43,945 nt of DNA, taken from assembly GCA_002841595.1 (NCBI GenBank), contig PHAD01000009.1, forward strand, positions 1 through 43,945, read 5' to 3'. This document shows, one piece after another, positions 1-43,945 of this stretch (its first letter is position 1; every line of letters begins with the position of its first letter). The DNA comes from Firmicutes bacterium HGW-Firmicutes-12 (GTDB lineage: Bacteria; Bacillota; Peptococcia; DRI-13; PHAD01). Below the pieces are notes generated by a model that was not told the DNA's origin, ran no database searches, and saw only the letters and a program-made list of their open reading frames with translations. Made by a program: the position numbers and the translations under genes.

Positions 1-1
1 G

Positions 2-118
2 GAGAATCCCAGCCTGGCTGAAGGCGTCAATGTGGTTAATGGCAAAGTTACGTATAAGGCGGTTAGCAGTGCCCACAATCTTCCATACACTAACTTGTTA
101 CAGGCAATCGAGGGATAG
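2..118 (+). CDS. ald: Alanine dehydrogenase, C-terminal end (partial, cut by window edge)
   Basis: The window opens inside a reading frame that ends at 116-118. Its last 38 residues (ENPSLAEGVNVVNGKVTY... to ...LLQAIEG) match the C-terminal tail of alanine dehydrogenase, where an 'NPxLAxGxNxxxGxVTYxAVA' pattern is characteristic. The family interconverts L-alanine with pyruvate plus ammonia using NAD. The catalytic and nucleotide-binding parts lie outside the window. The alanine racemase gene follows on the same strand, which suits an alanine catabolism or supply pair. The identification rests on the tail only. Confidence 0.8.
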   Translation, partial: ENPSLAEGVNVVNGKVTYKAVSSAHNLPYTNLLQAIEG

Positions 119-296
119 GCTTCGATTACTTCAATAGATTATCTAACAGTGGACTTTAAGCTATACTTCCAACGTAACGGAACGGGGATTTAGTATAGTA
201 CAGGTGCAGAAGAAAATAGGTTATTAAAGGAGAAAACGGTTAATTCAAAAATTGTTGCGTGTAGGGGTATTGCTTAACGAGGGAGGGGACCTTACC
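119..296 (+). other. ald-alr intergenic region
   Basis: This 178-base spacer has no convincing hairpin terminator after ald. A TTG at 252 is in frame with alr, but the SD-like run GAGGGAGGGG lies just upstream of the ATG at 297, so the spacer is taken to extend to 296. Confidence 0.5.
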
Positions 297-1415
297 ATGA
301 GACCTGTATGGGCAGAAATAAACCTCGGCGCTATCGCCCATAATGTCAGAGAAATCCGACGGATCATAAAACCTAATTCAAAGATTATGGCTATTGTAAA
401 AGCCAATGCTTATGGACACGGTGCCAGCGAGGTAAGCCGAATAGTCCTGCAAAATGGGGCTGATTTCCTTGGGGTAGCTATATTGGATGAAGCACTATAT
501 TTAAGAACGCAGGGATTTAAGGTACCTATATTGGTTTTAGGGTATACTCCGCCCCAACAGGCTCAGCAAGTGGTTGAAAAAGATATAAGTCAGACCATTT
601 ATACATTAGAGCAAGCGGAAGTTTTATCGCAAGCAGCATTAAAAACGGGTAATAAGGCTCGTTTGCATATAAAAATAGATACCGGCATGAGCCGTATTGG
701 TTTTTTACCAAACCGACAGGCAGTAGAAACCCTAGTTAAAATTGCTCGCTTACCTCGTGTGATTATTGAGGGTTTATATACCCATTTTGTAGCTGCTGAC
801 CAAAAAGATAAAAGCTTTACAAAGGAACAATTAACAAAATTTCTTGATTTTAATAGGGAATTGGAGAAAGCTGGTCTTTATATTCCGCTAAAGCATGCAG
901 CCAATAGTGCGGCAACAATAGAATTAGAAGAGGCGAACCTGGATATGGTTCGTCCCGGTATTATCCTCTATGGTATGTATCCATCTGAACAAGTACAGAA
1001 AAATATTGTATTACTTAAACAAGCCATTTCACTAAAGGCTCAAATTGCTCATGTCAAGGAAGTGGAAAAAAATACCAGCATTAGTTATGGTCGTAATTTT
1101 ATTACCAAAAGCCGGACTATCGTGGTGACATTACCGCTTGGATACGCTGATGGGTATTCCCGGCTCCTTGCTAATAAAGGGGAGGTGCTCCTGAATGGTC
1201 AAAGAGTACATGTTATCGGTCGTATTTGCATGGATCAGTTAATGGTAGACGCTACTGAGGTCGCCGATGCAAAAATAGGGGATGAAGTAGTACTTATAGG
1301 GCAACAGGGTAGTGAGACTATTACTCCGGATGAATTGGCACATAAGTTAGGTACCATAAATTATGAGATAACCTGCATGATTAGTGCGCGAGTACCACGA
1401 GTATATACTGTTTAG
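297..1415 (+). CDS. alr: Alanine racemase
   Basis: This 372-residue protein is a PLP-dependent, fold-type III alanine racemase that makes D-alanine for peptidoglycan. The PLP-lysine motif AIVKANAYGHG (Lys35) is near the N-terminus. The second-subunit catalytic tyrosine motif SYGRNF is in the C-terminal beta domain, followed by the typical LPLGYADGY and GRICMDQLMVD stretches. Length is normal for the family. The frame is open from a TTG at 252, but the purine-rich SD just before 297 and the family N-terminus (MRPVWAEINL) favour 297. It follows ald and precedes a D-aminoacylase-type gene, so the surroundings concern alanine and D-amino acids. No truncation is visible. Confidence 0.97.
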   Translation: MRPVWAEINLGAIAHNVREIRRIIKPNSKIMAIVKANAYGHGASEVSRIVLQNGADFLGVAILDEALYLRTQGFKVPILVLGYTPPQQAQQVVEKDISQTIYTLEQAEVLSQAALKTGNKARLHIKIDTGMSRIGFLPNRQAVETLVKIARLPRVIIEGLYTHFVAADQKDKSFTKEQLTKFLDFNRELEKAGLYIPLKHAANSAATIELEEANLDMVRPGIILYGMYPSEQVQKNIVLLKQAISLKAQIAHVKEVEKNTSISYGRNFITKSRTIVVTLPLGYADGYSRLLANKGEVLLNGQRVHVIGRICMDQLMVDATEVADAKIGDEVVLIGQQGSETITPDELAHKLGTINYEITCMISARVPRVYTV

Positions 1416-1696
1416 TATCATAATTTATATTGTCAATTGGTAGCAAAAAACTCAGCAATTAAGTATTCAATATCTGATGGCAAATTATGAATCGACCATA
1501 CTCATCACTTTGGCTATTATGATGCTGGCGGTATAAATGAGGTCTTTCTAGGGTGGTTAGCATAGACAGACAAGCATGGGAAAATTAAAGCAAGCAAATT
1601 TCATGCAAGATCGGTTTGTAGTGGAGATAGGATATTTATTGATAAGCTAATGGGGAATATGAATATAAAGTAAATACAATGAAAGGAGTTAAGGAC
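1416..1696 (+). other. Intergenic, no gene seen
   Basis: This spacer between alr and the first deacylase has no open frame with a ribosome site until the SD at about 1680-1688. I see no clear terminator. It may contain degraded coding sequence, but nothing recognisable. Confidence 0.4.
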
Positions 1697-3295
1697 ATGG
1701 CAAATTTCGAGTTGGTTGTTAGAAATGCAAAAATAGTGGATGGTAGTCGGAACCCCTGGTTCAAGGGGGATGTTGGTATAAACAAGGGTAAAATTGTCTA
1801 TATGGGAAAAGTCCAGGATGATGTTGAAGCAAACCAGATTATAGATGCACAAGGTAGAGTACTTGCGCCGGGTTTTATTGACATTCATTCACATTACGAT
1901 TTGTCTTTGTTCAGAGATCCTGTTATGTTAAGCGCGCTCCAACAAGGAGTTACAACAAATGTTTTTTGTCAGTGTGGTCTTAGCCCGGCACCAATAAGAA
2001 CGGATAGGATTGCGGATATTGATAAATATACCGGATTTATTAAAGGTGGCGCTGAGATTAGCTGGGGATGGAGATCCTTTGGTGATTTTCTTGATGTTCT
2101 TGATACATTGGGGTTGGGGGCAAATGTTGCATCCTTTGTGGGGCACGGTACTATTCGTCTAAATGTTATGGGATTTGAAACACGTGATCCCTCTAAAGAA
2201 GAGATGATTGAGATGAAAAGACTTGCCATTGCTTCTCTGGAAGAAGGCGCTTATGGATTGTCCAGCGGCCTCATTTACCCGCCTGGAATTTATTCAAAAC
2301 CCTCTGAATTGCAGGAGTTAGCAACAGTACTTAAACAATTCAATGCCTTGTATATCTCACATATACGCAATGAAAGCAATTGTGTCATAGAGGCCGTAAA
2401 AGAAACAATAGAATTAGCTGAGAAAGTTGAAGTGCCAGCCCAGGTAGCTCATCACAAAGCTGGTGGTAAAAGAAATTGGGGGCTGGTGAAAAACACATTA
2501 GAATTATTGGATGAAGCTCGCTTGCGCGGAGTTGACATGACTATAGATCAATATCCGTATACCATGGCCAGTACTACTTTGAGAAACATATTACCTCCTT
2601 GGGTACATGAAGGTGGTGTGGAAAAAATAATTGAAAGATTAATAAACCCAATAATACGTGAAAAGATAATTAAAGAAATAAACATTGGTAATCAATGGGA
2701 AAATTTTTGGATCAACAGTGATGGGGCTAAAGGAGTAGTTGTTGTTGATACTCCCTATACTCCGGAATATGAGGGCGAAACCATAGAGGACATTTCAAAA
2801 TTACTAAAGAAAGATCCGCTAGAAACTGTTTTTGAGCTCATTATTGCAAACAAAGGATACGATATGGCTTGTTTCTTTATAATGAGCGAAGATGATGTAA
2901 AGTATGTTATGAAACATCCGCTTTCGATGGTGGGTTCCGATTCTGTTCCCGCTGCTCCCGGTGCTAAGTGTCATCCGCGAACAAGTGGTACATTTCCTCG
3001 TGTTCTCGGGAAATATGTACGAGAGGAAAAAAATTTAACCCTAGAAGAAGCAATATGGAAAATGTCTGGTTTTCCAGCTACCAGATTAAAAATGCTGAAT
3101 AAAGGTTTCATCAGAGTTGGAATGGATGCTGATTTAGTTATTTTTGATCCCAATATAGTAATTGATAAATCTGATTTAAAAGATCCATTTAAAAAACCTA
3201 TTGGAATTGATTATGTTGTCATTGATGGGCAAATTGTCATTGATGAGGGCATATTTACTGGGAAAAAAGTGGGAAAGGTCTGCAGAAGGCGATAG
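1697..3295 (+). CDS. N-acyl-D-amino-acid deacylase (D-aminoacylase), first copy
   Basis: This 532-residue amidohydrolase of the D-aminoacylase family hydrolyses N-acyl-D-amino acids to a D-amino acid and a carboxylate. Visible landmarks are the N-terminal beta strand VRNAKIVDG, the metal motif GFIDIHSHYD (His64, His66), a bridging-Cys motif QCG (Cys93), SHIRNES (His222), VAHHKAGGK (His252/253) and a late Asp in GSDS (Asp415). These correspond to the zinc ligands and catalytic Asp known for the family. An ATG at 1679 overlaps the ribosome site AAAGGAG, so 1697 is the likely start. No signal peptide is seen, so it is probably cytoplasmic. A paralogue lies at 5906. The exact acyl or amino-acid specificity cannot be read from the sequence. 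Confidence 0.92.
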   Translation: MANFELVVRNAKIVDGSRNPWFKGDVGINKGKIVYMGKVQDDVEANQIIDAQGRVLAPGFIDIHSHYDLSLFRDPVMLSALQQGVTTNVFCQCGLSPAPIRTDRIADIDKYTGFIKGGAEISWGWRSFGDFLDVLDTLGLGANVASFVGHGTIRLNVMGFETRDPSKEEMIEMKRLAIASLEEGAYGLSSGLIYPPGIYSKPSELQELATVLKQFNALYISHIRNESNCVIEAVKETIELAEKVEVPAQVAHHKAGGKRNWGLVKNTLELLDEARLRGVDMTIDQYPYTMASTTLRNILPPWVHEGGVEKIIERLINPIIREKIIKEINIGNQWENFWINSDGAKGVVVVDTPYTPEYEGETIEDISKLLKKDPLETVFELIIANKGYDMACFFIMSEDDVKYVMKHPLSMVGSDSVPAAPGAKCHPRTSGTFPRVLGKYVREEKNLTLEEAIWKMSGFPATRLKMLNKGFIRVGMDADLVIFDPNIVIDKSDLKDPFKKPIGIDYVVIDGQIVIDEGIFTGKKVGKVCRRR

Positions 3296-3530
3296 AATAT
3301 CTTTGAAACCAGAAATAAACAGGTTCAGATATATTTATGAACACCGCTTTATATTTCAGAAATTTAGAACTATTGGAAACCATCAGAACAATCTATGAAA
3401 AAAGCTGCAATACATATATTGCATTAGAAATCACGAATAATCTTCCCGTAAGATAAAAAGCACGTAAGTTTATAGTAGTGTTTGTAGTTGTTGCCGGAAC
3501 TATGGCTGAAATTATAAAGGAGATATGAAA

Positions 3531-4271
3531 ATGAAAAAAATATTGGTTGCTTTGCTCCTGTGCTCACTGCTCTACGTTACTCCGGCTTACGCTATTAATT
3601 TATCCTCATGCCGTTATGAAGAAGGAGCATTTTCGCTGTCGCTGCCAGCCGACTGGATTTTGTTTACCCCTGACATAGCTGATGAAGATCCCAACCTAAG
3701 CATTATGGATACCAACGGCGAAACACTGCGGAATAAGATGTTGGAAAATAATGTAGTGTTCAACTCGGTATATCCCGACCTGTCCCAAGAAGTGACGGTC
3801 AGTTGGTTCAAGAACATCCGTAGCCGTGTCACCTTTGATTATAATATTCTCCAACCCGACGCATTGTCCGAACAGGCCCAGTCTATAATCGACCATGAGT
3901 TTGACGGCGACATCAATGTACCTTCCTACCTCTCTTTTGACAAGTACCACAATGGGCAGGCTTTGTTCCTTCGCTTTAAAGGTGTGATTATGAAGGGGGA
4001 AACTTCATACGCTGAATTTATTCAGTACTCCACCGTGATTAACGGTAATGCCTGCAACATCTCCCTGCACACTTACGGGCAATCGCTGACCGCTAAGGAT
4101 GAAGTTCTGTTGCAGGAAATCATTGACAGTCTGAGCTTTGACGAGGTTTTGAAAAAAACTGCAGATCGCAAAATCACCCTGACCTTGATCGGTATCATAG
4201 TATTAACTATTTTTATGATCGCTTCTGCTGTCTGGTCTATCATTCGCTATCGAAAAAAGATGAAAAATTAA
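3531..4271 (+). CDS. Secreted, C-terminally membrane-anchored protein of unknown function
   Basis: This is a 246-residue protein. The N-terminus is a signal peptide (MKKILVALLLCSLLYVTPAYA), and residues of about 217-240 form a transmembrane helix followed by a short basic tail (RYRKKMKN). It should therefore sit outside the cell on a C-terminal anchor. The ectodomain (about 190 residues) starts with a pattern common to exported Firmicute proteins (YEEGAFSLSLPADWILFTP) but carries no catalytic motif I recognise. Two in-frame ATGs exist at 3525 and 3531. The SD AAAGGAG (3516-3522) is 8 bases from 3531, which is preferred. It lies between the two deacylases and just before the DUF819 gene, but any functional link is unproven. 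Confidence 0.8.
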   Translation: MKKILVALLLCSLLYVTPAYAINLSSCRYEEGAFSLSLPADWILFTPDIADEDPNLSIMDTNGETLRNKMLENNVVFNSVYPDLSQEVTVSWFKNIRSRVTFDYNILQPDALSEQAQSIIDHEFDGDINVPSYLSFDKYHNGQALFLRFKGVIMKGETSYAEFIQYSTVINGNACNISLHTYGQSLTAKDEVLLQEIIDSLSFDEVLKKTADRKITLTLIGIIVLTIFMIASAVWSIIRYRKKMKN

Positions 4272-4568
4272 GGGAATGTCGCTGTTCTGGCTGCGGTAAT
4301 AAAGACGGAAACTTTGCAGGTGGAAGGCGAAGGTGGTCAGTAGTAGACAACGCGCAATAGATCAATTTAATCGCAAAATGTCCCCGTTTGAGCAAGAAAC
4401 GTTTGGTATTAAAGATCTCGTCCAACACTATGAGCAGGGACTTCTAGTTTCTATTTTCCGGGCTGGTTATGATTAACGGAAAAATATAGATGGCAAAGGT
4501 GATAAACCTTTAACCATAATACTCTCGAATTTACGAGAGGCAACTAAATATTAAAAAGGAGGATAATT
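4272..4568 (+). other. Intergenic with a possible 47-codon ORF and a hairpin
   Basis: A GTG-initiated frame runs 4333-4476 (47 residues, ...MSPFEQETFGIKDLVQHYEQ...) behind a weak GGCGAAGG site. It has no family I recognise and may be a gene remnant. At 4522-4539 a small hairpin (CTCTCG / CGAGAG, loop AATTTA) sits upstream of the DUF819 ribosome site. Confidence 0.35.
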
Positions 4569-5792
4569 ATGGACAATTCCAATTTTACCCTGATCGCGGG
4601 AGATCAGACTATTCTGTTGTGGGCTGTTATCATTGGCATAGTTGCTCTTGCAATTACGCTGGAGCAGCGCTTTCGCTGGGCAAGTGCCCTAAGTGCCTGC
4701 ATCATCTGCATTATCACTGGTTTTATTCTCTCCAATATCGGTCTAATACCTCATTCCTCGGCGGTATTCTCTTCCATCGGCTCAGTCGTTCTTGTTTGCT
4801 CCATTCCCCTGTTGTTGTTTAAGGTTGATGTTAAAGAAATCATCAAGAGTAGCGGAAAGCTGTTTATCCTATTCCATGTTGCTGCTGTCGGAACCATGGT
4901 TGGTGTGCTTATCACCTGGCTGATCTTTAGTAGTTGGACTAATGCAGAATATTTGCTCACCATAATTGGCGCTGGCTCTATTGGTGGCACTGTAAACTGC
5001 ATTGCTATGGGTAGTGTGTTTCAGATACCTGAAGGTGTTCTTGAGTCCTACATTGTTGTTGGTAATTTCTGTCTGGGCGGGCTGTTCGTAATCATACGTA
5101 TGCTCGATAATAGCAAATTTATGAAAAAAACATTATTTCATCCTTCTGTAGATGAAGCTGCGGCTTCTATCGACAAGGAAGATCTGACATCTGGTAAGAC
5201 TATGGCCGCTTCTTTTTGGGGTGGCAAGGAAATCGGCATCAAGGATATTGCTACCGCTCTAGCGCTTACGTTTCTTATTGTCGGTGTCAGCGGGGTAATT
5301 GCTAAGGCGGTCGTCGCTTTAAATCCTCCCGAAATCATAAAACAAATGTTCGGTAGCGTTTACCTGATTATGACACTGCTTACCGTCATTGCCGCTACGG
5401 TGTTCAGCAAATTCTTTGGTGGCATCCGTGGCACCATGGAGCTGGGTAACATCGGCTTGCTCATGTGGTTTTGTACCGTCGGCATTGCGGGTGACCTAGT
5501 TAAGATTATCAAATTCGGATCCATTTCTGTTGTTTTCTTCTTCCTCGTTGCACTAATCAATCTGGCCGTCACCATGGTCGGTGGCAAGTTACTCAAGTGT
5601 ACATGGGAAGAAGTCGCCATCGCCAATCAAGCCGCCGTCGGTGGTCCGCCTACCGCGGGAGCCATGGCTGTTGCCTTCGGCTGGAATAAGCTTATTATCC
5701 CCGGTATCCTAGTAGGGCTGTGGGGCTATATTATTGGTAATTATTTCGGTATCTTTGTCGGGAATATCATGGGCGTCCCCAGCTTATTCTAA
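4569..5792 (+). CDS. DUF819-family integral membrane protein (YjcL-like)
   Basis: This 407-residue protein is almost entirely hydrophobic, with roughly ten to eleven membrane spans. The pattern of early helices, CSIPLLLFKVDVKEIIKSSG, then GAGSIGGTVNCIAMG and a late QAAVGGPPTAGAMAVAFGW, is characteristic of the DUF819/YjcL family, whose members are suspected transporters of unknown substrate. The two small-residue-rich hairpins (GSIGGT and VGGPPTAGA) are arranged like the paired re-entrant motifs of secondary carriers. The SD AAAAAGGAGG precedes the ATG. It sits between two D-aminoacylase genes, so an inferred role is uptake or efflux of an amino-acid derivative or dipeptide. A terminator-like hairpin follows. 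Confidence 0.85.
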   Translation: MDNSNFTLIAGDQTILLWAVIIGIVALAITLEQRFRWASALSACIICIITGFILSNIGLIPHSSAVFSSIGSVVLVCSIPLLLFKVDVKEIIKSSGKLFILFHVAAVGTMVGVLITWLIFSSWTNAEYLLTIIGAGSIGGTVNCIAMGSVFQIPEGVLESYIVVGNFCLGGLFVIIRMLDNSKFMKKTLFHPSVDEAAASIDKEDLTSGKTMAASFWGGKEIGIKDIATALALTFLIVGVSGVIAKAVVALNPPEIIKQMFGSVYLIMTLLTVIAATVFSKFFGGIRGTMELGNIGLLMWFCTVGIAGDLVKIIKFGSISVVFFFLVALINLAVTMVGGKLLKCTWEEVAIANQAAVGGPPTAGAMAVAFGWNKLIIPGILVGLWGYIIGNYFGIFVGNIMGVPSLF

Positions 5793-5816
5793 ATATAAAT
5801 GTCATACTGATCCTAT

Positions 5817-5849
5817 CCCCCCTTCAAAGCAGGAGGGGGGAATCCTTTT
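5817..5849 (+). terminator. GC-rich hairpin after the DUF819 gene
   Basis: CCCCCCTTC pairs with GGAGGGGGG around an AAAGCA loop, followed by AATCCTTTTC. The T run is broken, so it may act as a leaky terminator before the second deacylase gene. Confidence 0.55.
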
Positions 5850-5905
5850 CTACACCCTAATCTTACATAAGAATCGATAAAAATTCGGCAAGGAAGGTAT
5901 TAACT

Positions 5906-7498
5906 ATGTATGATTTATTGATCAAAAACGCCACTATTGTTGATGGCACTGGCAAACCAGCTTTTATGGGCAGTGTCGGAGTAAAAAATGGCAAGATTGC
6001 CCTTACCGATGCTTCACAGTTAGCCGAAAAGGTTATTGATGCCACTGGTTTGAATGTTACTCCTGGCTTTATAGACATTCATTCACACGGTGATATGGTA
6101 TTGGGCGCCGACTATGCAAAGATGTGCAAGGTTTCTCAAGGTATTACCACTGAGGTGGCTGGTCAATGCGGCTCATCAATGTTCCCTGTCAACCCCGAGT
6201 GCCTTACCGAGCTAAAGGAATTGTTGGCTGTTTGCACGTTGAGTTTTCCTGATGAGATGGAAAACTGGACAACCTATGAGAAATACTGCAATTACGTTGA
6301 GCAACTCCCACTGGCCGCCAATGTAAAACTTTTTACTGGTCATAATACTATACGCATTGCTGTCATGGGGTATGACAAACGCAAGCCCACTGAGGACGAA
6401 ATGGGAAAAATGAAAGCCTATCTTAAGGACGCTATGGAAAATGGTTCTACTGGCCTTAGCTCCGGATTGGTTTATTCCCCTGGCGGCTTTTGTGATAAAG
6501 AGGAGATCATTGAGTTGGCAAAAGTTATCAAACCCTATGGCGGTATTTACTCTACCCATGTGCGCAGTGAATCCTCTGGTGTGGTAGAGGCGGTGGCAGA
6601 GGCGCTGGAAATCGGTCGCGAAGCCAAGGTTCCAGTTATCATCTCTCATCACAAGGCCTGTGGTCGCATGAACTGGGGTCTACCCAATATTACCCTCAAA
6701 ATGATCACCGATGCCCGCGCAGAGGGTATGATGGTCACTCTTGACCAATATCCGTATACTGCGGCTATGTCACATCTGAATGTGTGTATACCCTCCAAGT
6801 ATTTTGACCACTCTATTACTGGTCTGGTGGAATATCTGAAGGATCATGAACTGCGCAAGAAGATCACCCAGGAGATACTTGATCCGAGCACACCATTTGA
6901 AAACTGGTATCTCAACTGCGGCGGCTGGGATAATATCTTTATCTCCGCCCTGTCTAAAACTCCAGAATACGCTGGTATGTTCGTCAGTGAAGTTGCTAAC
7001 AAGATGCGAAAAAATGGCTTTGAGGCCTATTATGATCTAAATGTTGCCAATGAGGGGCTGGGAAGCTGTATCTATTACTGCATAGGCGAAGAAGATTTGT
7101 GTAATATCATTCAGGCCCCCGATGCCGTGGTTGGCACCGATGGTATTTGCCGTGCCATGCAAGAGACGGCCCATCCCCGTGCATGGGGCGCTTTTCCTCA
7201 TGCCTTCTGCTATTTTCACAAGGAAAAGGGCTTACTGACCATGGAAGAAATGATTCGCAAGATGACCTCTCTGCCCGCTGAGCGTGCCATGATCAAAAAT
7301 AAGGGCGTCATTGCTGATACCTACGATGCTGATCTGGTTATTTTCAATTATAAAAATTTTTGTGACCGCGCCGATTATAAAAATTCCAATCAGCTTACCG
7401 ACGGGATAGAATATGTTATCGTTGATGGAAAGATTGTATATCAAGATAGGCAGCTGACCGGTATAAATCCGGGCAAATTTATCCGTCATAATCCCTAA
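5906..7498 (+). CDS. N-acyl-D-amino-acid deacylase (D-aminoacylase), second copy
   Basis: This 530-residue paralogue of the protein at 1697 has the same layout: VDGTG start strand, GFIDIHSHGD (His59, His61), QCG Cys88, STHVRSES (His218), ISHHKACGR (His248/249) and GTDG Asp412. All expected metal and catalytic positions are kept, so it should be active. The SD GGAAGG is about 10 bases before the ATG. Its codon use is more GC-rich than the first copy, and the two proteins are similar but clearly diverged. This suggests old duplication or separate acquisition rather than recent tandem copying. It could be co-expressed with the DUF819 gene by leaky termination. The substrate is unknown. Confidence 0.92.
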   Translation: MYDLLIKNATIVDGTGKPAFMGSVGVKNGKIALTDASQLAEKVIDATGLNVTPGFIDIHSHGDMVLGADYAKMCKVSQGITTEVAGQCGSSMFPVNPECLTELKELLAVCTLSFPDEMENWTTYEKYCNYVEQLPLAANVKLFTGHNTIRIAVMGYDKRKPTEDEMGKMKAYLKDAMENGSTGLSSGLVYSPGGFCDKEEIIELAKVIKPYGGIYSTHVRSESSGVVEAVAEALEIGREAKVPVIISHHKACGRMNWGLPNITLKMITDARAEGMMVTLDQYPYTAAMSHLNVCIPSKYFDHSITGLVEYLKDHELRKKITQEILDPSTPFENWYLNCGGWDNIFISALSKTPEYAGMFVSEVANKMRKNGFEAYYDLNVANEGLGSCIYYCIGEEDLCNIIQAPDAVVGTDGICRAMQETAHPRAWGAFPHAFCYFHKEKGLLTMEEMIRKMTSLPAERAMIKNKGVIADTYDADLVIFNYKNFCDRADYKNSNQLTDGIEYVIVDGKIVYQDRQLTGINPGKFIRHNP

Positions 7499-8275
7499 TT
7501 GCACGAGCAGAGGAGACGTTTTAAATTTAGTCATAATAATTAGGAAGAGACTGACCCCCAAGGCTACTATATCTTAGTTTATGCATAAAAGATTCAAACC
7601 TAGTTAGATTATAAAATCATAAATTGGACTCACAGCTTAATAACATTTTAAATTTTTCTAAACCATTGGGTTATAAAAAGTATCGTGCATTCTAAATGGG
7701 TGTACGGGTTAATAGACTGGGAGCAGACTAAGCATCCTCTTGAATCACTGATAAGAAAGGCACTGAAGTCAGTAACGGAGGGAACCTTCAGTGTTGCGAT
7801 ATATCCTGATTATGCATCTGAGTTAAAGGGACAGCCTGTTACAATACCGCTTGAACCTGAATTAACGTATGAGAAATATTTTTTTATATTTTTAAAGATT
7901 GAAAAAACGCAGGGGAATGGGAGTACCCAATCCCCCGAACCCCCTTGCCCCAGAAAATATAATGGCGGCGGTAAGAACCACGCGTGATAATTCACCACTG
8001 GTTCTTTTTTTATTTTTCAATTTGTTATGGAGCAAACTTCAAAGCTGCCGGCTTATATCGGATTATACCGATGCGGGACCCGAACGGGCGAAGAGTAAAG
8101 TCCGTGAGCATAAACGGCTCCCTCCCCAAAATAAGAAGGAGTATTTAGGTTTTTTGGGGTCCCTCCATATATCCCTCCCGGACGGGCAAAAGAAAACCGC
8201 TCTTGCCCGTTTACCCGCACCAGGGCCTTGTAATTAAGGCCGGCAGGCTTGTTCAAAAAGAAGGAGGAACAGGAA
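7499..8275 (+). other. Low-coding region with hairpins and ORF remnant
   Basis: A GTG frame at 7685-7987 (100 residues, YGLIDWEQTKHPLESLIRK...) lacks a ribosome site. I do not recognise it, and it is probably a gene fragment. At about 7910-7945 an imperfect inverted repeat GGGGAATGGG / CCCAATCCCC is followed by CCCCTTGCCCC. From 8040 to 8245 short hairpins are dense: 8057-8072, 8124-8159 (CCCCAAAA/TTTTGGGG), 8182-8210 (ACGGGCAA/TTGCCCGT) and 8224-8241 (GGCCTT/AAGGCC). The base composition is more GC-rich than the flanks, which fits foreign or RNA-coding sequence. Confidence 0.45.
7973..8010 (+). terminator. Rho-independent terminator-like hairpin
   Basis: AAGAACCA (7973-7980) pairs with TGGTTCTT (7999-8006), with a nested GTGA/TCAC stem, and is followed by a long T run. 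It would end transcription coming from the deacylase side. Confidence 0.7.
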
Positions 8276-8422
8276 ATGATGAAAAAGACCATGGGCAATA
8301 AGAGCGAGGGAAATGAAAAAAGAAAACGGGTGCAGGTGGTAAGGTTAAGAAAAGAACTTGTCCTGGACAAACCCAACCGGCAAGTAGAGTCTTATCTAGG
8401 ACGAAAGACCACCCTTACCTGA
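8276..8422 (+). CDS. Small basic protein, 48 residues, unknown
   Basis: A short frame (MMKKTMGNKSEGNEKRKR...VESYLGRKTTLT) begins 8 bases after a near-perfect SD, AAGGAGG (8261-8267), and is followed by a strong terminator. The protein is very rich in Lys and Arg, with no hydrophobic segment. The spacing and the flanking hairpins argue that it is translated. I know no family for it. It could be a nucleic-acid-binding peptide or the N-terminal stub of a mobilisation or accessory protein from a lost mobile element. Confidence 0.5.
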   Translation: MMKKTMGNKSEGNEKRKRVQVVRLRKELVLDKPNRQVESYLGRKTTLT

Positions 8423-8480
8423 AAGTAAAGGGTACCCAGTACTATTTTAACTGATTGAAAGAATAATAAAACTATTTTCA

Positions 8481-8516
8481 AGGGGAGGTTGCAAAAATAA
8501 CCTCTCCTTTCTCTTT
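8481..8516 (+). terminator. Terminator after the 48-residue ORF
   Basis: AGGGGAGGTT (8481-8490) pairs with AACCTCTCCT (8499-8508, one G-T wobble) around GCAAAAAT, followed by TTCTCTTT. It closes the small ORF transcript. Confidence 0.75.
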
Positions 8517-8520
8517 ATTA

Positions 8521-8720
8521 GTATTGTAGATGGTTCATCGCAACCCGAGAGATTGTTTGTGGTTCGAGGAACCGCCCTCACTCTGGAGACCTAGTGGTGT
8601 GGAGCGAGTCCTGTTGACTGCGGTAAAAAACGCAGTTAGAACCGGAGGTAGGGTAGGGAGCTTTAACGGTGAGGAGCAAGTGGGTACTGGGGTAAATTAT
8701 GTTTGAACAGCACAAGGATA
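8521..8720. ncRNA. Candidate structured RNA or intron fragment (unidentified)
   Basis: This GC-richer, non-coding stretch has tight hairpins: GGTTC-GAG-GAACC at 8561-8573 and ACTGCG/CGCAGT at 8617-8636. It also has many GGAG and GAGCGAG purine motifs typical of folded RNAs, possibly a group II intron segment. No long frame exists in any register. I cannot name a family, and no intron-encoded protein is nearby. Confidence 0.3.
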
Positions 8721-8761
8721 CGTCGGATTAAAATTAGCGTATATCTTAAAAAATAATGAAA

Positions 8762-8786
8762 GTTTCAATGAAATTTTCATTGAAAC
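8762..8786. promoter_or_regulatory. Perfect 25-bp palindrome at the -35 of the CoA operon
   Basis: GTTTCAATGAAA and TTTCATTGAAAC flank a single T. This 12-bp arm length with a one-base centre is typical of a repressor dimer site. Its right arm overlaps the -35 hexamer at 8780-8785. Confidence 0.65.
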
Positions 8787-8807
8787 CATAAACTTATAGT
8801 ATATAAT
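8780..8807 (+). promoter_or_regulatory. Sigma-A-type promoter of the CoA/TRAP operon
   Basis: TTGAAA (8780-8785), a 16-base spacer, and TATAAT (8802-8807) give a near-consensus promoter about 100 bases upstream of the VOC gene. It is embedded between two palindromes, so it is likely tightly regulated. Confidence 0.7.
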
Positions 8808-8808
8808 A

Positions 8809-8855
8809 AATATTATCACTTTGTCAACAATAATTCTTGACAAAGTGATAATATT
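8809..8855. promoter_or_regulatory. Perfect 19-bp inverted repeat at the transcription start
   Basis: AATATTATCACTTTGTCAA (8809-8827) is exactly complementary to 8837-8855, with a 9-base spacer. It begins two bases after the -10 box, so it could be an operator at +1 or a 5' mRNA hairpin. There is no T run after it, so it is not a standard terminator. Confidence 0.7.
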
Positions 8856-8909
8856 ATGGCAAATTGTTTATAGGGCTATATTAATAAGATATAGAAAAGG
8901 AGGTGAGTT

Positions 8910-9317
8910 ATGAACATTGAAGGGATATCTCATATTGGCATTGCAGCTTCAAAACTTGATGAAACAGTAAGCTTTTTCACAGAAATACTTGGAGGAGAAC
9001 TTGTTTCTAGAGAATGGGTCGATGATCAGAAATTGATTTCAGCTATGGTAAAGCTTGGTGATGATTGCATCGAGATTATGGAGTCTACTGATAGGGATGG
9101 AATTATAAGTAAATACATAGCAAAAAAAGGTGAAGGAATACACCATATTTCTTTAAGAGTCAAAGATATAGTTGGATTAATCGGTACATTAGAAAAAAAA
9201 GGAATTTGTGTTATTGGTAAACAATTGAATTCTTCTGAAATAAAGATGGCTTTTATTTCTCCTCGTAGTGCTTTTGGTATTTTAATTGAGTTGGTAGAGT
9301 TTGGAGTAAAAAAGTAA
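8910..9317 (+). CDS. VOC-family protein, methylmalonyl-CoA epimerase-like
   Basis: This 135-residue protein of the vicinal-oxygen-chelate fold has two beta-alpha-beta-beta-beta modules. Visible metal positions are His8 (ISHIGIA), His78/79 (GIHHISLRV) and Glu127 (LIELVE). This spacing matches methylmalonyl-CoA epimerase. SD AAAGGAGGTGA precedes the ATG. It is the first gene of the CoA operon, which suggests a role in setting the stereochemistry of a 2-substituted acyl-CoA. No methylmalonyl-CoA mutase is present in the window, so methylmalonyl-CoA is only one possible substrate. Length and motifs are complete. Confidence 0.85.
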   Translation: MNIEGISHIGIAASKLDETVSFFTEILGGELVSREWVDDQKLISAMVKLGDDCIEIMESTDRDGIISKYIAKKGEGIHHISLRVKDIVGLIGTLEKKGICVIGKQLNSSEIKMAFISPRSAFGILIELVEFGVKK

Positions 9318-9376
9318 TTGACTTTAAAACTTATTAATAATCGTACTAAAATAAAATCTTGAGAAGGAGATTTATC

Positions 9377-10573
9377 GTGAGTGAATTATTTAAAGGTATA
9401 AGGGTAATAGATTTTTCCAATAACGTAGCCGGACCTGTTGCGGCAACCATGTTAGCGGACTTTGGAGCCGAAGTGATTAAAATAGAAAAACCGTTTGTAG
9501 GGGACGACAGTCGTGGTTTTGTGCCGTTTGTGGAAGGTAAAAGCGTTATGTTCATGTGGTTGAATCGTGGAAAAAAATCTATCGTACTGGATATGAAGAG
9601 CCCGGAGGGAAAAGAAATATTCAAATCATTTGTTAGAAAAGCAGATGTCGTAGTAGAGAGCTTTAGGCCCGGTGTGATGGAAAGGCTGGGTCTTAATTAT
9701 GAGGAATTAAAAAAGATCAATCCCAAATTGATCATGTGTTCTGCATCAGCTTTCGGACAAACGGGGCCGTACAGACAATTGCCGGGTTATGACATGATTG
9801 CGCAGGCAGTCAGCGGCGTTATGGCTATTACAGGTTATCCCGATGGACCGCCGACAAAAATAGGTCCTTCTCTGGCAGATTATTGCTGCGCGTTTAATGC
9901 TTTCGGTGCGATAGCTTCATCCCTGTTTTATAGAGAAAAGACGGGGATCGGTCAATATATTGATGTGTCTCTTGCTGATTCCATACTGGCCATAAACGAC
10001 CATGTTGAAATTGGCTTCCAGGATCCTAATGTCAGTAGAAACGGCAACCACCATGTCATGATCGGACCATATGGCGTGTTCAGTGGGAATAATGGTAGTA
10101 TCGCGCTTGGTGCTGTAAATGAGAACTTATGGGCTAAGTTATGTAAGCTGATGGGGAAAGAAGAATATATTGATCATCCTGATTACAATAACACCGGGAA
10201 ACGAGTAAAAGTACTTGACAGTGTAATCGAAATGATTGAGACATGGTTGAAAACATTCGATAGCATGGTTGAAGCAGAAAAGATACTAAAAGAAAATGGA
10301 ATCCCATGCGCAAAAATCAACACAGTTCAAGATTTAAAGACGGATCCTCATTACCTTGCACGGGGAATGATTACAGAATTAAAAACACCTCAACTTTCCG
10401 TAGGTAGCGTAAAAACAAGAGGCATTCACATCAAATTCTCTGAAACCCCGGGAGAAATGGGTGTAAGTCCAGAACTTGGCGAGCATACTGATGAATTACT
10501 TAGAGATATTTTGGGCTTAGATGATGAAGGCATTAATGAACTGAAAGCTAAGGGAGCTTTTGGAACGAAATAA
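9377..10573 (+). CDS. Family III CoA-transferase (CaiB/BaiF type)
   Basis: This 398-residue protein moves CoA between carboxylic acids by the family III mechanism. The N-terminal VIDFSNNVAGPVAATMLADFGAEVIKIE pattern (quoted in part), SFRPGVMERLG, the GYDMIAQAVSG segment with the expected catalytic Asp, and KTGIGQYIDVSL are family hallmarks. The chosen start is GTG at 9377, seven bases after AAGGAG. A TTG at 9359 lies upstream of that SD and is rejected. In the operon it probably activates the acid brought in by the TRAP transporter, in the same way as the BbsEF-type step of benzylsuccinate oxidation. The CoA donor and acceptor are not readable from sequence. Confidence 0.93.
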   Translation: MSELFKGIRVIDFSNNVAGPVAATMLADFGAEVIKIEKPFVGDDSRGFVPFVEGKSVMFMWLNRGKKSIVLDMKSPEGKEIFKSFVRKADVVVESFRPGVMERLGLNYEELKKINPKLIMCSASAFGQTGPYRQLPGYDMIAQAVSGVMAITGYPDGPPTKIGPSLADYCCAFNAFGAIASSLFYREKTGIGQYIDVSLADSILAINDHVEIGFQDPNVSRNGNHHVMIGPYGVFSGNNGSIALGAVNENLWAKLCKLMGKEEYIDHPDYNNTGKRVKVLDSVIEMIETWLKTFDSMVEAEKILKENGIPCAKINTVQDLKTDPHYLARGMITELKTPQLSVGSVKTRGIHIKFSETPGEMGVSPELGEHTDELLRDILGLDDEGINELKAKGAFGTK

Positions 10574-10647
10574 ATTTGCCATTTATTCGATTGAGAAGCG
10601 ATAAAAACGTAATAAGATATTATTTCAAAAAGAACGGAGGTGTTGTT

Positions 10648-11400
10648 ATGACGATACAAAAAGGTAGAGTAGCAATTGTAACGGGTGCCGGACAAGGTAT
10701 TGGTAAAGGTATTGCCATAAAGCTGGCCGAGGCTGGAGCCAATGTGGTAGCTTGTGATATTAATGAGAAAAACGCCCGGGAAGTTGTGGATGAAATAAAA
10801 GCATCCGGCTATGAATCCCTTGCTGTGGCTTGTGATGTGGGATCAAAACCGGATTGCGAACGTTTGGTTATGTCAGCATTGAACCAGTGGGGAAGAGTGG
10901 ACATTTTAGTGAATAATGCCGGTATTATTAGAGACGCTTTAATCTACAAAATGACTGAGGAGCAGTGGGACGCCGTGTTGAGGGTAAATTTGAAAGGACC
11001 CTTTATGATGACCCAGGCTTCCATCGTACCTATGAAAGAGCAAAAATTCGGAAGAATTATCAATATTTCCTCATCGGCCTGTAAGGGCAATATAGGTCAG
11101 GCAAATTATTCTTCAGCCAAAGCTGCAATCAACGCATTAACTTATACCTCAGCGTTGGAGCTTGGCAAATATGGTATTACCGTAAATTCTATTTGCCCTG
11201 GCGTAATTGATTCAGAGATGGTCCGCTCTGTACCACAAAACATTCTTGACAGATGGCTTGCTGTCATCCCTGCTAAACGTATTGGACAACCAGAAGATAT
11301 GGCACATATGGTCATGGCTTATGCTGCAGAAGAGGCCGGTTATCTTAATGGACAGACTATTTATGTTGACGGTGGTATGCAGACGGGGCTTAAGATGTAG
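10648..11400 (+). CDS. Short-chain dehydrogenase/reductase (3-hydroxyacyl-CoA dehydrogenase-like)
   Basis: This is a 250-residue classical SDR. The nucleotide motif TGAGQGIG is at 12-19, NNAG at 89-92, and the catalytic Ser142, Tyr154 and Lys158 (YSSAK) are all present. The Asp at the end of strand 2 (ACDINE) suggests NAD(H) preference. The start at 10648 follows ACGGAGG. A frame open from 10576 lacks a ribosome site. It is placed between the CoA-transferase and the HMGCS-like gene, so it probably oxidises a 3-hydroxyacyl-CoA to the 3-oxoacyl-CoA that the thiolase then handles. A FabG-type reductase role is an alternative. Confidence 0.9.
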   Translation: MTIQKGRVAIVTGAGQGIGKGIAIKLAEAGANVVACDINEKNAREVVDEIKASGYESLAVACDVGSKPDCERLVMSALNQWGRVDILVNNAGIIRDALIYKMTEEQWDAVLRVNLKGPFMMTQASIVPMKEQKFGRIINISSSACKGNIGQANYSSAKAAINALTYTSALELGKYGITVNSICPGVIDSEMVRSVPQNILDRWLAVIPAKRIGQPEDMAHMVMAYAAEEAGYLNGQTIYVDGGMQTGLKM

Positions 11401-11510
11401 CTGACAGGTTAGCGATACTTATTAAGAAATTCACCTTAATAGCAAAAGGCATGCTTTGCAGGAAGTGTTTTGCTCTTTAAATACGGTACTGTGAACGGAG
11501 GGATAAATAT

Positions 11511-12923
11511 ATGGCTGGAATAACTACTTATGGAGCTTATATACCTTATAACAGACTAGACCGAGAGCGTATCAAAGAAGCTTTCGGAAAACCGGTGCTG
11601 ACAGGGGAAAAGGCTGTTGCAAATTACGATGAAGACAGTATTACCATGGGAGTATCAGCAGCTCTGGACTGCTGTAAAAATATAAATCCGCAAGACATTG
11701 ACGCTATCTACTTTGCTACTACAACTTCGCCATACAAAGAGAAGCAGTGCGCCACAGTCATTTCTGGCGTTATTGATAGCAGGAAGTCAGTTAGGACGGC
11801 TGATTTCGGTAATTCCCTCAGATGTGGATCCACTGCTCTTTTGGCAGCTATGGATGGAGCTAAGAACGGGCTTAATGTCTTGCTCTCGGTCAGTGACTGT
11901 AGACTAGGGGCTGCGGACGGTCTGAATGAGGTGGTTTTTGGCGATGGAGCAGTATCTTTCGCTCTGGGCAACAAAAATGTTATTGCTGAAATACTTGACT
12001 GGTACAGTATTTCTAGCGATTTTCATGATCAATGGCGTGCAACTGATGATATTTTTGTGCGTAATTGGGAAGAAAGATTTTGTGTAACACAAGGGTATAA
12101 TAAATTCATGATTGAAGCGGCCGAAGGTGTTATGACAAAAACAGGGCTAAAGCCAGAGGATTTTTATCGGGTTGTTATCTATGCACACTCAACTAGATAC
12201 CAGTTGGAAATTGCAAAAAAAATAGGGTTTCGTCCGGACCAAATTCAAGACAGCCTGTATGCGTCAATTGGTAATACCGGAGCAGCAAGCGCTCCAATGA
12301 TGCTTGTTGCTTCATTTGAAGAAGCTCAACCTGGAGATAAAATACTTTTTATGACTTACGGAGAGGGCAGCGATGCCGTAGTTTTTGAGGTAACTAAAGA
12401 AATATTAAAATTAAAATATCGTCCTAGTATAAATAAATACATCAATACTAAAAAGGTAACAATGAACTACGAGAAATATTTGCGCTGGAGAAAGCTAATA
12501 ATCACAGAACCGGCTAAAAGACCTCGCCAAGAAAGGTCATCCTTACCAGAGTATTATCGCAATTCCGATAAGAATTTTGCGCTATATGGTTGCAGATGCA
12601 CCAACTGCGGTACTCCCCAGTTCCCTCCTACTAGGATATGTATTCAATGCCAAGCAGTAGATAAAATGGAAAAATACAGAATGTACGGAAAGAAAGCAAC
12701 TATTGCTTCATACACGGTTGATTATCTTGCAGAATCCCTTGATCCCCCAAATGTTATCGTGGTAGTAGACTTCGAAGGAGGGGGGCGTATGTTTTGCCAC
12801 CTCATCGATTGCGATTTGGATAGAATACAGATTGGCATGGAGGTAGATATGTCCTACCGTCGATTATTTGTAGAGGGTGGGATACATACCTATTTTTGGA
12901 AAGCTATCTTTAAAAAGCATTAA
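11511..12923 (+). CDS. HMG-CoA-synthase-like protein fused to a DUF35 zinc-ribbon/OB domain
   Basis: This 470-residue, two-part protein has a thiolase-fold, HMG-CoA-synthase-like N-terminal part (1-300), with GITTYGAYIP at the start and a nucleophile Cys105 in LRCGSTALLAAMD. A His in IYAHSTR and GNTGAASAPMML follow. Residues 340-470 are a DUF35 module: zinc ribbon C363-x2-C366...C377-x2-C380, then an OB fold (ASYTVDYLAES...VVVDFEGGGRMF). In archaea, separate thiolase, DUF35 and HMGCS subunits form one complex that channels acetoacetyl-CoA. Here DUF35 is covalently joined to the synthase-like part, and the thiolase is encoded next door. The SD ACGGAGGG precedes the ATG. The reaction (condensation or its reverse) is unknown. 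Confidence 0.88.
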   Translation: MAGITTYGAYIPYNRLDRERIKEAFGKPVLTGEKAVANYDEDSITMGVSAALDCCKNINPQDIDAIYFATTTSPYKEKQCATVISGVIDSRKSVRTADFGNSLRCGSTALLAAMDGAKNGLNVLLSVSDCRLGAADGLNEVVFGDGAVSFALGNKNVIAEILDWYSISSDFHDQWRATDDIFVRNWEERFCVTQGYNKFMIEAAEGVMTKTGLKPEDFYRVVIYAHSTRYQLEIAKKIGFRPDQIQDSLYASIGNTGAASAPMMLVASFEEAQPGDKILFMTYGEGSDAVVFEVTKEILKLKYRPSINKYINTKKVTMNYEKYLRWRKLIITEPAKRPRQERSSLPEYYRNSDKNFALYGCRCTNCGTPQFPPTRICIQCQAVDKMEKYRMYGKKATIASYTVDYLAESLDPPNVIVVVDFEGGGRMFCHLIDCDLDRIQIGMEVDMSYRRLFVEGGIHTYFWKAIFKKH

Positions 12924-12937
12924 GGAGGATGAATGTA

Positions 12938-14119
12938 ATGGCCGTTGGCATAAAAGATAAAGCAGCAGTAGTCGGGATGGGCTGTAGCAAATTTGGGGAA
13001 CGTTTCGACTGTAGCTTAGAGGATTTGATGCTAGAGGCTGTCACCGAAGCGTTGAAGGATGCTAATATTGAATTTAACGATATCGATGCGTTTTGGTTTG
13101 GAACCTATTGTTCCGGATTGGCTGGAGATACTTTTTCGAACCGTATGAAGAGTCAGTACAAACCTGTCACACGTATAGAGAATAAGTGCTGCACCGGTAC
13201 GGATGCATTTCGCAACGCCTGTTATGCAGTGATTTCGGGCGCTTGTGACGTAGCCATGGCAATTGGTGCGGAAAAACTTAAAGATGGCGGTTACAGCGGG
13301 TTAGCTATTCCCAATGTTGAATCTGACCGGACAGTTCCGGACTTGTCGGCGCCTGCCATGTTTGCCTTTTTAGGGTCTTCCTATGCACACAAGTATGGTC
13401 TTACAGAAAAACAATTACGGGGAACTTTAGCACGCATTGCGTTTAAAAACCATTCTAATGGGGCGTTAAACCCCAAAGCGATGTTTCAAGCGGAAGTACC
13501 CATGAAAAAAATTCTAGAATCGCCTGTTATTGCTTACCCCCTTACTCTAATGGATTGTTCGGGAGTTGCAGACGGCTGTAGCTGCGCCATCATCACCCGA
13601 ACAGAAGATGCCAAGAAATACAGGAATGACCCTATGTATGTTAAGGCGATGCAGATTGCCGCAGGTCCCGCCCATAGCGAAAGACACCAGAGTTATGACT
13701 TTACAACAGTAAAGGAAACATGCTATGCGGCTGAAGCGGCATACAGGGAGGCCGGTATCACTGAACCAAGAAATCAAATTAACCTGGCCGAAGTGCATGA
13801 CTGCTTTACAGTAACGGAATTAACCATATATGAGGATTTATTATTAAGTGAGCGTGGCGACGGATGGAAAGATGTAATGAGGGGAGTTTTTGACCGGGGT
13901 GGTGTACTCCCAGTTAATATTGACGGTGGCCTTAAGTCATTTGGGCATCCGATTGGAGCTAGCGGCATTCGTATGTTGTATGAAATGTGGTTACAATTCC
14001 ATGAAAAGGCTGGTCTGAGGCAGAGGGAGAATCCTAAATTAGGATTGACCCATAACATGGGAGGAACACCCTATTCGTGTGTGGCAGGCGTAACAATTGT
14101 GGGAAAAGAACTGGGCTAG
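12938..14119 (+). CDS. SCP-x-type thiolase
   Basis: This 393-residue thiolase belongs to the acetyl-CoA acetyltransferase / SCP2-thiolase group. An N-terminal Cys motif is visible in ENKCCTGTDAFRNACYAV, the catalytic His motif in GGLKSFGHPIGASGIRMLYE, and a terminal HNMGGTPYSCVAGVTIVG. The SD AAGGAGG (12922-12928) overlaps the stop of the HMGCS-DUF35 gene. The ATG at 12938 is 9 bases downstream and is preferred over the in-frame ATG at 12929, which abuts the SD. BbsB of toluene degradation and archaeal acetoacetyl-CoA thiolases belong to this group and need a DUF35 partner, which is supplied here by the preceding fusion. The inferred role is the thiolytic or condensing step of the operon's pathway. 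Confidence 0.9.
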   Translation: MAVGIKDKAAVVGMGCSKFGERFDCSLEDLMLEAVTEALKDANIEFNDIDAFWFGTYCSGLAGDTFSNRMKSQYKPVTRIENKCCTGTDAFRNACYAVISGACDVAMAIGAEKLKDGGYSGLAIPNVESDRTVPDLSAPAMFAFLGSSYAHKYGLTEKQLRGTLARIAFKNHSNGALNPKAMFQAEVPMKKILESPVIAYPLTLMDCSGVADGCSCAIITRTEDAKKYRNDPMYVKAMQIAAGPAHSERHQSYDFTTVKETCYAAEAAYREAGITEPRNQINLAEVHDCFTVTELTIYEDLLLSERGDGWKDVMRGVFDRGGVLPVNIDGGLKSFGHPIGASGIRMLYEMWLQFHEKAGLRQRENPKLGLTHNMGGTPYSCVAGVTIVGKELG

Positions 14120-14122
14120 GCA

Positions 14123-14326
14123 ATGAATATTGAGCAGTGTCTGGAACAAATATGCCCTGCTACAGGCCATTCAATTAAAGTCAGGATAATTTTCACTGTT
14201 GAAGGAGGGGATTCGTGTTCGGTTGATATCGAAGTGCTATTTAGACAATGTAGCAGGATGAGATCCTGTGAGGAATTCAATAATAATATATTTTGTTTAT
14301 TGTGTAAGAAAGAAGCAGATGATTGA
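14123..14326 (+). CDS. Small Cys-rich protein (67 residues), unknown
   Basis: This frame starts 3 bases after the thiolase stop, so it is likely translationally coupled. The protein has seven cysteines (C6, C11, C32, C43, C49, C58, C61) in 67 residues, ending in a CxxC pair (FCLLCKK). No signal peptide or membrane helix is seen. I know no family. Its position inside the CoA operon suggests a metal-binding or redox accessory to the thiolase or synthase-like enzymes. It could also be a zinc-ribbon remnant. The ribosome site is weak. Confidence 0.5.
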   Translation: MNIEQCLEQICPATGHSIKVRIIFTVEGGDSCSVDIEVLFRQCSRMRSCEEFNNNIFCLLCKKEADD

Positions 14327-14384
14327 AAATACATGAAATTAATAAACAATATAGATTAATTACCATGTTTAAGGGGCGTGATAA

Positions 14385-14426
14385 ATGAAAAAAAATCCAA
14401 TAAGGATCGCAAAAAATACTAATTAA
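14385..14426 (+). CDS. Possible 13-residue leader peptide before dctP
   Basis: ATG at 14385 follows AAGGGGCG by a few bases and encodes MKKNPIRIAKNTN, then stops 19 bases before the dctP start. It may be a translated leader, or chance. Confidence 0.25.
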   Translation: MKKNPIRIAKNTN

Positions 14427-14445
14427 TTAAAGGGAGGAAAATTAA

Positions 14446-15489
14446 ATGAGAAAAAATAAGCTTTGGGCGTTAATAACATTATTAATATTTATAACAGTTA
14501 TATTCGCAGGTTGCGGACAAGAAAAGGAACAAGAGCAAAGTGAGCCTGAAATAATTGTGCTCAAAATGGGTACACATTATAACACGGAACATTATATAAC
14601 TAAGGGTTATTTTGAGTTTGAGAAAGAAGTAGAAGCTAACTCAAATGGGCGAATTGATGTACAGATTTTCCATAGTTCCTCTATTATAAAAGATGACCGT
14701 CAAGCTGTTCAGTTGTTATCAGATAATAGTGTTCAGATAGCGCATTCTGAATGTAGTATGATTGGTACAGTTATCAATGACAAAAGATGGGAATCCTTAT
14801 CTATTCCCTATTACTTTGGAACAGAACCTCAAGTGATTTACAATATTCTTGATAATGGAAAAGCATTTTCAATGCTGAGTAAAGATCTTGAGGGTAAAGT
14901 AAAGATAAAAGTCATTGGGACAGCCAATGGGGGAAGTGCTTCTATTTCAAATACAAAAAAGTCTATTGAAAGTATGGAAGATTTTAAAGGGTTAAAAATA
15001 AGGGTGCCTGAGTCTAAACCATATCTGGAGCCGATTAAATTATGGGGAGCAAATCCTACACCTATGAATTTTGGTGAGATTTATACTTCTTTACAACAAA
15101 AAGCTATTGATGGTGTCTTTACTTCTAAAACGGCAATAGTAGATTTCAAATTTCCTGAACTTTGTAAGTATCATACAAACATCAACCCATTTTTACTTAT
15201 TTTTACTTTTGGGATAAACACTGATTTTTATAATAGCTTACCATCAGATATGCAAAAAATAGTATTAGAGGCTAGTGACAATATGATCAAAACAATTAGG
15301 GAAGGAGCTGTAGAGAAAGAAAAAAGTCTTGATGAAGCATTAGTACAACAAGGTGTGAAAGTAGTTAATCTAAGTCCCCAGTTCCAGAGTGACCTTCAAA
15401 AAGCAGTTGCCCCATATGTTGAAGAAAGAAAGGCTGAAATTGCTGAGTATATTAAAATTGTAGATGAAGATATTAAAAATCTGAAGTAG
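14446..15489 (+). CDS. dctP: TRAP transporter substrate-binding lipoprotein (DctP family)
   Basis: This 347-residue extracytoplasmic solute receptor has a lipoprotein signal ending in the lipobox FAGC (Cys23), so it is anchored to the outer face of the membrane, as expected in a Gram-positive or Negativicute. The DctP core is clear: KMGTHYN start strand, LKIRVPES with the conserved substrate-carboxylate Arg186, GANPTPMNFGEIYTSLQQKAIDG, and a helical C-terminus. SD GGGAGG precedes the ATG. The conserved Arg points to a carboxylate ligand, consistent with the CoA-transferase upstream. It is followed by a strong hairpin and then dctQM. Confidence 0.95.
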   Translation: MRKNKLWALITLLIFITVIFAGCGQEKEQEQSEPEIIVLKMGTHYNTEHYITKGYFEFEKEVEANSNGRIDVQIFHSSSIIKDDRQAVQLLSDNSVQIAHSECSMIGTVINDKRWESLSIPYYFGTEPQVIYNILDNGKAFSMLSKDLEGKVKIKVIGTANGGSASISNTKKSIESMEDFKGLKIRVPESKPYLEPIKLWGANPTPMNFGEIYTSLQQKAIDGVFTSKTAIVDFKFPELCKYHTNINPFLLIFTFGINTDFYNSLPSDMQKIVLEASDNMIKTIREGAVEKEKSLDEALVQQGVKVVNLSPQFQSDLQKAVAPYVEERKAEIAEYIKIVDEDIKNLK

Positions 15490-15492
15490 TAA

Positions 15493-15549
15493 TTATTATA
15501 TAACTGGACCTTAGTCTTCGAGAAGACAATAGGTCCAGTTATATAATAA
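15493..15549 (+). promoter_or_regulatory. Perfect 19-bp intercistronic hairpin between dctP and dctQ
   Basis: 15493-15511 is exactly complementary to 15531-15549 (TTATTATATAACTGGACCT arm), with a nested GTCTT/AAGAC mini-stem in the loop. No T run follows. It likely stabilises or processes the mRNA so that the binding protein is made in excess over the membrane subunits. Confidence 0.75.
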
Positions 15550-15567
15550 ACCAATGGAGGAAATATG

Positions 15568-16056
15568 ATGAAAAAAAGGAAAATAATATTAAGAGATATT
15601 GAAGTCAATTTATGTATCGTATTGATGATTGTAATGCTTATTGTTGCCACGCTTGGGGTGTTCTTTAGGTATGTTCTTAACAACTCTTTAGTATGGTCAG
15701 ATGAAATATGCCGTTATATGTTCATGTGGCTAGTATTTTTATCCGCCTCATATGCAGTTGCGATGAGAAAGCAACTTACTATTGAATTACTTACGACATA
15801 TTTGTTAAAAGACAGGATTGGGACATTGAAAATAATTAAGATAATGGACAATATTATCTGTATAGTTTTTTCTTTGTTTCTTGTTGTTGTAGGTTATAAG
15901 CTCGTAATAAATACAATCGAATTTAGTCCAGTTCTGCAAATTCCTATGAAAGTGGTGTATTCATGTCTTCCCATTGGTTGTCTGCTAATAGTGGTTCGTA
16001 TTGTCGAAACATTGTTACAAAAAGAGAAAAATGAGGAAACGGCTGAATATCGTTGA
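15568..16056 (+). CDS. dctQ: TRAP transporter small membrane subunit (DctQ family)
   Basis: This is a 162-residue protein with four transmembrane helices, and a typical WSDEICRYMFMWLVFLSASYAVAMRKQL core (quoted in part). DctQ spans the membrane with DctM and docks the binding protein. Two adjacent ATGs (15565, 15568) follow GGAGG. The second has the better spacing of 7. It lies directly after the dctP hairpin and 32 bases before dctM. Length and hydrophobic profile are normal. Confidence 0.92.
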   Translation: MKKRKIILRDIEVNLCIVLMIVMLIVATLGVFFRYVLNNSLVWSDEICRYMFMWLVFLSASYAVAMRKQLTIELLTTYLLKDRIGTLKIIKIMDNIICIVFSLFLVVVGYKLVINTIEFSPVLQIPMKVVYSCLPIGCLLIVVRIVETLLQKEKNEETAEYR

Positions 16057-16088
16057 TATCAGTATAGACTGCATAAGGGAGGAAGAAA

Positions 16089-17381
16089 ATGGATATAATT
16101 ATGTTTCTCATCTTTATTGGACTATTACTAATCGAGGTGCCTGTTGCAATAGCAATTGGTATTGCGGGTGTATTTGGAATGTGGGTTGGTAACTTAAACA
16201 TGCAATTGGCGGCTACTGCTGTTGTATATACATTAAATTCTTTTACGCTTATTGCTGTACCATTTTTTATACTAGCAGGAAATATTATGAGTCGAGGCAG
16301 CATAGCCTCTAAGTTGTTGAAGATCGCACAAGTTTTCTTGGGAGAAAGACAGGAATCTATAGCAATAGCTACTTTAATAGCATGTGGTTTTTTTGCTGCG
16401 TTATCTGGTTCTGCAGTAGCGACTGTTGCTGCGCTTGGTGCTATCACGATTCCAATGATGATTTCTCAGGGGTATAAACCTGGGTATGCGGGAGCAATAG
16501 CAGCTTCTGGTGCAATAGTGGGACCCATTATTCCGCCTAGTATAATTATGGTAGTATATGGGGTTCAAACGAACACATCAATATCAGATTTATTTATAGC
16601 GGGTGTAATCCCTGGTATACTTTTGATAACTGCGTTTATCATTACATTTCAATTAACAAAAAAGAATAATATTAAGTTTTTGCCATTAAATAGTGATGTG
16701 AGAAAGTATTCGATAAAAGATAAACTATGGGCCATCTGGGATGGGAAATGGGCACTCTTAATGCCAATAATCGTATTAGGCGGTATTTATTCAGGTTTGA
16801 CTACCCCCACTGAGGCCTCTGTCATTGCTGTTGATTATACGATTATTGTTAGTCTTTTTATTGAAAGAGACATGAAGTGGAGAGATTTGGCAGAGTCTTT
16901 TAAAAGTACTATTTTAACTCTTGGTGGACTTTTAATCTTATTAGGAACAGCGGCTACCTTCGGTTATGTTATTACATTGAACCAGATTCCTGAAAATCTT
17001 TGTAGTGCTGTTTTGGGGTTGACTTCAAATCCCATAGTAATACTGTTCCTGGTTAATATAGTTATATTAATAGCTGGATGTTTCATGGAGGCAATAGCTG
17101 CTATTGTTATTTTTGCGCCCATCTTATTACCCTTGGTTAATGCGGCCGGAGTCTCGAATCTTGCATTTGGAATAATTATGTGTGTTAACCTAGTCATTGG
17201 TACATTAACACCGCCGTTTGGCTTAAATCTGTTTGTGGCTTCATCCGTATCTGGTGTGTCTGTTCAAGATATTATAAAAAAAGCAGTGCCTTATATGGTT
17301 GCTGCAGTTATAGTTCTGTTATTAATTACATATATACCTCAGTTAACTGAATTTTTACCAGAATATATAAATGGTTTTTGA
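16089..17381 (+). CDS. dctM: TRAP transporter large membrane subunit (DctM family)
   Basis: This 430-residue, 11-12 helix protein is the ion-coupled transport subunit. Family features are ALSGSAVATVAALGAITIPMM, IVGPIIPPSIIMVVYG, the PTEASVIAV loop, and a late GTLTPPFGLNLFVASSV. The SD GGAGGA is 6 bases before the ATG. It is the last gene of the operon, and transcription should stop at the hairpins at 17716 and 17885. Together with dctP and dctQ it forms a complete TRAP system, probably sodium- or proton-driven, for an organic acid. Confidence 0.95.
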   Translation: MDIIMFLIFIGLLLIEVPVAIAIGIAGVFGMWVGNLNMQLAATAVVYTLNSFTLIAVPFFILAGNIMSRGSIASKLLKIAQVFLGERQESIAIATLIACGFFAALSGSAVATVAALGAITIPMMISQGYKPGYAGAIAASGAIVGPIIPPSIIMVVYGVQTNTSISDLFIAGVIPGILLITAFIITFQLTKKNNIKFLPLNSDVRKYSIKDKLWAIWDGKWALLMPIIVLGGIYSGLTTPTEASVIAVDYTIIVSLFIERDMKWRDLAESFKSTILTLGGLLILLGTAATFGYVITLNQIPENLCSAVLGLTSNPIVILFLVNIVILIAGCFMEAIAAIVIFAPILLPLVNAAGVSNLAFGIIMCVNLVIGTLTPPFGLNLFVASSVSGVSVQDIIKKAVPYMVAAVIVLLLITYIPQLTEFLPEYINGF

Positions 17382-17715
17382 ATGTAGTGATAGTTAAGCC
17401 TGGAGAACACTATAGATGCCTCAATACTATTGAGAATATTGAAATGAAGAAATCGCTAGCTCTCGAGAAAAGCAAATAAGGAACCTATGATGGTAGTAAA
17501 ACTAGAAAACCTAGCCGAAGAGGCTGACTAAATGTTAAAATAAGAATATTTTAAAAATACGGATATCACTTGGAACAATATTGCTAATCTCGTTATGTTT
17601 ATTGCATTCTAAAAGCAGGTTACCTTAAAGAAGTGCTTTTAAGGTGAATTATGGTTCATGGATGTGTAGAATAATTTGCTGGGTTTACTCAATTATCATA
17701 CCTACTCTTTACACA

Positions 17716-17743
17716 CCCCTGATTTTTAATCAGGGGACTTTTT
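17716..17743 (+). terminator. Rho-independent terminator
   Basis: CCCCTGATT (17716-17724) pairs with AATCAGGGG (17728-17736) around TTT, followed by ACTTTTT. It probably ends the CoA/TRAP operon, though it lies 330 bases after dctM. Confidence 0.8.
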
Positions 17744-17884
17744 ATACTGAGAGCAGAATAGTTTTGGACAAGCTAAAAAGTAAAGTTAAGTCTATACAGG
17801 AAGAATGAGTGATCTTATCCATGGTAGTCTAAAATTACTAGTAAACTTTATTTTTCTTCATTGAGCTTACATGTATATGTATAA

Positions 17885-17928
17885 GTCAAAAGGCCATATT
17901 TCTAGAAAAAGAAATATGGCCTTTTGAC
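17885..17928. terminator. Bidirectional terminator between dctM and tetR
   Basis: An 18-bp perfect stem (17885-17902 with 17911-17928) contains AAAAGGCC/GGCCTTTT runs that give T tracts on either strand. It separates the convergent operon and the tetR gene. Confidence 0.8.
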
Positions 17929-18038
17929 ACTCTGAAGCAGCAAAAATTTATGATTGCTTGATTAATCTCGCAATTAATTTAAAATTAAACTCCATAGTAT
18001 AGTTACAAGTTTTTTTTCCGAAAAACCTTAATTAGGTT

Positions 18039-18677
18039 TTAAGAATACCCTTTCAAATAGGTTGAAATCATATCTTGTTCATTCTTTACTAGATCAAAAT
18101 AAGTATCGTCATCTTTATATAGAAGATATTCGAAGATAATACCTCGTAATATTATCACGATTTCTCTTGCAACCTTTGAAACATCAAGTTCTCGCTGTAA
18201 TTCACCTGACTGTTGAGCTTCGGTTATAGCTTCCCCAATTAATAAATATATAAATCGATCTTCGCATATTACCTTGTTTCCGTGATTTGGTCTGGAGATA
18301 ATATTTGTATAATGATATCTAAGCATATTCTTGCCAATTTTTGTCTCATGCAATTTTGCAAGATGCGATACAAATGCCATTAGTTTTTCAATACCCTTTA
18401 TATTTGCAAGGTGTTCATTATAAAACTCTTGATAGCAGTTATCATAAGTATTAAATAAATCTTCGGTTATGATATCTTCCTTTTTTGAAAAATATCTATA
18501 AAAGAGCCCCATAGATATTTCGGCTTTATGACTGATATCTTCTATCTGAACATTCTCAAAACCTTTTTCAAAAATTAAGCTTATTGCTGCATCAAATATC
18601 CTTTGTCTTGTGTCAATTGCTTGCTGTTTGCGTTTTTTTATTTTCTTTTCCACCATTTTATCCCATCCCATTAACAT
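18039..18677 (-). CDS. TetR-family transcriptional regulator
   Basis: This is a protein of about 212 residues. The N-terminal TetR helix-turn-helix is clear: RQRIFDAAISLIFEKGFENVQIEDISHKAEISMGLFYRYFSKKEDI (quoted by key segments), followed by an all-helical ligand domain. The frame is open from an upstream ATG at 18731, but an SD GGAG lies 6 bases before the ATG at 18677. It is convergent to the CoA/TRAP operon and a natural candidate for its ligand-responsive repressor, yet I find no palindrome shared between its own upstream region and the operon promoter, so this is only inferred from location. Confidence 0.88.
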   Translation of the reverse strand: MLMGWDKMVEKKIKKRKQQAIDTRQRIFDAAISLIFEKGFENVQIEDISHKAEISMGLFYRYFSKKEDIITEDLFNTYDNCYQEFYNEHLANIKGIEKLMAFVSHLAKLHETKIGKNMLRYHYTNIISRPNHGNKVICEDRFIYLLIGEAITEAQQSGELQRELDVSKVAREIVIILRGIIFEYLLYKDDDTYFDLVKNEQDMISTYLKGYS

Positions 18678-18720
18678 TATAATCTCCATGATTAATAAAA
18701 AGGAACTATAGCTGCTAGAA

Positions 18721-18955
18721 TGACAAGTCAAGAGCTGTATGCACGACTTTATATTGGCGCACTTGTCAGTCCGAATGAAAATTGTTAATATCGCAAAATG
18801 GCGACTTATAAATGTATTGCTTTTTCACAAATTATTATATCTCATAATGATATTAATAACAAAATGTTATAAAAATAATTACTACTAAACTAGTAATTAT
18901 TTGGGTACAGGATAGAGAGGAACTGCAATGTAATTTGAAGAGGTGAATTAATATT
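18721..18955. promoter_or_regulatory. Upstream region of tetR and of the 61-codon ORF, with inverted repeats
   Basis: TGACAAGT (18721-18728) and ACTTGTCA (18761-18768) form an inverted repeat just upstream of tetR. AATAATTACT (18874-18883) pairs with AGTAATTATT (18892-18901) before the rightward small ORF. These could be operators or weak hairpins. Confidence 0.45.
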
Positions 18956-19141
18956 TTGGAAGATAAAGTAAAGAAAAATCAACAAGCAACAAGCTGTTAT
19001 GGTAACAATAATCAAGGAATTCTTAAAATAAATGCCTGTGAAGTGACAGTGAGATTCTCACATGAAAAGAATCTTTTAGTTCAGCAGAGAGTGATAAATA
19101 TCCTTACTCAATCATACTTGAATGATTTATGCAAAACGTAA
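18956..19141 (+). CDS. Small hypothetical protein, 61 residues
   Basis: A TTG-initiated frame (MEDKVKKNQQ...CEVTVRFSHEKN...INILTQSYLNDL) follows GAGGTGA. The central 'CEVTVRFS' strand and helical C-terminus look like small accessory proteins often found beside serine recombinases in Firmicute mobile elements, and a broken recombinase lies 1.3 kb downstream. I cannot name the family. The start codon and the expression are uncertain. Confidence 0.5.
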   Translation: MEDKVKKNQQATSCYGNNNQGILKINACEVTVRFSHEKNLLVQQRVINILTQSYLNDLCKT

Positions 19142-19240
19142 TAGTTGTTGGATTAATATAACCTTAAATATTATGTAGTTTGAAGCATCTCTTTTGTCTG
19201 ATGTATAATCAAAGAAATAGGTTTAGGAGGTGGTTTTTTT

Positions 19241-19652
19241 ATGACCTTTAAGAAACTATTGGAAACAGTGTCATTTGAGGATGTTTGGCGAGAGTTAAAA
19301 AAATGCATTGGAGCTATTACCATGGAGTAATTGGCTATCCTTTGAGGTTGTAGAAAAATATGTTGAAACATATAGTGCGTCGGTTGTTGTAGCACATTCC
19401 CTATACGAAATTACTTTTTTTGCTTATGATGCTACCGATGTCGAGGCAATTATTAATGATGAAATTGATATATTAAAGGAACGCCGCAAGGAATTAGAAG
19501 ATGGTAAAGCAAAGCTTATTCCTTGGGATGAGGTTTGTAAAGATATTGGCTTCGCGGATGAACGCACAGAGGAAGAAAAAGAGCTGCAATTTAAACAATT
19601 TGAACGTATAAACGCTGACAACAAAAGGGTTTATGAGATGCTTTTATCATAG
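19241..19652 (+). pseudogene. DUF6557-like gene with internal deletion and frameshift
   Basis: A strong SD (AGGAGG) and ATG at 19241 start MTFKKLLETVSFEDVWRELKK, the N-terminus expected of DUF6557 proteins. After about 20 codons, in an A-rich run near 19297-19304, the frame shifts. The C-terminal half of the same family (NALELLPWSNWLSFEVVEKYVE...ERTEEEKELQ) continues to 19652. Roughly 50-60 codons of the usual middle section are missing. Reading from 19241 in the first frame stops at 19330. A shortened C-terminal product could start from the TTG at 19308, but I regard the gene as broken. It sits directly upstream of mazEF. Confidence 0.65.
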
Positions 19653-19683
19653 ATAGTAAGGCGGCTAATTTTTCTAAGATCCT

Positions 19684-19712
19684 TTGACAAATGTAGAAAC
19701 TATGTATACACT
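19684..19712 (+). promoter_or_regulatory. mazEF promoter
   Basis: TTGACA (19684-19689), a 17-base spacer, then TACACT (19707-19712). A near-copy of this block (TTTGACAAATxTAGAAAC) recurs at 41931, supporting it as a functional mazEF-associated promoter. Confidence 0.6.
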
Positions 19713-19733
19713 GATGGTGAGAGGTGAGTTTTT

Positions 19734-19976
19734 ATGTATACCACAATTCAGAAATGGGGAAACAGCCATGCGGTAAGACTGCCCAAAGGAATTTTGGAGG
19801 TTGCAGACTTACACGAAAACGATAAAGTTGAAATTAAAGCAGAAGACAATATGATATATATTAAACGTGCGAATAAAAAGCATAAAACACTGAAAGAGCG
19901 TATTGCTGAATACTCTGGAGAATACGTATGTGCTGAATGGGACACCGGAAAACCGCAAGGTAAAGAGATATGGTAA
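19734..19976 (+). CDS. mazE: MazE-type antitoxin (AbrB fold)
   Basis: This 80-residue protein has the MazE/AbrB N-terminal DNA-binding swapped-hairpin signature (TTIQKWGNSHAVRLPKGIL, DKVEIKAEDNMIYIKR) and a C-terminal acidic, toxin-binding tail (LKERIAEYSGEYVCAEWDTG). It would neutralise the downstream MazF and autoregulate the pair. SD GAGAGGTGAG precedes the ATG. Its stop overlaps the mazF start (ATGGTAA), the usual coupling. It appears intact although surrounded by broken genes. Confidence 0.93.
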   Translation: MYTTIQKWGNSHAVRLPKGILEVADLHENDKVEIKAEDNMIYIKRANKKHKTLKERIAEYSGEYVCAEWDTGKPQGKEIW

Positions 19977-20326
19977 AGAAACGATACATCCCGGAACAGG
20001 GAGATATTATCACACTCGAATTCGATCCTCAAGCCGGACATGAGCAGAAAGGCAAGAGGCCTGCGCTTGTAGTTAGTAATCAAGTATTCAATAATTTCAC
20101 TAAGATTGCCATGGTTTGCCCGATTACGAATACTAACCGAGAGTTTCCATTACATGTAGCTCTTGATGACAGAACAAAGACAACCGGGCTAGTCATGTGT
20201 GAACAAGTAAAATCCTTAGACATTTCGGCGAGAGGTGCTGCTTTCTATGAGAAAGTACCGCAAGATATTGTAGAAGAAGTTGTAGATATTATTGCTGGTT
20301 TTACTGAAATTATTTCTGAAGCATAA
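19970..20326 (+). CDS. mazF: MazF-type mRNA interferase toxin
   Basis: This 118-residue PemK/MazF ribonuclease has the family start (PEQGDIITLEFDPQAGHEQKGKRPALVVS). It has the conserved Arg in KRPALV, the Thr in ITNTNREFPLHV, and DQVKS-like MCEQVKSLDISAR. MazF toxins cut mRNA at short, specific sequences. Its start overlaps the end of mazE by 7 bases. No frameshift is seen, so the module should be functional. A remnant of a second mazF lies at 41983-42108 and matches this protein's middle section closely. Confidence 0.95.
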   Translation: MVKKRYIPEQGDIITLEFDPQAGHEQKGKRPALVVSNQVFNNFTKIAMVCPITNTNREFPLHVALDDRTKTTGLVMCEQVKSLDISARGAAFYEKVPQDIVEEVVDIIAGFTEIISEA

Positions 20327-20454
20327 AATGATGGTCCAATATCATTAATGAGATATATTCAAGATTGACAAGTAAATAATACATTTAGTAGCCTGTCTAT
20401 CTTTGCTGTGGTTTGTCAGTATGTCAAGTATGCAGAAAAGGATACAGGAGAACC

Positions 20455-20924
20455 ATGAAAAGGGTGTACTGTTTGTATAGAGTCTCAACCAAGGGACAGG
20501 TAGATAAAGACTATATTCCGATGCAAAGACTTGCCTGTAAAGAGTTTGCTCAGATACAGGGATGGAACATAGTAAACGAGTTCTCTGAAAAGGGAGTTTC
20601 CGGATATAAGGTTGCTACAAAAGACAGGGATGTAGTGCAGCAGATCAAAGCCGATGCCTTACTAGGTAAGTTTGATATATTGTTGGTATTTATGTTTGAC
20701 AGACTTGGCCGGCGAGATGATGAAACGCCTTTTGTCGTAGATGGTTTGTCAAAAATGGCAGATTTAATAAGAAAAACCGTGAGTTATATGAGATTGAAGT
20801 TAATGATGCAGAAGCTGAAGTCGTGAAAACTATATTCGATAAAACCGTTCAAGAGGGGTTTGGTTCCCATCGTTTGGCTAAATTTAAATTTGATAAAGGC
20901 GAATTTACATTCAATTCTGAATGA
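20455..20924 (+). pseudogene. Large serine recombinase, internally deleted and frameshifted
   Basis: From 20455 (after CAGGAG) the frame encodes a resolvase catalytic domain (MKRVYCLYRVSTKGQ with the catalytic Ser, then FDILLVFMFDRLGRRDDETPFVV). Near 20755 it jumps to another frame reading GRFNKKNRELYEIEVNDAEAEVVKTIF...EGFGSHRLAKF, a recombinase-domain segment. Around 70 residues normally between the two are missing. The second piece ends at a hairpin shared with a minus-strand recombinase remnant. The integrated element it once mobilised is not recognisable. Confidence 0.75.
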
Positions 20925-20938
20925 AAGTTCGCCTTTAT
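20893..20938. terminator. Hairpin at the junction of two recombinase remnants
   Basis: ATAAAGGCGAA (20893-20903) pairs with TTCGCCTTTAT (20928-20938), with a nested CATTCA/TGAATG stem. It could terminate in both directions and marks the join between the two fragments. Confidence 0.6.
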
Positions 20939-21430
20939 TGATCTTTCTCTCATTCTCATTGGTAAGTACCTTCTGAATATGGGCGGCACACCATTCTTTT
21001 CCACCATAAGCCATCGGAATACGTTCCTTCGTCAAAGTCTTGGCAATTTGGAATGTGCCAAAACCGTTAAGAAAATCCTGATAAATTCTCCGAACAACTA
21101 TCCCTTGGGTCTCATCAATGATTAGATTGCCTTTCTTTTTATATCCCAAAAACTTTCCGGAAGGGATACTTTGAATATTTCCCCGTTAATATTGTCTGTG
21201 TATACCCCACTTCACATTTTCCGACAGGTTCAGGCTCTCGTTCTGGGCGATGGCAGAGACCAGGGACAGGAGCAGTTCACCTTGGCTGCCCTAGACATGT
21301 AGATCCTCTTTTTCGAAGAATACGTCCACACCCAGCATTTTCAGTTCCCGAAGGTTTTTTAGGCATTCCAGTGTACTTCGGCTAAATCGTGAAAGGCTTT
21401 TGGTTATGATAAGATCGCTTCAAACCGTCC
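20925..21430 (-). pseudogene. Second serine recombinase remnant, minus strand
   Basis: Reading leftward from about 21430, the sequence gives SDLIITKSLSRFSRSTLECLKNLRELKMLGVDVFFEKEDL (a resolvase catalytic-domain segment, quoted by key words). After in-frame stops it gives FLGYKKKGNLIIDETQGIVVRRIYQDFLNGFGTFQIAKTL and GGKEWCAAHIQKVLTNE from the recombinase domain. The catalytic N-terminal portion and the DNA-binding C-terminus are missing. It is a different family member from the plus-strand remnant it faces, so two element ends seem to have been joined here. Confidence 0.7.
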
Positions 21431-21431
21431 C

Positions 21432-21590
21432 TTTGACACTACATTTCATGACGAAAAAACGACATCTCATGCAGGCGGAGAACATACGAATAGTCTTTTC
21501 GCGTATAATGGTACCGAGCATGAACTAGAGGCTGGTATAGTATCAGCTCATTTCGTGAAGCTCGCAGGAAAAGATAACAAAAAGGATTGA
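21432..21590 (+). pseudogene. Unassigned C-terminal gene fragment
   Basis: An open stretch (FDTTFHDEKTTSHAGGEHTNSLFAYNG...FVKLAGKDNKKD) ends at 21590 without a start codon or ribosome site. It reads like a real protein tail, but I do not recognise the family. Confidence 0.35.
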
Positions 21591-21604
21591 TGAGATGAAT
21601 TAGC

Positions 21605-22399
21605 GTGAAAAAGCGATTTTTATCGGTAGTAATTACAATTGCAATGTTGCTATCAGTTTTCGGTGGAATGTCAACTGTGGTAATTGCCTCAGAAATTAAT
21701 CTTCAGTCTTTTGAGGATTTAGGGAAAGAGTTTGACAAATAATACCTATACCTTAGGTCTGCAAAATAACGGACGTGTCATTTCATGTGGATTTAATCTT
21801 TCTGGGGCTGACAGTGTAAGCGACTGGAGATCCATTACGATGATTGCAGCAGGCTTCGATCATAGCATTGGATTAAAAAGCGATGGTACAGTTGTTGCCT
21901 CAGGAACAAACACAGATGGGCAATGTAGAATATCTGAGTGGAAGGATATTATTGCAGTTGCAGCAGGGGTATCCCATACAATGGGCTTAAAAAAAGACGG
22001 AACAGTTGTCGGTGTTGGAGCTGATTCTAACGGGCAGCTAGACTTCTCTTCAACAACTACTTTAAGCTCCGCGACCTGGCAAAAGTGGTATCGGGTACGG
22101 CCAAGCAGTTTGCAGTAGGATATGACAATGCGACAAACGCTATCACCCTTACCAGCGGAAATGTATACACTGCTGTGGGCGGCGAGCTTTCAAAAGGTGA
22201 CGGCAAGGCAAAAACCGCCACCGCTACCGTATCAAAAATCTACGTAGATGGCAAGGAAACGCCATTTACCGCTTACAATATCGGTGGCAATAACTATTTC
22301 AAGCTACGTGATGTGACCAAGGTGTTCAATATCGGGGTTGGTTGGGATGGAGTGACAAGTACAATCACGGTAGATACAAGTATTGGCTATACTGAATAG
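21605..22399 (+). pseudogene. Mosaic secreted-protein remnant: signal peptide, RCC1 repeats, stalk domain
   Basis: Three pieces follow in different registers. 21605-21742 (GTG start) encodes a signal peptide plus 20 residues. 21732-22050 encodes RCC1/BNR-type repeats (IAAGFDHSIGLKSDGTVVASG, VAAGVSHTMGLKKDGTVVGVG). From 22049 the frame changes to a copper-amine-oxidase-like N-terminal (stalk) domain, with two NNYFKLRDxxKV motifs, to 22399. Exact crossover points lie near 21735 and 22050. No single protein can be made without frameshifting. This is either a decayed RCC1/stalk protein or a chimera of two related secreted genes. Confidence 0.65.
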
Positions 22400-22420
22400 C
22401 AGTTTGAAGGAGATTACTTT

Positions 22421-22483
22421 ATGAAAATCAAAAGAGTAATCTGTGCAATCGCAGTGATAGCTCTTGCGTTATCTGCTTTTTAG
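22421..22483 (+). pseudogene. Truncated secreted-protein start (signal peptide only)
   Basis: After AAGGAG, ATG at 22421 encodes MKIKRVICAIAVIALALSAF and then stops exactly where IS3 transposase sequence begins. The rest of the gene appears lost to the insertion. Confidence 0.55.
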
Positions 22484-22738
22484 GCAGCTTTAAACCCTCT
22501 TCACGCCAGATGCGTTCCACACGCTTGTGATTGATTCTTGTTCCTTCATTGCGTATCATATCTGTTACCATGCGGTAGCCGACACGTCCGAAGTTGCAAG
22601 CCTTGTCAATTATTTCTGTTCGTACTTGATCCTCATCAAACAGTTTTACTGGTTTGTATCGATAGGCAGTTCGATTTACTCTTAACACCCGGCAAGCCCG
22701 TCTTTCTGTTACTGCATGGTTGTCAATAACATACTTTA
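22481..22738 (-). mobile_element. IS3-family transposase OrfB fragment
   Basis: The minus strand encodes about 80 residues (NHAVTERRACRVLRVNRTAYRY...GYRMVTDMIRNEGTRINHKRVERIWREEGLKLP, quoted by key parts). This is the N-terminal helix-turn-helix region (HTH_21) that precedes the DDE core in IS3-family OrfB. The catalytic core, OrfA and terminal repeats are all absent, so it is an immobile remnant. Confidence 0.8.
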
Positions 22739-22766
22739 AAACGATAAAAAATTCGAGGAGGAAAAT

Positions 22767-23831
22767 ATGACTATGAAGAAGATTTCTGTTGTGTTAATTA
22801 TCTTATTGTCGGTACTATGTGTATCTAGTTTTGCATTTGCAAGTACAACAAATGAGCCGCGAAACGTATATCCAACAAACGCTAAGGTGCTAGTTAATGG
22901 AACGCCGATTGAGTTTGAAGCTTATTTGATTGACGGTAATAATTATTTTAAGTTGCGTGATATCGCAATAGCTCTCGTAAATACAAATGAGAGTTTCTCA
23001 GTCATGTGGGATGAACGATTAAGTGCAATTTTGTTACAAAAAGGAGCATCCGCTATAGAAGCAGCTGGTGGCAAAATAACTAAAGGAGATGGTAAGCCAA
23101 AGCAAGCTATCCTAAATGCTTCCCGGGTATTTTCTCCAGAATATGTGCAATTGAATCTGACAGCATATACAATTAATGGCAACAACTTTTTTAAACTGAG
23201 AGATATTGCTGATGCCATGCAATTTAACGTAACATGGAGTGCTTCAGCAAGTGCAGTAAGCATTAATACAACAGGCTTTTATGGTCTGACACCGGCGGAG
23301 AAGATAACGTATAAGGAGCCTGTCAATACAGGAACAGTATTAACTGATAAAGTTAATGACTCTGAATTTGTTGGATACTATTATGATGGAGGGACCGACA
23401 TAATCCAAATCACAAATGATGGAATTTATAATATCTTTAAGAAAGACGGAGTATATCAAACTAAGCCAATCCCTAATAACGATGTCACTGAACCACCTTT
23501 CAAAGCTTATGATTTTACAAAAGCACCTTATAGATATTTAGATTTCGGAATAACAATAATGGTTAATACAACTAGTATTTGTCATTATAAAGATGACTAC
23601 AAGGTTCTTGTAATAACTAAAAACAACAAAGGAGTTCCGTGCGCCGGCTTAACTTATGCCGAAGGCTATTACCTTAAAAATTACAAAGTAATATATGAAT
23701 GGATTGGTACATCATTAGCCGATGTAGAACCTTTCTTTAAGAAAAAAGAATTACAAAAAGAATTAGAAAAAGCGGACAAGGAAGAAAAGGAAAAAATCAG
23801 GAGAGCTGCTTTGCAAGAATTGTATAAATAA
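22767..23831 (+). CDS. Secreted protein with two copper-amine-oxidase-like stalk domains
   Basis: This 354-residue exported protein has a signal peptide (MKKISVVLIILLSVLCVSSFAFA after a short MT start) and then two stalk-type modules, each with a YxIDGNNYFKLRDIAxAL / NGNNFFKLRDIADAM core (about residues 45-95 and 120-170). A unique C-terminal domain (about 180-354) ends in a charged helical tail rich in Lys and Glu (KKELQKELEKADKEEKEKIRR). Stalk domains are common surface or cell-wall modules in Clostridia. The function of the C-terminal domain is unknown. SD GAGGAGG precedes the ATG. It resembles the stalk fragment just upstream, so tandem secreted genes existed here. Confidence 0.85.
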   Translation: MTMKKISVVLIILLSVLCVSSFAFASTTNEPRNVYPTNAKVLVNGTPIEFEAYLIDGNNYFKLRDIAIALVNTNESFSVMWDERLSAILLQKGASAIEAAGGKITKGDGKPKQAILNASRVFSPEYVQLNLTAYTINGNNFFKLRDIADAMQFNVTWSASASAVSINTTGFYGLTPAEKITYKEPVNTGTVLTDKVNDSEFVGYYYDGGTDIIQITNDGIYNIFKKDGVYQTKPIPNNDVTEPPFKAYDFTKAPYRYLDFGITIMVNTTSICHYKDDYKVLVITKNNKGVPCAGLTYAEGYYLKNYKVIYEWIGTSLADVEPFFKKKELQKELEKADKEEKEKIRRAALQELYK

Positions 23832-24333
23832 TGATGTAACTTATAAAAAAATCTCGACACCATTTACTGATGGGGGTGTGCCTAACTGCTTACTCGTCCA
23901 GGAAGTCTTATGCGACTGCTCGGAAATTGTAGCCGAAATTGAGGAACTTGGTCGGGGATTGTATTGGCAACTTTTCAGATGCTAACCGATGAAATGCTTG
24001 TCGATATCGTTAGCAATGCCTATCAGCTGTAATAATCTTGTTCAGATGGTAGTAAGAGCAAAAGATTTGCAATTCTCCTGTAAAATACCAGGCCAAGCCG
24101 GTGGGAATTGGGAACTGCTGGAGATTAAAGAGATTAAATAAATTCAAAAATGAACTCGCGCACTCTAAAAAATACCCTTAGGTAATTTGTTATATAAGCC
24201 TCTAACTCTTTAATTAGGATGAGACATCAATAAAAAATGTTAAAAAAGGGAGTGTCCCAGGAAGTTTTTACTTCGGGGACACTCCCTTTTTATGAAGAGG
24301 AGGATCAAGTAGATTCTGTAATTGTTTTCAGGA
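23832..24333 (+). other. Intergenic with coding debris and a terminator
   Basis: Short frames such as LLVQEVLCDCSEIVAEIEELGRGLYW (about 23888-23985), MLTDEMLVDIVSNAYQL (to about 24032) and a fragment ending KEIK near 24140 resemble pieces of decayed genes. None has a start or ribosome site, and I cannot name them. Confidence 0.4.
24244..24292. terminator. Strong bidirectional terminator
   Basis: AAAAAGGGAGTGTCCC (24244-24259) pairs with GGGACACTCCCTTTTT (24277-24292), with a nested GAAGT/ACTTC stem. A and T tracts on both sides let it serve the stalk-protein gene (+) and the SDR gene (-). Confidence 0.88.
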
Positions 24334-25077
24334 TTAAATGAGCCCGCCGTTGACACGCAAAGTTTGACCGCTGACCCAATGGGCTTTATCACTAACCAGG
24401 AATTCAATAACATCGGCAACATCTTGTGTTTCTCCGTGACGACCAAAAGCATTCATTTTCTTCATGTTTTCCAGTTCCTGTTCGGTTCTTTGCGACCGGA
24501 GAAGTTCAGTGTAAACCGGTCCGGGCGCAACGGCGTTTACTGTAATCTGTTTAGGCCCGAATTCTTGCGCGGCCTGGCGCGTGATTTGTTCCACAGCTCC
24601 TTTAGTCCCACAGTATACAGTGAAATTTTTATACATTTGCCCGTTTACCGAAGTTGAAATATTTACTATACTGCCGTTGTTCTCCATGTACTCAAGCGCT
24701 TTTTGGCAACAAAAATAGGTTCCTTTAACATTTACAGCATATTGGATGTCGAATTCAGCTTCCGTTATTTGGGCCATAGGTTTATTAATGGCAACACCTG
24801 CGTTGTTGATTAGAATATCGACTTTACCGAATACGGCGATGGTTTCCTGAAATAACTTCTCTGTTTCACTGACTTTTGTAATATCTGCACAAATAGCTAC
24901 CGCTTTGCCACCATTTTGTATAATGCCGTTAACCACTTCTGCAGCTTTTTCGGGCGTTTTCGAGTAATTGATCACAACACTCGCACCTGCTGTTGCTAGC
25001 CGTTCAGCAACCGTACGGCCTATTCCTCTTGATGATCCGGTAATAATTGCTACTTTTCCTTCCAAACACTTTTTCAT
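24334..25077 (-). CDS. Short-chain dehydrogenase/reductase (FabG-like)
   Basis: This 247-residue classical SDR has TGSSRGIG at 13-20, NNAG at 91-94, Ser141/Ser143 and Tyr155-x3-Lys159 (YCGTK), plus the usual C-terminal SGQTLRVNGG. An NADP(H)-type Arg follows the glycine motif (SSRGIGR). SD AGGAGG lies about 9 bases before the ATG. It stands alone between two terminable regions and behind a palindromic operator, which suggests an inducible stand-alone oxidoreductase rather than housekeeping FabG. The substrate is unknown. Confidence 0.9.
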   Translation of the reverse strand: MKKCLEGKVAIITGSSRGIGRTVAERLATAGASVVINYSKTPEKAAEVVNGIIQNGGKAVAICADITKVSETEKLFQETIAVFGKVDILINNAGVAINKPMAQITEAEFDIQYAVNVKGTYFCCQKALEYMENNGSIVNISTSVNGQMYKNFTVYCGTKGAVEQITRQAAQEFGPKQITVNAVAPGPVYTELLRSQRTEQELENMKKMNAFGRHGETQDVADVIEFLVSDKAHWVSGQTLRVNGGLI

Positions 25078-25390
25078 TGCGATTAGCCTCCTATCTTAAT
25101 TTATTAAATATATCAACGGATTACTCCGTTAATCACAGTATTATTTATTATTGCAATCTGCACATAAATTAGAACTTAGTTCTAATTATAATTGATGTAA
25201 CGAGATCCGACAATAAAAAATATGATATAATATCAAAAACCATCCTGTATTAAGAACTACTCATGTTTTAGGGCGGATGTCTTTTTTGAATATACAGTTT
25301 GAAAACTGCATGAGGCTTGAAATAACGAATTAAATCATATAAAATAAGATACTAGATTGATTTGAAAACGTAGCGAAAGGATATTTGAAT
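25078..25390. other. Divergent intergenic region
   Basis: Besides the SDR promoter/operator there is a small AACGGA/TCCGTT hairpin (25115-25130) in the SDR leader. I could not pick a clear rightward promoter for the AAA gene. Confidence 0.45.
25167..25213 (-). promoter_or_regulatory. Promoter with operator palindrome for the minus-strand SDR
   Basis: On the minus strand, TTGTCG (25213-25208), a 17-base spacer and TATAAT (25190-25185) make a promoter. A perfect 9-bp palindrome AATTAGAAC-TTA-GTTCTAATT (25167-25187) overlaps the -10, as expected for MarR/TetR-type repression. Confidence 0.65.
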
Positions 25391-26215
25391 ATGAAAGAAT
25401 TCTGTGGGAGCCGGGGCTATGTTGCTTCGGACGACTTATTGCGAAGTGTGAATATTGCGATTGCCCTGCAAAAACCCCTTCTAATTAGAGGTGAACCTGG
25501 TACAGGGAAGACCATGCTTGCCGAAGCTGTCGCCGAGACGCTTGGGATGGAGCTTATTGTATGGAATATTAAGTCTACAACCAAGGCCCAGGATGGGCTA
25601 TATGTCTATGATACAGTGCAGCGCCTTTATGACAGCCAGTTTGGTAATGAAAGTGTTGATCAGATTGCAAAATATATTAAGTTTGGCAAGCTGGGAACGG
25701 CGTTTAAAAAAGAGAAACAGGTCGTTCTTTTGATCGATGAGATTGACAAAGCCGACCTTGAATTTCCGAATGATCTGCTTTGGGAACTTGATAAAATGGA
25801 ATTTTATATTCCGGAAACCGAAGAGACAGTGAAAGCAAAGGTCAGGCCCGTGGTAATTATCACGTCAAACGCTGAGAAAGAATTACCGGATGCATTTCTG
25901 CGACGCTGTATTTTTCACTACATTAATTTTCCGGACCAAGAAATGATGGAGAACATTGTCCGTGTCCATTTTGAAGATTTGGATCATAATCTTCTGCGGC
26001 AGGCGCTAAAAACATTTTATTCGATCCGTGATTTGCGTGGGCTTCAAAAAAGGCCAAGCACCTCAGAACTGATTGACTGGATACAAGCGCTGCAAATAGG
26101 CGGCATCGCTCCGCAGCGTATTGCAGAAGAAATGCCTTTTGTCGGGGTTCTGTTGAAGAAAGACGAAGATTTTGCTGTTCTCTCTCGCGGTGAGAACGCA
26201 AAGCGCGTTGGGTAA
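25391..26215 (+). CDS. MoxR-type AAA+ ATPase
   Basis: This 274-residue AAA+ protein has Walker A GEPGTGKT (34-41), Walker B VVLLIDEIDKAD (from 111), a sensor-1 ITSN segment and sensor-2-like ALRRCIFHY arginine region. It has the MoxR layout: short, single domain, with a C-terminal lid. The ATG at 25391 is 10 bases from AAAGG; an in-frame TTG at 25385 is less likely. The stop is 6 bases before the VWA gene, so they form a pair. MoxR/VWA partners usually act as chaperones that insert metals or remodel protein complexes. The client is not encoded nearby. Confidence 0.9.
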   Translation: MKEFCGSRGYVASDDLLRSVNIAIALQKPLLIRGEPGTGKTMLAEAVAETLGMELIVWNIKSTTKAQDGLYVYDTVQRLYDSQFGNESVDQIAKYIKFGKLGTAFKKEKQVVLLIDEIDKADLEFPNDLLWELDKMEFYIPETEETVKAKVRPVVIITSNAEKELPDAFLRRCIFHYINFPDQEMMENIVRVHFEDLDHNLLRQALKTFYSIRDLRGLQKRPSTSELIDWIQALQIGGIAPQRIAEEMPFVGVLLKKDEDFAVLSRGENAKRVG

Positions 26216-26221
26216 GAGATA

Positions 26222-27436
26222 ATGTTTACTTCTTTTTTCTACCTATTGAAGGCAAGGGGATTAAATGTGTCACTGCAAGAGTGGTTTACCCTGCTGGAAG
26301 GATTGCAGCTTGAGCTGCACGAATCCAGCTTGACGGGTTTCTATCACCTTGCACGCGCGACGCTTGTAAAAACTGAGGCGGATTTTGACAAGTTTGATCT
26401 TGCTTTTGTTGAATTTTTTAAAGGGATCAAAGCATATGATGAACTACCGGAGGAGTTCCTTGAATGGTTGTCAACACCGATCGATGGGAGTTACTTTGAT
26501 CAAGAAGCATTTGCTGGTGATGCAAAACTTGATATGGAAGAACTTCGCCGTAAATTCGAGGAACGGCTGAAAGAACAGAATGAACGCCACGATGGAGGTA
26601 ATTATTGGGTTGGAACCGGCGGAACGTCTCCTTTTGGCAATTCAGGCTATCACCCTGGAGGGATCCGGGTAGGGGGGGCTGGAATTAGTCAGAGCGCCCT
26701 TAAGATAGCCGGAGAACGAAATTATCGAGACTTTAGAGAAGACAACGTACTGGAAGATAGGCAGTTTCAGATGGCTTTTCGGTCTTTACGACAGTTTTCA
26801 TCCAATGAGGATGGTCCGATAGATGAACTTAAGCTTGATGAGACGATCGATAAAACCTGTAAAAACGCAGGGAAATTGAAGTTGGTATTCGGGCGGCCTA
26901 GGCGTAACGCCGTGAAGTTGCTTGTTTTGTTTGATTCAGGTGGATCTATGTGGAGGTATGCCAAGCTTTGCAGTTCACTGTTTCAGGCAGCGAGCAAATC
27001 CAATCATTTTAAAGATTTAAAGACTTATTATTTTCATAATTGTTTCTATAATCGGCTTTATACCACACCATATTGTACAGATGTGGAAAGCGTTGAGACA
27101 GATTGGGTGCTGCAAAATTTGAAAAGTGATTATAGGGTTATTGTGGTGGGGGACGCCTCCATGGATCCCTATGAGTTACTTAAGCCGGGAGGCTGTCTTT
27201 ATTACTATCACTACAATGACGACAATCGCTACAATAAAGAGCCCGGTATTGAATGGGTTCGTCGTTTTAGTAAAAGATATAAAAAAATGATCTGGATCAA
27301 TCCTGTGGACCCATCGAAATGGGAGTCGGGGCACGGTTCAACTACCATTAAAAAAATAAAAGAGGAAGTTCCAATGTATCACCTATCGGTTGACGGTCTG
27401 CAAGCTGGATTAAAAAGCTTGATAGCAGCGAGATAG
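26222..27436 (+). CDS. VWA-domain protein, CoxE/YehP-like partner of the AAA ATPase
   Basis: This 404-residue cytoplasmic protein has no signal peptide. The N-terminal half is helical (FYLLKARGLNVSLQEWFTLL, resembling CoxE-family starts) with a glycine-rich hinge (GGNYWVGTGGTSPFGNSGY). The C-terminal half is a von Willebrand A domain with MIDAS DSGGSM at 238-243, where an Mg ion would bind, and a later GDASMDPYEL. It is encoded immediately after the MoxR-type ATPase, consistent with the two acting together. The pair is followed by a terminator and forms a compact two-gene unit. Confidence 0.87.
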   Translation: MFTSFFYLLKARGLNVSLQEWFTLLEGLQLELHESSLTGFYHLARATLVKTEADFDKFDLAFVEFFKGIKAYDELPEEFLEWLSTPIDGSYFDQEAFAGDAKLDMEELRRKFEERLKEQNERHDGGNYWVGTGGTSPFGNSGYHPGGIRVGGAGISQSALKIAGERNYRDFREDNVLEDRQFQMAFRSLRQFSSNEDGPIDELKLDETIDKTCKNAGKLKLVFGRPRRNAVKLLVLFDSGGSMWRYAKLCSSLFQAASKSNHFKDLKTYYFHNCFYNRLYTTPYCTDVESVETDWVLQNLKSDYRVIVVGDASMDPYELLKPGGCLYYYHYNDDNRYNKEPGIEWVRRFSKRYKKMIWINPVDPSKWESGHGSTTIKKIKEEVPMYHLSVDGLQAGLKSLIAAR

Positions 27437-27472
27437 AAAGCAAGCATATTGCTCCACCAAAGAACGCAATGG

Positions 27473-27500
27473 CTCCAGAGAATTTTCTCTGGAGTTTTAA
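27473..27500 (+). terminator. Terminator after the VWA gene
   Basis: CTCCAGAGA (27473-27481) pairs with TCTCTGGAG (27486-27494), loop ATTT, followed by TTTTAAGTTTTC. Confidence 0.8.
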
Positions 27501-27571
27501 GTTTTCTTGAGAAGAAACCGTATAACCAAACTCCTATAGCTTGGCGGTGTTCATTAACAGAAGATTTATAA

Positions 27572-27673
27572 GATGTAAAAGGACAAAGAATGGCCAAACG
27601 GGTACTGGAAGTTGCCGTCGGAGGCTATAACATCATTATGTTTAATACAATAACAAGCAAGTTGAAATTGTAG
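27572..27673 (+). pseudogene. Fragment of a ComM/YifB-type Mg-chelatase-like ATPase
   Basis: The 33 residues before a stop read DVKGQRMAKRVLEVAVGGYN..., matching the GQxxAKRALEVAAAGGHN region just before the Walker A of ComM/YifB. Nothing before or after it continues the gene. It is a short relic. Confidence 0.6.
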
Positions 27674-27815
27674 GTTCATGTCAAAATTGGAAAATTAAGC
27701 AAAAAATATTGAAGGATTGAATGCCTTTTATAGAGAAGTAGTATGTTATATTTACAAATTAGAAAGATTGCCACCATAACGTCTGTGGGAGGTAAGACGC
27801 AAAGGAGCTGACACG

Positions 27816-29993
27816 ATGCAGGATAAAGCGATTCAAATACTGCAGGAATATTTCGGATATTCTGGATTCAAACAGGGACAAAAATCTATTATTGATGAAA
27901 TATTAAAAGGACATGATATACTAGGCATCATGCCGACAGGAGCGGGCAAATCGCTATGCTTCCAGATACCGGCACTGGCGCTTGAAGGTACAACGATAGT
28001 CGTTTCGCCTCTTATTTCTCTCATGAAAGACCAGGTGGACACCTTAAACGAAATGGGCATTAAGGCGGCTTTCATCAACAGTTCTCTGGGTTTGCAGGAA
28101 TACCGCAATATCACCTCAAATGCACAAGCTGGGGCATACAAATTGCTGTATATAGCTCCGGAAAGGTTAGAGAGCGAGAGCTTTTGGGAGCTTTTATCGG
28201 CGATGCGCATTTCCTTTGTTGCCGTAGATGAGGCTCATTGCGTTTCAGAGTGGGGGCATGATTTCAGACCGAGCTACACCAAAATCGCCGATATGATAGC
28301 AAAACTGCCGAAGCGTCCGGCGGTAGCCGCCTTTACAGCTACCGCAACTTCGAAGGTTCAAGAGGATATCATTGAGTTGTTGATGCTGAAGCAGCCTTAT
28401 GTTTTGGTAACCGGATTTGACCGTGAAAACCTGTATTTTGAGGTAGCCAAACCAACCGATAAATATAATTTTCTTGTGGATTATATAGGAAAAAACGGTG
28501 GAAATTCAGGAATTGTTTATTGCTCAACAAGGAAAACGGTAGAGAATGTATGCGAAAGACTGAATAAGCAAGGCATTTCAGTAACCCGATATCACGCGGG
28601 TCTTAGCGAAGGTGAGAGAACAGCCAATCAGGAGGCATTCATTTATGACAGAGTGCAGGTCATAGTTGCGACAAATGCTTTTGGAATGGGAATCGACAAG
28701 TCTAATATCCGTTATGTTATCCACTACAATATGCCAAAAGCCATGGAAAACTATTACCAGGAGGCAGGCAGAGCAGGCCGGGACGGAGAAAAAGCCGAGT
28801 GTATCCTACTTTACAGTGCGGCGGATACGGTTACAAATAAATTACTTATCGAAAACAGCGGTGGGAACGCAGATAACGCGAACGACTACAAAAAGCTGCA
28901 GGAAATGGTGGATTACAGCAATACCGACGGCTGCTTGAGAGCGTACATATTGAGCTATTTCAGCGAAACGGACTTACCGCAGATGTGCGATAACTGCGGA
29001 AACTGCTTGGGAAGCGTTGCGCACACCAATATCACCATAGAGGCGCAAAAGATACTCTCCTGCATAAAAAGAACGGGAGAGCGGTTTGGAAGCATAGTGA
29101 TCACCGATGTTTTGAGGGGTATTAATTCCCAAAAGATAAAAGCTATGAATTATGACAAGCTGCCAACGTTCGGTATAATGAAGGAGTATTCCAAGGAAAC
29201 AATCAAAGAGATTATTGCATACCTAGTTGCGGAAAATTTCGTAGATGTAAGAGGTGACAAGTATCCGGTTCTTGCATTGAGCTCCAAAGCCTACGGTTTT
29301 TTAAAGAATGGCGATGAACTCTATATAAAGCGGTTAATAACAAAGGATCATCCGAAAATACAGAAAACTGAGATTAAGATAGATACAGAGTTGTTCGAAA
29401 AACTTCGCCGGCTAAGGAAGGAAATTGCCGACAAACAGAATGTGCCGCCCTTTGTCGTGTTCTCTGATGCAACACTGAATGATATGTGCCGCAAGCTGTC
29501 TGCAACCGATGAAGCCTTGCTTGCCGTCTCCGGTGTGGGAAAATTCAAGCTTGAAAAGTATGGTGACCTCTTTGCTGCAGCCATAAATGAGTATATCTGC
29601 GAAAATAACATCACGCCGCCGGAGATTGCTGAAGCAAAAAGTGAGAAACAAAAACCTTTAAAACAGTCCGAAAAAGAACCGAAAAAAGACACGCGGCTTA
29701 TCACTTATGAGCTTTATACGAGTGGAAGAACAACTGAGGGAATTTGCCATGAACGGGGACTATCGAAAATAACGGTAGAGGGGCATCTGCTTGATTGTCT
29801 GGAGAGGGGGTTGCCGCTTGAATATGAGTGCTTCATTCCCGAAGATGCGGAGCCGGAAATTATGCTGGCAATTGAAACCTACGGCACAGAAAAGCTGAAA
29901 CCCATCAAGGAAGCTTTGTCGCCGGAGATATCGTATACGGCAATAAAATTTGCAGTATGGAAATATAAAAGTATGTACTATTCTGTCAAATGA
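27816..29993 (+). CDS. recQ: RecQ-type DNA helicase
   Basis: This 725-residue ATP-dependent 3'-5' DNA helicase is used in recombination and fork repair. A Q-like FGYSGFKQGQ motif comes first, then Walker A TGAGKS (41-46), DEAH box (138-141, VAVDEAHCVSEWGHDF), FTATAT, and IVATNAFGMGIDKSNIRYVIHY and QEAGRAGRDG in the second RecA domain. A zinc cluster CDNCGNC is near 385-395, followed by an RQC-like wing. An HRDC domain (about 527-595, FSDATLNDMCRKL) and an extra C-terminal helix-turn-helix (about 630-675, YTSGRTTEGICHERGLSKITVEGHL) follow. SD AAAGGAG precedes the ATG. It is complete and typical of longer Firmicute RecQ. Confidence 0.95.
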   Translation: MQDKAIQILQEYFGYSGFKQGQKSIIDEILKGHDILGIMPTGAGKSLCFQIPALALEGTTIVVSPLISLMKDQVDTLNEMGIKAAFINSSLGLQEYRNITSNAQAGAYKLLYIAPERLESESFWELLSAMRISFVAVDEAHCVSEWGHDFRPSYTKIADMIAKLPKRPAVAAFTATATSKVQEDIIELLMLKQPYVLVTGFDRENLYFEVAKPTDKYNFLVDYIGKNGGNSGIVYCSTRKTVENVCERLNKQGISVTRYHAGLSEGERTANQEAFIYDRVQVIVATNAFGMGIDKSNIRYVIHYNMPKAMENYYQEAGRAGRDGEKAECILLYSAADTVTNKLLIENSGGNADNANDYKKLQEMVDYSNTDGCLRAYILSYFSETDLPQMCDNCGNCLGSVAHTNITIEAQKILSCIKRTGERFGSIVITDVLRGINSQKIKAMNYDKLPTFGIMKEYSKETIKEIIAYLVAENFVDVRGDKYPVLALSSKAYGFLKNGDELYIKRLITKDHPKIQKTEIKIDTELFEKLRRLRKEIADKQNVPPFVVFSDATLNDMCRKLSATDEALLAVSGVGKFKLEKYGDLFAAAINEYICENNITPPEIAEAKSEKQKPLKQSEKEPKKDTRLITYELYTSGRTTEGICHERGLSKITVEGHLLDCLERGLPLEYECFIPEDAEPEIMLAIETYGTEKLKPIKEALSPEISYTAIKFAVWKYKSMYYSVK

Positions 29994-30055
29994 ATATGGT
30001 GAAAAGAATGTATAAGGTTAGTTTTTAAATCTTCGATATTTCTGCTTACTGCTAT

Positions 30056-31132
30056 TTGGCTTTTCGGGAATTATCATTTCAATCAATTTCTGTTCTAACG
30101 CTGGCAACATCAATATTTGGCAAGTTTCGTGGAGGACCTGCAAAAGTTGCTGTTGTTGGAAGTGCTTTAATGGGTACAATATCTGGTAGTGCTGTTGCAA
30201 ATGTTGCTGGAACCGGTTGTATAACTATACCGTTAATGAAAAAGACGGGATATGATTCTAAAAGTGCTGCTGCTATTGAAGCTGTTGCTTCAAGTGGAGG
30301 ATTGATTATGCCACCAATAATGGGAGCGGCCGCATTTGTTATGTCAGAGTTTTTAGGGGTACCTTATTTAAAAATTATAGTTGCAGCAATTATACCGGCA
30401 CTATTATATTATATAGCAGTATTTGTTGCTGTTGATTGCAAAGCAGCCCGTATGGGGCTAGTGGGGATGCCTAAAGAAGAATTACCTAATTTCAAGGAAG
30501 TCATCAAATCAGGTTTTAAGTTTATTATTCCATTATTAATACTGACATATCTTATAGTTGTTGTAATGTCTTCGCCACAAAAAGCAGCTTTTTGGGGTAT
30601 TATTTCTATAATAGTGATTCATGCATTTGAATTGATAAAAAATAAAAAATATGGCGAGTTAAAAGGTATATTTGATATATTTGAGGAAGGGTCAAAACAA
30701 GGTCTATCAATAATAGTTGCCTGTGCCTGTGCTGGTATAGTAGTTGGTGTAATTTCACTTACTGGAGTTGGATTTATGTTATCAGGTGCATTGGTAGAAA
30801 TAGGTGGTCAAAACTTATTTTTATTGTTGTTTATAACTATGTGTACTTCAATAGTATTAGGGATGGGTTTACCTGTTACTGCCTGTTATATAATACTTGC
30901 TGTCTTGGCAGCACCAGCATTAGTGAATTTAGGAGTTAACCCAATAGCTGCTCATTTATTTGTTATGTATTTTGGGGTGCTTTCCGGAATAACTCCACCT
31001 GTCGCATTAGCTGCATATGTTGGTGCTGGCATAGCTGAAGCTAAACCTATGGCCGTTTCTATTGAAGCATGCAAAATAGGAATTGTAGCCTTTATTCTAC
31101 ACTCAATTAAGATAAATTCAGGCATCCAATGA
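30056..31132 (+). pseudogene. Fused TRAP permease (4TM/12TM type), N-terminally truncated
   Basis: About 358 residues form the C-terminal half of a DctQM-fusion TRAP permease (GGPAKVAVVGSALMGTISGSAVANVAGTG..., ASSGGLIMPPIMGAAAFVMSEFLG, and SGITPPVALAAYVGAGIAEA). The fused small subunit and first helices are missing. The bases before 30090 include a piece in another register (FGFSGIIIS), so a frameshift adds to the truncation. There is no ribosome site at 30056. The 5' join lies about 60 bases after recQ. It is dead unless a short form is made. Confidence 0.8.
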
Positions 31133-31175
31133 CCTTGATACAAATTCAGGGCTATTGGATGCCTTGATTGTTTTT
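31120..31175 (+). terminator. Terminator after the TRAP remnant
   Basis: AGGCATCCAAT (31120-31130) pairs with ATTGGATGCCT (31154-31164), followed by TGATTGTTTTT. Confidence 0.65.
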
Positions 31176-31275
31176 GGGAAACTCAAATACTTGACTTGTC
31201 CTCAAGCGAATTTGACGATGTCCCTTCTTATGATGTTATCTATGCTTGTGCAAGGTTTATATATCACGTGGATAG

Positions 31276-31653
31276 CAAAAAGGTGCGCCGATCTATTTCG
31301 ATCAACTGGCATACGAGGCTGATGGAATCGTTGTGATTAATCGGGTAAAACTGCATATAGCGTTTCGTGCGCACTATGAAAGTGGATTGTTAAAGATGCT
31401 GTCTGTAGGGCTTGGAAAACAGGCTGGAGCGGATACATATCATGCGAAAGGCCTTGATCAGTTGGGGAAATATGTAGCAGAGGCGGGCGAATTCATACTA
31501 AACAGTCTCAATATCATCATGGGAGTCGCAATATTGGTAAATGCTCACGAGGAAACGAGCAGAATAGAAATCTTGAAGAAACAGGAAATCCTTCAAATAA
31601 TCATAGTTGACACAATTGGAACAAAAACTATTAAATGCTGTAACATCAGATAA
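31276..31653 (+). pseudogene. LarA/DUF2088-type (lactate racemase-like) gene fragment
   Basis: The stretch APIYFDQLAYEADGIVVINRVKLHIAFRAHYESGLLKMLSVGLGKQAGADTYH (quoted by key segments) matches the DUF2088 region of nickel-dependent lactate racemase-like proteins. There 'VNRVKPHTxFxGxxESGLMKMxxIGLGKxxGA' is characteristic. Sequence before and after (including AEAGEFILNSLNIIMGVAILVNAHEETSRIE) continues the family, but the N-terminal Ni-cofactor part and C-terminus are absent. It is a remnant. Confidence 0.65.
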
Positions 31654-31719
31654 GACAAACTGCAAAAATCAATGGATATAATAAAAGCATAGTAAAAATA
31701 AATTAAAAGGAGAATGACA

Positions 31720-32532
31720 ATGAAATTACATTCAAAAAAATTCATTGGCATATTTGTTGTTGGAGGGTTATTATTAACGGCAGGAACCATCACTTATGCA
31801 AGTAATGTCTCTACTAACTCTTCTAGCAATCCAAATTCCGTTGGTGGACATTTCAAGCAAGGATGTCCTGAAGGCATGGGAGGACCTGGAGGTGGTGATA
31901 GACATACATCTAGGGAAAAGGACAAAATGGTTAATGCTCAAGAGGGTATACAGAACCTCACTGAAAGTTTAGTTTTAGCTAATATCATTACTAATGATAC
32001 AGCTGAAAAGATGATTACATTCCAGGAAGATAAAACTACTGCGCGCCAAGCTGAAATGGCAAAGCTAAAAAATATGACTGATGCTGAACGCAAAGCTTAT
32101 TTCGAAAGCCAAAAGGATATCAAGCCTTCTGTAAGACCCAATCTACTAGAAGATATGGTTACTGCCGAAATACTGACTCAGGATCAAGCTGATGTTATAG
32201 AGAAATACACCGCAAACCAAGTACAAGCAAAGAAAAATGAACAGCTTAAAGAGCAACTCGACACTCTAGTTAATGACAGTACAATTACTGAGGAACAGGA
32301 AGATAAGATTATAACCTATCTAAAAACGCAGAAGGAAAGCCGCCAAGCTGAAATGGCTAGTCTCAAAGATATGACTGATGCTGAACGCAAAGCATATTTT
32401 GAAAGCCAAAAGGATATCAAGCCTTCAGCAAGATCCAAGTCCCTTGAAGATTTGGTTACAGCGGGAATACTGACTCAGGATCAAGCTGATGCAGTTTCAA
32501 AATCTTTGCACCCACAACACCCACAATCCTAA
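31720..32532 (+). CDS. Secreted helical protein with a 99-residue internal duplication
   Basis: This is a 270-residue protein. A signal peptide (MKLHSKKFIGIFVVGGLLLTAGTITYA) precedes a short Gly/Pro-rich linker (GCPEGMGGPGGGD). Two repeats follow, starting near RQAEMAKLKNMTDAERKAYF and RQAEMASLKDMTDAERKAYF, each ending LLEDMVTAEILTQDQAD / SLEDLVTAGILTQDQAD. The DNA of the repeats is offset by 297 bases, giving a 99-residue module. It is highly charged and predicted helical. AAGGAG lies 7 bases before the 31720 ATG, so the in-frame 31714 ATG is rejected. Function is unknown; it resembles small extracytoplasmic helical proteins of DUF2680 type. Confidence 0.82.
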   Translation: MKLHSKKFIGIFVVGGLLLTAGTITYASNVSTNSSSNPNSVGGHFKQGCPEGMGGPGGGDRHTSREKDKMVNAQEGIQNLTESLVLANIITNDTAEKMITFQEDKTTARQAEMAKLKNMTDAERKAYFESQKDIKPSVRPNLLEDMVTAEILTQDQADVIEKYTANQVQAKKNEQLKEQLDTLVNDSTITEEQEDKIITYLKTQKESRQAEMASLKDMTDAERKAYFESQKDIKPSARSKSLEDLVTAGILTQDQADAVSKSLHPQHPQS

Positions 32533-32670
32533 TCACCTTAGAACCTTGAAATGCACATCAAGATTGTAAGGTATACTTCGAAAAAACCTTGACTCAGGTG
32601 ATGTAAGAGGAGGATTTCCGCAAACATTTCGTCTGATAAGCATGAAAATCCTACAGAAATATTGGATACT

Positions 32671-32713
32671 AAAAAGATGTTGTCTCAAACTTTTTTGAGA
32701 CAACATCTTTTTT
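32671..32713 (+). terminator. Strong terminator
   Basis: AAAAAGATGTTGTCTCAAA (32671-32689) pairs with 32694-32712, loop CTTT, with T tracts. It separates the duplicated-repeat gene from the giant-protein gene. Confidence 0.85.
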
Positions 32714-33015
32714 CGGCGATTCAAAATATAGGCTCCCAGGGAATGGAAGAAACAGATGAATGATTTTGAATATTATGATTTAAAAAATAGAGTTAAACTT
32801 GTATAAATAAATAAACAATATTAGAATATAAATAATAAATGGTAAAAAAAGGCGACAAGCAGATCATTTGTTTAGATGGAGTAATGTAGGCGTGAGATAA
32901 GCTTTATTAAACTATCCGAATAGTCGGACTATACAAATCATAATAAATATTCACTAACCATAGCTTATATGAATTATGATTTGTGAATGAAAAACATAAA
33001 GGAGGTGGAAGAACT
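32714..33015 (+). promoter_or_regulatory. Leader region of the giant secreted-protein gene
   Basis: A 12-bp inverted repeat ACAAATCATAAT (32933-32944) and ATTATGATTTGT (32973-32984) lies 30-80 bases before the start, with AAAGGAGGTGG ribosome site at about 32998. It may be an operator or leader hairpin. No other gene is seen in this AT-rich stretch. Confidence 0.5.
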
Positions 33016-36000
33016 ATGAAAAGAACCACAGGGATTTTAGTAATATTCTTTTTACTGATTTCCATTGTTTTACCTTACGGACGCCAAACAGTTATGGGAG
33101 CATCTGGAAGCGATGAGAATCAGGGTGCAACAAAATATGTTAAGCAGGGTGAGAGTATCCAGGCAGCGGTAGTCTTAGCTTCAGCGGGCGATACTATTAT
33201 TATTGAGGCCGGCACATATAATGAAACTATTATTATCAGCAAATCTGGCATAACTCTTAGGGGAGAGAAAGCAGGTAAGGTCACTATTGATGGGAGGCAG
33301 ATAAACAGAGTAATATCCCTTCAAAATCAGGACAATGTTACGCTAGTCAATCTTGTTGTTGCCAATGGAGAAATGAAAGATAATGGAGCAGGAGTTTATG
33401 TTAATCATTGCCGTAATATCACTTTTGAAAATTGTCTGATACAAAATAATCACGCCTGGGAACATGTTAAAAAATCTTATTTAACAGAAGAAGGTGACAC
33501 TGTATTCGAATGGATGTATGAATATTATAAAGGTGGCGGAGTGTATATTGAGGAGAGCAGTATATCTTTTAAAGATTGCCAGATAATGAATAACGTCGCC
33601 GGGTATGGGGCAGGAGTATTTATAGAAGGTGGTTTCGTTAAATTCAACGAATCTAAGTTTTTTATGAATATGGCTCAAGGGACTGAAGGAGATGTAACAT
33701 TTACAGAGAGCTACGGTGGGGCGATATATGCTGAGGATTGTTCGTCTTTGAAATTGAATAACTGCCAATTGAATGTGAACTCGGCCGATTATGGCGGAGC
33801 TATATATACAAAAGGAACAACGATGGATATAGCAGATTGCGAAAGTATTAACTCTAATATTGGTAAAAAAATGGGTGGCGCAATATATAACGAAGAAGGT
33901 CACTTGGCCCTAACAGACAGTGATTTCACTGGAAATGTATGTACCCCTTTTAGGAATAAAAGTATGAGTTCTGCAGGGCAAAACGAAGTGGGGTTCGGGG
34001 GTGCAATCTTTTCAAAAGGTGCATCAGTTGATGTCGAATACTGTCGCTTCGATGATAATGCAGGACACAGTGGCGGTGGGATATACAGTTTAGATAATAA
34101 ATTATCCCTTAACGTCTGTACATTCAGGAATAATATGGCGTTTCAGGCTGAGAAAAACAATTGGGACTCAATCTTAACAATTTTGCAATCATTTTTGCAG
34201 TTCGATCTTCTTTCTATCATATCTAACGCTGTAGGTACGGTTGTTGCCATGTGTGTAGAAAAAGCAATTCAACCGGATGATGCAGTTTTTCCCTGGGATG
34301 GATGGGGACATTTTGGCGGTGAAGGAGCTGCAGTTTATTGCTATAATACTGACCTTAACGTGAGTGGAGGCCAATTCAGAGGTAATACCGCTGATCAGGA
34401 AGGCGGGGCCGTATACTGTATTAATGATGAAAAAGCTACCGGTCAGGTTGAAATAATTGGTGCTGAGCTGGTTCAGAATAAAGCACAAAAGGGCGGAGGT
34501 ATTTTTGTTGCTCAGAAGAATTTTGAAATCAGAGATTGTTCATTCCTAGAGAATAAAGCCGATGCTGTAGGTGGGGGAATTTTCACCTTGACAAAAGGGA
34601 ATATAACAAATTCTGCTTTCACAAATAACAGCGGCGCTATGGGCGGTGGAATATGCAGTAATGGTGTGGTAGATGGAGCAGTTATTGTTAATGAGTGTAC
34701 ATTTAACGAGAATTATGCTCAATATGGTGGTGCCATCGATGCTTCAGGAAGTGGTGAAAATGAAGGTCTAATATTAGAAAATTCAACGATAAACCAAAAC
34801 GAGGCCAATTATGGCGGTGGAGTTAGCATAAGGGCAGGAGATGCAACAGTTAAAAATTGTATTTTGACAAATAACTTTGCAATGAAAAGTGGAGGTGCTC
34901 TGTTAGCATTATCTTCTTATATGCCTTCTTTTAATGATGGAAATACGACCATAAATGTGAATATGACTGAATGCGTTAGCAACGAGGCCAAAGAATCAGG
35001 GGGAGGTATATATAATAGCGGTTCTAATCTATTTATTAACCGATCGAAATTCTTAGAAAATAAGAGCAGAGAAGCTGGAGGAATATTCAGTATAAACGGC
35101 ACTTTCAGGGCTTGCAACAGCCTATTCACAGGTAACTCTGCTGCTTTGCAGGGTTCCGTAGCCATAGTTAAGAATACTAGGACTGCATCGCTTTCAAACT
35201 GTACTATTGTGGAAAACGGATATTGCCCAATAGTTTCTCAGGATTACGTATCACTCAATTTGTATAACAACATAATTGTCAGCAACACTGAAAAGAACAA
35301 GGTGTCTGCTTGGGACGTTATGTCAGTAAATCAGTCTTATATTGAAGCCAAATATAATATTTGTGCTTTGGAAGGCACTGGAAACATCTTTTCTTCCTTG
35401 AATATCTTCCGTAACCCCTCGGAGGGAGATTTCCGCATTCGCTATGATTTGCAAAAATCATATCTTGGACCGATGGATATTGGAAACAATGATTATGTGA
35501 TTGGGAGTAAGGATTTATACGGGAATATAAGGATAGTAGATAACTCCGGTGATGGTCGTGCAATGGTTGACATGGGTGCCTACGAACAGGATATGTTAAA
35601 GGTGGCTTTTTCGGCAGCGCATCCACAGGCAGGTGTTGTTCATGGTAGTCTATCAGGAGAAACTGAGCAATGGGTGCTCAAGGGTAATTCGTTCGATCCT
35701 TCGCTGGTGACTGTCGTACCTGATGACGGTTGGGAGTTTAATTATTGGGAGACACTGGATCACACGAAGGTTTTAAATTTCTCTCAGGTTAATGCAAGCC
35801 TCAAACTTTATGCGAAGTATAAAGAAAAATATGTGGCAGTTGCTTACCAGTTTGATCCCGACAAGTTAAAGCTACCCAACGAAGTTTTAACAGATATATC
35901 TAATCCCAACATATTTAATGGCCGCAGGCCTTATAGCGGCAGTGTTTTATTATACCTTCCCGAAATGCAGCAGTTAATTACTAAAGTTAAACAGTATCAT

Positions 36001-38055
36001 ACTCCTCAAAAACTTGAGATGGAGGGGGTTCGCGGTTGGACTTTCGGATATTGGGATCCCTGGCCCGATTCAGTTGCAGAGGATACAATAATGGTAGCTG
36101 TGGCTCGGCCCACTGTAACCTATGATTTTGGCAATGAAGGATACTATGCTGATGGAAGCAACAAAAAAGTGGTTATTAGCGACTTTACCAGTCCCTTGTT
36201 TGTGCCGACATCCTTAAAAATAAAGACTGACGACAAGCATATATTTCTTGGTTGGAGCAATGAAAAGGAAGGTTCCTTAATAGAACTTCCTAATAAGATT
36301 AGCGAACCTACTACCTATTATGCTGTTTACCGCAATAAAAATATTAAGCTGTCAGTGGAACCAGAAGGTGATGTAGTAATAAAAAAAGGTGATATTTTAC
36401 AAAGAGCTTGCCTTATTGACGACCCAGGAGAAGATAACTTGACAGCTACTGTCAACTACGGTGACGGGACCAGAAAAACAATTCAAGTGGGTAGTAATAG
36501 AAGCTTTAAACTAGAGTATAGATATCAATTAGCAGGAGATTACAATATTAAAATTCAAGTTAAAGGCAGTGATGACTGTAAAGGAACACTTGAATTAAAT
36601 GTTAAAGTAAAGAACACTATTCCTATTCTTATACTGGGGCAGGATGAAGATATTAATGAAGGGAGCATGTTTGAAAGAACCTGTGCTTTTGTTGATCCTG
36701 ATCCCGGCATATGGAGGATTACTGCTGATTACAATAACAAATTAGGTCCTGAAAATATTCCCTGGGAAAAGGATGGATTAAACGAACAAGAAAAAGTCTT
36801 TCAAATCAAAATGAAATGTTTTGGATGGAAGGATAAACACACAATTGACGTGGTAGTAGAGGACGAAGATGGCGGGACAGACACAGGAAGAATCGTCATG
36901 AATGTTATGAACGTTGCTCCGCTTGTTTTTGCCGGATTAGATGAGGTAATAAATAGGGGCATCCTGTTTACCAGAACTATATCCTTTAAGGATCCGGGAC
37001 CCGATGAATGGGGCATTGAAGTGGATTATGGTGATGGCAATACCCAGCAAAATGTAAAATCTAATAATGACAAAACATTGAATCTTAAGCATGTTTACAT
37101 GGAAACAGGAAGCTATATTGTAACTGTATGTGTTAATGATGGTGACGGTGGAATAGGTGAAGACAGTTTCCAAATCAGGGTTAAGGACTATATCTTAAAG
37201 TATGAAGCAGGGGATGATGTAACAGTAACTGAAGGGAAGTCCTGTATTCGGGAGATACCGATAATTGGTCCTGTCGAGAAAATAAAAGGGATAGAAGTTG
37301 ATTATGGGGATGGAACCAATATACAACAGTATAATGCTACTAGGAACCTGCTGTTGAACCATAGTTTCCCTGATGATGGTAAATACAAGGTTAATATAAA
37401 AATTACAGATGTGGATGGGGATGAGTATAAGGATAGCTTTAATGTTACTGTAGAAAATTTCATTCCCGTGGTGAATGCAGAAAGCAGAACTGACGCAGGC
37501 GTTAATCAAACCTGTAATTTTTCAGGTGCATTTATTGATCCTGGTCAGGATAGCTGGAGTGCAGAAGTGAACTATGGCGATAGCTCGCTTTGGCAGAAGC
37601 TATCCTTAAGTGGAAAGAACTTTACTCTTAGCCACAGCTATTGTACCCCGGGGGATTACACAGTCACTGTGCGTGTTACAGATGATGATAATGGTGTAGG
37701 AGAAGGAACCTGCCGGGTATACGTGAGAAGCTCAGGAAGTTCTCTTTCTGATGAGGCTAGGTTAAGCAGTATGGCAGTGGATGCAGGAGGCATTCTAACC
37801 ACAGTATTTGATCCTGATACAACGAATTATCTGATAAACCCGAATGCTGGTACGATGAATATAACAGCAAGTGCAATGGAGCCCAATGCCACAATAGCTG
37901 TCAGCATTGCTGGTGGTCCACCTGTAAATTATGGTAATACAGCTGTTATTAATGTTGACGGTGATTTTTATGGCAACGCAGTGATAATCACTGTCACTGC
38001 AGAGAATGGCATTTCTACAGCACTTTACACTGTAAATATAGCAGCGGGTGTGTAA
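33016..38055 (+). CDS. Giant secreted beta-helix / PKD surface protein
   Basis: A 1679-residue exported protein. Order of parts: signal peptide (1-29); a long right-handed beta-helix (about 40-860) with many GGGIYxxx, NNxAxxGGAI and FxxNxAxxGGG turns like Pmp/POMP and PbH1 repeats; two InlB/MucBP-like modules (about 862-940 and 1035-1110, WEFNYWETLD and KHIFLGWSNEKEG); four PKD domains with VxYGDG/YGDS cores and one degenerate repeat (about 1110-1575); and a C-terminal cadherin-like beta-sandwich (about 1580-1679, LSSMAVDAGG...TVTAENGISTALYTVNI). No LPXTG is visible. An in-frame GTG at 32983 precedes the SD and is rejected. It is likely a cell-surface adhesin or polysaccharide-binding protein. 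Confidence 0.9.
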   Translation: MKRTTGILVIFFLLISIVLPYGRQTVMGASGSDENQGATKYVKQGESIQAAVVLASAGDTIIIEAGTYNETIIISKSGITLRGEKAGKVTIDGRQINRVISLQNQDNVTLVNLVVANGEMKDNGAGVYVNHCRNITFENCLIQNNHAWEHVKKSYLTEEGDTVFEWMYEYYKGGGVYIEESSISFKDCQIMNNVAGYGAGVFIEGGFVKFNESKFFMNMAQGTEGDVTFTESYGGAIYAEDCSSLKLNNCQLNVNSADYGGAIYTKGTTMDIADCESINSNIGKKMGGAIYNEEGHLALTDSDFTGNVCTPFRNKSMSSAGQNEVGFGGAIFSKGASVDVEYCRFDDNAGHSGGGIYSLDNKLSLNVCTFRNNMAFQAEKNNWDSILTILQSFLQFDLLSIISNAVGTVVAMCVEKAIQPDDAVFPWDGWGHFGGEGAAVYCYNTDLNVSGGQFRGNTADQEGGAVYCINDEKATGQVEIIGAELVQNKAQKGGGIFVAQKNFEIRDCSFLENKADAVGGGIFTLTKGNITNSAFTNNSGAMGGGICSNGVVDGAVIVNECTFNENYAQYGGAIDASGSGENEGLILENSTINQNEANYGGGVSIRAGDATVKNCILTNNFAMKSGGALLALSSYMPSFNDGNTTINVNMTECVSNEAKESGGGIYNSGSNLFINRSKFLENKSREAGGIFSINGTFRACNSLFTGNSAALQGSVAIVKNTRTASLSNCTIVENGYCPIVSQDYVSLNLYNNIIVSNTEKNKVSAWDVMSVNQSYIEAKYNICALEGTGNIFSSLNIFRNPSEGDFRIRYDLQKSYLGPMDIGNNDYVIGSKDLYGNIRIVDNSGDGRAMVDMGAYEQDMLKVAFSAAHPQAGVVHGSLSGETEQWVLKGNSFDPSLVTVVPDDGWEFNYWETLDHTKVLNFSQVNASLKLYAKYKEKYVAVAYQFDPDKLKLPNEVLTDISNPNIFNGRRPYSGSVLLYLPEMQQLITKVKQYHTPQKLEMEGVRGWTFGYWDPWPDSVAEDTIMVAVARPTVTYDFGNEGYYADGSNKKVVISDFTSPLFVPTSLKIKTDDKHIFLGWSNEKEGSLIELPNKISEPTTYYAVYRNKNIKLSVEPEGDVVIKKGDILQRACLIDDPGEDNLTATVNYGDGTRKTIQVGSNRSFKLEYRYQLAGDYNIKIQVKGSDDCKGTLELNVKVKNTIPILILGQDEDINEGSMFERTCAFVDPDPGIWRITADYNNKLGPENIPWEKDGLNEQEKVFQIKMKCFGWKDKHTIDVVVEDEDGGTDTGRIVMNVMNVAPLVFAGLDEVINRGILFTRTISFKDPGPDEWGIEVDYGDGNTQQNVKSNNDKTLNLKHVYMETGSYIVTVCVNDGDGGIGEDSFQIRVKDYILKYEAGDDVTVTEGKSCIREIPIIGPVEKIKGIEVDYGDGTNIQQYNATRNLLLNHSFPDDGKYKVNIKITDVDGDEYKDSFNVTVENFIPVVNAESRTDAGVNQTCNFSGAFIDPGQDSWSAEVNYGDSSLWQKLSLSGKNFTLSHSYCTPGDYTVTVRVTDDDNGVGEGTCRVYVRSSGSSLSDEARLSSMAVDAGGILTTVFDPDTTNYLINPNAGTMNITASAMEPNATIAVSIAGGPPVNYGNTAVINVDGDFYGNAVIITVTAENGISTALYTVNIAAGV

Positions 38056-38063
38056 AATAGTAA

Positions 38064-38349
38064 TTGAAACTTGATAACATAAAGATATGCTATTTAAAAA
38101 TAGATAGAGGTGTTGATATTGAAAAGCGAATACTGGATGAGTTGAAAACCCTCAAGGATATCATAGTGACGCGATTGGCATCATATCCTGTGACGGTTAC
38201 TAAATGGGGTGATTATGTGAACTTTAAGGAACTATTGAAAACTGACTGATTACTATTATGATGACGTTGCTGACAACTTAAATAAAAATGCTCCGGGAAC
38301 CTTTAACAAAGCCTTGGGACCAGGCGCTATCGGAAAAATAATATTCTAA
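38064..38349 (+). pseudogene. Unassigned remnant after the giant gene
   Basis: A TTG frame to 38249 (...KIDRGVDIEKRILDELKTLKDIIVTRLASYP...) continues in another register (DYYYDDVADNLNKNAPGTF...IGKIIF) to 38349, which indicates a frameshift in a former gene. There is no clear ribosome site and I do not recognise the family. Confidence 0.4.
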
Positions 38350-38354
38350 TAGAA

Positions 38355-38396
38355 AACCCCGATGGATCAGAAAACTGAGTCCATCGGGGTTAATTC
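38355..38396 (+). terminator. Terminator
   Basis: AACCCCGATGGA (38355-38366) pairs with TCCATCGGGGTT (38380-38391), followed by AATTC; a weak T run but a stable stem. Confidence 0.7.
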
Positions 38397-38511
38397 AATC
38401 TAAGCAAGTATTTAAAGAAGAAAAAATCACAGCGGTTGCAGATACCGGATTATTAATATATGGTAGATTTTATTTTGCCCTGATGCCCTGTATTTCAGGA
38501 ATATTTGCCAT

Positions 38512-39561
38512 TCAAAATACATAGTCGCATTTTTCGGAAATACGCAGCTTATGAAAATATTCGTTTTCTTTTGGTATCCACAGCGCAACGAACTTTTCAA
38601 GCATTTCGGCTCCACTCCGATTAAGAATACGGATTTTTTGCGTTTCATAATCAGCGGTCAGGAAAGCTTTAAGATCATAAACATCACCAAAATACGGATG
38701 TAGACTATACGATCCTTCGATTACCGTCATTATTTTCGGATTTACATTTACGCTGTCGGCAAAATTCATTTTGCCGCAGTCAAATACGCGATAAGTAAAT
38801 TCACTTCCTTGAAAAATACGGCTGATGACCTCATCATAAAAATGTTCGTAATCAACGTTACCACCGATCTCGCAAAGTCGTTTAGTACTTCGCTTATTTT
38901 GAGGGAGAAAAAAATGATCCATATGGACTATGTTACAATTGTAAGTTTTTGCTATCAAATTTGCAAGCGTGCTTTTGCCCGCGCCGGCATTTCCATCTAT
39001 CGCAAGAAGCAGATTTAATTTTGCACGCAACAAAGTTTCTATTTTACAAAACAACGGAAAAAAATCACAATACATTTTTTTTACTACCCGATAAGAAGGC
39101 GCATAGTATTGGTGATATATGCTGCTGTGGTTGACAGCGGCATAACCGCTTTTTTTGTATAGCGCAAGTACCTGTTTAAGTTCATTGCCGTCAAAGGGTA
39201 AAACTTTGTCCGCGTAAAGCCTTGAAAGCAGGCTTAGCTTGCTTTCAAGGCCAAATAGCGAACCAGTATGTGTATTCGCCGTGTTTACAAAGAAACGGCT
39301 TAATGTTGAAACGCTGAGATTTTCTGCTTTTGCCGCCGGAAGATTTAGACGGCACAAGCCGTTTCCAATATTGTCATAGATATCCTCAGGCGAAGAATTG
39401 ATACTATTCCATTCATCCGTAAGCTGCTCAAGGCCCTCAGACTCATTTTTCAACAAATGGCCGCATCCAAATTCATTTTGATAGATGAGCTTTATGATAT
39501 CAATTATTTGAAGATTTGGATACTTTCTACAATGCTGTACTAATATTTCTTCAAGTTCCAT
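38512..39561 (-). CDS. P-loop kinase, uridine-kinase/PRK-like domain with N-terminal extension
   Basis: This 349-residue protein has residues 1-180 of an all-helical region with the start ELEEILVQHCRKYPNLQIIDIIKLIYQNEFGCGHL (quoted by key words), a form known in Firmicute kinases. A P-loop kinase domain with DGNAGAGKST (189-198), a strand-2 HMDHFF, and VIEGSYSLHPYF then follows, as in uridine kinase and related nucleoside kinases. It probably phosphorylates a small nucleoside-like or sugar substrate. The ribosome site region is AT-rich. It lies just beyond an ECF S-component remnant on the same strand (stop of the remnant about 39565), suggesting a former transporter-kinase salvage pair. Confidence 0.8.
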   Translation of the reverse strand: MELEEILVQHCRKYPNLQIIDIIKLIYQNEFGCGHLLKNESEGLEQLTDEWNSINSSPEDIYDNIGNGLCRLNLPAAKAENLSVSTLSRFFVNTANTHTGSLFGLESKLSLLSRLYADKVLPFDGNELKQVLALYKKSGYAAVNHSSIYHQYYAPSYRVVKKMYCDFFPLFCKIETLLRAKLNLLLAIDGNAGAGKSTLANLIAKTYNCNIVHMDHFFLPQNKRSTKRLCEIGGNVDYEHFYDEVISRIFQGSEFTYRVFDCGKMNFADSVNVNPKIMTVIEGSYSLHPYFGDVYDLKAFLTADYETQKIRILNRSGAEMLEKFVALWIPKENEYFHKLRISEKCDYVF

Positions 39562-39960
39562 TTGTTAAACCGTATGTATGAGATTTGCACGCTGCAGCGC
39601 AAAGACAATGACCGGAATTAGAATGATCTGGATAATGATGCCTGGAATGGCATTGATAAATGCGCCATTGAGGAAAAACATCAAGGTAAAAGCATTTCCT
39701 TTTATGCCATAGAGCAATAAGGATGCGATTCCCCAAACGATTCTGCCGCCGATCATTGAAAGAATCAAGGTAATCTAGATATATAATGCTTTTTTAGGCA
39801 GCAATTTATAAAAAACACCTGCTAATAATCCATATGCCGCAAGCTCGAATGCCATTGCCAGTGCTGTCGGATAGATTGGCGGCATACCGGCAATAACAGA
39901 GCGCAAAAATTTATTTTTGTCTACTTTCTGACTTTTTTGTTGATTTTTTTGTAGAAGAAG
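39562..39960 (-). pseudogene. ECF transporter S-component gene with a nonsense codon and truncated 5' end
   Basis: Reading leftward, [44 protein letters not shown] is followed by a TAG (near 39775), then ITLILSMIGGRIVWGIASLLLYGIKG...AIPGIIIQIILIPVIVFALQRANLI. This is a membrane S-component (five to six helices) of an energy-coupling-factor uptake system. The N-terminal helices and start are not recoverable. A 67-residue shortened form from an internal ATG (39768) could exist but would lack half the helices. Confidence 0.65.
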
Positions 39961-40143
39961 CTGATGAAATCGTGCAATCTCTGAAACGATTTTTGAAACG
40001 AGTACTATAAGAGCGAGATGCGGTCATTATATCCGAAAAGCTTATTGCTCCCTGCGGGATGAATTGCAGCTTACTTAACAAACAGATATTCTGCAAGAAA
40101 TATAATGAACGCTACGCACAAAATACCATATGAGACAGTATAT

Positions 40144-40172
40144 TTGAGATGCTAGTACAAGTGTGGTATAAT
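40144..40172 (+). promoter_or_regulatory. Promoter of the mntA-hepT pair
   Basis: TTGAGA (40144-40149), a 17-base spacer, then TGGTATAAT with TATAAT at 40167-40172 and an extended TG. This is one of the best promoters in the window and lies 44 bases before the MntA-like gene. Confidence 0.75.
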
Positions 40173-40215
40173 TTAACAAAAGGATTTTTGTAATTTTGAA
40201 AGAGGGCGCTAAATA

Positions 40216-40527
40216 ATGAGCATTAAACAGGAAGAATTGGCTACTTACTATGCACAAAAATACCCTCTGACTTTTGCTAAAGACGTAATAAAGCATAAAG
40301 GGCAGAAACTCCTTTATGTCTTCGATTTTTTTAACCTTAAACGGCCGTTATTTACATTTTGGTCTGATGTTGATTTGGCAGTATGGGGTATCACAGATGA
40401 CAAGTTTTATGCAGCAGTTGGAGTTGTGACCAGAATAAATAGCGATTTTAAAGTTGATTTAATTGATGCTCAAGCATGCCGCGATTCCTTGTGTAAAACC
40501 ATTGAAAGTGAGGGAATCGAAGTATGA
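40216..40527 (+). CDS. mntA: MntA-type nucleotidyltransferase antitoxin, GS motif not recognisable
   Basis: This 103-residue protein has the minimal nucleotidyltransferase active-site pair WSDVDLAVWGI (Asp51, Asp53) and the downstream VDLID strand. MntA antitoxins use a GSx10DxD motif to AMPylate the HepT toxin. Here the positions where Gly-Ser should stand (11-12 residues before Asp51) read Phe39-Asn40 in VFDFFNLKRPLFTFWSDVD. The fold may survive but catalysis is doubtful. Its stop overlaps the next start (ATGA), the standard HepT-MntA arrangement but with MntA first. Confidence 0.75.
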   Translation: MSIKQEELATYYAQKYPLTFAKDVIKHKGQKLLYVFDFFNLKRPLFTFWSDVDLAVWGITDDKFYAAVGVVTRINSDFKVDLIDAQACRDSLCKTIESEGIEV

Positions 40528-41006
40528 ATAAAGAATACTTAACGTTAATCAGTAGAATTCGTGAGGAATTATCTGAAATCGAACAGATTATTGATCGGAC
40601 CCAGGAAGGATGGGAACGAGCCGGCAAAACGGGTGATGATTATTATCTGGATAGTGTTGCATTAAATCTTCATAGTTTTTATACTGCCCTGGAGCGGGTT
40701 TTTGAATTAATTGCGACTAATGTAGACCAAACAAGGCCAAAAGCAGATAACTGGCCTCAGGAGCTTATAAGGCAGATGGCATCAGAAATTGAGTTAGTAC
40801 GTCCTGCGGTAATTTCAAAAGAAGTGAGAAATACTCTTGATGAATACCGAGGGTTTCGACATATAGTGAGAAACGTCTATAGTTATCAGTTATCTAAAAG
40901 TAAGATGGCGCCTTTGGTTAATAAACAAATCGAGGCCTTTAATCAAATCAAAAAGGAAATAGATGAGTTCTTATTCTTTTTAGAGACAAGAGCTAAAGCG
41001 AAATAA
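40524..41006 (+). CDS. hepT: HepT-like ribonuclease toxin (HEPN, DUF86-like)
   Basis: This 160-residue all-helical HEPN protein carries a catalytic-type motif FRHIVRNVYSY near the C-terminus. Canonical HepT uses R-x4-H-x-Y; here the pattern is Arg112-x4-Asn117-x-Tyr119, so the usual His is Asn, although neighbouring His113 and Arg116 are polar. It is encoded in overlap with the MntA-like protein, and the two likely form a toxin-antitoxin or regulatory complex. Complete, with a normal length for the family variant. Confidence 0.8.
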   Translation: MNKEYLTLISRIREELSEIEQIIDRTQEGWERAGKTGDDYYLDSVALNLHSFYTALERVFELIATNVDQTRPKADNWPQELIRQMASEIELVRPAVISKEVRNTLDEYRGFRHIVRNVYSYQLSKSKMAPLVNKQIEAFNQIKKEIDEFLFFLETRAKAK

Positions 41007-41323
41007 TTAGTTTTGTTATCACTCAGCTAAGCTGTCGCTTTTTTTAAGAGTAAGATTACAAATTAACGTTTAATAGTTCAGCCGACTAACGTGCTTTCGT
41101 GCATTTTAGTGGGCTTTTTAAATTTAAACAATGCCTCCACAATAACGCGACCAACTTTTATTTGAAAGTTCGTACCAAACTTTTTAGGTCTCATAAACGT
41201 TTTAATAATAGAATAGTAATCGTATTATGGTAAACACATCTATAAACTTTATAAGAAAAAATAGAAAATATGTTTATTTGGAAGCCGATATGCTGGAAGC
41301 AGAAGAAAAGGAGATGCATGAAT
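41007..41323 (+). other. Intergenic with possible sigma-factor tail
   Basis: A weak hairpin (about 41081-41121) and a short frame ending at about 41330 (...YVYLEADMLEAEEKEMHEYETD) that overlaps the next start by an ATGA-like junction. This arrangement is like the end of an ECF sigma gene abutting its anti-sigma gene, but too little remains to be sure. Confidence 0.35.
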
Positions 41324-41640
41324 ATGAAACAGATTGAGCTATTAATCAGAGAATATCAAAATATCGAAATTCCAAAAGAATTGGAGTTTACGGTAGGAAA
41401 AACGATGAATAGCTTTAGACATCGCAGGACGAAAAACAGGAATATCGTTAGATTTGCATCATTAATTTAAGCCCAGTGACTGCCAGTGCTTTGTTCAAAA
41501 TACCAGTTCTACAAGAATTGGTCCGGATAGTCACTATTGAGGAACTGGTATATCAGAGAGATATCTATAAAACAAACATAAAATGTTCCATTCCTTTCGC
41601 TGTGCTCAAGGCACAAAAATTCAATAAAAGTTTCACCCCC
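41318..41640 (+). pseudogene. Remnant of an RsiV/RsgI-like anti-sigma or DUF4163-type gene
   Basis: MKQIELLIREYQNIEIPKELEFTVGKTMNSFR...NIVRFASLI (41324-41470) is the cytoplasmic N-terminus expected of such membrane anti-sigma-like proteins. Just downstream, in a different register, VTASALFKIPVLQELVRIVTIEELVYQRD matches the NxSPAFAKAxxxVPVLGxLxKVxTFREY strand after their membrane helix. The membrane span and most of the ectodomain are deleted. Confidence 0.55.
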
Positions 41641-41644
41641 TGAG

Positions 41645-41653
41645 TGATATAAT
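41645..41653 (+). promoter_or_regulatory. Extended -10 promoter of the attenuator RNA
   Basis: TGATATAAT (TGnTATAAT, hexamer at 41648-41653) with no good -35. Transcription would start near 41660, giving a leader of about 135 nt ending at the terminator at 41796. Confidence 0.6.
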
Positions 41654-41659
41654 TTATTG

Positions 41660-41796
41660 GGATAAGCAGATACACTACAGAGCACGGGGAGATGAGTGGT
41701 GTAGGGTTTAGGACCCTGCCCGCATAGGAAGTTTATGGTAGAATTTAAACCCTGTAGGTAGGCCTAACTAGGCTCACCTGCAGGGGATCTTTTTGT
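41660..41796 (+). ncRNA. Candidate attenuator / riboswitch-like leader RNA
   Basis: A hairpin AGGGT/ACCCT (41703-41717), a purine-rich GGGGAGATGAG, and a strong terminator CCCTGTAGGT (41750-41759) with ACCTGCAGGG (41776-41785), nested GCCT/AGGC, then a T run. AGGGTTTA (41703-41710) can instead pair perfectly with TAAACCCT (41746-41753), which uses up the terminator's 5' arm. This mutually exclusive pairing is the hallmark of a transcription attenuator. I do not recognise a known riboswitch class. Confidence 0.55.
41750..41796 (+). terminator. Intrinsic terminator of the leader RNA
   Basis: Ten-base-pair stem with an inner GCCT-AACT-AGGC helix, followed by GGGATCTTTTT. Confidence 0.8.
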
Positions 41797-41931
41797 TATC
41801 AATGATTGTTAAATAATAATAACTCTTAGTGGGGTTATTACATTTTGAGGATTGCATTTGTCGGTATAGATTGCAATTGAATTATTGTGTAAAATTTAGG
41901 TATACTTGGATAATTATTATCAAAAGATGCT

Positions 41932-41959
41932 TTGACAAATTTAGAAACCATTATATACT
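41932..41959 (+). promoter_or_regulatory. mazEF-type promoter, second copy
   Basis: TTGACA (41932-41937), 16-base spacer, TATACT (41954-41959). The surrounding TTTGACAAATTTAGAAAC matches the promoter block at the intact mazEF (19683). It now lies upstream of the mazF fragment and the FN3 gene. Confidence 0.65.
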
Positions 41960-41982
41960 GAGACTGAGATAAACTATACGTA

Positions 41983-42108
41983 TACTACGTCTGCCGTATT
42001 ACAAAGACAAATCGTCAGTTCCCGTTGCATGTATCTCTTGATGGCAGAACAAAGACAACGGGTGTGATTATGTATGAACAGGTAAATACCACATTTATAT
42101 TAAACTAG
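41983..42108 (+). pseudogene. mazF fragment (second mazEF copy, mostly deleted)
   Basis: VYYVCRITKTNRQFPLHVSL and RTKTTGVIMYEQV match the middle of the intact MazF at 19970 (VCPITNTNREFPLHVAL...RTKTTGLVMCEQV). The antitoxin gene and the first about 40 codons of mazF are deleted, so the promoter sits directly in front of the fragment. The remainder after EQV is different and stops at 42108. Confidence 0.85.
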
Positions 42109-42123
42109 AAGGTGATGAGTTAA

Positions 42124-43945
42124 ATGATTACTAAAATCATACCCAGAGCATTTATCCTATTTTTGCTACTACTTGTTTTTGTCTTCGCAGCTCCGGTACT
42201 GGCACAAAATTATAATGTGATAGACGCTGGTGAGGTTTGGCCGCAGGAGGTTGTAGGAACATATACTGAAAATGGAACTAATAATGGGAAGCCTTGTTAT
42301 AGCGGCCCAAATAGTTACTGGCTTTATAATACTCAATGGGGAGGTAGCAGTTATTGGTTTATTGGTAAACCTTTAGGAAACAGTGATATAAATGCTGTAG
42401 AAGTTCGCTTTTATTACGCTAGTTCCAATTCAACGCCACCCTTGAATACTAACTTTACTAGAACCGGTAATGCTTTAGGGGCAGTAAAGGTTACTACTGC
42501 CGGTGGTTCACCACCATCAATACCTGGATCGGTCTCCATTAATACCACAACAGCTTCATCTTTTACTAGTGGCTGGGCTGATGCGAGTTCAGCTACTGGC
42601 TATAAGCTTGACGTATCGACTGCTAGTAATTTTTCAAGTTATGTGTCAGGATATGGACCCTATGTGATAACAATACCCGAAGGGACACCTATTGCTAGTC
42701 GCCCTAGAAGTCATGTCGTTAATGGACTGAGTCCGGGAACTACTTATTATTTCCGGATGCGGGCATATAATGGGTTTGGAGATAGCTCTAACTCAAGTAC
42801 GGTATCGACTACAACAATACCTGCTGCTCCTACGTCTCAAGCAGCAACAGAGATAACGAATGCTAGTTTTAAAGCTAACTGGTCATCGCAAGCTGGTGCT
42901 AACGGTTATCTGCTTTATGTTTCTACTACAAGTGATTTTTCCTCTCATATTATTAATGGCCAATCAACTTCAAACAACTATGATACAGTTTCAGACCTTT
43001 TGGCCAATACCACCTATTATTACCGGGTTAAAGCTTCAAACTCATCAGGACAGAGTGGATTGTCTGGCACTACTCAAGTCACAACTGGCCCACCAATACC
43101 TGAGGTATTGGCGTCATCTGATATTCAAACCAATCAATTAACCTTCAATTGGCAAACATCAACTGCCGCAACAGGTTACTATATTGATATTGCAACTGAT
43201 TCATCATTTAGTAGTATGGTGACAGGATATTCAAATAAGGATGTAGGAAATGTAACAACCTATCAGGTACTGAGTCTTAACCCGAATATGATTTACTACA
43301 TGAGGGTTAGAGCCTATAATACCAATGGTACTAGTACAAACTCTGAAACGGCTAGTGCTACAACCTTAGATGCCATGGCTAGTGTTACCACGGACTCAGT
43401 GAATGATATTGATAGCGACAGCGCAACAATACAAGGAAATATTACATATTTAGGTGCACCTAATCCTACGCAGCATGGATTTGTTTGGAGCACTTCGGAA
43501 AACCCAACTATAGCCGATAATAAAGTTGAAAAAGGGGCAGTATCGGCAACTGGAATATTTACTTCTGAAGTAACTGGATTACACCCCAATACATCTTATT
43601 ATGTGCGGGCTTACGCTACAAATAGTGCGGGAACTGCTTATGGGGACCAGATTGCATTTGCAACAAATAAGCAAATATTAACAATTACTGCGGACAATAA
43701 AAGTAAGGTTTATGGTGATGCTGATCCTGCCTTAACGGTCAGTTACTCCGGTTTTATTGATGGTGACAACGAATCTGTTTTAACTGGCACCCTTAACTTG
43801 ACTCGTGTAGCAGGAGATAATTACGGTACCTATGCAATAACGCCAGCGGGTCTGACATCCAGCAACTATGAAATTACTTATGCAACAGGAACCTTAAGTA
43901 TCACCAAAAAAGCCCTTACCATCACAGCAGAAGACAAGAGCAAAG
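42124..43945 (+). CDS. Large secreted FN3/MBG repeat protein (3' end outside window)
   Basis: Open for 607 codons and still open at the edge. A signal peptide (about 1-27, IPRAFILFLLLLVFVFAAPVLA) is followed by an N-terminal unique region (to about 130) and three fibronectin-III-like repeats with SGLSPGTTYYFRMRAYN / LLANTTYYYRVKASN / LNPNMIYYMRVRAYN strands. A further LHPNTSYYVRAYATNSAG module comes next. Starting near 520 is an MBG-type repeat (LTITADNKSKVYGDADPALTV), and the frame exits as the next copy begins. Ribosome site AAGGTGATG. It is likely a cell-surface or envelope protein. It may be driven by the relocated mazEF-type promoter. Confidence 0.9.
   Translation, partial: MITKIIPRAFILFLLLLVFVFAAPVLAQNYNVIDAGEVWPQEVVGTYTENGTNNGKPCYSGPNSYWLYNTQWGGSSYWFIGKPLGNSDINAVEVRFYYASSNSTPPLNTNFTRTGNALGAVKVTTAGGSPPSIPGSVSINTTTASSFTSGWADASSATGYKLDVSTASNFSSYVSGYGPYVITIPEGTPIASRPRSHVVNGLSPGTTYYFRMRAYNGFGDSSNSSTVSTTTIPAAPTSQAATEITNASFKANWSSQAGANGYLLYVSTTSDFSSHIINGQSTSNNYDTVSDLLANTTYYYRVKASNSSGQSGLSGTTQVTTGPPIPEVLASSDIQTNQLTFNWQTSTAATGYYIDIATDSSFSSMVTGYSNKDVGNVTTYQVLSLNPNMIYYMRVRAYNTNGTSTNSETASATTLDAMASVTTDSVNDIDSDSATIQGNITYLGAPNPTQHGFVWSTSENPTIADNKVEKGAVSATGIFTSEVTGLHPNTSYYVRAYATNSAGTAYGDQIAFATNKQILTITADNKSKVYGDADPALTVSYSGFIDGDNESVLTGTLNLTRVAGDNYGTYAITPAGLTSSNYEITYATGTLSITKKALTITAEDKSK

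Follow-up and report, generated by a model that had tools for sequence, protein, structure and literature searches.

Operon organization

The window analyzed here, the whole stretch of 43,945 nucleotides, contains nine same-strand genes between positions 8910 and 17381. They encode a VOC-superfamily epimerase-like protein (8910..9317, +), a family III (CaiB/Frc-type) CoA-transferase (9377..10573, +), an SDR (10648..11400, +), a protein in which an HMGCS-like domain is fused to DUF35 (11511..12923, +), an SCP-x/SCP-2-type thiolase (12929..14119, +), a small Cys-rich protein (14123..14326, +) and the three components of a TRAP importer, namely DctP (14446..15489, +), DctQ (15565..16056, +) and DctM (16089..17381, +). 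All genes named in the initial annotation were thus found, co-directional and in the order it gave. The open frame of the CoA-transferase spans 9359-10573, with a likely GTG start at 9377 preceded by AAGGAG, and that of the SDR spans 10576-11400, with a likely ATG start at 10648 preceded by GGAGG. Intergenic distances are small, reaching a maximum of about 120 bp 5' of dctP, and a search for terminator-like sites in the gaps of the operon found none. A terminator-like hairpin, identified as a pattern match only, is located 3' of dctM (17716..17736, +). The gene set is a real bacterial operon, and its grouping is not due to chance, since the gene order is conserved and similar upstream palindromes are present in an Oscillospiraceae MAG from goat cecum (L053).

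Two palindromes lie 5' of the VOC gene. The first is the 25-bp candidate operator GTTTCAATGAAATTTTCATTGAAAC (8762..8786), composed of the half-sites TCAATGAA and TTCATTGA; its first base, position 8762, was the left boundary chosen in the initial annotation. Among the fetched loci, this pair of half-sites was found only once more, in reversed arrangement, 5' of the L053 VOC gene. The second palindrome has 19-bp arms and the core TTTGTCAAC-N7-CTTGACAAA (8809..8855), and represents a candidate operator/promoter region. It has no other copy within the genome, and its core also occurs 5' of the L053 VOC gene, there with a 6-nt spacer.

A TetR-family gene is situated downstream of the operon in convergent orientation (18039..18731, -), and of the TetR proteins at the loci compared, the one adjoining the L053 operon resembles its product most. 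The downstream location and an identity of only 33% to the L053 protein were counted against a regulatory role. As a candidate regulator of the operon, the protein would probably bind both upstream palindromes and be released from them by an acyl-CoA.

The HMGCS-like/DUF35 fusion

The fusion protein comprises 470 residues, which a domain search divided into an HMGCS/KAS-III-like region (1-330), a zf-ChsH2 zinc ribbon (358-382) and an OB_ChsH2_C fold (393-449). In an alignment with the HMGCS of M. thermolithotrophicus, the catalytic Cys114, Glu82 and the His of the VFHQP motif are replaced by Leu103, Thr71 and Tyr224, so that the Cys/Glu/His triad of HMG-CoA synthases is missing altogether. None of 100 relatives of the fusion has a cysteine at the old catalytic position, which is occupied by leucine in 88 of them. 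The DUF35 part matches its Pfam families (PF01796/PF12172) above cut-off, and its zinc ligands Cys363, 366, 377 and 380 are intact in all 100 proteins, in keeping with a zinc fold, whose loss would have counted against the initial annotation. The AF2 model of the fusion (pLDDT 83.9, mostly >80 in the DUF35 part) matched the folds of archaeal HMGCS, PhlA and MucA, with archaeal HMGCS as the nearest.

The initial annotation had considered the fusion to be a working HMGCS-like condensing enzyme that joins two fragments by aldol/Claisen chemistry or catalyses the reverse reaction. While the nearest fold and the good fit of the NCBIfam HMGCS models to the N-terminal half (235 bits, cut-off 244) speak for such an activity, the replacement of all three catalytic residues and the absence of the Cys from 100 relatives speak against it, as does the inactive precedent PhlA, which lacks the HMGCS Cys and Glu and belongs to a complex, PhlABC, where only PhlC residues act (PMC6392133). 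HMGCS catalysis was rejected because of this residue loss, and we regard it as very improbable.

The fusion is also less singular than had been proposed. Relatives are encoded in at least 403 genomic stretches of public genomes, fused copies are also carried on plasmids of Rhodococcus, Sphingobium and others, and DUF35 fused to thiolase-superfamily proteins had already been noted in 2010 (PMC2954200). Elsewhere in the genome, the KAS-III C-terminal family has one match only, a 340-aa frame of FabH size. Together with the thiolase, the fusion most plausibly makes up a multicomponent thiolase in which a pseudo-synthase serves as the scaffold, an enzyme type that is widespread yet, as far as we could find, uncharacterised.

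The SCP-x thiolase and the Cys-rich protein

The thiolase gene directly follows the fusion gene in 82 of 89 loci. The core genes are widespread, but they occur as a linked pair and not, as would have refuted the initial annotation, dispersed and with substrates already assigned. The protein scored 591.6 bits against NCBIfam PRK06157 (cut-off 403), and the nucleophilic Cys87, the HDCF motif (His290, Asp291, Cys292, Phe293) and His340, together with the GHP motif, are intact; these six residues are kept in 95 of 95 thiolases.

Since steroid aldolases are among the partners of DUF35 in thiolase-like pairs, and Ltp2 and ChsH2 appear among the PDB matches, the protein might instead be a retro-aldolase (like Ltp2-ChsH2 or Sal-Shy), which would release an acyl-CoA, together with a ketone or aldehyde, from a branched 3-hydroxyacyl-CoA, while the SDR would serve another step of the pathway. 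However, HDCF is the SCP-2 thiolase form, whereas retro-aldolases carry YDHF or YDCY (PMC12329534), and HDCF is present in all 95 proteins. The protein is also closer to the archaeal thiolase than to Ltp2 (191 against 73 bits). With HDCF and Cys87 intact, the retro-aldolase was rejected as quite improbable.

The Cys-rich protein consists of 67 residues, contains five invariant cysteines and found no match in Pfam or NCBIfam; it represents an undescribed family. Members are present in 9 of 398 genomes and, apart from one weak match, are encoded beside this thiolase. Its AF2 model was poor (pLDDT 65.6). The protein is probably a dedicated thiolase partner, and may be a metal-binding accessory.

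Accessory enzymes and importer

The VOC protein (PF13669) belongs to the same fold family as methylmalonyl-CoA epimerase (MMCE). Its alignment with MMCE retains H8, E55, HH78-79 and E127, which would correspond to the usual metal-site positions, but its score against TIGR03081 (96 bits) is below the cut-off of 114.95. The genome encodes two true MMCEs and two mutases elsewhere, and a housekeeping methylmalonyl-CoA epimerase role was rejected because of these two better copies. The CoA-transferase matched PF02515 with 401.9 bits, and the conserved Asp of its SLAD motif aligns with the catalytic Asp of SUGCT and YfdE, as expected for family III. The position of the SDR is occupied by an HBD-type dehydrogenase at several other loci (L064 and L035-L038). 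As the slot between CaiB and the fusion thus holds, in L064, an enzyme of another family, the SDR is, by sequence, a probable NAD-linked 3-hydroxyacyl-CoA dehydrogenase.

Finally, the importer is complete, and R186 of DctP, the conserved arginine of the carboxylate-binding type, aligns with that of isethionate- and sialate-binding DctP. Among the loci, TRAP genes adjoin the fusion only here, except for an unrelated set in Oceanobacillus. The importer is thus a local addition and not part of a conserved unit, as had initially been assumed. Close relatives carry other transporters next to the core, such as an SSS transporter with a family I CoA-transferase (L005) or a short-chain fatty-acid transporter with an AMP-ligase and BKACE (L049). 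That transporter and CoA-activating enzyme vary around the core suggests that a free acid is activated.

Conservation across genomes

The synteny search proposed in the initial annotation recovered the set without its TRAP genes: the six genes from VOC to the Cys-rich protein recur in identical order in L053, with identities of 44-78% (VOC 44%, CoA-transferase 57%, SDR 55%), except for the Cys-rich protein (29%). The exact six-gene operon was found in these two genomes only; a search for further copies in the family and phylum of L053 recognised none, the phylum matches apparently being genomes already examined. Looser versions of the module are present in Chloroflexota, Syntrophaceae and Acidobacteria, with arrangements such as fusion-Thl-CaiB-SDR-VOC (Chloroflexota L114 and L125), AtoDA-fusion-Thl-VOC-VOC (L112) and fusion-Thl-VOC-SDR (L081).

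Neither the operon nor its L053 twin contains genes for an acyl-CoA dehydrogenase or a hydratase. Both activities could come from elsewhere in the genome, in which case no 3-hydroxyl group would be required on the imported acid. This could then be a branched or aryl acid, saturated or unsaturated, undergoing full β-oxidation, of which the operon would cover only the last steps. The AcdH, ECH, HBD and MaoC-type genes that adjoin the same core in sister clades fit this route. Its steps are nevertheless missing from both operons, and L005, L049 and L112 combine the core with a transporter or CoA-activating enzyme with no AcdH in view, which suggests that 3-oxo or 3-hydroxy acids are used directly. 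We consider the full route rather unlikely.

The neighbourhoods also bear on the direction of the reaction. The closest solved bacterial trios of HMGCS-like, DUF35 and thiolase proteins are PhlABC and MucABC, and by analogy the complex could be an acyltransferase that needs no CoA, or could run towards synthesis, and yield a C-acylated product. Against this, the genes adjoin an importer, a CoA-transferase and a dehydrogenase, and the neighbours of the relatives are catabolic, including acyl-CoA dehydrogenases (33 of 89 loci), hydratases, CoA ligases and, on a Rhodococcus plasmid, a ring-hydroxylating dioxygenase. We therefore give the acyltransferase little credence.

Proposed pathway

The reading that we favour, and consider probable, is a catabolic operon for acid import, CoA transfer, oxidation, α-epimerisation and thiolysis. 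The substrate would be a carboxylic acid bearing, or readily gaining, a 3-hydroxy or 3-oxo group, and probably α-substituted. DctPQM would bring the acid into the cell and the CaiB-type enzyme would transfer CoA to it, after which the SDR would use NAD to oxidise the 3-hydroxyacyl-CoA to the 3-oxoacyl-CoA and the VOC protein would interconvert the α-carbon epimers. The thiolase complex would then cleave the 3-oxoacyl-CoA with CoA, the SCP-x thiolase being the catalyst and the dead HMGCS-like/DUF35 scaffold docking on it and helping to shape the cavity for CoA and substrate, the role that PhlA and PhlB have for PhlC. The initial outline is supported in that a CoA-ester pathway is encoded in which CoA is transferred, the SDR oxidises and a thiolase carries out a retro-Claisen step, alongside an epimerase-like VOC protein; the six-gene set also recurs elsewhere.

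More speculatively, the operon might represent an undescribed route by which anaerobes use α-substituted 3-hydroxy or 3-oxo acids, where the VOC protein, by epimerising either the 3-oxo- or the 3-hydroxyacyl-CoA at its α carbon, would supply the form that a stereospecific thiolase complex accepts for cleavage. Thiolase and fused pseudo-HMGCS/DUF35 scaffold would then make up a new, widespread class of complex, joined in part of the Bacillota by the Cys-rich protein as a third, metal-binding subunit.

Proteins annotated as 'HMG-CoA synthase', 'OB-fold protein' and 'acetyl-CoA acetyltransferase' at more than 400 genomic places are probably one thiolase complex devoid of synthase chemistry. Correcting these annotations matters because a false mevalonate-type or condensation step could otherwise enter pathway models of anaerobes. 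The recurring module of VOC protein, CoA-transferase and dehydrogenase may provide a new epimerase activity, and the Cys-rich partner may be a new thiolase subunit; both are readily testable.

Comparison with known systems

A search of the literature for a matching pathway found none. The acetone cluster of Desulfotomaculum arcticum includes a DUF35/zinc-ribbon protein (PMC8084838); acetone-type degradation was set aside, as no link between that protein and the fusion was established. The benzoylsuccinyl-CoA thiolase BbsAB of anaerobic toluene degradation likewise pairs an SCP-x-type thiolase with DUF35 and works alongside an SDR and a family III CoA-transferase. The parallel drawn initially does not extend further: BbsAB lacks an HMGCS-like domain, and membership was rejected on the scores of the BbsA (22.7 bits, cut-off 250) and BbsB (155.4 bits, cut-off 750) models.

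The same fused domain order with an adjoining thiolase is found, for example, in pairs on Rhodococcus plasmid pdjl-6-4 and Novosphingobium p3 (about 33-34% identity), annotated as 'OB-fold domain-containing protein' and 'acetyl-CoA acetyltransferase'. These pairs lack the VOC/CaiB/SDR/Cys-rich set, and their neighbours are a ring-hydroxylating dioxygenase or cytochrome P450, acyl-CoA dehydrogenase and hydratases.

The archaeal acetoacetyl-CoA thiolase/HMGCS/DUF35 complex (PDB 6esq) is nearest both in fold, for the HMGCS-like half, and in sequence, for the thiolase, but its HMGCS is active and makes HMG-CoA, whereas the fusion has lost the catalytic residues. PhlABC of Pseudomonas protegens (PDB 5m3k) and MucABC of Streptococcus macacae (PDB 9vbo) are built from the same three modules. 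PhlABC-type enzymes form a stable A2C2-type oligomer and transfer acyl groups independently of CoA. As in PhlABC, where PhlA is devoid of catalytic residues and the PhlC thiolase Cys does the chemistry, the three modules are encoded together here, with the HMGCS-like subunit lacking catalytic residues and the thiolase Cys intact. In contrast to both systems, the dead subunit and DUF35 form one chain in a catabolic setting, and the thiolase is nearer to archaeal thiolases (191 bits) than to PhlC (about 65-71 bits).

Fusion protein and partner thiolase

The fusion gene (11511-12923, + strand) encodes a 470-residue protein in which domain searches identified a KAS-III/HMGCS-like half and a zf-ChsH2/OB_ChsH2_C (DUF35) half. 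The initial annotation had treated this fusion as an oddity, but it is common: relatives are encoded on at least 403 stretches (genome_contigs). Dethiobacter, Syntrophomonadaceae and Oscillospiraceae have relatives at 59-68% identity, and plasmids of Rhodococcus, Sphingobium and Azoarcus carry ones at about 31-34%. The joining of DUF35 to thiolase-superfamily proteins was reported already in 2010 (PMC2954200). Within the genome, the KAS-III C-terminal family has one further match, a 340-aa frame of FabH size.

The AF2 model of the fusion (mean pLDDT 83.9) has archaeal HMGCS, PhlA and MucA as its nearest folds. Using archaeal HMGCS (6esq chain I) as the reference for residue mapping, we found Cys114 replaced by Leu103, Glu82 by Thr71 and the His of the VFHQP motif by Tyr224. 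In an alignment of 100 fusion proteins, the catalytic-Cys column holds Leu in 88 and Cys in none, and the four zinc Cys are kept in all. The same Cys and Glu are missing from PhlA, and acyl transfer in PhlABC involves residues of PhlC only (PMC6392133).

The SCP-x type thiolase (12929-14119, + strand) scored 591.6 bits against NCBIfam PRK06157 (cut-off 403). Its Cys87, His290-Asp-Cys292-Phe and His340 are retained in 95/95 aligned partner thiolases. HDCF is the motif of SCP-2 thiolases, and YDHF or YDCY is found in DUF35-linked steroid retro-aldolases (PMC12329534). In 82 of the 89 loci the thiolase gene immediately follows the fusion; in four of the seven lacking an adjoining thiolase, the sequence stops no more than about 530 bp from the fusion gene. 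Because the HMGCS residues are lost, those of the thiolase are intact and the two genes are linked, the sequences favour reading the pair as a multicomponent thiolase whose HMGCS-like part is a dead scaffold.

Two such pairs lie close together in Dehalococcoidia and Chloroflexi MAGs (L067, L070, L084, L106 and L124); in some of these, four to six genes for acyl-CoA dehydrogenases come next. Two other loci (L105, 595-11127; L110, 10001-20452) combine fusion, thiolase, acyl-CoA dehydrogenase and hydratase in one cluster, together with genes likened by size alone to the mutase, small subunit and chaperone of a B12-dependent mutase, and then a VOC gene.

Operon organization and conservation

All genes of the set proposed in the initial annotation are present on the + strand, in the order claimed. 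The CoA-transferase (CaiB) and the SDR likely start at GTG 9377 and ATG 10648, each with a good ribosome-binding site 5'. Since no intergenic gap exceeds about 120 bp, a pattern search found no terminator-like site within them and one such site lies 3' of dctM, 8910-17381 could plausibly form a single transcription unit.

Elsewhere in the window, a MazF-like toxin gene adjoining a short resolvase fragment (19970-20826) and a 103-aa ORF directly followed by a HepT-like gene (40216-41006; HepT-like, 40524-41006) are likely toxin-antitoxin or mobile-element remnants. An AAA ATPase gene precedes one for a CoxE-type VWA protein (25385-27436), and a protein of 1690 aa that combines a right-handed beta-helix with PKD and cadherin-like domains (32983-38055) is probably exposed at the surface.

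A goat-cecum Oscillospiraceae MAG (L053) carries TetR, VOC, CaiB, SDR, fusion, thiolase and Cys-rich genes ordered as in the window, with identities of 44% (VOC, located by direct search as an opposite-strand ORF masks it), 57% (CaiB), 55% (SDR), 60% (fusion), 78% (thiolase) and 29% (Cys-rich). The upstream regions of both operons share the palindrome TTTGTCAAC-N6/7-CTTGACAAA, and both contain paired half-sites TTCATTGA/TCAATGAA in opposite arrangement. The half-site pair had no further occurrence in 1.39 Mb of related loci, where the TTGTCAA/TTGACAA pair occurred once elsewhere with a different spacer.

Looser versions of the set were found in Chloroflexota (L114 and L125, fusion-Thl-CaiB-SDR-VOC; in L116 the set is interrupted by the contig end), in L112 (AtoDA-fusion-Thl-VOC-VOC) and in L081 (fusion-Thl-VOC-SDR). 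The two tandem VOC genes of L112, an Acidobacteria MAG locus (11487-12302), differ from each other and follow a family I CoA-transferase, fusion and thiolase. As the fusions of L114, L125, L112 and L081 form, in the fusion tree, a clade apart from that of the window and the CaiB of looser-set loci is only about 32% identical to the window CaiB, similar gene sets may have been put together more than once, which these comparisons suggest without proof. VOC is present in only 7 of the related loci, a set biased towards the window protein, and therefore characterises only some members of the family.

Cys-rich protein

The 67-aa Cys-rich ORF (14123-14326, + strand) is a real gene, since relatives lie 3' of the thiolase in thirteen other loci. 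Five Cys are invariant across the fourteen aligned relatives. Run against 398 genomes of the phylum, a profile built from these gave one weak match and nine strong ones, and all nine strong matches adjoin this thiolase. The genomes concerned are those with the closest fusions (at least 47% identity); the profile found no Cys-rich protein in genomes of this set with fusion identity of 44% or less. In a Syntrophomonadaceae genome (L035, 3-1022, on a contig shared with L050), it is fused in-frame to enoyl-CoA hydratase. The window protein matched no Pfam or NCBIfam model, and its fold prediction was of poor quality. Our guess from the Cys pattern would be a metal-binding accessory of the thiolase.

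Predicted pathway

In L035-L038 and L048, an HBD-type dehydrogenase is encoded 5' of the fusion, in the slot that the SDR occupies in the window; L064 has the order CaiB-HBD-fusion-thiolase. Mainly from this exchange between families, we infer that the SDR would catalyse 3-hydroxyacyl-CoA oxidation. In SDRs, an Asp after the second strand points to NAD, and the Asp at this position suggests that the window enzyme uses it.

Close relatives pair the fusion-thiolase core with other uptake and activation genes, which supports a 3-hydroxy or 3-oxo acid as the imported substrate: L005 combines the core with a CoA-transferase of family I and a sodium:solute symporter, and L049 has a short-chain fatty-acid transporter alongside an AMP-ligase and a beta-keto acid cleavage enzyme. 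The window VOC protein resembles methylmalonyl-CoA epimerase (MMCE) with a score below the MMCE cut-off, and the genome encodes two true MMCEs elsewhere, so we regard it as a paralogue; two methylmalonyl-CoA-mutase-family genes are also present. It may epimerise an alpha-substituted 3-oxo- or 3-hydroxyacyl-CoA, which is chemically reasonable and fits the gene's place.

DctP retains the Arg typical of carboxylate ligands in our alignment. Leaving aside an unrelated set in Oceanobacillus, none of the related loci other than the window has TRAP genes beside the core, and those of the window are thus a local addition. A second TRAP large-permease gene (30056-31132), just 3' of recQ, matches DctM positions 74-399 only and is apparently N-terminally truncated.

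Comparison with known systems

In a literature search covering few subscription journals, we found neither this operon nor the Cys-rich family described, and no characterised enzyme that corresponds to the fused pseudo-HMGCS/DUF35-thiolase complex. PhlABC has a layout similar to that of the window pair, but the latter sits among catabolic genes; we class its layout as a variant of the one known from PhlABC and the archaeal thiolase-HMGCS systems.
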